NCBI GenBank assembly: GCA_902787375.1 | Contig: CADAGD010000011.1 | Coordinates: 1-38,448, forward strand | Length of the DNA: 38,448 bases | Direction of reading: 5' to 3' | Source of the DNA: an uncultured Eubacteriales bacterium | GTDB lineage: Bacteria > Bacillota > Clostridia > Christensenellales > CAG-138 | In this document: piece after piece, positions 1-38,448 of the stretch | Numbering within the stretch: position 1 is the first letter of the stretch | Layout of the letters: each line of letters begins with the position of its first letter | Translations under genes and position numbers: made by a program | The notes under the pieces: generated by a model | Told to the model about the DNA's origin: nothing | Databases searched by the model: none | The model's input: the letters and a program-made list of their open reading frames with translations, nothing else

Positions 1-84
1 TATCACACCTTTGAGGGCTTCTCGTCTATGATCTACCTTGTCGCAGGCAAACTGAAGCTCGCTTGTCTGAATCCGTTACGATAA
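1..84 (+). CDS. C-terminal fragment of an upstream gene (partial)
   Basis: The first base opens a reading frame that runs without a stop to TAA at 82-84 and encodes 27 residues ending KLKLACLNPLR. The window cuts off everything upstream, so no family can be named. It is called because the frame is open from the edge and is followed directly by a promoter for the next gene. A chance open frame of this length is quite possible. Confidence 0.35.
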   Translation, partial: YHTFEGFSSMIYLVAGKLKLACLNPLR

Positions 85-113
85 TGGGAGTAGAGCCGCT
101 TCTTTTTATTGTA

Positions 114-142
114 TTGATAACTTTCCTCAAATGTGATAAAAT
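114..142 (+). promoter_or_regulatory. Sigma-A-type promoter for the PIG-V-like gene
   Basis: TTGATA at 114-119 and TAAAAT at 137-142 are separated by 17 bases. This lies about 90 bases upstream of the ATG at 232 and just after the end of the partial upstream gene. Spacing is ideal and each hexamer is one mismatch from consensus. Confidence 0.6.
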
Positions 143-231
143 ATTTACCGCTCAGTTTCCTGCTCAATGCTTTTACAGCAAGGACAATGCAAACCCGATT
201 AACAAGCATTAACCTATAAGGAGATACTTTT

Positions 232-1653
232 ATGGAAACACCTATAATATCCGGTAAAAGTCAAGATAATAAGCCCTCACGTCGGCAGAGGTTAATCAAT
301 ATTCTCAGATACACAACGATAGTTGCTTCAGCAGTTGTTTTCGGTATATACGTTTTGAACAACTCAGCCTATAAACCCGCCGATTTTGTTTATCCGTTTA
401 TAACGCTCGCGGCAGCGGTGGGAATACTCTGTGGTGCCATGCCTCAAATCGTGAACACGCTCATAGGCTGTGACGAATCGGCATATTTCAACAATGCCGA
501 AAAAAACAGAACTCTAAGGACATTCATACTGATATGTCTTGGCGCGCTTGCGCTTCACATAATCACATATCTGCTCGGCGTATTCATATTCAAGGAGCTT
601 GGGGACACGGACGACGCGAGCTGGCTTGCCCGGCTCTGGCAGAGGGCATGGATGAAGAGCAACACGGATGCGAGGCACTACATTAACATTGCCGAAAACT
701 GGTATCAGGTCGAGGGCGACGACAGGCTGCTGCTCGTATTCTTTCCCATGCTTCCCGTTCTGATAAGGGCCTTCAACTTGATATTCAACAACAGCTATGT
801 TTCCGCGCTTTTCATAAACACCATAGCAACCATGCTCACATCGGGCATGACTTATAAGACGCTCATACCCATACTCGGAGATAAAAAAGCCCGAATTGCG
901 GCGTTCATAACGCTTCTGCTGCCCGGAGCGATATTCCTCAATTCACCTATGACCGAGCCGCTTTTCATGCTGTTCTCGGTTTGTGGGTTCTTCTTCCTGC
1001 AAAAGCACAATTACATTGCCGCAGGCCTTTTCACCGCTCTTGCCGGCTTTACAAGGTCGCTCGGCGTACTCCTTGCCATTCCCATAGCCATTGTCGGCAT
1101 CGGACATATAGTTTCGCTTATAAGGGCGCGTGAGCCGTTTAAAGCCGTGCTTTTTAAGCTCATTGCAGGGCTTGCGATATCAACATTCGGAACGCTCGGA
1201 TACCTCTATATCAACTATTCCCTGCACGGCGATCCGCTCAAGTTCTTTGAGTTTCAATGGGAAAACTGGCATCAGAAGGCATGTCCCTTCTTTGATACTC
1301 CGCGATACATGGTTCACTTTCTCTGTCAGGAGCTTGACGGAAAATCCACCACCGCCTACTCGCTTTGGATACCCGGTCTTATCGCGGTATTCGGCTCCCT
1401 TGGAATCGTCGGAGCAAAAGCAAGGAAGCTCCCGTCATATTATACGGTCTACTTCCTCTGCTATTTTGCCGTCGCTATAGGATGCACATGGCTCCTCTCG
1501 GCTGTAAGGTATCTTTGCGCAGCCCTTCCCGTCACAGCGGCTATCGCTCACAACTGCGATAAATGGTGGAAGACCGCAATTATAATAGCCGTGCTCGGTA
1601 TAGCCTATGCCGTCTATATGGTGATGTATATGGAGCGGTTATCCATCTATTGA
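232..1653 (+). CDS. PIG-V-like GT-C mannosyltransferase family membrane protein
   Basis: A 473-residue polytopic membrane protein with about ten hydrophobic segments. After the second segment it carries a non-membrane loop with DARHYINIAENWY and then FFPMLPVLIRA. This layout is typical of the PIG-V-like branch of GT-C glycosyltransferases, where an acidic residue in the first external loop is the likely catalytic base and the donor is a polyprenyl-phosphate sugar. In bacteria the acceptor is generally unknown. A strong AAGGAGA lies 8 bases before the ATG. The gene converges on cobQ with only four bases between the stop codons and no visible terminator hairpin. It has no obvious tie to the cobalamin genes. 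Family placement is by motif recognition; substrate is unknown. Confidence 0.72.
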   Translation: METPIISGKSQDNKPSRRQRLINILRYTTIVASAVVFGIYVLNNSAYKPADFVYPFITLAAAVGILCGAMPQIVNTLIGCDESAYFNNAEKNRTLRTFILICLGALALHIITYLLGVFIFKELGDTDDASWLARLWQRAWMKSNTDARHYINIAENWYQVEGDDRLLLVFFPMLPVLIRAFNLIFNNSYVSALFINTIATMLTSGMTYKTLIPILGDKKARIAAFITLLLPGAIFLNSPMTEPLFMLFSVCGFFFLQKHNYIAAGLFTALAGFTRSLGVLLAIPIAIVGIGHIVSLIRAREPFKAVLFKLIAGLAISTFGTLGYLYINYSLHGDPLKFFEFQWENWHQKACPFFDTPRYMVHFLCQELDGKSTTAYSLWIPGLIAVFGSLGIVGAKARKLPSYYTVYFLCYFAVAIGCTWLLSAVRYLCAALPVTAAIAHNCDKWWKTAIIIAVLGIAYAVYMVMYMERLSIY

Positions 1654-1657
1654 CGGG

Positions 1658-3118
1658 TCAGTTACCATTGACTATTCTGTAGACAAGCTCCATGTCAAGC
1701 CCGCCCCTTACAGCGTCCGCGAGCTTATCATACTGGAGCTGCTTATAGCCCTCGGTATCAAGCGTTGTCAGAGAGGAAAAATCTATTTTTTTCTTCTCAC
1801 ACAACGCTTTTATTATTGTCTGAGATATGCCGGGAGCGTCGAATATCCCATGGACATAGCTTCCGTAAACATTATCGTTTTCCATTATGACAGGCAGCTT
1901 GCTTCCGCTTCTGCCCATGTGAATCTCATATCCCCGATACTCAAGTCCGTTCAGCCCCTTCAATGCGCCATTTATATCCTCTATGACGCCTGTCGTCCTT
2001 GTCTGTATCTTATCTCCGCGAAAAACGGTCTTTATCGGCAGAAGCTCCATTCCGGCAATGCTCGTTATTCCCGAAGCCTCAACATTATCGGGGTCGGAGA
2101 TGCTTTCCCCAAGCATCTGGTATCCGCCGCATATGCCGAATACTATGGAACCTGAATACGCCAAATGCTTTATGGCAGCCTCTACGCCGCTCTCACGCAT
2201 CCACATGAGGTCGGCTATCGTACTCTTTGTTCCGGGAATTATTATCATATCAGGGTTTTTAAGCTCCGATGCGCTGCCGATATACCGCAGAGAAACATTC
2301 TCAAACCTCTCAAACGGAGCAAAGTCGGTGAAATTCGATATTCTCGGAAGCTTAACCACCGCAACATCTATGAGCTTGGATTTGTTGTCCCTTGTGAATC
2401 TTTCGGTTAAGCTGTCCTCATCGTCTATATCGACGTGCAGATACGGAACAACACCCGCAACGGGTACTTGGCACAGCCTTTCGAGCATCTCAAGTCCCGG
2501 CTCAAGTATCTTTCTGTCACCTCGGAATTTGTTTACGATCGTCCCCTTTACCCTTTTGCGCTCGTCAGGCTCAAGAAGCGCAATAGTGCCGTAAAGCTGG
2601 GCAAATACTCCGCCTCGGTCAATATCCCCTACAAGCAGGACAGGTGCGTCAACAAGCTTCGCAAGCCCCATATTGACTATGTCCTCCTGCTTGAGGTTTA
2701 TCTCGGCAGGGCTTCCCGCTCCCTCAATGACTATTATGTCATTCTCTGCCGCAAGCGAGTTATATGCCGCCATAATATCCGGCACAAACTCATGCTTCCT
2801 GCGATAATACTCCATAGCTCGCATATTACCCTTAACGCATCCGTTGACTATTACCTGACTTCCCACATCCGTTGTGGGCTTGAGAAGAACAGGGTTCATC
2901 CTGACGTCCGGCTCTATTCCCGCCGCTTCCGCCTGAACCACCTGCGCTCTGCCCATCTCTCCCCCATCCCTTGTTATAAAGGAGTTGAGTGCCATATTCT
3001 GGCTCTTAAATGGAGCGACACGGTAGCCGTCCTGCTTGAATATTCGGCATAGTCCTGCGCAGAGCAGGCTCTTTCCGGCATTTGACATGGTTCCCTGTAT
3101 CATAATATTCCTTGCCAT
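1658..3118 (-). CDS. cobQ: Cobyric acid synthase (glutamine-hydrolysing)
   Basis: Catalyses ATP- and glutamine-dependent amidation of the b, d, e and g carboxylates of adenosylcobyrinic acid a,c-diamide to give cobyric acid. The 486 residues have the usual two parts: an N-terminal synthetase of the dethiobiotin-synthetase fold with GTMSNAGKS near residue 10, and a C-terminal class I glutamine amidotransferase-like part with the nucleophile motif [11 protein letters not shown] and the YEIHMGR motif. Length is normal for the family (also called CbiP). The ATG at 3118 follows GGGGAGAT and sits four bases after the cobD stop. It is the last gene of the twelve-gene riboswitch-controlled operon. 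Confidence 0.96.
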
Positions 3119-3122
3119 ACAA

Positions 3123-4175
3123 TCATCTCCCCGTCATCACTTTTTTTATCGCGGAAACAAGACTTTCGTTCTCATGGTGCCGTCTTACGGCGATTCGGTA
3201 AAATCCTTCCTCAAGCCCTTTGTAATTGGAGCAGTTCCTTATTGCGACGCCCATCTCTCTGAGCCTAATGTCAAGACCCGCAAACGCCTTGAAAAGGATG
3301 AAATTCGCCGATGAATCGGTTACATGGAAGCCCATGCTTCGGAGCTTCTCCGCCAGCCATTTTCGCTCCGTGCATACCAGCTCAACCGTCCTTTTAAGAA
3401 ACTCGGTTTCATTCAACGCGGCAATGCCCGCCTCCTGCGCCAATAAGGATACGTTCCACGGCTGAACGGTTTCGGACATCCTTCTAAGCAGCTCGCTGTC
3501 GGACGTCATGCAGTATCCGAGGCGCACGCCCGCCATGCCGTAGCTTTTGGTAAATGCCTTCAAAATGATAAGGTTCTTGTACTCACTAAGTTTTGACTTG
3601 ACGCTTATTCCATCCACCGTAAAGTCCATAAAGCATTCGTCAACAAAGAGCCTTATGTTGAGTTTTCGGCATTCCTCAAGCACCTTAAAAAGCAAACCTG
3701 ACTCAATGAGCCTTCCCGTCGGATTATTGGGATTGCACAGGAAAACGGTTTCGGGCTTATATCGGTTCAGGCATTCAAGAAAGGATTCCGTCAACGCAAA
3801 ATCATCCCGGATTTCAAGCGTATGACGCAATACCCTGCATCCGACCTTCTCCAATGCTGCGGTATACTCCAGAAAGGTCGGAGCAAGCTCAAGTGCCGTC
3901 CTCGGATGTACCGCCTCGCAGTATGAGTAGATGATGTCAGCCGCGCCGTTGCCGCAGAATATGTATTCTCTTTTTACGTTCTCAAACCCCGCCAACGCCT
4001 CCGTGAGCTTTCTGCAATACGGATCGGGGTAGCGATCAACCATGCAAGCCGCGTCCGCGATAGCGCGGCGTACAGCGTCAGGAACCCCGAACGGATTGGT
4101 GTTCGCGGAAAAATCCAGCTTCACGCTGCCATCATAAATATCTCCGCCATGCGGATTAAAAACATTATAAAGCAT
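3123..4175 (-). CDS. cobD: Threonine-phosphate decarboxylase (PLP enzyme)
   Basis: A fold-type I PLP enzyme of the histidinol-phosphate aminotransferase group. Motifs include NPNNPTG, DECFMDF and the PLP-lysine region [14 protein letters not shown]. Position directly after cbiB and before cobQ identifies it as the L-threonine-O-3-phosphate decarboxylase that makes (R)-1-amino-2-propanol phosphate, the substrate CbiB joins to cobyric acid. A longer open frame reaches 4259, but it would run deep into cbiB. The ATG at 4175, two bases after the cbiB stop, gives [14 protein letters not shown], a normal N-terminus with 350 residues. No strong Shine-Dalgarno is seen there, so translational coupling to cbiB is likely. 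A histidinol-phosphate aminotransferase is the alternative but fits the neighbourhood less well. Confidence 0.9.
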
Positions 4176-4177
4176 AA

Positions 4178-5158
4178 TTACAAAATAAGTATTGCCGCAA
4201 GCCTCAATCCTCCGAACAGGAGCAGCGAGAGAAGCGCGGTAACATAGAGCAGTCTGCATACCAAGGGTATGTCGTCAATGCTAATATCCCTCATGGGATC
4301 GCCTATATAGTCCTTTTTGTGCAGTACGCCATGATATTTGGCGTCGCCCGCAAGTCTTACGCCAAGCAATCCCGCTGTCACTGATTCCGTTTGCGCTGAG
4401 TTAGGGCTTGCGTGCTTGTACCTGTCCCTTTTGAAAATCCTGAACCCGTTTTTCACATCGAGCCTCATTATAAAGCCCGACACAAGCATCAGGAGCGCGG
4501 AAAGCCTTGCGGGTATGAAATTCATAACGTCATCCATTTTCGCGGGAACCAAGCCTATATTCTTATACGGAGGCTCGATGTATCCGAGCATGGAATCCAT
4601 AGTATTGACGGCTTTGTAGAAGAACCCGATCGGCGCACCGCCGAGCGCGAGGAACAGCATAGGAGCAACAACGCCGTCGGATGTGTTTTCAGCCACCGTT
4701 TCAACAGCCGCGCGTGTGACGCCCTTTGAATCAAGGCATTCGGTATCCCTGCCGACTATCATCGAAACGGCCCTTCTCGCGGTTTCGATAGTTCCGTTTT
4801 TCAGCTCCTTATAAACCTTCATGCTCTCAACACGGAGCGATTTGGTCGCAAGAATCTGCCAGCACATAATGGATTCAAGCGCGAACCCCAGCCAATGCGA
4901 AATGCTGTGGCAGGCTATAAGCAGTCCCGCCGGAATCGCGGTTGACAGCATGACCACTATCAGCCACAGCAAGGCTCCTGCAATGTTTTCGCCAACACGG
5001 GTTTTGGGAAACAGCTTCCTCAATGCCTTTTCAAGCATCGAGATAAGCTTGCCAATCAGAATGACAGGATGTGGGAATCCATGCGGATCGCCTATAATGA
5101 TGTCGATAATAAAGCCTGCTCCAAGGGCATACAACGACCACAAACCAAACACGCTCAT
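4178..5158 (-). CDS. cbiB: Adenosylcobinamide-phosphate synthase, membrane protein
   Basis: Joins cobyric acid to aminopropanol phosphate in the cytoplasmic membrane. The 326 residues show the family signature DIIIGDPHGFPHPVILIGK near residue 18, the segment AVETVAENTSDGVVAP in the middle, and SPNSAQTESVTAGLLGVRLAGD toward the C-terminus, with several hydrophobic helices. Length is typical. The ATG at 5158 overlaps the stop of the upstream fusion gene as ATGA, and cobD starts two bases after its stop, so the three genes are probably translated in a coupled way. Salmonella calls the enzyme CbiB; in aerobic-pathway naming the same protein is CobD, not to be confused with the decarboxylase downstream. 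Confidence 0.96.
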   Translation of the reverse strand: MSVFGLWSLYALGAGFIIDIIIGDPHGFPHPVILIGKLISMLEKALRKLFPKTRVGENIAGALLWLIVVMLSTAIPAGLLIACHSISHWLGFALESIMCWQILATKSLRVESMKVYKELKNGTIETARRAVSMIVGRDTECLDSKGVTRAAVETVAENTSDGVVAPMLFLALGGAPIGFFYKAVNTMDSMLGYIEPPYKNIGLVPAKMDDVMNFIPARLSALLMLVSGFIMRLDVKNGFRIFKRDRYKHASPNSAQTESVTAGLLGVRLAGDAKYHGVLHKKDYIGDPMRDISIDDIPLVCRLLYVTALLSLLLFGGLRLAAILIL

Positions 5159-7128
5159 GCCTCCTGCATGGTAAATATGTAGATTGGGTTCTGAGCTGTC
5201 ATAAGCGTATACGCTCCGACACCGCGCCCTCTTGCGACGCTGAGCTGGACGACCTCTTTATCATTGAATCCGAACTCCTTTAAACACCTTGACAATTCAG
5301 CGACCGTTTCGACGGCTATGGCTGTCGCCGTAATTCTCACAGAGTTGTTCTTTGCTTTGAGCAGCTCTATTATGTCCCTCATTCCGCCGGATGTTCCTCC
5401 TATGAATGCGTGCGTCGGCGCGGGAAGCTCCGCCAAAGCCTCCGGAGCGTTCCCATGCACTACCGAGATATTGGTAATGCCGAACCTCCTTATATTCTCC
5501 CTTATAAGCTCAACCGCTTCCTCGTTTTTTTCTATGGCATACACATGCCCGCAGCTTGCGGCAAGAGCCATCTCTATGGCTACGGAGCCGGTACCCGCGC
5601 CAATATCCCAGCATACGGAGTCAGGCATAAGGCGGAGCTTTGACAGACATACCGCGCGTACCTCGCTCTTGGTCATGGGAACTGCTCCCTTCTCGGAGCT
5701 GCCGCGCTGAAAGGCGGTATCGGGAAGCCCCTGCGTCACGGGAGTTTTCTGCGTTTCATGCTCTATAAGCGCCGCGCTTAACGGCTTAAAATCAATATCG
5801 GAAAGCTCGGCTGCCGTGCCTGAAATTATCCTTTCATCGGGATAACTCATGCGTTCGCCCACGGTCAACCAGGCGTCTTCAAGTCCGCTTTCGCAAAGCA
5901 TTCGGCAGAGCTTTTTGATGCCGTCATCCCCTCCGACAAGCGTAAAGACCCTTCCGTGTTTCCTCACCTTTGCCGCTATATCCGTTTCTCTTCCATGCAG
6001 ACTCGTTAAATGCACATTCTCATACGAAGTCCCCGCTTTGGCGCAAAGATATGAAAGGGAGCTTATTCCTGGAATAACATTTACATTGCATTTATCAAGC
6101 AGGGGAAGAAGCTTCTTTGTTCCGCTGTAGAATCCCGTATCGCCCGACATTACCACGGCAAATCTCCTGAAATTCCCGTGGGAAGCAATAAAATCTGCAA
6201 TATCACCGGGCAGTATTGCGTCATATTGCACCTGTCCCTGCGTCGCTACTGCCTCCAGCATACGCTTCGCTCCTATCAGGCACTCCGCATTTCTTATGCA
6301 GTCAAGTGCCTCTCCCGTCATGCACGAGCGGCTTCCGGGCCCTATGCCCACTATGGCAACATCCCTTCGTATGCTTATGTCAAATCTGCTTTCCAAAAGC
6401 TTAATAATATCCGGGAATGAAAGCCCTTCGTTATCTTTCGGACGTCCTATGACAATCAGCTTTGCGCCTGCTTCTTCAGCCGCCTGTGCCTTCTCATAAA
6501 AGCCGCCGCTCGCTCCCGATTCCTTAGTCACCATTACGGACGCCCCTATACTTTTCATTGTGGCGACATTCATCTGTTTTGTAAACGGGCCCTGCATGGC
6601 TATTATATGGGAGGGCTTTAATCCCGCCTTTTCGCACATACCGACGGACTCAACCATGGGAAGCACTCTTGCGTAAACCCTGTCAGTAAAGCCTTCAATA
6701 TCCGTAAACTTCTCAAGCTCCTTGCTGCCCGTAGTCAGAAGAACATTTCCCTGAATGGAATTGATACAGGAAACCGCTTCCGCTATGTCCCGAACAAGCA
6801 TGGCTCCGTCAATGGACTCGGAATCCCTTATAAGCCTTCTATACTCTGTTCCCGTTCGGGTACAGCTCTCCTTAATATTCTGTGTTACTATCTCGGCGTA
6901 CGGATGAGTAGCGTCAATTACCATATCAAACCGCTTTGATTCAAACAGCTCTGTCATCTCATCAGAGGTCAGCCGCTTTGCGGATATTTCAAGCCCTTCG
7001 ACATTTGGTAGCAGGCTTTCGCCATATTCCGTGGCAACACAGACCATAATGCTTATTTTATCATTCGGAAGCATCTCAACAAGCTCTCTGCCCTCGGTCG
7101 TGCCGGCAAAAATACAGAGCTTATACAT
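5155..7128 (-). CDS. Three-domain fusion: cobalt-precorrin-6A reductase + cobalt-precorrin-7 C5- and C15-methyltransferases (CbiJ-CbiE-CbiT)
   Basis: One 657-residue chain carries three cobalamin enzymes. About residues 1-250 are a CbiJ/CobK precorrin-6A reductase (FAGTTEGRE at the N-terminus, DATHPYAE near residue 72). About residues 255-465 are a CbiE tetrapyrrole methylase (VAIVGIGPGSRS, then VMSGDTGFYSG). About residues 478-657 are a CbiT SAM-dependent methyltransferase (VCWDIGAGTGSVAIEM, then FIGGTSGGMRDI). CbiE-CbiT fusions, as in CobL, are well known; addition of the reductase in front is less usual. The frame is open throughout and all three motif sets look intact, so this is not a sequencing frameshift. 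The start overlaps the end of cbiH by 8 bases and the stop overlaps cbiB as ATGA. Confidence 0.93.
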   Translation of the reverse strand: MYKLCIFAGTTEGRELVEMLPNDKISIMVCVATEYGESLLPNVEGLEISAKRLTSDEMTELFESKRFDMVIDATHPYAEIVTQNIKESCTRTGTEYRRLIRDSESIDGAMLVRDIAEAVSCINSIQGNVLLTTGSKELEKFTDIEGFTDRVYARVLPMVESVGMCEKAGLKPSHIIAMQGPFTKQMNVATMKSIGASVMVTKESGASGGFYEKAQAAEEAGAKLIVIGRPKDNEGLSFPDIIKLLESRFDISIRRDVAIVGIGPGSRSCMTGEALDCIRNAECLIGAKRMLEAVATQGQVQYDAILPGDIADFIASHGNFRRFAVVMSGDTGFYSGTKKLLPLLDKCNVNVIPGISSLSYLCAKAGTSYENVHLTSLHGRETDIAAKVRKHGRVFTLVGGDDGIKKLCRMLCESGLEDAWLTVGERMSYPDERIISGTAAELSDIDFKPLSAALIEHETQKTPVTQGLPDTAFQRGSSEKGAVPMTKSEVRAVCLSKLRLMPDSVCWDIGAGTGSVAIEMALAASCGHVYAIEKNEEAVELIRENIRRFGITNISVVHGNAPEALAELPAPTHAFIGGTSGGMRDIIELLKAKNNSVRITATAIAVETVAELSRCLKEFGFNDKEVVQLSVARGRGVGAYTLMTAQNPIYIFTMQEA

Positions 7129-7852
7129 TCCTGTACCCCCTCGGAGTTACCATATTTCCGCCTATCATCACAGTCATGCTGTTGCCTATGAAAACGGTGC
7201 AGAACATATCGGCGTCAACATCCCTCAGTTCCGAAAGCGTCATATAGCTTCGGCTCTCTCCCTGTCTTCCTATATTGCGTGCTATGGCGCATGGGCGCGT
7301 GCCGGGCAGTGTCTCAAGGAGAATATCACATGCTCGTTTTAGATGCTCCGGCCTTCCCTTGCTTGCGGGATTGTAAAGCACTATGGACATATCCGCCTCC
7401 GCAGCACATCTGAGCCTTTTCTCAATGGTCTCCCATGCAGTCAGCCTGTCCGAAAGGCTTATGACCGAGAAATCATGCGTGAGCGGTGCGCCTATCAATG
7501 CTCCTCCGCTGCATGCCGCTGTAAGACCGGGTATGACATCTATCTCAGGCTCCACGGATGAGCCTCTTATTTCATACACAAGCGCAGCCATACCGTATAT
7601 CCCGCTGTCGCCGGAGCATATCAGGGCAACGCTCGCGCCTTCTTTTGCCTTCTCGATTGCAATTGAGCATCTTTCGGCTTCCCTCGTCATCGGCGTCGTT
7701 ATGAATTCTTTTTCGGGATACCTCTTCTTTACAAGCTCAACATACACATTATAGCCTATTATTATATCGCAGTTTTTCAGAGCGTTATCCGCCCTTATGG
7801 TCATGTTGTCAATATCTCCGGGGCCTATTCCCACAATCGAAAGCTTACTCAA
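7121..7852 (-). CDS. cbiH: Cobalt-precorrin-3 C17-methyltransferase
   Basis: A 243-residue tetrapyrrole methylase that methylates C17 and drives ring contraction in the anaerobic pathway (CbiH; CobJ in the aerobic pathway). Visible family motifs are VGIGPGDIDNMT at the N-terminus, CSGDSGIYGMAA near residue 80, the VIPGLTAACSGGALIGAPL region, and LYNPASKGRPEHL. The start is TTG at 7852, preceded by AGGTGA at good spacing inside the end of cbiG; the two genes overlap by 8 bases. The next gene overlaps this one by 8 bases too. The motif set is of the C17 enzyme rather than of CbiL (C20), which is not found in the window. Confidence 0.94.
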   Translation of the reverse strand: MSKLSIVGIGPGDIDNMTIRADNALKNCDIIIGYNVYVELVKKRYPEKEFITTPMTREAERCSIAIEKAKEGASVALICSGDSGIYGMAALVYEIRGSSVEPEIDVIPGLTAACSGGALIGAPLTHDFSVISLSDRLTAWETIEKRLRCAAEADMSIVLYNPASKGRPEHLKRACDILLETLPGTRPCAIARNIGRQGESRSYMTLSELRDVDADMFCTVFIGNSMTVMIGGNMVTPRGYRNV

Positions 7853-8861
7853 AATTCACCTCATATTTCTCCGCCGCCACAGCTACGGTTACTCCGTTTA
7901 CGGCGGTTTTCCTGACAATAAGTCTTTCGGCATCCATAATCGCCGCACGTTCGCATACATTATCGACGCCTGTTATTCCGGCTACAAACTCCGAGGACGT
8001 AAAATCGCCCTCTGCCCTTCTCAACTCCTCCGCTGAATGAAAATCAATACCGATACCTTTTTCACGGCAAAACTCAAGAAGCCCTGCCTCGTTTGCCTTG
8101 AGGTCGATTGATGCCGCCTTTCCAACAGCGTTGAAATCCAACTTATTCTGCTCAAATACCTGTTCCACGGCATTTTTGACAGCTTCCGCGCTTATTCCTC
8201 GTCTGCACCCTAACCCCAAGTGCAATACCCTCGGTATCAGTCTGAGCGTTATATCAAAGGGCTTTTCGTTTTTGAATGTAACATAGATGCCTGTTTCGCC
8301 GGAGCTGCCCTCAAACAACCCCTGCGGCAGACTGCCAAGCATAGGAAAATCGCTTTTAACAGGTATATCCCTTTCAAGTATGGCGGCTGACACATGCTTT
8401 GCCGCAATCATACTGTCTATCAAAAGCCCTTTTCCTGCCGCCCACGAATCGACTGAAAAGCGTCCGTTAATGTCGGTCGCGGTGGTAATCACGGGCAGTG
8501 CGCCTGTTTTGCTCGCTATAAGGCTCGCAAGCGCGTTCGCGCCGCCTATATGTCCCGACAGAATGGGTATAATGAATTTTCCAAGCTCGTCCACCACTAT
8601 GACGGCGGGATCATGCGTCTTGGAACGCACATGCGGAGCTATCGTCCGCACGGCTATGCCGCAGGCTCCGACGAATACGATGGCATCCGCCCACGAAAAG
8701 CATTCCGCAAACAGCGGTGCGAACGGCTTGGGTATGGGTGAAAAAACGCCGCCCGATAGTCTTTCGACCGTATAAGCGCGCCATTCGCCGTCCGCCGCGC
8801 TCATAATGCTCTTGGCGGTATTCAAGCCTCTTTTGCTGTACGCAAATATAGCATATCTCAT
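7845..8861 (-). CDS. cbiG: Cobalt-precorrin-5A hydrolase
   Basis: Opens the delta-lactone of cobalt-precorrin-5A and releases the C2 unit as acetaldehyde, a step specific to the anaerobic pathway. The 338 residues hold the CbiG N-terminal and central domains (FVGACGIAVRTIAP and ILSGHIGGANALA near residues 62-110) and a C-terminal domain beginning LHLGLGCRRGISAEAV that corresponds to CobE. Length is normal. The gene lies between cbiF and cbiH with a 22-base gap upstream and an 8-base overlap downstream. An AAAGGA lies about ten bases before the ATG. Together with CbiD it shows that the organism uses cobalt-containing intermediates. Confidence 0.95.
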   Translation of the reverse strand: MRYAIFAYSKRGLNTAKSIMSAADGEWRAYTVERLSGGVFSPIPKPFAPLFAECFSWADAIVFVGACGIAVRTIAPHVRSKTHDPAVIVVDELGKFIIPILSGHIGGANALASLIASKTGALPVITTATDINGRFSVDSWAAGKGLLIDSMIAAKHVSAAILERDIPVKSDFPMLGSLPQGLFEGSSGETGIYVTFKNEKPFDITLRLIPRVLHLGLGCRRGISAEAVKNAVEQVFEQNKLDFNAVGKAASIDLKANEAGLLEFCREKGIGIDFHSAEELRRAEGDFTSSEFVAGITGVDNVCERAAIMDAERLIVRKTAVNGVTVAVAAEKYEVNFE

Positions 8862-8883
8862 TCCATGCTTTTCCTTTAAATAA

Positions 8884-9651
8884 TCATTTTTGCTTATCGG
8901 ACTCCGCTTTTCTGAATTCGGTGCTGAATCCCGGATGATAGAGCATCGAACGCAGATACTCTTCGCCCATGCAGCCGCCGACTATTATCAGGCTGGTCTT
9001 GGTCAATCCGTTATCAACGACCGTGCTGTGAAGCTCGCCAAGCTTGCATTTTATTATCCTCTCGTCCGGCCATGTGGCTTTGTATACAACGGCGACCGGC
9101 GTATCCTCGGAGTAGCCGCCTTCAAGAAGCTCCCTTTGAAGCTTCTCGGTAAGCGACGTGCTTAAAAACATTATCATGGTAGCACCATGCGCGGCAAGCG
9201 AGCTGATGCTCTCCCTTTCCGGAACCGGCGTTCTTCCCGCCGCTCTTGTGATTATGACCGTTTGGCTGACGTTTGGCAGCGTGTATTCCGCCTTGAGCGC
9301 GGCTGCCGCTCCGCAGAAGGAGCTTACGCCGGGGCATACGTCATAATCTATTCCAAGCTTAATCAGCTCATCAAACTGCTCACGCACAGCACCGTAAATG
9401 GACGGATCGCCCGTATGCAGTCTGACGGTAGTCAAGCCCCGCTCCTCCGATTCCTTTATGACGTCAATCACCTGCTCAAGCGTCATGGTCGCGCTGTTAT
9501 GTATCATGCAGCCGTCTTTGCAATATGACAGCAGCTCCGGGTTGACAAGTGAGCCGGCGTATATGACGACGTCCGCCTCCGAAAGCAGCTTTGCTCCCCT
9601 GACGGTTATCAAATCGGCAGCACCGCTTCCGGCTCCCACAAAATGTACCAT
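8884..9651 (-). CDS. cbiF: Cobalt-precorrin-4 C11-methyltransferase
   Basis: A 255-residue SAM-dependent tetrapyrrole methylase (CbiF/CobM). It begins MVHFVGAGSGAADLITVRG, shows YAGSLVNPELL near residue 31, LHTGDPSIYGAVREQ near residue 78 and PGVSSFCGAAAAL after that, all hallmarks of the C11 enzyme. Length is typical. The start ATG at 9651 follows AAGGAGG with a 7-base spacer and lies two bases beyond the cbiD stop, so coupling is likely. The C-terminus is slightly extended and charged (about 15 residues after the last conserved block). Confidence 0.95.
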   Translation of the reverse strand: MVHFVGAGSGAADLITVRGAKLLSEADVVIYAGSLVNPELLSYCKDGCMIHNSATMTLEQVIDVIKESEERGLTTVRLHTGDPSIYGAVREQFDELIKLGIDYDVCPGVSSFCGAAAALKAEYTLPNVSQTVIITRAAGRTPVPERESISSLAAHGATMIMFLSTSLTEKLQRELLEGGYSEDTPVAVVYKATWPDERIIKCKLGELHSTVVDNGLTKTSLIIVGGCMGEEYLRSMLYHPGFSTEFRKAESDKQK

Positions 9652-9653
9652 AT

Positions 9654-10799
9654 CTATACCTCCTTAAAATAACCGATATAATCGGCGGCATTCGGTGTTG
9701 CACAAAGCACACCGTATTCTTTGGAAAACACTATCGCCTCTATTTTCAGATCCTCCCCTGCGCGGTAGTTCAGATTGAAATGTATCCTGTCCGCGATGCT
9801 TTTAAGAGTTTTTCTCTCCGTTTCGCCATCAAACTCACGAAGTATCCTCACCGCGTCGTCACAGGCGGCACATTGGAGTATCTCCGAAATAACGGAAGCC
9901 GGTGCGCCCGAAGCTCCGGCGTGAGCGGCGATTATCTCCATACGGCAGTCGCCATACTTGGAGTGGGTATTCATCATGCCGCCCGCTATCTTTACAAGCT
10001 TGCCTATATGCCCAACCAAAAGGGCCCGTTTGAAGCCGAGCTTGCCGCATATATCTATCGAATCCCCTATGAAGTTAGAAGTCTGAACAGCCCTTTCGGG
10101 ATCTATTCCAAGCCCGTCCTTTATGAAATCCGAACCGTAATTGCCCGGAGTCAAAAGCACCTCATCAAAACCGGACGCCCTTCTCTGATTCAGCTCCACA
10201 TGTATCGTGTCCACAAGCGCTTTTTCGCTCATCGGCTCCACAATGCCCGTTGTGCCGAGTATTGATATGCCGCCTACAATACCAAGCCTGGGATTGAAAG
10301 TTTTCTTTGCTATCCTCTCCCCGTCCGGGCAGGATATTATTACTTTGAAGCCGCCCCTGTAATCAGCAAGCCGCATGACCTCCTCGATACCCTCATGTAT
10401 CATCTGCCGCGGCACGGAGTTTATAGCGGCGTTCCCGACCGGCTGATCGAGTCCGCGCTTCGTGACCCTGCCTATGCCCTGACCTCCGTCAATAATGATT
10501 CCGGCTTCATCTGTCAGGCAGACTTTCGCGTATATGAGTGTTTCGTTTGTAACGTCCGGATCGTCGCCGGAGTCCTTCTTAACGGCACAGCTTACCTCCC
10601 CGTTTCCAATGGAAATGTCAAGCACGTCAAGCTCAAGCGGTATTCCTTTTGCGGTTGTAATGCCAATGCTGTTCCTGCGCTTTCCAAACAGCAGCATCCA
10701 TGCCGCCGCCTTGGCGGCAGCCGCGGCGCACGAGCCGGTAGTGTAACCCAACCTCAGCCGCTTGCCGTCCTTCTCTATAAATTCGTTGAACTCGCTCAT
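9654..10799 (-). CDS. cbiD: Cobalt-precorrin-5B C1-methyltransferase
   Basis: A 381-residue CbiD, the C1-methyltransferase of the anaerobic pathway and a good marker for it. Family features are RLGYTTGSCAAAAAKAA near residue 17, KKDSGDDPDVTNETLIYA near residue 75, GGQGIGRVTKRGL and the LGTTGIVEPMSE segment near residue 180, with GHIGKLVKIAGGMMNTHS later. Length matches the family. The ATG at 10799 is one base after the cbiC stop. It sits in the middle of the operon and has no regulatory element of its own that I can see. Confidence 0.96.
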   Translation of the reverse strand: MSEFNEFIEKDGKRLRLGYTTGSCAAAAAKAAAWMLLFGKRRNSIGITTAKGIPLELDVLDISIGNGEVSCAVKKDSGDDPDVTNETLIYAKVCLTDEAGIIIDGGQGIGRVTKRGLDQPVGNAAINSVPRQMIHEGIEEVMRLADYRGGFKVIISCPDGERIAKKTFNPRLGIVGGISILGTTGIVEPMSEKALVDTIHVELNQRRASGFDEVLLTPGNYGSDFIKDGLGIDPERAVQTSNFIGDSIDICGKLGFKRALLVGHIGKLVKIAGGMMNTHSKYGDCRMEIIAAHAGASGAPASVISEILQCAACDDAVRILREFDGETERKTLKSIADRIHFNLNYRAGEDLKIEAIVFSKEYGVLCATPNAADYIGYFKEV

Positions 10800-10800
10800 A

Positions 10801-11430
10801 TCATCTGCTTATCCGATACAGCATAGCGTTGACTATTGCGGCGGCGACATTGCTCCCGCCCTTGCGTCCGCGCGCCACTATATGAGGAGCTTTCGATTCG
10901 ATTATAAGCTCCTTGCTCTCAACTACGTTTACAAAGCCGACGGGAACGCCTATTATAAGCGCGGGTTCAAGCTTTCCGGCTTTCATAAGCTCATTTATGG
11001 ATATGAGCGCGGTAGGAGCATTGCCTATGGCAAATATGCACGGCTTTGAAAGCATTGCCGCCCTTTCCATGGACACCATTGCCCGCGTGACGCCCCGCTC
11101 CTTTGCCTCGGCAGCCACGTCCTCATCGGACATAAAGCAATGCACCTGTCCTCCGAGTCTTGCCAGCACGGTCTTATTTATGCCCGACTTTGCCATCTGG
11201 GTATCCGTGACAATATCGCATCCGTTCTTTAAGGCTTCAATACCAATCTCTGCCGCATGTTCGGAAAATACAAGATTTTTTACATAATCAAAATCCGCGG
11301 TGGTATGTATCACCCGCTTTATTATCAGCTCGTTTTCGGGGTCAAGCTGAATGCCATCCCTCTCAAGCTGTTCCGATATTATCTCGAAGCTCCTTTTTTC
11401 TATGTCCATCGGTTTTATATTTTCAATCAT
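10801..11430 (-). CDS. cbiC: Cobalt-precorrin-8 methylmutase
   Basis: Moves the methyl group from C11 to C12 to give cobyrinic acid. The 209 residues match the CbiC/CobH family: IEKRSFEIISEQ at the N-terminus, the VIHTTADFDYVKNLVF segment containing the catalytic His, DTQMAKSGIN, and the C-terminal ARGRKGGSNVAAAIVNAM block. The open frame extends to 11451, but AAAGGAG lies 9 bases before the ATG at 11430 and that ATG overlaps the cbiA stop as ATGA, so the shorter start is chosen. Confidence 0.95.
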   Translation of the reverse strand: MIENIKPMDIEKRSFEIISEQLERDGIQLDPENELIIKRVIHTTADFDYVKNLVFSEHAAEIGIEALKNGCDIVTDTQMAKSGINKTVLARLGGQVHCFMSDEDVAAEAKERGVTRAMVSMERAAMLSKPCIFAIGNAPTALISINELMKAGKLEPALIIGVPVGFVNVVESKELIIESKAPHIVARGRKGGSNVAAAIVNAMLYRISR

Positions 11431-12773
11431 GGCTGTTTCTCCTTTAAACACGCTTTATAGAAATTGACGGCAAAGTCCGTATTGGCAAGGAAGTGGAAGT
11501 GCGGAAAACCCGCGTAAAGCGTTTCGTTTGCAAAAACACATTTCCATTCGCGCCCCGTTTTTTTCCTTGCGGTAAAGCAATCGCCCGTGTTATCGCAATC
11601 CCAATGATGGAACTCATGCGCGGGTATTCGGTCGCCTTTTTTGCAGAGCATATTATCCCTTTCGGCTGTCAAAGTCACATATCCGAACCTTGTGAGCTTT
11701 CCCATATCATGGCTTTCGCCATTTATAAAGCCGACCATCGGCTGACCCGCAATGGCTTGTGTGAGGTACATGAAGCCTCCGCATTCGGCTATGCAGGGTA
11801 ATCCCGCTTTTAAAGCCTCAGCTATTGAGCGGCGCATAGAGATGTTTTGGGACAGCTTTTCCGCGTACAACTCAGGATATCCGCCGCCGAGGTATATGCC
11901 GTCAACGCCTGCGGGTATTGCGCGGTCATATATCGGGCTGAATTCAACCAACTCCGCGCCCATGCTTTTTATAACATCCAAGCTGTCCTCATAGTAGAAG
12001 CAAAAGGCGTTATCCCTCGCAACTGCAACTCTTATGGGATCAAGCTTGGGAAGGGTTATATCCTCGTAATCAATATCCTGCGCGGTTCCTGCAATCTCCA
12101 GCAGTCCATCCAAGTCAACGCTCTTTTCCGCCTGTTCTGCAAGCCTTTGCATCTTCTGCTTCAGATCCTTCAACTCATCCGCCGTAACAAGCCCAAGGTG
12201 CCGGCTCTCAACAGCGCATTCCTTCAATCGCGGTAAAAAGCCAAGCGTTCTTATACCAAGTCTTTTTTCTATTTCCGGAGCAATCAGCTTGTAAGCGGAT
12301 TCCGTGCAATCATTGAGTATGACCGCTTTGATATTGTTATCGGCTTCAAACGCAAGAAAGCCCTGTATCTGCGCAATAACAGACAACGCGGCTCCTCTTG
12401 CGGATACCGTGAGGACGACCGGACTGTCGGTAAGCCTCGCAAGGTCATATGTGCTTGCCTGCGTGCTTGTCAAGCCAATGCCGTCATAATAGCCCATAAC
12501 GCCTTCTATAACGCATATATCGCGGCACGCGCAGTTCTTCGCAAGCAGATGTTTAAGCTTGCCCGCATCGAAAAAGAACGGGTCGAGATTGGAGCTTGGA
12601 GCCCCTATAACACGCCTATGAAACATCGGATCAATATAGTCGGGGCCGCATTTGGCACCGCCGACATCCAGCCCTCTGTTCTTCAATGCCTGCATAACGG
12701 CGCATGTGACGGTAGTTTTTCCGCAGCCGCTGTTAGTGCCTGCCATTATAACCCTTTTAACCACAAGCTTCAT
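11427..12773 (-). CDS. cbiA: Cobyrinic acid a,c-diamide synthase
   Basis: Amidates the a and c carboxylates of cobyrinic acid with glutamine and ATP. The 448 residues have a P-loop-type N-terminal domain (IMAGTNSGCGKTT, then CGPDYIDPMFH) and a C-terminal glutamine amidotransferase-like domain (YLGGGYPELYAE and nucleophile motif AECGGFMYL). The open frame begins at 12794 within the upstream ATPase gene, but GGAAGG lies 8 bases before the ATG at 12773, one base beyond the upstream stop, so that start is used. Cobyrinate rather than hydrogenobyrinate is the inferred substrate because the rest of the pathway is anaerobic. Confidence 0.95.
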   Translation of the reverse strand: MKLVVKRVIMAGTNSGCGKTTVTCAVMQALKNRGLDVGGAKCGPDYIDPMFHRRVIGAPSSNLDPFFFDAGKLKHLLAKNCACRDICVIEGVMGYYDGIGLTSTQASTYDLARLTDSPVVLTVSARGAALSVIAQIQGFLAFEADNNIKAVILNDCTESAYKLIAPEIEKRLGIRTLGFLPRLKECAVESRHLGLVTADELKDLKQKMQRLAEQAEKSVDLDGLLEIAGTAQDIDYEDITLPKLDPIRVAVARDNAFCFYYEDSLDVIKSMGAELVEFSPIYDRAIPAGVDGIYLGGGYPELYAEKLSQNISMRRSIAEALKAGLPCIAECGGFMYLTQAIAGQPMVGFINGESHDMGKLTRFGYVTLTAERDNMLCKKGDRIPAHEFHHWDCDNTGDCFTARKKTGREWKCVFANETLYAGFPHFHFLANTDFAVNFYKACLKEKQP

Positions 12774-12774
12774 A

Positions 12775-13914
12775 TCAAACGCCTTCCAATTCACAGATTT
12801 CGTTTAACACCCTCATCGCCCTGTCGCGCGCATGAGCGATAAGCCTTGAGTTCATCTCGTTCAGGCTTCCCTTCGGTGTTCCAGCGTCAACTACAACATC
12901 GCATTTTTCAAGTGCTTTTACGGCAGCCCTGTATATCTCATCCCCCGGCAATTCAAATGCCGGCGTTATAAAAGCTTCGACCGCGAGCTTTGTCGCTACC
13001 TGAGTGTCCGTATCGTTTTCAAAGAGTATCCCTGTGGAAAAGGGTATCTTTTTTCTCTGGAGCGCACGGTAAAACGGAATGCCGCAGCCGTTTCCCGCTA
13101 CCACGAATACTCTTGCCATGCCCTCTGTTTTTTTTAGCTCAACGCTTCCGAACAATACATTGTACGAGCCTGAGTCCATGCCGTAAAGCTCCTCTATGGG
13201 GAGCGTTTTCAGCACCTCCTCCGGTGAACCGAAGGCGGCTATTCTATCCCCCTTGACGCACATAAGATAATCCGAAACCTTCGCGGCAAGGTCGATCTCA
13301 TGCAGGCTCATTATGACGGTTATTTCCTGCTCATGCGCCATCTCTCGCAGTATATCAAGAAGCTCCGTCTTATGCCATATATCAAGGAACGCCGTCGGCT
13401 CATCCAGTATTATTATTTCGGGTCTTTGACATATTGCTCTTGCAAGAACGATTCTCTGCTTTTGTCCATCCGAAAGCGTCAGGAACTCCTGCGCGGCTAT
13501 GTCGAGTGCGTTGACCTTTTCAAGTGATTCGCGGACAATTTCCTTATCCTCCGGTGTCAGCATTCCGAGCATGTTGGTATACGGATACCTTCCCAATGCC
13601 ACAACATCCCATGCCGTCATGAGTTCGGGCTTTATGCGCTCGGTCAATACAACAGCCGCCTTTCTCGCCATCTGCTTGGGCTGCCAGTTCAATATCTCCT
13701 GGCCGTCTATAAGCACGCTGCCCTTTATCCTGTCAAGCTGCTTGGTAATAGTTTTCAGTATGGTTGATTTGCCGGAGCCGTTCGGCCCGATGAGGGTCAA
13801 TATGCTCCCTTTTTCAAGCGATATTTCAATATCGTGTATCAACGCGCTTCCATTATAGCCGACCGCAAGCTCATGTGCTTCAAAGTACAGCTTCTTACTT
13901 CTTTCAGCATTCAT
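12775..13914 (-). CDS. btuD: Cobalamin/corrinoid ABC importer ATPase with extra C-terminal domain (BtuD-like)
   Basis: The first ~260 residues are an ATPase of the FecE/BtuD type: Walker A GPNGSGKST, signature LSDGQKQR (Asp where LSGGQ has Gly), Walker B IIILDEPTAFLD and switch His in MSLHEID. Residues ~265-379 form an added domain beginning ARVFVVAGNGCGIPFYRAL and containing FENDTDTQVATKLA and CDVVVDAG. It looks like a small alpha/beta domain of unknown role. The gene lies directly after the BtuC-like permease and before cbiA, all under a cobalamin riboswitch, so corrinoid or cobalt-related uptake is the best guess; iron-siderophore transport is less likely. The binding protein is probably the one at 17698-18840. 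Confidence 0.88.
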   Translation of the reverse strand: MNAERSKKLYFEAHELAVGYNGSALIHDIEISLEKGSILTLIGPNGSGKSTILKTITKQLDRIKGSVLIDGQEILNWQPKQMARKAAVVLTERIKPELMTAWDVVALGRYPYTNMLGMLTPEDKEIVRESLEKVNALDIAAQEFLTLSDGQKQRIVLARAICQRPEIIILDEPTAFLDIWHKTELLDILREMAHEQEITVIMSLHEIDLAAKVSDYLMCVKGDRIAAFGSPEEVLKTLPIEELYGMDSGSYNVLFGSVELKKTEGMARVFVVAGNGCGIPFYRALQRKKIPFSTGILFENDTDTQVATKLAVEAFITPAFELPGDEIYRAAVKALEKCDVVVDAGTPKGSLNEMNSRLIAHARDRAMRVLNEICELEGV

Positions 13915-13916
13915 AA

Positions 13917-14978
13917 CTACACAGCCTCATTCTTTCTTCGATTTGCAATCATCCAGATAACCACCGGTGCGCCGAACACACTTGTCACCGTGCTTATATT
14001 GATGTCAGCAGGAGCAAGCGCGGTTCTTGCTATCAGGTCGCACATCACGCAGAACACCGCTCCGCAAAGGAACGAAGCCGGTATGACGAAAGCCGGCTTT
14101 GAGCTTTTAAGCAGGGTTCTTGTTATATGCGGAACAGCTATACCGACAAACGATATCGGGCCGACAAGCGCGGTAACACATGCCGACAGCATGGATGACA
14201 GCAGTATTAATGCCAGCCTGAACGGTTTTATCCTTATGCCCATGCTCTTTGCGTAGTTTTCGCCCAGCGCGTATGCGCCCATAGGCTTTGACATAAGCCA
14301 GACCGCTATTATTACCGGAATGCAAACTATTGCGGCAGTTCGGACGTTCTCCCAATCGGTACCGGAGAATGTCCCCATCGACCAATGCGTGAGATTTACT
14401 ATGTCCTGCTCGCTCGCAAAAGTAACACATAAATCGGTTACAGCACTGCATATATAGCCGACCATTATTCCGACAACAAGCAGCAGCGACATGTTTTTAA
14501 CCTTTTGAGAAAATATCATTACAACAGCAGTTATTATAAGCGAGCCCATAAATGCCGCCGCAATGAGGAGCCATGGGCCTGCCTTGGAAAGTATGTCCGA
14601 CAGAAATATCATCGTTATTCCCACAACCATCTTTGCTCCCGATGAAATACCAAGCACAAAGGGTCCCGCAATGGGATTCCTGAAAAAATTCTGGAGCAGG
14701 AATCCCGAAACGGCAAGCGCGCCTCCGAGTATCCCGGCAAGCAGCATACGCGGCAGTCTTATATTAAACAGTATTATGGACTCCGTAGGCAGATTGGCGG
14801 CGTCATTTCCGCTTGGGTTCATTATAAATTCAAGCAGGCTTGAAACGACCCTTTCCGCCGGAATATTCGCGGAGCCTATCGTGATATTCAGTATCAAGGC
14901 AACGAGGAGCAGCAGCAAAAGTATCACCATCACAAACGTAAAGCGCAAGCCCCTCGGCATCTCATTTCTTTTTTTCAC
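13917..14978 (-). CDS. btuC: Cobalamin/corrinoid ABC importer permease (BtuC/FecCD family)
   Basis: A 353-residue FecCD-family permease with about ten membrane segments. Conserved blocks are IRLPRMLLAGILGGALAVSG, NPIAGPFVLGISSGAK and the C-terminal GPISFVGIAVPHITRTL, which contributes to the contact with the ATPase. The start is GTG at 14978, preceded by AAAGGAGGGG about 7 bases upstream; an ATG at 14960 is possible but has a poorer site. It is the first gene of the operon and lies only a few bases beyond the terminator that follows the minus-strand cobalamin riboswitch. Family members also carry siderophores or heme; the riboswitch and neighbours argue for corrinoids. Confidence 0.9.
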   Translation of the reverse strand: MKKRNEMPRGLRFTFVMVILLLLLLVALILNITIGSANIPAERVVSSLLEFIMNPSGNDAANLPTESIILFNIRLPRMLLAGILGGALAVSGFLLQNFFRNPIAGPFVLGISSGAKMVVGITMIFLSDILSKAGPWLLIAAAFMGSLIITAVVMIFSQKVKNMSLLLVVGIMVGYICSAVTDLCVTFASEQDIVNLTHWSMGTFSGTDWENVRTAAIVCIPVIIAVWLMSKPMGAYALGENYAKSMGIRIKPFRLALILLSSMLSACVTALVGPISFVGIAVPHITRTLLKSSKPAFVIPASFLCGAVFCVMCDLIARTALAPADINISTVTSVFGAPVVIWMIANRRKNEAV

Positions 14979-14993
14979 ACTTCGCCCCTCCTT

Positions 14994-15030
14994 TAAATAA
15001 AAAACCGCACGGAAATTACTCCCGTGCAGC
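14994..15030 (-). terminator. Riboswitch-linked intrinsic terminator before the cbi operon
   Basis: Read on the minus strand, GCACGG...CCGTGC pairs around a short AT-rich loop (15007-15027) and is followed by six T residues and ATTT. It sits between the B12 box and the Shine-Dalgarno of the permease gene, the expected position for a terminator that forms when cobalamin is bound. Confidence 0.8.
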
Positions 15031-15064
15031 CGCTTTTCCGCATCATAAATACGCCCTTATTTCC

Positions 15065-15265
15065 GTTAGGGCAGATTAGACCTCAAGCAGGTCTTCCGAC
15101 TCGCGCATCAACGGCTTACGGCACGCCTTCTCAGGGATAAACCCCAATGGCTGACTTTCGTAATGTGCCGCGCCTATGCGTTCACGGCGGCGGTTCCGTT
15201 CGGGATTTGCACCCGATTGTCTATTCTTCCCACACGGCATTTGAGCTGAATGGGACACTTGAGGT
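15065..15265 (-). promoter_or_regulatory. Cobalamin riboswitch controlling the minus-strand cbi/btu operon
   Basis: The minus strand carries the adenosylcobalamin riboswitch core: GGGTGCAAATCCCGAACGG followed by an ACCGCCGCCGTGA-type segment (15185-15220 region), then the B12 box GCGAGTCGGAAGACCTGC at about 15087-15104. Between them lies a long peripheral arm. The element precedes a terminator and then the permease gene, so B12 most likely causes premature transcription termination of the whole uptake and synthesis operon. Outer boundaries are approximate; the core is clear. Confidence 0.92.
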
Positions 15266-15276
15266 ATTTTTATATA

Positions 15277-15305
15277 ATTTTAATATCTCTTGCTGTTTTT
15301 GTCAA
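15277..15305 (-). promoter_or_regulatory. Promoter for the minus-strand riboswitch transcript
   Basis: On the minus strand TTGACA (15305-15300) is followed after 17 bases by TAAAAT (15282-15277). The start of transcription would fall just before the riboswitch. It faces away from the plus-strand promoter whose -35 box is about 60 bases to the right. Confidence 0.75.
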
Positions 15306-15365
15306 CAGCGACATGATTCATCTTGCAGACATTTTGCGGGCATTAAAATATATTAACGAGAGATG

Positions 15366-15394
15366 TTGACAAAGCACGGAATATGCGTTATATT
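15366..15394 (+). promoter_or_regulatory. Promoter for the plus-strand riboswitch transcript
   Basis: TTGACA at 15366-15371 and TATATT at 15389-15394 with exactly 17 bases between. The predicted transcript begins near 15402, just before the plus-strand cobalamin riboswitch. Confidence 0.78.
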
Positions 15395-15409
15395 TCTATC
15401 GAATAAAAT

Positions 15410-15612
15410 AGGCGTTTGAGTGCCAAGGGGGCTATAATAGTTCCTGTTGGAGAATAGGGAATCCGGTCAGAATCCGGAACGGTACCGCCACTGTAATCGT
15501 TGAGAGTTCCATCGTGACGCAAGTCGGTCATTGAGGTTTTTCACCTTGAGAAGGCTGTATGGAGGTCGTTTGAAACGTAAGTCAGGAGACCTGCTTGAAT
15601 GTGCATTAAGTC
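15410..15612 (+). promoter_or_regulatory. Cobalamin riboswitch controlling the surface-lipoprotein operon
   Basis: The plus strand shows GGGAATCCGGTCAGAATCCGG (from about 15457), CGGTACCGCCACTGTAA (from about 15480) and the B12 box AAGTCAGGAGACCTGC at about 15579-15594, which is an almost textbook cobalamin riboswitch. A terminator follows at 15653-15690, and the exported CbiK gene begins at 15763. The expected effect is repression of the chelatase, both small lipoproteins and the binding protein when B12 is plentiful. Boundaries are approximate. Confidence 0.95.
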
Positions 15613-15652
15613 TGCCTGCGGTGTCGGGTGGTCTGGTATGTATGCTTTCAGC

Positions 15653-15690
15653 AGCCGAGGCGGTATTAAAACGTCTCGGCTTTTATTGTC
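15653..15690 (+). terminator. Riboswitch-linked intrinsic terminator before the exported cbiK
   Basis: AGCCGAGGCG pairs with CGTCTCGGCT (one G-U pair) around a nine-base loop at 15653-15681 and is followed by TTTTATTGT. It lies about 60 bases after the B12 box and 73 bases before the cbiK start, as expected for a transcriptional off-switch. Confidence 0.85.
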
Positions 15691-15762
15691 ATTCGGGCTG
15701 TTGTTTTCAATACCTGACAGCAGCTTGAAAAAATACAAAAATATAAACTGGAGGAAAAGAAC

Positions 15763-16680
15763 ATGAAAAAAACCGTAAAACTTTTGTCACTCATGCTTGC
15801 CGTGCTTTTTGTTTTCGCAATGGTCGGCTGCAACCCTGGACAGAACAACAATCAGGAAACAAAGAACACCGATAAGCCCGCCGAAGGCGATAACACCGTA
15901 AAGCCCGTTATTCTTGCCGTTTCATTCGGAACCAGCTATAACGATTCCCGCGAGAAGACCATCGGCGCCATTGAGGATGCTCTCAAGACCGCTTATCCCG
16001 ATTACGAAGTCCGTCGTGCTTTCACCAGCCAGATAATCATTGACAAGCTCAAGGAGCGTGACAACCTCACCATCGACAACGTAACCGAGGCTCTTGATCG
16101 CCTTGTTGCTGACGGCGTTAAGGAAGTTGTCATTCAGCCCACTCATGTTATGAGCGGCTATGAGTATGATGATGTTATCAAAGAGGTCAACAAGTATAAC
16201 GATAAGTTTGACAGCGTCAAGATCAGCAAGAACCTTCTTGCCGCCGACTCGGACTATGACGCACTCGTAGAGATACTTGTAAACACCACCGCTGATTACA
16301 ATGCCGAAGGTACTGCCATCGTTTACATGGGACATGGTACAGAGCATGAAGCCAACACCACCTATGCCAAGCTTCAGGAAAAGATGACCGCTGCCGGTCA
16401 TAACAATTATTTCATCGGCACCGTTGAAGCTACCCCCAGCGTTGAAGATGTTATCGCTCTCGTCAAGGAAGGCGGCTATAAGAAGGTAGTCCTGCTCCCC
16501 CTGATGATCGTTGCCGGCGACCATGCCAACAATGATATGGCAGGCGATGAGGAAGATTCCTGGAAGACCCTCTTCAAAAACGAAGGCTTTGAGGTCGAAT
16601 GCGTTATCCGCGGTCTCGGTGAGCTTGCCGATGTTCAGCAGCTTATCGTAAAGCATTGCGGCGAGGCAATGGGTAAATAA
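15763..16680 (+). CDS. cbiK: Exported CbiK-type sirohydrochlorin cobaltochelatase, predicted lipoprotein
   Basis: Residues 1-23 form a lipoprotein signal ending MVGC (Cys23), followed by an Asn/Lys-rich linker and then a full CbiK chelatase domain from about residue 50 (ILAVSFGTSYNDSREKT) to the C-terminus. The two metal-site histidines are in MGHGTEHEANTTY (His191) and VAGDHANNDMAGDE (His254), so the active site looks intact. CbiK normally inserts cobalt into sirohydrochlorin in the cytoplasm; exported forms are known from Desulfovibrio (CbiK-P) and related proteins occur near heme-uptake genes. Here the enzyme should sit outside the membrane, next to corrinoid-uptake lipoproteins. GGAGG lies 8 bases before the ATG. 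Its codons are more biased to AAG, AAC, GTC and GGC than its neighbours, which suggests strong expression. Substrate is uncertain. Confidence 0.9.
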   Translation: MKKTVKLLSLMLAVLFVFAMVGCNPGQNNNQETKNTDKPAEGDNTVKPVILAVSFGTSYNDSREKTIGAIEDALKTAYPDYEVRRAFTSQIIIDKLKERDNLTIDNVTEALDRLVADGVKEVVIQPTHVMSGYEYDDVIKEVNKYNDKFDSVKISKNLLAADSDYDALVEILVNTTADYNAEGTAIVYMGHGTEHEANTTYAKLQEKMTAAGHNNYFIGTVEATPSVEDVIALVKEGGYKKVVLLPLMIVAGDHANNDMAGDEEDSWKTLFKNEGFEVECVIRGLGELADVQQLIVKHCGEAMGK

Positions 16681-16702
16681 TCTCACTAACATTCTCCGTG
16701 TA

Positions 16703-16738
16703 GCTTCTGCGCGCATTAATCGGAATGCGCGTGGAAGC
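16703..16738 (+). terminator. Strong intercistronic hairpin (partial terminator or processing site)
   Basis: A 15-pair stem, GCTTCTGCGCGCATT with AATGCGCGTGGAAGC (two G-U pairs), around a six-base loop lies between cbiK and the next lipoprotein gene. It is followed by ATTTATTAATTA, not a pure T run. It may cut down readthrough or protect the cbiK message end. No second promoter is obvious after it. Confidence 0.6.
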
Positions 16739-16779
16739 ATTTATTAATTATACAAAACGGCATTAAAAGAGGTTTTATT

Positions 16780-17280
16780 ATGAAAAGGTTAATTGCTTTT
16801 TTTATTTGCGTTATAACAGTTTTAAGCCTTGCGGCTTGTTCAGACAATCAGGTCAGCGACAAAAAGGCTGCTGCCGACGGTACTGAAGCGTCAAGTGCTC
16901 TCCCCGTTATAAACGCCGAACAGATAAAGGACGGCGAGTATGAAATAGAGGTTGAGTCCAGCTCCTCCATGTTCAGAATCGTAAAATGCGTCCTTACAGT
17001 CGCTGAAGGCAAAATGACTGCCGCAATGACGATGAGCGGTCAGGGCTACGGTGCTTTATTCATGGGCAAAATGGGCGACGCTCCGGCATCCCCCGATGAC
17101 ACATGTATTCCATTCGAGAACGACGCCGACGGAGCCAAGGTATTTACAGTACCCGTTGAAGCTCTCAACAAGCCGATAGACTGCGCGGCATGGAGCATCC
17201 GCAAGGAAAGCTGGTATGACCGCGAGCTGATCTTTAAATCCGACATGATACCGTCTGAATGTATTTCCGCAAACAACTGA
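16780..17280 (+). CDS. Small lipoprotein with NEAT-like domain, B12-regulated
   Basis: A 166-residue protein with a lipoprotein signal ending SLAAC (Cys20) and one compact, mostly beta domain from about residue 50. The domain begins KDGEYEIEVESSSS, contains a GKMTAAMTMSGQGY strand pair and ends VFTVPVEALNKPIDCAAWS followed by WYDRELIF. This order of strands resembles NEAT and similar Ig-like heme-binding domains, but the match is by eye and the usual NEAT Tyr motif is not exact. It shares KDGxYxxEV, GKxTA, S-x-x-x-Y and F-x-x-PV with the next gene, so the two look like diverged tandem copies. AAGAGG precedes the ATG. A role in binding a corrinoid, tetrapyrrole or cobalt outside the cell is inferred from the riboswitch and neighbours. 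Confidence 0.7.
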   Translation: MKRLIAFFICVITVLSLAACSDNQVSDKKAAADGTEASSALPVINAEQIKDGEYEIEVESSSSMFRIVKCVLTVAEGKMTAAMTMSGQGYGALFMGKMGDAPASPDDTCIPFENDADGAKVFTVPVEALNKPIDCAAWSIRKESWYDRELIFKSDMIPSECISANN

Positions 17281-17299
17281 GATTGGAGGAAAAAACAAT

Positions 17300-17701
17300 A
17301 TGAAACGCATAATTTCCGTATTTTTAATCATTCTTGTTCTTTCATTGGCTGTTGTCGGATGTTCCTCGAACAAGAACACCGCTCCCAAGGACGGAACCTA
17401 TACCGTTGAAGTGACTCTCAAGGGCGGAAGCGGCAAGGCTTCCGTTACAAGTCCCGCCACGGTCGTCATAGCCGACGGAAAGGCTACCGCGACAATCGTG
17501 TGGAGCAGTTCCCATTACGAATATATGCAGATAGGCGAAACGCGCTATGATCCGATCAATACAGAGGGCAACTCGACATTTGAGATTCCCGTAACATTCG
17601 ATGAGGAAAATGCCGTCAGCGCGCTTACAACAGCCATGAGCGAGCCTCATCTTATTGATTATACCCTCTTCTTTGACAGCAGTACACTCAAAACAAAATG
17701 A
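17300..17701 (+). CDS. Second small lipoprotein with NEAT-like domain, B12-regulated
   Basis: A 133-residue lipoprotein with signal ending AVVGC (Cys21), then a single domain: KDGTYTVEVTLKGGSGKAS, the strand pair VVIADGKATATIVWSS, HYEYMQIGETRYDPIN and FEIPVTF near the end. The pattern of a beta hairpin after DGK, an aromatic-rich stretch and a final IPV strand resembles NEAT-like folds and parallels the preceding gene. GGAGG lies before the ATG, 19 bases after the previous stop. Its own stop overlaps the ATG of the binding-protein gene as ATGA, a sign that the two products are made together. Ligand unknown; several Tyr and His residues in the central stretch could contact a macrocycle or metal. 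Confidence 0.7.
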   Translation: MKRIISVFLIILVLSLAVVGCSSNKNTAPKDGTYTVEVTLKGGSGKASVTSPATVVIADGKATATIVWSSSHYEYMQIGETRYDPINTEGNSTFEIPVTFDEENAVSALTTAMSEPHLIDYTLFFDSSTLKTK

Positions 17702-18840
17702 GCGTCAAACGCATAACGGCTTTTATAATCTGCCTTTTAATAATCGGCTGTGTTTTCCCGTCATGTGAACCGACGTCGAAAGCCTCCGGCTTGGGAAACG
17801 GCACCGAGCCTGTTGGCAGTATGGAGCTTAAATTTGCCACAGGCTTCTCAGTCGATTATTATCAGGATGGATGCAGACTGATTACCATTCAGGATGAGGA
17901 ACGGTTCCTCATTGTTCCCGAAAATGTTCCTGTCCCATCCGGCATATCCAAGGACATCGTCGTTCTGAAGCAGCCGATAAAAAACGTCTACATAGCCGCT
18001 ACTGCGGTCATGTGTCTTATAGACGGACTCGATAGGCTGGATGCAATAAGGCTCTCAGGCACAAAAGCAGACGACTGGTACATAGAAAATGCCAAAAAAA
18101 GCATGGAGGAAGGAAAGATACTCTATGCGGGAAAATACTCCGAGCCCGACTATGAGCTTATTCTCTCCGAGGGCTGCACTCTCGCGTTGGAATCGGGTAT
18201 GATAGGTCATGCGTCAGAAGTCAAGGACAAACTTGAAAAGCTTGGCGTCAATGTGTTTATTGACCGTTCAAGCTATGAGGCACATCCCCTCGGACGAACT
18301 GAATGGGTAAAGGTCTACGGCGTTCTGTTTGACGCTGAGGAAAAGGCCGACGAGCTTTTCTCGGAACAAGTAAACCTCATGGACTCCGTATCCGGCGAGC
18401 AGAAGAACGGCAAAACCGTCGCTTTCTTCCGCATAAGCTCATCGGGATACGCCGTTGCGAGAAAATCAGGGGATTACGTCAGCAGGATGATAGAGCTTGC
18501 AGGAGGCAATTATGTTTTCTCAGACCTCGGTGACATCGGCAGTGCAATGGCGACAGTCAATGTCGAGATGGAAACATTCTTCAAGACCGCCCGTGACGCT
18601 GACATCATAATCTACAACAGCACAATAGGCGGCGGTGTTTCCTCTCTTGACGAGTTTCTGTCCCTCAGTCCTCTGATGAAGGATATGAAAGCCGTCAAGG
18701 ACGGAAATGTCTGGTGTACGGGCGAAAGCATGTATCAACAGACATTGAATACCGGACGAATAATAAGCGAGCTTAACAGCATATTTACCGCCGAGCCGGG
18801 CGATATGCTTGAGCTGAAGTATTTTTTCCGTCTTGATTAA
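17698..18840 (+). CDS. btuF: ABC importer substrate-binding lipoprotein (BtuF/FepB-like)
   Basis: A 380-residue periplasmic-binding-protein type 2 family member with a lipoprotein signal; the modified Cys is probably Cys18 (LIIGC) though Cys23 (FPSC) is possible. The two lobes are recognisable: LIVPE and KNVYIAATAVMCLIDGLDRL in the first, a central helix through the YGVLFDAEEKADELF segment, and VSRMIELAGGNYVFSDLGD with DADIIIYNSTIGG in the second. It is longer than E. coli BtuF. The gene is the last of the riboswitch-controlled surface operon. The only permease and ATPase nearby are those of the divergent operon, so it probably feeds them. Corrinoid or a precursor is the inferred cargo; heme and siderophores are alternatives. 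Confidence 0.85.
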   Translation: MSVKRITAFIICLLIIGCVFPSCEPTSKASGLGNGTEPVGSMELKFATGFSVDYYQDGCRLITIQDEERFLIVPENVPVPSGISKDIVVLKQPIKNVYIAATAVMCLIDGLDRLDAIRLSGTKADDWYIENAKKSMEEGKILYAGKYSEPDYELILSEGCTLALESGMIGHASEVKDKLEKLGVNVFIDRSSYEAHPLGRTEWVKVYGVLFDAEEKADELFSEQVNLMDSVSGEQKNGKTVAFFRISSSGYAVARKSGDYVSRMIELAGGNYVFSDLGDIGSAMATVNVEMETFFKTARDADIIIYNSTIGGGVSSLDEFLSLSPLMKDMKAVKDGNVWCTGESMYQQTLNTGRIISELNSIFTAEPGDMLELKYFFRLD

Positions 18841-18865
18841 GTGAAAACGACCAAAAAGCAAACCG

Positions 18866-18904
18866 GCAGGATTCAAACTCCTATGTTTGTCTCCTGCTTT
18901 TTGT
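18866..18904 (+). terminator. Intrinsic terminator after the surface-lipoprotein operon
   Basis: GCAGGA..CAAAC pairs with GTTTG..TCCTGC, with a small internal mismatch, followed by TTTTTG. It comes 26 bases after the binding-protein stop and separates the riboswitch-controlled unit from the cobT cluster. An A-rich stretch precedes it. Confidence 0.88.
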
Positions 18905-18975
18905 TTGCTGCAAATCCGATTCGCCGTCCCGATAAAAACCAATATCCGCGTTTTGGGAGTTTGGCGGTATCAGCC

Positions 18976-19004
18976 TTGATTTTAAAGCGGTTTCATGCTA
19001 ATAT
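18976..19004 (+). promoter_or_regulatory. Probable promoter of the cobT cluster
   Basis: TTGATT at 18976-18981 and TAATAT at 18999-19004 are 17 bases apart, and TGC directly before the -10 box makes it an extended type. No B12 box or other riboswitch element is seen between the terminator and the first gene. The leader would be only about 16 bases. Confidence 0.5.
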
Positions 19005-19026
19005 GTACAAAAACGGGAGGTTCACC

Positions 19027-19794
19027 ATGCCGAACATCCAGCAAAAACTGCACATATCATCAATAGATTACGACTGCCGCAGCTATGCCGTAAAGTACGG
19101 GCTTGGCTTGGAGATAGCCGAATTTTGTTGGGCGCAGCACATTGATAAAGAACGTGAGCGGCATATTAAGAATGCTGCTTGCCAGATAGAAGGAATAGAC
19201 AACCTATGGTTTCACGCTCCGTTTGCGGAGCTTGCTCCCTGCGCCATTGATCCAAGAGCGCGTGAGCTTGCCCGTCTAAGGTACAGGCAAGCCATTGAAA
19301 TCGCACAAAGGCTCGGCATCAACCGTATTGTCATCCATGGCGGATACATTCCCCTTGTCTATTTTCCCGAAACATATGTCGAAAAATCTATATGCTTCTG
19401 GAGAGAATTTCTCCAAATCGTCCCATATGATTGTACTATCGCGCTTGAAAATGTAATGGAGCCCGATCCTGCCATGCTTGTTGAAATCGTATCGGAAATC
19501 AATGACGAAAGGCTCGGACTTTGCCTTGATGTGGGGCATGCCAACTGTCCTACCTCAACGCTTCCTCCATTGGAGTGGATCTCCCCAATGGCTCCGTATT
19601 TAAAGCACATGCACATTCACAACAATTCAGGCCGGCACGACACCCATAACTGCCTCGACGACGGCACGATACCCATAAGAGAAATACTGGACAAAACCCT
19701 TGAGCTTTGTCCCGAAGCAACATTTACTATTGAAAACATGTACTGTGAAAGGTCGCTTGAATGGCTGCATTCACAGGGATTTCTGGAGTATTGA
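19027..19794 (+). CDS. TIM-barrel protein of the sugar isomerase/AP endonuclease 2 family
   Basis: A 255-residue xylose-isomerase-like TIM barrel. Metal-binding positions of the family appear kept: HGG near residue 105, LEN in the fifth strand region, LDVGHAN, HMHIHNNSGRHDTHN and TIEN near the C-terminus. Such proteins can be sugar-phosphate isomerases, epimerases or endonuclease IV-like nucleases; at this length and without the full endonuclease IV motif set an isomerase-type enzyme is likelier. The frame is open from 18841, but GGGAGG six bases before the ATG at 19027 fixes the start. cobT begins two bases after its stop, so it may have an unknown part in cobalamin nucleotide-loop assembly. 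Function not known. Confidence 0.75.
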   Translation: MPNIQQKLHISSIDYDCRSYAVKYGLGLEIAEFCWAQHIDKERERHIKNAACQIEGIDNLWFHAPFAELAPCAIDPRARELARLRYRQAIEIAQRLGINRIVIHGGYIPLVYFPETYVEKSICFWREFLQIVPYDCTIALENVMEPDPAMLVEIVSEINDERLGLCLDVGHANCPTSTLPPLEWISPMAPYLKHMHIHNNSGRHDTHNCLDDGTIPIREILDKTLELCPEATFTIENMYCERSLEWLHSQGFLEY

Positions 19795-19796
19795 TT

Positions 19797-20876
19797 ATGA
19801 ATGATTTCGATATTAACGATTTTATCAAAGGCATAGGTCATGCCGATCATGAAGCGATGCGTCTTGCGGCTGAGCGGCAGGCAGCCCTTGCCAAGCCCCC
19901 GAAAAGCCTCGGCAAGCTTGAGGATATTTCAATACGCATTGCCGGCATCACCGGAAAGGTTCTAAACGATATTGATAACTGCCGCGTTATTGTATTTGCC
20001 GCCGACAACGGCGTCGTTGCGGAAGGAGTCGCGGTCACTCCTCAATCCGTAACGCTTCAGCAGTCAATTAACATGACAAAGCATAAAACCGGCATGTCCG
20101 CGCTTGCAAAATACTTCGGCAACTCGGTGTATGTGGTTGATGTCGGAATAAACTCATCGGTTGAGCATCCCCTGATAATCAACCGCAAGCAGCGCATGGG
20201 CAGCGGCAATATAAGGCGCGGGCCTGCCATGACGCCTGCTGAAGCTCGTTATGCCATATCTGCCGGCATTGAAGCTGTTGAAACAGCCGCTCACGACGGT
20301 GTGCAGCTCATAGGCATAGGTGAGATGGGCATTGGGAACACCACAACATCGGCTGCCGTGCTTTCCGCCATTACGGGCGCGGACGCAAATACCGTGACAG
20401 GGCGCGGAAGCGGCTTGACCGACTCCGCTTTCGAATTAAAGAAGCGTGTTATAACCGAAGCCATTAAGCTTAACAAACCAAATCCGTCGGATATAATTGA
20501 TGTGATCTCAAAGGTCGGCGGATTCGATATAGCCGCTATGACGGGCGCGTTCTTAGGTTGTGCGCGTTACAGGATACCTGCGGTCGTGGATGGTTTCATA
20601 TCCATTGTTGCCGCCCTGTGCGCTGTAAAGCTTTGTCCCGCTGTTAAGGATTATCTGCTGTTGTCCCATGCGTCGCAGGAGGTCGGCTATAGGGTCGCTG
20701 CCGAGGAGCTTGGGCTTTCCCCTTTCCTTCTGCTGGACATGAGACTCGGAGAAGGCAGCGGATGCCCTCTCGCATTCGAGATAATAAAGGGAGCCTGCGC
20801 GGTTATGAGCGATATGTATACATTTGACGAGGCGTCCATAGACGACGAGTACCTCGACGCAATACGCAGCAAATAG
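19797..20876 (+). CDS. cobT: Nicotinate-nucleotide--dimethylbenzimidazole phosphoribosyltransferase
   Basis: Activates the lower-ligand base by moving phosphoribose from nicotinate mononucleotide, giving alpha-ribazole phosphate or an analogue. The 359 residues contain KPPKSLGKLEDI near the N-terminus, VFAADNGVVAEGVAVTPQSV, the GIGEMGIGNTTTSAAV nucleotide site and the C-terminal LGEGSGCPLAF with the catalytic Glu. Length is typical. The open frame reaches 19761, but the ATG at 19797 has TGGAG eight bases ahead and lies two bases after the preceding stop. No bluB or bza genes for making dimethylbenzimidazole are in the window, so the base used is unknown. Confidence 0.96.
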   Translation: MNDFDINDFIKGIGHADHEAMRLAAERQAALAKPPKSLGKLEDISIRIAGITGKVLNDIDNCRVIVFAADNGVVAEGVAVTPQSVTLQQSINMTKHKTGMSALAKYFGNSVYVVDVGINSSVEHPLIINRKQRMGSGNIRRGPAMTPAEARYAISAGIEAVETAAHDGVQLIGIGEMGIGNTTTSAAVLSAITGADANTVTGRGSGLTDSAFELKKRVITEAIKLNKPNPSDIIDVISKVGGFDIAAMTGAFLGCARYRIPAVVDGFISIVAALCAVKLCPAVKDYLLLSHASQEVGYRVAAEELGLSPFLLLDMRLGEGSGCPLAFEIIKGACAVMSDMYTFDEASIDDEYLDAIRSK

Positions 20877-20883
20877 GACGCAT

Positions 20884-21423
20884 ATGAAAATACTTGTTTT
20901 AGGCGGAAGCAAAAGCGGGAAAAGCCATATCGCCCAGGAGATAACGGATTCCCTTGCGCAGGGCGGAACAAAATACTACTGGGCAACCATGGAGCCTGTT
21001 GACGAAGAGGATTCCGCCCGCATTGAAAAGCACATAACAGACCGTGACGGTTGTGGCTTTGAAACCATCGAGTGCGGAAGGAATATATGCTCAAAGCTTC
21101 CTGTTGACAAAAACTCATCCGTGCTGTTTGACAGCGTAACCGCTCTTCTCGCAAACGAGATGTTCGCAGGCGATACCCCCGATATCAATGCCCATGAGCG
21201 GGTGGTGTCAGACCTTATTGAGCTTTCCGACAATGTAAAGAACATCGTTTGCGTATGCGACGAGATATTTCGTGACGGGTTTTGTTTCGATGAGATAACC
21301 GAACAATACAGGTACTCCCTTGCCCTGATATGCCGAAAGCTGGCAGAGGTCTTCGACGCAGTATATGAGGTTAGCTGCGGCATAATGACAGTTAGAAAAG
21401 GCAGGCTTCTTCTTAAATTATAA
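20884..21423 (+). CDS. cobU: Adenosylcobinamide kinase / adenosylcobinamide-phosphate guanylyltransferase
   Basis: A 179-residue CobU. It has an intact Walker A, GGSKSGKS, and the segment ARIEKHITDRD whose His matches the residue that is guanylylated in the family, followed by FETIE. A VLFDSVTALLANEMF segment corresponds to the Walker B region. The C-terminal half is more divergent than usual: the typical SNEVGxGIVP motif is replaced by CDEIFRDGFCFDEIT. It lies between cobT and cobS, as is common. Interestingly the gene at 22194 keeps the missing kind of motif. The core kinase/guanylyltransferase function is well supported; full activity of this divergent form is not proven. Confidence 0.88.
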   Translation: MKILVLGGSKSGKSHIAQEITDSLAQGGTKYYWATMEPVDEEDSARIEKHITDRDGCGFETIECGRNICSKLPVDKNSSVLFDSVTALLANEMFAGDTPDINAHERVVSDLIELSDNVKNIVCVCDEIFRDGFCFDEITEQYRYSLALICRKLAEVFDAVYEVSCGIMTVRKGRLLLKL

Positions 21424-21440
21424 ACTGAGGTATATGAAAC

Positions 21441-22190
21441 ATGCTTTGGATTTACGGTTTTTTTATGGCATGGGGAATGTTCCTTTCCATCCCCTGTCCG
21501 ATTCATATATGGAATGAGTCCGCAAGAGGTCAGCAGCTTGCCTGTTTTCCGTTTATCGGCTTAATAATAGGCGGCATTTGGGTGCTTCTGCTGTTTCTTC
21601 TCAACATGATACAATGTCCGCATACGATCAGCGCGGTGCTGCTCAGCTCTACTCCCCTGCTTCTCAGCGGTTTCATCCATATAGACGGATTCATGGACGT
21701 ATGTGACGCCGTTATGAGCCGCCGTGATTTGGAAACCCGTCAGCGGATTTTGAAGGATTCGCATTGCGGAGCCTTTGCGGTCATATGCGTTGTTCTGTAT
21801 CTGCTTTGCTCATGGAGCCTGCTCCTTTCACGCAGGCTTGATATTGCCGACATGATTCCGCTTGCGATGATTCCTGTCGCGTCAAGGTCATGCGCCTCCT
21901 TAGCTGTACTGACGCTTCGCCCCATGCGGACAAGCCAATACACAAATATCGGGCGTGACAGGAGAGCTTCATTTATAATCGTTCCGTCATTGGCATTTAT
22001 TGCTTCCGTCGCGGCTTCCGTTTTGATATGCGGTCTTCACGGCATCGCCCCCGCTGCAGCAGGCGTCGGATATTGGCTTTTCGCCGCCCATGCGTTCAGA
22101 CAGCTCGACGGCATGAACGGGGATGTATCGGGATTCGCATTGACTTTGGGTGAGCTTGTTGGGCTTGCCACACTTATACTTGTGAGGTAA
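21441..22190 (+). CDS. cobS: Cobalamin synthase (adenosylcobinamide-GDP ribazoletransferase)
   Basis: Membrane enzyme that joins adenosylcobinamide-GDP and alpha-ribazole (phosphate) to make cobalamin. The 249 residues have about six or seven membrane segments and the family core GFIHIDGFMDVCDAVMSRR followed by LKDSHCGAFAV, equivalent to the DGxxDxxDA and DSxxGxFG motifs. The C-terminal RQLDGMNGDVSGFAL segment corresponds to the conserved GxxGDxxGA block. Divergent in places but clearly CobS. Eighteen bases separate it from cobU, and the next gene begins four bases after its stop. Confidence 0.93.
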   Translation: MLWIYGFFMAWGMFLSIPCPIHIWNESARGQQLACFPFIGLIIGGIWVLLLFLLNMIQCPHTISAVLLSSTPLLLSGFIHIDGFMDVCDAVMSRRDLETRQRILKDSHCGAFAVICVVLYLLCSWSLLLSRRLDIADMIPLAMIPVASRSCASLAVLTLRPMRTSQYTNIGRDRRASFIIVPSLAFIASVAASVLICGLHGIAPAAAGVGYWLFAAHAFRQLDGMNGDVSGFALTLGELVGLATLILVR

Positions 22191-22193
22191 TAT

Positions 22194-22568
22194 ATGAAAC
22201 TTATAATCGGCGGCGCGTATCAGGGAAAGCTCACATACGCCGTAAAGAAATTCTCTCTCGACAGCAAAGACATATTTGATTTTGCCGGCGGTTATCCCGA
22301 AGGACAATATGCCTGCTATACTCATTTTGAGCAGCTTACCCGCAGGGCGGCTTTAAGCAGGCAGCCGTTCGACAGTTTCATTGACGACTTTCCGGGAATG
22401 GCTTTCAACTCCATAGTCATTTCACGAGAAATCGGGTGCGGAGTTGTGCCGATGGATGCTGATGAGCGTTTTTGGAGAGAGTATCATGGAATGGCTCTTT
22501 CCGCGCTTGCGAGGAATGCCGAATCGGTAACAAGAATATTCTGCGGTATCCCGGAGGTACTGAAATGA
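22194..22568 (+). CDS. Short degenerate CobU-like protein
   Basis: A 124-residue protein related to CobU at both ends. The N-terminus has GGAYQGKLTYA, a P-loop where the expected Ser/Thr after Lys is Leu. The C-terminal half has VISREIGCGVVPMDADERFWREYHG and ends FCGIPEVLK, closely matching the SNEVGxGIVP and final AGIPxxLK blocks of true CobU. The central guanylylation segment (ARIxxHxxxR) is absent. So this looks like a shortened paralogue that has kept what the neighbouring CobU has lost. The two may act together, or this may bind cobinamide without kinase activity. It overlaps cobC as ATGA. Function is inferred only. Confidence 0.7.
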   Translation: MKLIIGGAYQGKLTYAVKKFSLDSKDIFDFAGGYPEGQYACYTHFEQLTRRAALSRQPFDSFIDDFPGMAFNSIVISREIGCGVVPMDADERFWREYHGMALSALARNAESVTRIFCGIPEVLK

Positions 22569-23158
22569 AGCTGACATTGATAAGGCACGGCATAACGGAC
22601 GGAACTGCAAGAAGGCTCTATTACGGCAGTACCGACCTTCCGTTGACCGAGGATGGATTCCGTCACATCGAATTATTGAAGAAAAGCTGCAAATACCCCT
22701 CCGCCCCTCTGTTTTTTACAAGCGGAATGCTCCGCACCGAGCAGACGCTTAAAGCTATCTATGGGGATGTTCCGCACAATGTACTTCACGGAATGCGCGA
22801 AGCTGACTTTGGCAGTTTTGAAATGCGCACTTATGAGCAGCTCAAGGACGATCCCGATTACATCAAATGGATAACCGGCGACAATGAATCCAATGTATGT
22901 CCGGGGGGTGAAAGCGGAGTTATCGTGACCAAGCGGGCGATGGAGGCTCTTGAGCCTTTGATACACGCAGATACCGACGCTGTTTGCATAACGCATGGCG
23001 GCGTTATAGGCGGTCTGCTTGCACGGTGGTTTCCGACGGAGAATGCCCGATTCAAATACACGCCCGAACCCGGCTACGGCTATTCGATAGTTTTCACGGA
23101 CGGCAAGCCCGTATCGCTGATTCCCGTTCCCGAACAGAATACATGCGATAATCAATAA
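22565..23158 (+). CDS. cobC: Alpha-ribazole phosphatase (histidine phosphatase family)
   Basis: A 197-residue member of the phosphoglycerate-mutase-like phosphatases: LTLIRHGITDG at the N-terminus with the catalytic His, TSGMLRTEQTL with the conserved Arg, EADFGSFEMRTYEQL, and ITHGGVIGGLL with the second His. Its place in a cobT-cobU-cobS cluster points to removal of phosphate from alpha-ribazole phosphate or from adenosylcobalamin phosphate. A longer open frame starts at 22472, but the ATG at 22565 gives the normal N-terminus, has GGAGG upstream and overlaps the previous stop as ATGA. Confidence 0.92.
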   Translation: MKLTLIRHGITDGTARRLYYGSTDLPLTEDGFRHIELLKKSCKYPSAPLFFTSGMLRTEQTLKAIYGDVPHNVLHGMREADFGSFEMRTYEQLKDDPDYIKWITGDNESNVCPGGESGVIVTKRAMEALEPLIHADTDAVCITHGGVIGGLLARWFPTENARFKYTPEPGYGYSIVFTDGKPVSLIPVPEQNTCDNQ

Positions 23159-23178
23159 AAACAATATGGAGGAATGCT

Positions 23179-23484
23179 TTGGGAAAAACATTCGATTTGA
23201 TATATGAACAGGTAAAGCTCATCCCCAAAGGATGTGTCGCAACATACGGACAGATAGCCCGACTTGTCGGAAATCCGCGCTGGTCAAGGGTCGTAGGGTA
23301 CGCCCTGCATGTCAACCCTCAGCCGGGAATTATTCCGTGTCACAGGGTCGTTGACAGGAACGGGCATCTCTCCTCCGCGTTCGCTTTCGGAGGTGTAAAC
23401 CGACAGGAAGAACTGCTCAAACAGGAGGGAGTGGCGGTTATTGACGGAAAAGTTGACCTGAATGTCTATATTTGGGAAAAATAG
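23179..23484 (+). CDS. MGMT-family DNA-binding domain protein (alkyltransferase-like, with active-site Cys)
   Basis: A 101-residue protein made up of only the C-terminal domain of O6-alkylguanine-DNA alkyltransferases: helix-turn-helix IPKGCVATYGQIA with the following RWSRVVGYALHVNP, then IIPCHRVV containing the reactive Cys. Alkyltransferase-like (ATL) proteins have this size but usually replace the Cys with Trp; here Cys is kept, so it may repair alkyl guanine. Start is TTG at 23179 with GGAGG seven bases upstream; an ATG at 23174 is in another frame. It lies 20 bases after cobC and probably shares its transcript, though no functional link is evident. Confidence 0.85.
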   Translation: MGKTFDLIYEQVKLIPKGCVATYGQIARLVGNPRWSRVVGYALHVNPQPGIIPCHRVVDRNGHLSSAFAFGGVNRQEELLKQEGVAVIDGKVDLNVYIWEK

Positions 23485-23487
23485 GTC

Positions 23488-23516
23488 TTTACATAACGCC
23501 CGGTTGATGTTAAAAT
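23488..23516 (+). promoter_or_regulatory. Promoter of the membrane protein - decarboxylase - holB - PSP1 unit
   Basis: TTTACA at 23488-23493 and TAAAAT at 23511-23516 are 17 bases apart, with TGT directly before the -10 box (extended -10). It lies within the only gap between the MGMT-like gene and the next four closely spaced genes. Confidence 0.6.
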
Positions 23517-23545
23517 GACGCGAATATTATTTGGAGGTTTCCCTT

Positions 23546-24091
23546 ATGTATCAGGAAAGTGATGACAAAATCAACGGTTCAGGCAAAACCGATACCCTGA
23601 TATTCATTGTTTTGATAGTGTTCTTTCTCTTTGCCGGAACTGTTGCGACCGTTTTGAAAAACAGCTTTAACAGCAACATTCCGATTTACATACTTGCCGC
23701 AATGCTTGCCGCTTTGCTGTATATCATTTACAGGCTGCGCATTGTCGGCTGGCGTTACACAGTCTTTTACAAGGAACCCGAAGCGCAGTATGATCCTCGT
23801 TTTGATGACTACATAATACATGAGGATTATCCCTACCCCGTCGGGACTGTTGTAATAGAGCGCACGGTAAGCGCAAAAGGATCCGTAATTGCTGTAATAA
23901 GCAAAGAGGATATTGTCGCTCTCCTTGACGCCGGAGCCGAATACTCCGCCGACTCGGAGATGGTCTGCGGATCAAGGAAGAAGGAGCTTTCCTTCTCCCT
24001 CGTATACACGCAGAACAACAAAAAGGTCAGGCTGTTCTTCAACCCGACCGAGGAGTTTAAAAAATATTTAAGAGGTGTAATGGAAAAATAA
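23546..24091 (+). CDS. Small membrane protein of unknown function
   Basis: A 181-residue protein with a charged N-terminus, two hydrophobic segments at about residues 16-35 and 42-62, and a soluble C-terminal domain of about 115 residues that should be cytoplasmic if both termini lie inside. I do not recognise a family. The C-terminal part contains VISKEDIVALLDAGAEY and ends EEFKKYLRGVMEK. The frame is open from 23531, but GGAGG at 23533-23537 lies eight bases before the ATG at 23546. The stop TAA shares its last base with the ATG of the decarboxylase gene, so the two are translationally linked. Confidence 0.75.
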   Translation: MYQESDDKINGSGKTDTLIFIVLIVFFLFAGTVATVLKNSFNSNIPIYILAAMLAALLYIIYRLRIVGWRYTVFYKEPEAQYDPRFDDYIIHEDYPYPVGTVVIERTVSAKGSVIAVISKEDIVALLDAGAEYSADSEMVCGSRKKELSFSLVYTQNNKKVRLFFNPTEEFKKYLRGVMEK

Positions 24092-25428
24092 TGGCAAGGC
24101 TTCCTGTTTTCAAAGCTGCAAAAAGTTATGCCGACTTGCAGACGGCAAGGTTTCACATGCCCGGTCATAAGGGTATGCTTTATCCATACGATGTGACAGA
24201 AGTTCCCGGAACGGATAATCTCAACTCACCTACTGAAGCCATTTTGGAGTCTGAGCAGCTTTGCGCCAAGGTTCTTGGTGCTAAGAATGCGTTTTTTGTG
24301 GTAAACGGTTCAACTGCTTGCAATCTTGCGATGCTTTTCACAGTCGGCTGTGGAAAACGAGTACTGCTTGGGCGTGGATGTCATAAGTCGGCAATCAATG
24401 CGGTCGCGCTTGCGGGACAGGAAGTTTTTCCTCTTTTCCCCGATGAATACGGCACATATACCGCCGAGGCTGTTGACAAGGCTCTCACAGAAAATCCCTG
24501 TGACGCGGTTTTCCTGACGTCGCCCTCATACAGGGGCGAGACCTCGCCCATTGCCGAGATAGCCGAGGTCGCCCATAGGCACGGTGCTTTACTGCTTGTT
24601 GACGGCGCACACGGCGCACATTTCGCATTTTCCGATCAGCTTCCTCCCGTTCCCAAGGAGGCGGACATTTGGTGTGTTAGCTCCCATAAAACCCTTGCGG
24701 CTCTAACTCAGACCGCCATACTGCTGACGGGCGAAAGCTGTCCTTATTCAAGGTCAACCATCCAGAGGATGATAAGCGTGTTCCAGTCAACCAGCCCTTC
24801 GTATGAGCTTATGTTCTCTATCGAGAGGTCTGTTCTTGAGCCACTTGATTGGGACAGCCATATCAACCGCATTGCAGCTTTCGAGGACAGGCTCCGTGCG
24901 CTCCGCGGCGTCCGTGTACTCGGCAGGGCGGACAGGCATCTGCATGATATTACAAGGGTAAACATATCCACCCCCTGCATGACCGGGCATATGCTTGGCA
25001 TGGAGCTTGAAAAGCGCGGCGTGTATCCTGAAATGGCCGATGTGGAATGCGTTACGCTCATAACCACTCCCGCAGATAAGGATGAGTGGTATGACAGGTG
25101 TATTAATGCGCTTGAGGATATGGGACTTACGGAGAACGAAAAATATGTAACCCCCAACACCTCCTCCGTTTATTCCCAGTACAGGGGCGATTCCGTACTT
25201 TCCGTCCGGGAGGCTCTCACCGGAAAGACCTCCTATGTCAGCTTTGACGAGGCTGCCGGCAGGATTTCCGCGCAAACCGTCGGATGTTATCCTCCCGGAA
25301 CCGCCATACTGTTCCCCGGCGAAAAGATACTTCCCGAAGCCATTGAGTTCCTTCTGAATGAGGAACGCTCCGGTGCATATCTTTTCGGACTTGTTGACAG
25401 GAATATTGTTGTTGTAGACGAGGACTGA
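24091..25428 (+). CDS. Orn/Lys/Arg decarboxylase-family PLP enzyme (YaaO-like)
   Basis: A 445-residue fold-type I PLP enzyme. RFHMPGHKGM near residue 21 is a hallmark of the Orn/Lys/Arg decarboxylase group; VNGSTACNLAM, LLVDGAHGAHF and SSHKTLAALTQTA (PLP lysine) follow, and a smaller C-terminal domain ends the chain. It is shorter than the large inducible decarboxylases and matches the YaaO/SpeA-type size in Bacillota. Substrate could be arginine, lysine or ornithine and cannot be told from motifs. Neighbouring holB-like and PSP1 genes recall the Bacillus yaaO-tmk-holB-yaaT region, here without tmk. Confidence 0.88.
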   Translation: MARLPVFKAAKSYADLQTARFHMPGHKGMLYPYDVTEVPGTDNLNSPTEAILESEQLCAKVLGAKNAFFVVNGSTACNLAMLFTVGCGKRVLLGRGCHKSAINAVALAGQEVFPLFPDEYGTYTAEAVDKALTENPCDAVFLTSPSYRGETSPIAEIAEVAHRHGALLLVDGAHGAHFAFSDQLPPVPKEADIWCVSSHKTLAALTQTAILLTGESCPYSRSTIQRMISVFQSTSPSYELMFSIERSVLEPLDWDSHINRIAAFEDRLRALRGVRVLGRADRHLHDITRVNISTPCMTGHMLGMELEKRGVYPEMADVECVTLITTPADKDEWYDRCINALEDMGLTENEKYVTPNTSSVYSQYRGDSVLSVREALTGKTSYVSFDEAAGRISAQTVGCYPPGTAILFPGEKILPEAIEFLLNEERSGAYLFGLVDRNIVVVDED

Positions 25429-25432
25429 CATT

Positions 25433-26359
25433 TTGAACCAGCTTTTTCAAAAGCTTGAAGCATCCATACTTTCCGGGCGAATGCTGCATGCTTATCTGTT
25501 TGCCGGCAACGACCATGATTCAACGGACAACGCCGCAAGAGCGGCAGCTTCGCTCGTCCTTTACGATATCATTGATACCGAAAGGCTCAAAAACGAACCC
25601 GATTATATGGAGTACAGAGGCTCAATAACCATCGGTGAGTTTCGTGACGTCATTCGGCCCGAAATCTACAGGGAAACTTATGGCAAAAGGGGGCGCGTGG
25701 TCGTCTTCCTTTCCGCGCATCTGCTGTCCCCCATACTGCAAAACGCAATGCTCAAGGTCATCGAGGAGCCTCCTCAAAACACCCATATAATCCTGACGGG
25801 CAATGAATACGGAATACTGCCGACGATACGCTCAAGGTGTATGATTATCCGCTTCTCCTCCCCCGATATTGGTGAGCTGACTGCAAGTCTGAAGGATGCC
25901 GGGGCGTCGGCTGATGAGGCATTGCAGTATTCCATGATGAGCGGATTTGTCACGGCAAGGGCGTTAAGGCTTTTAAATGATGCGGACTTTCGTGAGCTTC
26001 GACGCGGCGTTTTAGCGGCGTTTATATCCTCGCTTAAATCATATCCTGATTTTAAGTGGTCAAAGGTCAAACGAGAGCGAACTGATTTTGCGGAAGCAAA
26101 CGAAATCCTTCTCCTTGCCTGCCATGATATGATGCGGCTCAAATTCGGTCTTTCGTCCGAATTCTGTAAGGATATAGAAAATGAGCTTAAAAAAATCAGT
26201 TTCCACTTTACAATGGGCCAAATAGGTTGTATTATAGATAGGATAACGGAAAATGCTCAGCGTCTTGCAACCAACGCATCATGCGGAGCCGCTTTTGACA
26301 GACTGTTCGCGGAGCTTTCCATGCTCGGTCTGCCCGATGAGCAAAGCCGTAAAGTTTGA
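25433..26359 (+). CDS. holB: DNA polymerase III delta'-like clamp-loader subunit
   Basis: A 308-residue relative of delta' (HolB). The clearest block is MLKVIEEPPQNTHIILTG followed by LPTIRSRCMIIRFS, the sensor/SRC region of clamp-loader proteins. The N-terminus GRMLHAYLFAGND lines up with the Walker A area but no GxxGxGK[ST] is present, and the four-Cys zinc module usual in Bacillota delta' is missing. It may thus be a structural, non-ATP-binding subunit. Start is TTG at 25433, four bases after the decarboxylase stop, with a GAGGA upstream at fair spacing. Position before the PSP1 gene supports the assignment. Confidence 0.82.
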   Translation: MNQLFQKLEASILSGRMLHAYLFAGNDHDSTDNAARAAASLVLYDIIDTERLKNEPDYMEYRGSITIGEFRDVIRPEIYRETYGKRGRVVVFLSAHLLSPILQNAMLKVIEEPPQNTHIILTGNEYGILPTIRSRCMIIRFSSPDIGELTASLKDAGASADEALQYSMMSGFVTARALRLLNDADFRELRRGVLAAFISSLKSYPDFKWSKVKRERTDFAEANEILLLACHDMMRLKFGLSSEFCKDIENELKKISFHFTMGQIGCIIDRITENAQRLATNASCGAAFDRLFAELSMLGLPDEQSRKV

Positions 26360-26379
26360 GAATTATTTAGGAGTTTTTA

Positions 26380-27507
26380 ATGAGTAAGGTAATTGGCGTC
26401 CGTTTTAAAGAAGGCGGTAAAATATATTACTTTGATCCACTTGAGTTTGAGATAAAGCCCGGCGACGGTGTAGTTGTCGATACATCAAGGGGAATCGTAT
26501 TCGGCGACGTTGCCGAAGCACCGCACATGGTTCCCGATGAACAGCTTGTCACGCCGTTAAAGCCCGTGATGCGAGTCGCAACCGAGGAGGATCATGAGCA
26601 GCGTCGTATATATCAGCAGAAGGAAAAGGAAGCTTATTCAATTTGCCAGACCAAAATAGAGGAACATGGTCTTGTTATGAAGCTTGTTGAGGTCGAATAC
26701 GCTTTCAACGGCTCAAAGATAATGTTCTATTTCACCGCTGACGGGAGGGTGGACTTCCGTGAACTGGTCAAAGACCTCGCCGGAATATTCAAAACGCGAA
26801 TCGAGCTTCGCCAGATAGGCGTCAGGGATGAAGCCAAAATGCTCGGCGGCTTGGGCGTATGCGGACGCCCCATCTGCTGTGCGTCGTTCCTCAACGATTT
26901 CATACCGGTATCCATAAAGATGGCAAAGGAACAAAGCCTTTCGCTCAACCAGACCAAAATATCCGGTATATGCGGAAGGCTCATGTGCTGTTTAAAATTT
27001 GAACAGGCAGGCTACGAGGCAATGCACAAGATAATGCCGCGCGTGGGCAAGGATGTTATAACCCCCGACGGCACAGGCACCGTGCTTGAAAACAATGTTA
27101 TAAGCGAAACGACAGCCGTCAAGGTTCAGCTTGCCGACGGGACATTTGAAGTCAGAAGCTATCCGTTCCGCGAGCTGACAAACAAAGCGGGCAAGCCGTA
27201 TTGCGACCATGAATGTGAATCCTGTCAACGCGATTGCTCATGCTGCAATCGTGATAACGAGCCTGGCATGGAGGAATCCGCAGTTGTTGCAGAATCATCC
27301 CCTGAGTATGCTTCCTCGGACGACTCGGAAAGCATTGCCAATAATGAGCAGGAGGATTCCGCGGCAAAAAGCTCTGATGAAAAAGCCATAATCCCCGAAG
27401 CTGATTCTAACAGCAATGCGCGGGAAAATGACGTTTCAGACGCAGACAGCGTCGAAGCCTCAGAACCCATTGACAAGAGCAACGGCTCTGGCGGTGATAC
27501 TCTCTAA
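26380..27507 (+). CDS. ricT: PSP1-domain protein (RicT/YaaT-like)
   Basis: A 375-residue PSP1 protein. The core (about residues 1-265) has DTSRGIVFGDV, GRVDFRELVKDLAGIFKTRI and the paired Cys motifs CGRPICCASFL and CGRLMCCLKFE, which in the RicA/RicF/RicT complex of Bacillus bind an Fe-S cluster and support RNA processing and development. After the core comes a short Cys-rich stretch (about residues 275-292, eight Cys) and then an acidic, Ser-rich, probably disordered tail of about 80 residues. AGGAG precedes the ATG. The last 48 bases overlap the end of ispDF on the other strand. Confidence 0.9.
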   Translation: MSKVIGVRFKEGGKIYYFDPLEFEIKPGDGVVVDTSRGIVFGDVAEAPHMVPDEQLVTPLKPVMRVATEEDHEQRRIYQQKEKEAYSICQTKIEEHGLVMKLVEVEYAFNGSKIMFYFTADGRVDFRELVKDLAGIFKTRIELRQIGVRDEAKMLGGLGVCGRPICCASFLNDFIPVSIKMAKEQSLSLNQTKISGICGRLMCCLKFEQAGYEAMHKIMPRVGKDVITPDGTGTVLENNVISETTAVKVQLADGTFEVRSYPFRELTNKAGKPYCDHECESCQRDCSCCNRDNEPGMEESAVVAESSPEYASSDDSESIANNEQEDSAAKSSDEKAIIPEADSNSNARENDVSDADSVEASEPIDKSNGSGGDTL

Positions 27508-28635
27508 ATTCCCCTCCGGCCCAAGGTGCTCCGGAGTTGTAGCCTTTATGCTTATATCATCAATGCCGATGTCTTTTATGACATCGGCTATGTTTTTTCT
27601 CATAGCCTCAATATGCGGCGCAAGCTTCGGCTCCTGCGCGGTTATAACCGCGTCGATATTCGATACCGAAAAACCTTTTGCTTTCAGCATCGAAACGGTT
27701 CTTTCAAGCAATATCATGCTCGATATGCCCTTGTACTGAATATCCTTATCAGAAAAATGCCGTCCTATATCCCCCATTGCCGCGGCTCCGAAAAGCGCGT
27801 CTATTATCGCGTGTACCAATACGTCCGCGTCGGAATGTCCGAGCAATCCCAGCCTAAACGGTATATGCACGCCTCCGAGTATAAGTTCCCTGCCCTCGGT
27901 AAGTCTATGCGTATCCTCTCCGATGCCAACTCTGATCTTCATATCGTTTCCGCACACCTTTCTGAAAAAGTCAATGTCATTGCTCTCCGTCAGCTTCTGG
28001 TTCTCCATACTTCCGGGAGTCAGCCTCAAATGCCCATACAGCGATTGCCAAATGGCAGCGTCATCCGTGACCTCCCCCGCTGTTTCATATGCCTTGAGCA
28101 AGCCTTCTCTCTCAAAACACTGCGGGGTCTGCATAAGAACAAGCTCATCCCTCGGAACCGTTTCAAAAGTCGTGCTGTTTCTGACGGTGTCGCGCATTTT
28201 CACCGCAGCGACGCCTGAGCCGAACTCCTTTGCGCTCTTTATGGCAAGTCCTATAGTTTCGTCGGATACCATGCACCTTGCACAATCGTGTATAGCGACC
28301 GTTTCACATCGCGTTGCTCTTATTCCCGCAAGCACGGAGTCCTGCCTTCTTGCACCGCCCATAACAATACTCACATGGACTGAGGTCATCTCGGCGGCAT
28401 GTCTCGCCGCATCAGCCGTCGATTCTGAAACGACGATCACTATTTCGTCAACATGCTTTGAAAAGCGGCTCACACAATGCTCGATAGGATTTCTGCCGCA
28501 GATATCCACAAGCATTTTGTTTATCGGAACGCCGTCCATATCCCGTCCCATTCTTGTTGAACTGCCCGCTGCAAGCAATATGGCACATACTTTGTTCTCT
28601 TTGTTATCTTTGTTCTCTGTATTCATATAAATCAC
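27460..28635 (-). CDS. ispDF: Bifunctional IspD-IspF enzyme of the MEP isoprenoid pathway
   Basis: A 391-residue fusion. About residues 1-225 are the 2-C-methyl-D-erythritol 4-phosphate cytidylyltransferase (AILLAAGSSTRMG, then IHDCARCMVS where DxAR is expected as H-D-x-A-R, and LMQTPQCF). About residues 232-391 are the 2,4-cyclodiphosphate synthase (IRVGIGEDTHRL with metal ligands Asp and His, LGHSDADVLVHAIIDALFGA, and KATTPEHLGPEG). Only steps 2 and 5 of the pathway are thus joined, as in other IspDF proteins. An ATG at 28626 is an alternative start. It lies after rqcP and probably on the same transcript, with a hairpin between them. Its 3' end overlaps the PSP1 gene. Confidence 0.94.
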   Translation of the reverse strand: MIYMNTENKDNKENKVCAILLAAGSSTRMGRDMDGVPINKMLVDICGRNPIEHCVSRFSKHVDEIVIVVSESTADAARHAAEMTSVHVSIVMGGARRQDSVLAGIRATRCETVAIHDCARCMVSDETIGLAIKSAKEFGSGVAAVKMRDTVRNSTTFETVPRDELVLMQTPQCFEREGLLKAYETAGEVTDDAAIWQSLYGHLRLTPGSMENQKLTESNDIDFFRKVCGNDMKIRVGIGEDTHRLTEGRELILGGVHIPFRLGLLGHSDADVLVHAIIDALFGAAAMGDIGRHFSDKDIQYKGISSMILLERTVSMLKAKGFSVSNIDAVITAQEPKLAPHIEAMRKNIADVIKDIGIDDISIKATTPEHLGPEGNLESITARAVALVNGF

Positions 28636-28643
28636 TCTAAATC

Positions 28644-28672
28644 AAGCGTCATGCCCGCAGGACATGACGCTC
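28644..28672 (-). repeat. Perfect inverted repeat between rqcP and ispDF
   Basis: GCGTCATG (28646-28653) and CATGACGC (28663-28670) form a perfect 8-bp stem that extends by two C-G pairs inside the loop. Neither side has a good T run, so it is a weak terminator at best and may be an mRNA processing or stability element. Short AAATCACTC repeats flank it. Confidence 0.55.
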
Positions 28673-28683
28673 AAATCACTCAA

Positions 28684-28932
28684 TCACTCGTTTGATATGA
28701 CACGGTACATCTCATCCGCCGTTTCCTTGGAGGCAAACTCGCGTACTGACAATATCTCGGCTGTAAAGAGCTTGGCTCCGAGTCTTATGCCTATTATATC
28801 GCCTTCCTTGACCTCGGTAGACGGCTTTGCCACCTTATCGTTAATAGTTACACGACCTGCCGAACACGCCTCATTTGCGACCGTGCGTCTTTTGATTATC
28901 CTCGAAACCTTTAAAAATTTATCCAATCTCAT
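28684..28932 (-). CDS. rqcP: S4-domain RNA-binding protein, RqcP type
   Basis: An 82-residue protein that is almost entirely an S4 domain: [20 protein letters not shown], then [21 protein letters not shown]. Size and sequence match RqcP (YabO) of Bacillota, which works with RqcH in alanine tailing of nascent chains on stalled 50S subunits. AGGAGA lies eight bases before the ATG. It follows the foldase gene by four bases, a common arrangement in Clostridia. An Hsp15-like heat-shock protein is a related alternative. Confidence 0.92.
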
Positions 28933-28936
28933 TCTG

Positions 28937-30373
28937 TTATTCTCCTGTATGCTTCTTTAAATCTTCAATCCCAACCGACCTTATCGAATCATAATCAACT
29001 GTCAGTTCGGGATCATTTTTCCATTCGTCAACCAGGGCTTCCCATTGCTTGTCCTGTACGCCCTTGCTGCAAACGATTTTTATATCATCATACAGCTTGT
29101 CAACGGGTACATCCCCGGATGCTTCATCAGCGGCATAATAGATGATATGATACGCTCCGTTGTCGAAGAAGACCTTGGAATACTCTCCGACCGAAAGCTT
29201 TTTAAACTCGTTCTTTACACCCTCGCTCCAATCGTTGAGGCTCTTATACTCAAGGCTTATAAGCTCTCCCCTTGTTTGGAACGACTTGCAGCCTTCGGCG
29301 GTTCCGCTGCCGATGACCCTCTCATCCTCGGTGTATTTCAGCATTACATCGCTGAAAACTTTCCCATGCTCAAGCTCCCCAAAAGCCATGTACGCTTTGT
29401 TTCTCGCATCCTCAACGTATTTGCCGAACTCATTATCCGTACTGTCCTTCAGTCTGTTATACTCGGCTATTATCTCAGTTATCCTCTCCGAATGCGTATG
29501 AGTGCTGTTCACAGCATCCTCAAACGCCAACTCATTGAATTCCGCTTTAAGCTCATTCATGCGCTCCTTATTGGTATGGTATTCGCTCGGAAGCTCACCA
29601 TTCGGATTTATGACAATGTGCATTATCCTTGCGTATCCCGCAGGAACATATGTAATGGGATAAGCATTATCATCCCGCCCGAATGACTGTTCGTAAAGCT
29701 CCTCATCCGCCTTATACTTTTCCGGGAACTCCTTATATTTATCCTTGTCGCTCTCATGCGCACTCTGATACCATTTCATCACATCGTCATCGGTTGGCTC
29801 AAATTCAGCGCACACAGCCTCCTTGTACTTACGGACAATATAGGAATCTCTCGCCTTTGCTCTGTAATACTCCTTATAGTCATCCCAACTCATCGCTATA
29901 CCTGTGCAGTATTCTGCTTCGGAGTTGACAAGACCGTCAAAATACGTTTCAACGGTAACGCTTTGATCCTCCGCAAAGCTCTTTTCGGCATACTCCATCA
30001 GCCGATCATATAGCTCATCTATCTCCTCTTGGGTCTGATCACTCAGCTCCTTCTCCTGCTCGTCATTGAGCTTGAAGCCCGCAAGCTTCGCCTGATGCCT
30101 TATTACCATATCCATTGATATGGAGTCCAATATCCAATCCTGGAAGCTTTCAAGCGAGGACTTGTCGTTTAAAGGATCCTGCCCGCCAGTCTGCATGTAT
30201 GGCAAATACTTATCAAAGAGTGCCTTAAATACAGCAAGGCTTGCTTTTTCCTCTCCAATTGATATAACCGTCCGCGACATATCGACCGTCTTTTTCTCGT
30301 CGAGCGCGCAGGAACACAGTATGGAACAGACAGCTAATGTCAGACACAAACCAATCCGCAAGAGTTTACCCAT
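28937..30373 (-). CDS. PrsA/SurA-like foldase lipoprotein
   Basis: A 478-residue secreted lipoprotein (signal ending LCSC, Cys22). An N-terminal SurA-like helical region spans about residues 35-220. The central segment [11 protein letters not shown] marks the start of a parvulin-type region, which is interrupted by a helical stretch and resumes with [34 protein letters not shown] near residue 400. The parvulin core is divergent, so isomerase activity is uncertain and a chaperone role for exported proteins is the safer view. Its own promoter lies upstream, and rqcP follows by four bases. Comparable PrsA-rqcP pairs are seen in many Clostridia. Confidence 0.83.
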
Positions 30374-30410
30374 GTCAATCGCTCCTTCTTTTACAGTATT
30401 ATCATCATTT

Positions 30411-30438
30411 ATTATATCATTTTAAAGCATTATTGCAA
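30411..30438 (-). promoter_or_regulatory. Promoter of the foldase - rqcP - ispDF unit
   Basis: On the minus strand TTGCAA (30438-30433) and a consensus TATAAT (30416-30411) are 16 bases apart, ending about 37 bases before the ATG at 30373. GAAGGAG is the ribosome-binding site. Confidence 0.62.
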
Positions 30439-30517
30439 CACATTTAAGCAAATTGTCACTATTGAGTGCATCGCAAAAATATATGATTAAAAAACATTCT
30501 GAATTTGAAGATTATAC

Positions 30518-30547
30518 TTGCTCTTTAAGCCCATAATGGGGTATAAT
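30518..30547 (+). promoter_or_regulatory. Promoter of the large surface-protein gene
   Basis: TTGCTC at 30518-30523 and a consensus TATAAT at 30542-30547 with an 18-base spacer. It is 35 bases upstream of the TTG start and points away from the foldase promoter. I see nothing else in the 208-base gap. Confidence 0.6.
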
Positions 30548-30581
30548 AATAATTATTCAGTAAAAGAGAGGAGTTTGAGTC

Positions 30582-32390
30582 TTGAACAGAATATTAAAGA
30601 AGATCATGTCTATCATTCTTTGTGCAGTCATGATCTGTGCTGTAATGCCAAATTATGTCCATGCTGCCACTTCAACGGCTCATGTTTCAATATCAGTAAC
30701 CCCGCGTGAATTGGCTTCCGAGGGCAAGGTTACGGTTTCGATAACACTTACAAATACAAACAATTCAGGCGGCTCCACAACCCCAACAGCCAAGCCGGTC
30801 GAAACGGATAAGCCGACCATCACAACCGTCCCTGGAACGCCTACCCCCGCACCCACTCAGGGGCCGCAGCCTACTGAGGTTCCATCCACTCCGGAGCCTT
30901 CCGAAACGGATGATGCGGGTACCGGCTCCCTGCCCGGCGGCGAGGAAGATGAAGCTTCCGTTTCCGGCATAATCTCAACTAAAGCCGTTTCCTCAATAGG
31001 AACAAAGGCTGTCGGTGATTATACCAATATAACGATTTCAAACTCCTATGGTGTCTCTTTCAACACGCAGGGGGTCGTTATTGCCGCAGGCTCAAAAAAG
31101 ACTTTTACGGGAAGCATGTCCGTTTCCTCAGGCATGATAGGCGTCGAACTGCCATTTACGGTCAGTTGGAACGACAATGGCCAGAAAAAGTCCGAAACAG
31201 TCACCTGCAAGATAAGCCGTCTTAACACATCTCCCTACCTTACGGTTGTGCGTACAGCCAATCCGGTAAACGCTTCCGTCGGTACAGAGGTAACGCTCAC
31301 TTATACATTTACAAACTCCGGGTCAATAAGCCTGTCCAACATAACCCTTGTGGACAGGTACGTCAAGGGATCGTCCTCTCCCCTTCTGAGCCCGTTCTCA
31401 CTCACACCCGGAGCTACTAAAGTATTCACCTACTCGTTTACGATGGGCAATTCGACTATCGTGTCATCCCCCGTTGTCAAATTCTATGCTCAGGGCAACT
31501 CCACGGAGCTTGTCAAGAATGTAGCAAGTCTCACAATAGGGCTTATTCAATCTCAGCTCACGAAGGAGATAATAGCGGGAACTCCTACGCCCGACGGTGT
31601 GAAATTCACCATTTACTTAACCAACAACGGCAACCAGAAGCTCAGCTCGCTTGTTGTTACCGATGAGCGCGGCTCAAGTGTCTCAAACGGCTCGTTCTCG
31701 CTCGCTGTCGGTGAAACAAAGGTGCTTCAGTATTTTGTCTCCAACCCCTCCACCGTGCGCTATGTTGTTTTCAACATAGACGGAAAGGACTATAACGGCA
31801 CGGATTTTAAGGATAATACTTCGAGTTATGTCGTTCGCCCGTATATTGACAGCTCGCTGCTCGGTCTTACATTCACCGCCGTAACAACAACCTCTCTCAG
31901 CGAGGACAATGTTATAAGCTTCGAGTTTTCGTTTGAAAATACAGGCTCCCTCGATTACCACAACCTTTCCGTAACCGAAAAGGAGCTTGGTTATGAGATT
32001 TACAAGCTTGAAAGCCTGAACGTCGGAAAGACCGAAAAGGCAAGTGTCACCGTCAACATAGGGGATTTGAGCAATCTTGTATTCATACTGACAGCCGAGG
32101 ATCCCTCAGGCAATACGCACACTCACGAGGCCTATGTAACCGCGGAACGTATGAATATAGGCGAGATGATACCTTCTAACGATCCAACCAACAACGGCGG
32201 AAGTGTGGATGTTATCGAGGATGACTCGGAGCTCGGAAAAAAACTCGACGGACTCATTACGGATACAGGCACAAGGCTTATGAGCTGGTTCAGGGTTCTT
32301 GGAGTAATAGCTATAATTGCCGCTGTCGCCATGATAGTCCTCGGCGTTTCCGAAATCGTCATCCGCAGGAATAAGAGAAATCATAAATAA
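30582..32390 (+). CDS. Cell-surface protein with repeated Ig-like (CARDB/DUF11-type) domains and C-terminal anchor
   Basis: A 602-residue exported protein: signal peptide (cleavage likely after YVHAA), three to four beta-sandwich repeats of about 100-120 residues (for example LTYTFTNSGSISLSNITLVD, FTIYLTNNGNQKLSSLVVTD and FEFSFENTGSLDYHNLSVTE), and a C-terminal membrane helix with a basic tail RRNKRNHK; no LPXTG is present. A Pro/Thr/Glu-rich stretch at about residues 67-125 interrupts the first domain. Such proteins are adhesive or structural. The start is TTG at 30582 with GAGAGGAG eight bases upstream; it gives MNRILKKIMS, a good signal start. Function is not known beyond surface location. 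Confidence 0.82.
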   Translation: MNRILKKIMSIILCAVMICAVMPNYVHAATSTAHVSISVTPRELASEGKVTVSITLTNTNNSGGSTTPTAKPVETDKPTITTVPGTPTPAPTQGPQPTEVPSTPEPSETDDAGTGSLPGGEEDEASVSGIISTKAVSSIGTKAVGDYTNITISNSYGVSFNTQGVVIAAGSKKTFTGSMSVSSGMIGVELPFTVSWNDNGQKKSETVTCKISRLNTSPYLTVVRTANPVNASVGTEVTLTYTFTNSGSISLSNITLVDRYVKGSSSPLLSPFSLTPGATKVFTYSFTMGNSTIVSSPVVKFYAQGNSTELVKNVASLTIGLIQSQLTKEIIAGTPTPDGVKFTIYLTNNGNQKLSSLVVTDERGSSVSNGSFSLAVGETKVLQYFVSNPSTVRYVVFNIDGKDYNGTDFKDNTSSYVVRPYIDSSLLGLTFTAVTTTSLSEDNVISFEFSFENTGSLDYHNLSVTEKELGYEIYKLESLNVGKTEKASVTVNIGDLSNLVFILTAEDPSGNTHTHEAYVTAERMNIGEMIPSNDPTNNGGSVDVIEDDSELGKKLDGLITDTGTRLMSWFRVLGVIAIIAAVAMIVLGVSEIVIRRNKRNHK

Positions 32391-32405
32391 GAAACTGTCA
32401 AAATC

Positions 32406-32442
32406 AAAAACAAGCGCGGATGCTTTCCTCGCTTGTTTCCAT
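32406..32442. terminator. Bidirectional terminator between the surface protein and UDG genes
   Basis: AAACAAGCG and CGCTTGTTT form a 9-bp stem around 13 bases. On the minus strand it is followed by TTTGATTTTG after the stem's own T run, on the plus strand by CCATTTATATTGTTTTT. It sits between two convergent genes and can serve both. Confidence 0.8.
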
Positions 32443-32454
32443 TTATATTGTTTT

Positions 32455-33063
32455 TCATAAGCTTCGACAAAGCTCTCCAAGCCTTACGAGATCGTCCTCA
32501 AGCACGGGCTTCAGTGCCCTGTTATAGATGGATGCGGCAGGATGATAAAGCGGAAAAGCTATATAATGCACCCCGTCGATCATCAAACCCATCGGCGCAC
32601 CGTGCGCGGCTCCGACCTTTACGGGCTCAAGGCTTTCGTCGGCTAACATCGCAACAGCCGAAAGCGGAACATTCCCAAGTGTCGCAATAACTCTCGGTCT
32701 GACAGCGGCTATTTCATAGCGAAGCAAGGCAAGTCCTTCCCTGATCTCATCTGCGGTTGGCGTACGATTGCTCGTTCGTCCGTTGCATGTCTTGGTTGGA
32801 CGGTACTTCACGGTATTGGTAACAAAAACAGCCTGTCTGTCTATCTCGGCAAGCTCAAGCATTCTGTCAAGCTGCTTGCCCGCTCTTCCGACAAACGGTC
32901 TGCCGCATTCCGCTTCTTCCCTGCCCGGTGCTTCGCCAATAAACATTATGACCGGACTTTGACTGTTTCCCTCACCGAATACGGGATGCTCCCTATCCCC
33001 CTCATTCTCCGCGTTCAGCTTCGCCAGTCTTACTCTTTCCGCCTGATACTTTTCGTTTATCAT
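32455..33063 (-). CDS. Uracil-DNA glycosylase of the family 4 type, without Fe-S cysteines
   Basis: A 202-residue protein with the family 4/5 motifs MFIGEAPGREEAECGRPFVG (motif 1), TNTVKYRP and the FPLYHPAA motif with the catalytic-site His. Classical family 4 enzymes bind a 4Fe-4S cluster with a CxxC pair near the N-terminus, a Cys in KCRPP and one further on. Here the N-terminus has no Cys, KCRPP is KYRPT and the fourth site (EIREGLALLRYEI) also lacks Cys. The fold and uracil-excision role are likely, but the cluster is not. A perfect consensus promoter lies upstream. Confidence 0.86.
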   Translation of the reverse strand: MINEKYQAERVRLAKLNAENEGDREHPVFGEGNSQSPVIMFIGEAPGREEAECGRPFVGRAGKQLDRMLELAEIDRQAVFVTNTVKYRPTKTCNGRTSNRTPTADEIREGLALLRYEIAAVRPRVIATLGNVPLSAVAMLADESLEPVKVGAAHGAPMGLMIDGVHYIAFPLYHPAASIYNRALKPVLEDDLVRLGELCRSL

Positions 33064-33091
33064 ATAATTGCCCCCATGCTAATATATTTTT

Positions 33092-33120
33092 ATTATAAAT
33101 CAAAAACCCCTCCCTGTCAA
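33092..33120 (-). promoter_or_regulatory. Perfect consensus promoter of the UDG gene
   Basis: On the minus strand TTGACA (33120-33115), a 17-base spacer and TATAAT (33097-33092), identical to the sigma-A consensus. It lies 29 bases before the ATG at 33063. Confidence 0.8.
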
Positions 33121-33170
33121 TCAAACATGGATATATTATGAAAAACCATTAAAAATTGCCCGTGTTGGTG

Positions 33171-33199
33171 TTGACATTTGCTGCTGATTAAAGTATAAT
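33171..33199 (+). promoter_or_regulatory. Perfect consensus promoter of rpsU
   Basis: TTGACA at 33171-33176, 17 bases, TATAAT at 33194-33199. It diverges from the equally perfect UDG promoter, with 50 bases between the two -35 boxes. The rpsU leader is about 60 bases. Confidence 0.85.
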
Positions 33200-33266
33200 T
33201 ATATGGTGGTTTGGGCTTACGCTCAATGAACGTATGTTCCGCATGAGAGAGGGGGGAAATAGGTCA

Positions 33267-33437
33267 ATGGAAATTCATGTTGGTGAAAATGAATCCCTGG
33301 AGAGCGCCCTCAAGCGTTGGAAGCGCAAGTGTGCCCGCTCAGGTATCCTGGCTGATGCAAGGCGTCGCGAACATTATGAAAAGCCCAGCGTAAAGCGCAA
33401 GAAGAAGGCTGAGGCTGCCCGTAAGCGTAAGTATTAA
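33267..33437 (+). CDS. rpsU: 30S ribosomal protein bS21
   Basis: A 56-residue basic protein: [20 protein letters not shown], then [20 protein letters not shown] and a Lys/Arg-rich end. It is a standard bS21, located near the 3' end of 16S rRNA in the small subunit. The frame is open from 33234, but the ATG at 33267 gives the conserved N-terminus; a run of G residues upstream (33251-33256) serves as ribosome-binding site. It stands alone with its own promoter and terminator. Confidence 0.96.
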
Positions 33438-33454
33438 AATTTAGTTTTAACAAT

Positions 33455-33482
33455 AAAGCTCATCTCGCGGTGAGCTTTTTGT
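33455..33482. terminator. Intrinsic terminator of rpsU, probably also used by hemZ
   Basis: AAAGCTCA (33455-33462) and TGAGCTTT (33471-33478) pair around eight bases and run into TTTTTG on the plus strand. On the minus strand the stem is followed by ATTGTTAAAAC, a weaker tail, for the convergent hemZ transcript. Confidence 0.82.
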
Positions 33483-33520
33483 TATTCCTTGCTGCGTAAT
33501 TGGCAGTATTATTTCCGTTA

Positions 33521-34981
33521 TTACTCCAAGCTGAACAGAGCTTCCCTCTCCCGCTGAGTGTAACTGAGCTTTTCTATATATGTATCAATATCCTTTGGAT
33601 TGGGTATCCTCTCTATTCTTCCGCCCTCTCTGAACACACGCTTGTTCATAGCCCCTGCGCCATGGGCTATTATGCTCATGGAATCCTCCATCATATCAAT
33701 ATTATAAATGCAGATAGCATCATCATTTGAATATCCCACATTCTCAAGATTGCCAGTCATGTACTTCTGCCTATACATATAGTAAGGCTTCATTCCCATG
33801 CGTCTTGACGCCTCAAACCCCATCTTTACCATCTTTTCTACCGTTGCGACGGACGGAAGCTCATATTTATCCATATGTTCATGGAGTCTTGAGGCGCGCT
33901 TGACAGCCAAAGTATGAACCGTCAGGCAATCCGGCGAAAGCTTTTCCACCTCACACAGGGATTTATAAAAATCCGATTCATTTTCATTCGGGAGTCCCGC
34001 TATCAGATCCATATTTACAGAATCAAATCCAATGCTGCGGACATCCTCGTATGTCCTGATAATGTCAGCGGAGTTATGATCCCTTCCGACAAGCCTGAGC
34101 GTATTGTCACACATGGTCTGCGGATTGACCGAAACCCTTGTAACTCCATGACGCTTCATAACCTTCAGCTTTTCAACCGTTATGGTATCCGGGCGTCCGG
34201 CCTCGACGGTAAACTCCCTGCCGTTTGTATCGTAACATTCGCACAGCTTATCAAGAAGCTCGTCCAATTCATCGGCGGTCAATATGGTGGGAGTTCCTCC
34301 TCCAATATAAAATGAACGCGGTTCATAGCCTTTGGCTTTCATCATCGACGAACCCATCTCTATATCCTTATGCAGCGCGGCAAGGTATGCAGCCATATCC
34401 GTCTTTTTCGTTCTTAACTGTGAAGCGAACGAGCAATACAAGCATCTCGTTCTGCAAAACGGTATGCCCACATAGACGCCAAACATATTGCTTGCGCTGC
34501 TGTTAATTATCGGGAGCTGTATCTTGTTTATCTCATCGGCAAGCATTATCTTGCTTTCCGAAACATCAAACTCCTCCCGCATCTGTCGGATTGCTTCATC
34601 ATATCCTTCGGTTAATATGAGCTCGCGGAGCAGTCTTGTTGGACGTATACCCGTGAGCGAACCCCATGGTATGAGCATATCCGGAAAGGCTCGGCGCATG
34701 ACACGAAATACGGCTGTCTTCATACATCTTTTGCCGTACCTTTTTTCTATAAGCTCTGAGCCGCCCCGATACGGCGTAATATGGGAATAAGCAAACCTTT
34801 CACTATCCTTTAAAAGCACAGCGTCGGCTCTGAAATCTCCGTCAGCCGTCAGATAAACAGATAATGTATCGGTATCAGCGCATTCATTCTCTGCAAGTAT
34901 TATCTCCTCCCTTGGAAGAAAGAGCCTTATCTCATCACAGAGATCATTGAACATTTCAGGTTTATTCGTTATGAGTTTCAT
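33521..34981 (-). CDS. hemZ: HemZ-type radical SAM coproporphyrinogen dehydrogenase-like protein
   Basis: A 486-residue radical SAM protein. An N-terminal domain of about 160 residues typical of HemZ is followed by the cluster motif CRTRCLYC (C-x3-C-x2-C) in GVYVGIPFCRTRCLYCSFAS, the FYIGGGTPTIL glycine motif, and the VNPQTMCDNTLRLVGR and HTLAVKRASRL segments. Related to oxygen-independent coproporphyrinogen III oxidase (HemN); HemZ of Bacillus has this length. Enzyme activity of such paralogues varies, and some may be heme-handling proteins. The ATG at 34981 overlaps the upstream MBL gene as ATGA. It is the end of the relA-dtd-MBL-hemZ series, common in Clostridia. Confidence 0.9.
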   Translation of the reverse strand: MKLITNKPEMFNDLCDEIRLFLPREEIILAENECADTDTLSVYLTADGDFRADAVLLKDSERFAYSHITPYRGGSELIEKRYGKRCMKTAVFRVMRRAFPDMLIPWGSLTGIRPTRLLRELILTEGYDEAIRQMREEFDVSESKIMLADEINKIQLPIINSSASNMFGVYVGIPFCRTRCLYCSFASQLRTKKTDMAAYLAALHKDIEMGSSMMKAKGYEPRSFYIGGGTPTILTADELDELLDKLCECYDTNGREFTVEAGRPDTITVEKLKVMKRHGVTRVSVNPQTMCDNTLRLVGRDHNSADIIRTYEDVRSIGFDSVNMDLIAGLPNENESDFYKSLCEVEKLSPDCLTVHTLAVKRASRLHEHMDKYELPSVATVEKMVKMGFEASRRMGMKPYYMYRQKYMTGNLENVGYSNDDAICIYNIDMMEDSMSIIAHGAGAMNKRVFREGGRIERIPNPKDIDTYIEKLSYTQREREALFSLE

Positions 34982-35631
34982 TCAACAATACCATTCAGAA
35001 CGCAAATATTATTCATGCGCTCATAATCAAGAGTTGTTTCCCTTTCATGACCGGGCAGGACGCGATAATCGCCGTGCAATGTAAAGAGCTTGTACGTTAT
35101 CGAATCCATAAGTGCCGCCGTATCGCCTCCCGGAAGATCGGTTCTGCCGCAGCTCAGACGAAACAGCGTATCACCGGAGAATATCACTCTCTCCTTTTCA
35201 ATAACATAGCACACTCCTCCCGGTGTATGTCCGGGGGTATGAATGACGTGAAAGTCTATTCCCGCTTCCGTAAAATCCATATTGCCCTCAACAAAAACAT
35301 CTATCTCGGACGGATCTACCCTTACGCCTATCATGGTGGCAAGACTTGCTCCATTATCATTCATTGCAGCGGAATCAAGGCGGTTTATATAAACCCTCGC
35401 TCCCGTGCTCTCTCTCAGTTTGGCAACGCCCATTATATGATCAAAATGACCGTGCGTTATGAGTATGGCTTTGCATGTCAGATTCAGCTCATCGAGCGCA
35501 CGCAAAACCTTGCCCGAATTTGCCGGGTCGATAACGACACATTCAAGCTTGGAATCGGTTGGCTCACCATACCAGACGATGTATGTGTTCACCGCAAGAG
35601 GGCCTGTTGGAATGCTTTTAATGTTAATCAT
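34978..35631 (-). CDS. MBL-fold metal-dependent hydrolase (glyoxalase II-like)
   Basis: A 217-residue metallo-beta-lactamase-fold protein with the metal motif THGHFDH near residue 59, HTPGHTPGGVCY near residue 130, FSGDTLF with the bridging Asp, and a final PGHERETTL. Length and motifs match the small YqgX/GloB-like hydrolases found beside relA and dtd in Clostridia; a thioester such as S-lactoylglutathione analogues or bacillithiol conjugates may be the substrate, but this is not established. The gene is nine bases after dtd and overlaps hemZ. Confidence 0.88.
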   Translation of the reverse strand: MINIKSIPTGPLAVNTYIVWYGEPTDSKLECVVIDPANSGKVLRALDELNLTCKAILITHGHFDHIMGVAKLRESTGARVYINRLDSAAMNDNGASLATMIGVRVDPSEIDVFVEGNMDFTEAGIDFHVIHTPGHTPGGVCYVIEKERVIFSGDTLFRLSCGRTDLPGGDTAALMDSITYKLFTLHGDYRVLPGHERETTLDYERMNNICVLNGIVE

Positions 35632-35640
35632 ACTGAACTC

Positions 35641-36087
35641 TCAGAAAGTTTTTTTGCTGTCCATAAGTATTGTAACCGGGCCGTCATTCACAAGTGACAC
35701 CTTCATATCCGCTCCAAACACACCGGTCTGTACCCTGAATGTTTCAGAAAGCCTTTTGACCGCATACTCATAAAGCGGAATTGCCGTTTCGGGAAGTGCC
35801 GCCTCGATAAACGACGGCCTGTTTCCATGTCTTGCGTCGCCATAGAGTGTGAACTGCGAAACGATCAGAAGCTCGCCGTTCACGTCTGAAAGCGGTCTGT
35901 TCATCTTTCCGTTCTCATCCTCAAAAACGCGCAGCCCGGATATTTTTTTTACGATGTAATCCGCGTCCGTAAAACCATCCGAAACATGAACGCCTAACAG
36001 TACGAGAAATCCCCGTTCTATTGAGCCGACCACTTCCCCGTCTATCTCTATGGACGCCTTATTAACACGCTGTACTACCGCCCTCAT
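35641..36087 (-). CDS. dtd: D-aminoacyl-tRNA deacylase
   Basis: A 148-residue DTD. It starts MRAVVQRVNKASIEIDGEVV, has SQFTLYGDARHGNRPSF (the conserved SQxTL substrate motif) and NDGPVTILMDS near the C-terminus with the Gly-Pro motif that gives D-chirality selection. It removes D-amino acids from mischarged tRNA. Length is normal. It begins eight bases after the relA stop, and the MBL gene follows nine bases on, so all three are likely co-transcribed. Confidence 0.96.
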   Translation of the reverse strand: MRAVVQRVNKASIEIDGEVVGSIERGFLVLLGVHVSDGFTDADYIVKKISGLRVFEDENGKMNRPLSDVNGELLIVSQFTLYGDARHGNRPSFIEAALPETAIPLYEYAVKRLSETFRVQTGVFGADMKVSLVNDGPVTILMDSKKTF

Positions 36088-36095
36088 ATTACCTC

Positions 36096-38282
36096 TTATG
36101 ATTTGTTAGACCGCTCAACCTCAACCACAGAATCAAGCTTGTGCAGATTGCTTATAAGCTCATTAAGCTGCTCGGCGTTGGTTATATCGAGAGTCATTGT
36201 TATTTCAAAACAATCGCTGTCAACCGGCGGCTTTGCATTGAAAAAGCTTGTATTAATCTTCATGGTATGAAGGAGCGTCGTAATATCGTTCATTACACCA
36301 AGCTTGTTATACGCCAGCACATGCAATGTCACGGAGAACGGTTTGGAATTGTTTGTACCCCATGAGACCTCCCTTATCCTCTCCGTGTCCATGAGGAGGG
36401 CTTCTGCATTAGGACAGTCCCTTCTGTGTATTGAAACTCCCCTTCCTCTTGTCACATAGCCGAATATGTCATCTCCGTAAAGCGGGGTACAGCATTTGGC
36501 ATAGTGGACAACCATATCCTTTTCACCCATGAATATGATCTCGCGTCCCTGAGCGTCGCTGACGGTATGCGCCGCGTCGATATCCTGTGTTCGCTCCTCT
36601 ATCTCCGCCTGCTTCTTTTCCTTTCGGTACTCCTCCATCAATCTGTGAAGCACCTTGCTCGTCAACATGCCGCCAAAGCCTATATTGGCATATATGTCGT
36701 CCAGCTCATTCAATGTATAGCGTTTAAGTATCGGATTATAGTACTCAGGCTTGACTATATCGGAAAGCCTTATGCCCTGACGCTTCGCCGCTTCGGTAAG
36801 CATCTCCCGTCCTCTTAATATGTTCTCATCACGGTTGGCTTTTTTAAACCATTGACGTATCTTTGCCTTTGCGTTGGATGTCTTGACATAGTTCAGCCAA
36901 TCGCGGCCGGGCGTCGCCTGAGGCGATGTGATTATCTCAACCACATCATAAGTCTTGAGCTTGTAATCTATTCTTGAAATAGTATTATTGACCTTAACAA
37001 GCTGTATGTGATTGCCGACTTTGGTATGGATACGGTACGCAAAATCAATCGGCGTGGAACCGGCGGGCAAGTCTATCGCCTCGCCGTTCGGAGTTAAAAC
37101 ATAAACATAATCCGAAAGGAAATCGTTCTTTATGTTGTCAATGAACTCACGCGTCGAGTCTGCGTCACCCTCATAGCTTATGAGATCGCGCACCCACGCA
37201 AGCTTGCTGTCAAGCTCATCGGGCTTGGCTCTGCCTTCCTTGTATAGCCAATGTGCCGCTACGCCGTATTCGGCAGTTCGGTGCATTTCCCATGTTCTGA
37301 TCTGAACCTCAAACGACATGCCCATGTCGCTGAAAAGCGTGGTATGAAGCGATCTGTACATATTGGTTTTTGGGGTCGAGATATAGTCCTTGAACCTTCC
37401 GGGAACCGATCTCCAAAGATTGTGGATAATGCCGAGTGCCGCATAGCAATCGCTGACGCTGCCTACAATAACCCTCAGCGCAACGAGATCATATATCTCG
37501 CTGAGACTTTTATTGTTCTTTTTCAGCTTGCGGAAAATGCTGTAAATATGCTTTCTTCTGCCGCTGATCTCGCATTTTATACCGGCATTGGCAAGAGCCT
37601 CCTGAATCTTCTTTTTCGCGGACTCAAGAAGCTCCATCCGCTCCTCCTGCTTTGGCTCGATTTCGGCGCAGAGATGCTTGTATTCATCAGGATATAGATA
37701 CTGAAACGACAGATCCTCAAGCTCTATCTTTATTGCGCCCATGCCGAATCTGCCCGCGAGCGGCGCATATATATCAAGCGTTTCCTTCGCTATTCGTTGT
37801 CTTTTAGCGGGACTGCAATTACCAAGCGTGCGCATATTATGCAGACGGTCGGCAAGCTTGATTATAACAACACGGACATCGTTTGCCATCGCAAGATACA
37901 TCTTGCGAAGGTTTTCCGCCTGTCTTTCCTCGCGGCTCTTAACCTCATCTTTCACTTTGCCATCGGTGGCAGTCTTGGTCAGCTTGGTAACGCCATCCAC
38001 CATTTTACCGATGTCGTCGCCAAAAAGCTCGCTTATCTTTTCAACCGTTATTCCATCGCCATCCTCGACAACATCGTGGAGCAGTCCTGCCGCTACGGTG
38101 TCGGCATCCATCCCCATCTTCGCAAGGGATATTGCAACGGACTCCGGGTGAATATAATATGGCTCGCCCGATTCCCTCTTCTGCTTTTCATGGACGGACC
38201 TTGCATAATCCGAGGCACGCTTTATCAATTCAACCTTTTCAGGTGAATACTTTTCTTCACATAAAGGTATAAGACGATCCAT
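36096..38282 (-). CDS. relA: Bifunctional (p)ppGpp synthetase/hydrolase (Rel/SpoT)
   Basis: A 728-residue long RSH protein that makes and breaks (p)ppGpp in the stringent response. In order: HD hydrolase domain (YYIHPESVA, GLLHDVVEDG), synthetase domain (SGRRKHIYSIFRKL, GRFKDYISTPKTNMYRSLHT, EVQIRTWEMHRTAEYGVAAH), TGS domain (VYVLTPNGEAIDLPAGSTP), a Cys-containing conserved segment (KCCTPLYGDDIFGYVTRGRG) and a C-terminal ACT domain. The RFKD sequence in the synthetase domain is the RxKD form typical of bifunctional enzymes, and the HD motif is intact. The frame is open to 38354, but a run of seven G residues nine bases before the ATG at 38282 supports the shorter start, which also gives the normal N-terminus. 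Confidence 0.95.
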   Translation of the reverse strand: MDRLIPLCEEKYSPEKVELIKRASDYARSVHEKQKRESGEPYYIHPESVAISLAKMGMDADTVAAGLLHDVVEDGDGITVEKISELFGDDIGKMVDGVTKLTKTATDGKVKDEVKSREERQAENLRKMYLAMANDVRVVIIKLADRLHNMRTLGNCSPAKRQRIAKETLDIYAPLAGRFGMGAIKIELEDLSFQYLYPDEYKHLCAEIEPKQEERMELLESAKKKIQEALANAGIKCEISGRRKHIYSIFRKLKKNNKSLSEIYDLVALRVIVGSVSDCYAALGIIHNLWRSVPGRFKDYISTPKTNMYRSLHTTLFSDMGMSFEVQIRTWEMHRTAEYGVAAHWLYKEGRAKPDELDSKLAWVRDLISYEGDADSTREFIDNIKNDFLSDYVYVLTPNGEAIDLPAGSTPIDFAYRIHTKVGNHIQLVKVNNTISRIDYKLKTYDVVEIITSPQATPGRDWLNYVKTSNAKAKIRQWFKKANRDENILRGREMLTEAAKRQGIRLSDIVKPEYYNPILKRYTLNELDDIYANIGFGGMLTSKVLHRLMEEYRKEKKQAEIEERTQDIDAAHTVSDAQGREIIFMGEKDMVVHYAKCCTPLYGDDIFGYVTRGRGVSIHRRDCPNAEALLMDTERIREVSWGTNNSKPFSVTLHVLAYNKLGVMNDITTLLHTMKINTSFFNAKPPVDSDCFEITMTLDITNAEQLNELISNLHKLDSVVEVERSNKS

Positions 38283-38448
38283 ATTTATATCCCCCCCGTT
38301 ATTGCTGAATGAATAATTGTTCTTATCTGTCACCTCAATCAATAATGAATGCACTTGTCAACAAAAACTGGACACAGAGATGAGAGTTTTAAGACTTGAA
38401 AAATCGTAAAGTTGATTCGTATCACCGCCACCCTTGACATCGCTGTGA

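Follow-up and report, generated by a model that had tools for sequence, protein, structure and literature searches.

A cobalamin riboswitch-controlled clostridial operon encoding an exported CbiK-type chelatase and two NEAT-like lipoproteins: a candidate route for capturing cobalt-bearing tetrapyrroles

Background

What might be carried by a pair of small lipoproteins encoded in tandem within a cobalamin-controlled locus, alongside the components of a B12-type importer? The capture of corrinoids and cobalt at the surface of Gram-positive gut bacteria is poorly described, and one survey of genomes from the human gut treats how B12 and its precursors are transported as an open problem (PMC6593275).

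The locus considered here lies on a stretch of DNA of 38,448 nt, referred to throughout as the window, from an uncultured Eubacteriales bacterium (contig CADAGD010000011.1 of assembly GCA_902787375.1; GTDB lineage Clostridia, Christensenellales, CAG-138). An earlier note on this sequence drew attention to two adjacent open reading frames (ORFs), here termed A and B, and proposed that they encode NEAT-like lipoproteins relaying corrinoids or cobalt tetrapyrroles. NEAT domains are tetrapyrrole binders that act as heme carriers; those that bind heme possess a YxxxY motif, the first tyrosine of which is the iron ligand, and a lip comprising an SxxxxY/3-10 helix region.

Results and discussion

Organisation of the locus

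The genes for a CbiK-family protein, A, B and a BtuF-like protein follow one another on the plus strand, CbiK first, behind a cobalamin riboswitch aptamer (RF00174; 15401-15612, plus strand; 87.8 bits against a gathering score of 31.5), which bears out the B12 control originally proposed. Upstream of the aptamer is a promoter-like site (15366-15394, plus strand; TTGACA-17-TATATT, 11/12, a match to the consensus only), while downstream of it is a terminator-like hairpin followed by a U-rich tract (15653-15681, plus strand), a possible expression platform that is absent from the output of a hairpin pattern scan and was seen by folding of positions 15640-15695 (-19.4 kcal/mol, z -4.3). The CbiK-family exported lipoprotein (15763-16680, plus strand; PF06180, 298 bits) is separated from A by a gap containing a 15-pair hairpin with a T-rich tail (16703-16738, plus strand), detected both by the pattern scan and by folding (-25.4 kcal/mol, z -5.5 for 16700-16750), which may partially uncouple A and B from CbiK. 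Proteins A (16780-17280) and B (17300-17701) are then succeeded by a BtuF-like substrate-binding lipoprotein of the Peripla_BP_2 family (17698-18840, plus strand; PF01497, 105 bits), the start of which overlaps the stop of B, so the suggested linkage to a BtuF-like protein also stands. The BtuF-like protein had no PDB match at E ≤ 0.001. Between btuF and cobT lies a gene for a xylose-isomerase-like TIM-barrel protein (18841-19794; PF01261).

A second, divergent cobalamin riboswitch (15069-15277, minus strand; 92.4 bits) is positioned 5' of btuC, btuD and the cbi genes. These encode a BtuC-like permease (FecCD; 13917-14978, minus strand; PF01032, 264 bits) and a BtuD-like ATPase with a C-terminal extension (12775-13914, minus strand; PF00005, 107 bits); the Peripla_BP_2, FecCD and ABC ATPase components of a BtuCDF-type importer are all present in the locus. 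Residues 13-357 of the ATPase align with the corrinoid ABC ATPase model NF007082, with a score under the model's cut-off. Its extension of about 100 aa has no Pfam match and is spanned, among the 25 NCBIfam matches listed of 195, solely by the corrinoid ABC ATPase model. In three related loci (L100, L137 and L141), BtuD and CbiD are combined in a single ORF.

The remainder of this strand is occupied by corrin synthesis genes (1658-12794, minus strand), named largely from family profile matches. They comprise CbiP-type, CobD-type aminotransferase, CbiB, CbiJ-methylase-methyltransferase, CbiG, CbiH, CbiF and CbiD genes, the last identified by PF01888, as well as putative CbiC and CbiA genes, named from the sequence itself. 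A stand-alone CbiL was not recognised among the cbi genes of the window, the two single-domain methylases scanned being CbiH and CbiF.

A and B are related lipoproteins with affinity to NEAT domains

ORFs A (166 aa) and B (133 aa) have the positions assigned to them by the earlier note. Each has a lipobox, read from the sequence, after an N-terminal hydrophobic stretch (LAAC with Cys20 in A, VVGC with Cys21 in B), in keeping with their description as tandem small lipoproteins. The motifs initially noticed, KDGxYxxEV (KDGEYEIEV in A, KDGTYTVEV in B), GKxTA (GKMTA, GKATA), SxxxY (SGQGY, SSSHY) and a FxxPV strand (FTVPV, F122-V126 of A; FEIPV, F94-V98 of B), are indeed found in both proteins, and the resemblance is beyond chance: with the signal peptides removed, local alignment scored 61, compared with 27.4 ± 5.1 over 1000 shuffles, one of which reached 61, and the global alignment had a z of 5.3, with 0 of 1000 shuffles as high. 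Profile-profile comparison scored 78.9 at a probability of 98.0; reversing the alignment brought this down to 14.5. Judged by these alignments, A and B are homologous to each other.

Both window proteins fall below the cut-off of the Pfam NEAT model (PF05031; 32.8 bits), with scores of 20.1 bits for B and 14.4 bits for A. Among their relatives, however, NEAT is the commonest Pfam family matched at E ≤ 0.1: 54 of the 80 B sequences match it (best 2.2e-7), as do 35 of the 73 A sequences (best 3.2e-5). The A-B proteins of three relatives were scanned with the NEAT model: the B half of that from L077 exceeds the cut-off (34.7 bits, covering positions 2-118 of 119), L117 reaches 32.3 bits and L086 has no match.

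A clearer signal came from HHalign comparisons with a reference set of 12 clostridial domains over Pfam's NEAT cut-off, in which B scored 73.7 (97.8%, 109 columns) and A 51.1 (95.0%, 87 columns); the corresponding controls for B and A were maxima of 17.5 and 16.7 over 40 column shuffles, 14.3 and 13.3 for reversed alignments and 12.2 and 22.2 against CbiK. In a whole-genome search, the B profile matched G295:C55:10400 (E 2.5e-8), a domain scoring 49.6 bits for NEAT; it is one of the 12 references, and hence that reference is near B. In the PDB, 4h8p and 4h8q were the top matches of the A profile (E ~9e-4, profile positions 2-108 of 120), both named as Iron Transport-associated domain proteins, while the best match of the B profile, 3sz6, which we take to be a NEAT domain, was weak and confined to the N-terminal half (E 0.025). 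Profiles were needed for this: PDB searches with the single sequences of window B and the L077 B domain returned no NEAT match. The comparisons support the view that A and B constitute a divergent branch of NEAT-type domains, homologous to NEAT. The original suggestion of NEAT likeness accordingly survives as profile homology of both proteins, but the window sequences themselves are below the Pfam cut-off and have no canonical YxxxY.

Candidate ligand residues

When A is aligned with 4h8p, K142 (present in 70 of 73 sequences) takes the position of the first tyrosine of the NEAT motif and Y146 (72 of 73) that of the second, with W145 a further residue of note. In B the pattern is HxxxY or YxxxY, consisting of H117 in 73 of 80 sequences (tyrosine in four) and Y121 in 78 of 80; the H117 tally counts as non-histidine two weak ORFs included in the alignment, L119:2927-3250 and L123:3253-3591. 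These are B-like ORFs of 22-24% identity located upstream of the main operon.

It would be tempting to regard the HxxxY of B as an exact tyrosine-to-histidine swap of the NEAT motif, but this reading was set aside: under three settings, HHalign pairs Y146 of A with I119 of B, two residues off Y121. The 12 clostridial references, moreover, have no YxxxY, and their MG/MN motif aligns with AMS of B (M113, 78 of 80). Owing to this offset and to the MG/MN motif, the register of B relative to NEAT is unsettled, and M113, H117 and Y121 are all candidates. We treat K142 of A and M113, H117 and Y121 of B as putative ligands of the cargo. The lip region reads SSSSMF in A, with M64 in 72 of 73 sequences and F65 in 73 of 73, and GGSGKA in B, where there is a 6-residue gap with respect to NEAT.

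An exported CbiK-type chelatase

Among solved structures, those closest to the window CbiK are P. gingivalis FetB (9b86), which ranks first, a cobalt chelatase of S. Typhimurium (1qgo) and a putative chelatase of D. vulgaris (2xvx). Against the NCBIfam equivalog it scores 259.7 bits, the cut-off being 400. H191, E222 and H254, which we take to be the His/Glu/His active site of CbiK, are invariant in all 78 aligned CbiK sequences, that of the window included. By a simple hydrophobic-stretch rule, rather than a trained predictor, an export-like N-terminus is recognisable in 77 of 79 ORFs for CbiK, and the remaining two are cut at contig ends; the lipobox rule alone identifies 60 of 78, and several others resemble non-lipoprotein signal peptides. 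On account of its export-like N-terminus, we reject the reading of the window CbiK as an ordinary cytoplasmic biosynthetic enzyme. A further CbiK, which has no export-like N-terminus, is encoded elsewhere in the genome from which the window derives, on another contig.

Some variants of the chelatase are larger. Tandem CbiK pairs occur in one export-signal ORF of 780-942 aa at loci L204, L205, L207, L212 and L213 (genomes G039, G040, G046, G077 and G078), and in G039, G040 and G046 A lies inside an ORF of equal size to the tandem-CbiK ORF. In L094, L204 and others, the CbiK signal peptide and the chelatase core are separated by a conserved stretch of some 70 residues (ALIDAIYVQ ... DALTDAQKELVEGE).

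Conservation of the operon in relatives

Across species genomes, a relative of B was confirmed in 591 stretches or more, and the best 80 were analysed, such that the gene context described here reflects the nearest relatives. These loci are nearly all from metagenome assemblies, titled Clostridia, Lachnospiraceae, Oscillospiraceae and similar, with seven NZ_ records (Blautia, Butyrivibrio, Eubacterium, Gemmiger and Lachnoclostridium). Genes were located by six-frame search, with A and B told apart by best score. Within 3.5 kb of B on the same strand, these best 80 of at least 591 loci include CbiK in 78 (it was not found at L116 and L126), A in 79, BtuF in 77, BtuC in 71 and BtuD in 67. Exported CbiK, A, B, BtuF-like, BtuC and BtuD proteins are thus encoded together as a clostridial operon module.

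Neighbouring genes of this module are frequently fused. A and B are present in one ORF at 59 of the 80 loci (54 as A-B, three as A-B-BtuF and two as CbiK-A-B), CbiK is fused with A at 15 and B with BtuF at 14. Fusions joining CbiK to A, A to B and B to BtuF suggest that the four parts cooperate on one side of the membrane; together with CbiK itself, the fusions are the strongest evidence, and the earlier note mentions neither. Co-occurrence with cobalamin riboswitches extends across these relatives: a plus-strand riboswitch lies 5' of CbiK at 60 of the 71 loci whose upstream sequence exceeds 500 bp, the other 11 having none over the gathering score, and at 64 of all 78 scanned, these being the loci with CbiK (L116 and L126 were left out).

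Two loci have additional features. At L107, group II intron domain matches (5010-5313) fall between the CbiK-A and B-BtuF ORFs, and L093 harbours a second A-B ORF (13455-14285), which follows the first at a distance of around 6.5 kb and next to which no CbiK was found in the locus.

A proposed relay

We consider it somewhat probable that A and B are the middle links of a B12-repressed extracytoplasmic relay, through which a cobalt tetrapyrrole or corrinoid would pass to a B12-type importer and on to cobamide synthesis. The exported CbiK-type chelatase would act at the cell surface, binding or remodelling a cobalt-bearing tetrapyrrole or corrinoid, and this cargo would be handed from CbiK to A, from A to B and from B to the BtuF-like binding protein. 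BtuCD would then move it into the cell, where it would feed cobamide synthesis, with B12 repressing the operon for the relay. The riboswitch, the operon and the fusions all fit the B12-controlled relay of corrinoids or cobalt tetrapyrroles initially put forward; we infer the cargo, the direction and order of its transfer, an activity of CbiK outside the cell and the binding residues. Our confidence in the relay is slightly lowered by the fact that the HxxxY of B cannot be counted as an exact replacement of tyrosine by histidine.

Distribution and the possibility of metallation outside the cell

In a class-wide sample of 243 genomes, B (E ≤ 1e-5) was found in 15 and CbiK in 66, with 14 of the 15 B genomes having CbiK. 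The two were within 5 kb of one another in nine of these 15; some of the other B matches were weak. Among 103 genomes of the window's own family, B is present in 46, in seven of 26 genera; CbiK is present in 45, 44 of them in common with B, and CbiD in 45, 42 of them in common. B tracks CbiD across the family (Fisher p 1e-20, a value that ignores kinship). The cobalt importer CbiM occurs in four of the 103 genomes, none of which has B or CbiD (0 of 45 genomes with CbiD), and every match to the CbiX model listed at E ≤ 0.001 is within a CbiK locus. G022 has a second, more distant B match (C8:1656-2078, 42% identity) on another contig, where no CbiK is listed.

Nineteen genomes with both B and CbiD are at least 90% complete, two of them at 5-6% contamination. 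Sixteen have no CbiK or CbiX outside the A/B operon, and in 15 of these 16 the CbiK has an export-like N-terminus, the sixteenth being cut by a contig end; most such producers therefore seem to export their sole CbiK/CbiX-type chelatase. The other three (the window's own genome, G045 and G080) have a CbiK beyond the operon copy, which in every case lacks an export-like N-terminus. G018 (91% complete), which is outside the 19-genome set, has a weak partial B and neither CbiD nor CbiK.

These data might be explained by extracytoplasmic metallation, with the exported CbiK acting as the biosynthetic cobaltochelatase and placing Co2+ into a sirohydrochlorin-like tetrapyrrole, itself exported or scavenged, outside the membrane. 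A, B and BtuF would then import the cobalt complex, and no CbiM-type importer would be needed. The confinement of CbiK to the A/B operon in 16 of 19 genomes, the CbiX matches being restricted to CbiK loci, the lack of CbiM from all 45 genomes with CbiD and the invariance of H191, E222 and H254 are each consistent with this. Against it, three of the 19, the window's genome among them, retain a CbiK that lacks an export-like N-terminus, a sirohydrochlorin exporter would be required, and the genomes are drafts, mostly incomplete and related by descent. We judge this explanation unlikely. Equally doubtful is its general form, in which cobalt insertion is extracytoplasmic in many B12 producers of the Clostridia, with an exported CbiK of intact active site as their only early-insertion chelatase; entry of the cobalt tetrapyrrole through the A/B relay and BtuF-BtuCD would then account for the missing CbiM cobalt importer.

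Comparison with known systems and other possible cargoes

The relay proposed here resembles the Isd/Shp-type Gram-positive heme relays built from NEAT domains in that its domains are homologous to NEAT at the profile level, secreted, and arranged in tandem or fused, then followed by a binding protein and a FecCD-type importer. The window proteins differ in scoring under the Pfam cut-off, in the lysine of A at the first tyrosine of YxxxY, in the HxxxY of B with its unsettled register, in the shorter lip of B, in the B12 riboswitch and in the linkage or fusion to an exported CbiK.

Such parallels raise the question of whether the locus could instead serve heme or porphyrin acquisition, as a Gram-positive counterpart to Iht/FetB of P. 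gingivalis, with a surface CbiK homologue that strips or swaps the metal of heme and NEAT domains that carry it. Heme-binding FetB, which ranks first among PDB matches of the window CbiK, is linked to heme and Mn-porphyrin, and we take it to be one protein with IhtB; NEAT domains are known as carriers of heme. As the histidine of B is not countable as a proven swap of the iron-binding tyrosine, this alternative is slightly raised. In the accessible text on the Iht system, IhtB is a putative heme-binding lipoprotein and CbiK homologue associated with the ABC importer IhtC-E (PMC10913741), and part of a review states that FetB makes Mn-PPIX (PMC13402209). The two systems are alike in pairing a CbiK-homologous surface lipoprotein with an ABC importer, but the Iht system includes a TonB-dependent receptor and has been described in connection with heme, iron and Mn-PPIX, with no NEAT-like partner or B12 riboswitch mentioned in the same partial text. 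The cobalamin riboswitch at 60 of 71 loci, the linkage to cbi genes and the tracking of CbiD by B make heme a less likely cargo, and we regard this reading as improbable.

Closer in its regulation is Desulfovibrio, in which, according to the accessible portions of two reports, cbiK-cbiL and btuCDF are under one B12 element (PMC545781) and D. vulgaris has a periplasmic cobaltochelatase, CbiKP, that binds Co2+ (PMC4063343). The window resembles it in the B12 control of cbiK and btuCDF genes and in an exported CbiK, periplasmic in Desulfovibrio, with the chain 2xvx matching that of the window; Desulfovibrio differs in its Gram-negative periplasm, and no NEAT-like domains or fusions are named in these portions. 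Likewise, the accessible text on the BtuG and BtuH proteins of Bacteroides describes surface or B12-binding lipoproteins from corrinoid uptake loci (PMC6143338, PMC8941943), but these are of other protein families and have the outer-membrane BtuB as partner, with no link to CbiK mentioned there.

The periplasmic CbiK of D. vulgaris was co-crystallised with Co2+ held by a histidine ligand, as described in the accessible part of that report (PMC4063343), which, along with the absence of CbiM from genomes with CbiD, is compatible with scavenging of the cobalt ion, whereby CbiK and the NEAT-like domains would bind Co2+ and pass it to the ABC importer with no tetrapyrrole involved. The importer, however, is of the type used for B12, heme and siderophores (PF01497, PF01032), and it is established that NEAT domains bind tetrapyrroles, leaving this proposal very unlikely. 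Finally, it is hardly credible that the resemblance to NEAT is a generic similarity among beta-sandwiches: the window A and B are under the Pfam cut-off and B members have weak matches to Ig-like models (aBig_2 in 27 of 80, for example), yet column shuffles peaked at 17.5 and 16.7 where the profiles scored 73.7 and 51.1, L077 has a B half that spans nearly the full NEAT model above its cut-off, and the B profile retrieves a Pfam-level NEAT domain.

Conclusions

NEAT relays, exported CbiK and BtuCDF importers are each known; we found no report of their combination, of their fusion or of their joint control by B12, and a full-text literature search, mostly outside subscription journals, found no description of NEAT-like domains in B12-controlled loci. 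The operon described here suggests an unrecognised route for capturing cobalt-bearing ring molecules. As at least 591 genome stretches carry a relative of B, many organisms are available in which to test the parts of the operon.

If the relay exists as proposed, it would widen the range of NEAT relays from heme to cobalt tetrapyrroles, with lysine and histidine as candidate residues of the binding pocket, and it raises the question of why B12 producers should export what appears to be their sole CbiK/CbiX-type chelatase, and how cobalt then comes to be inserted.
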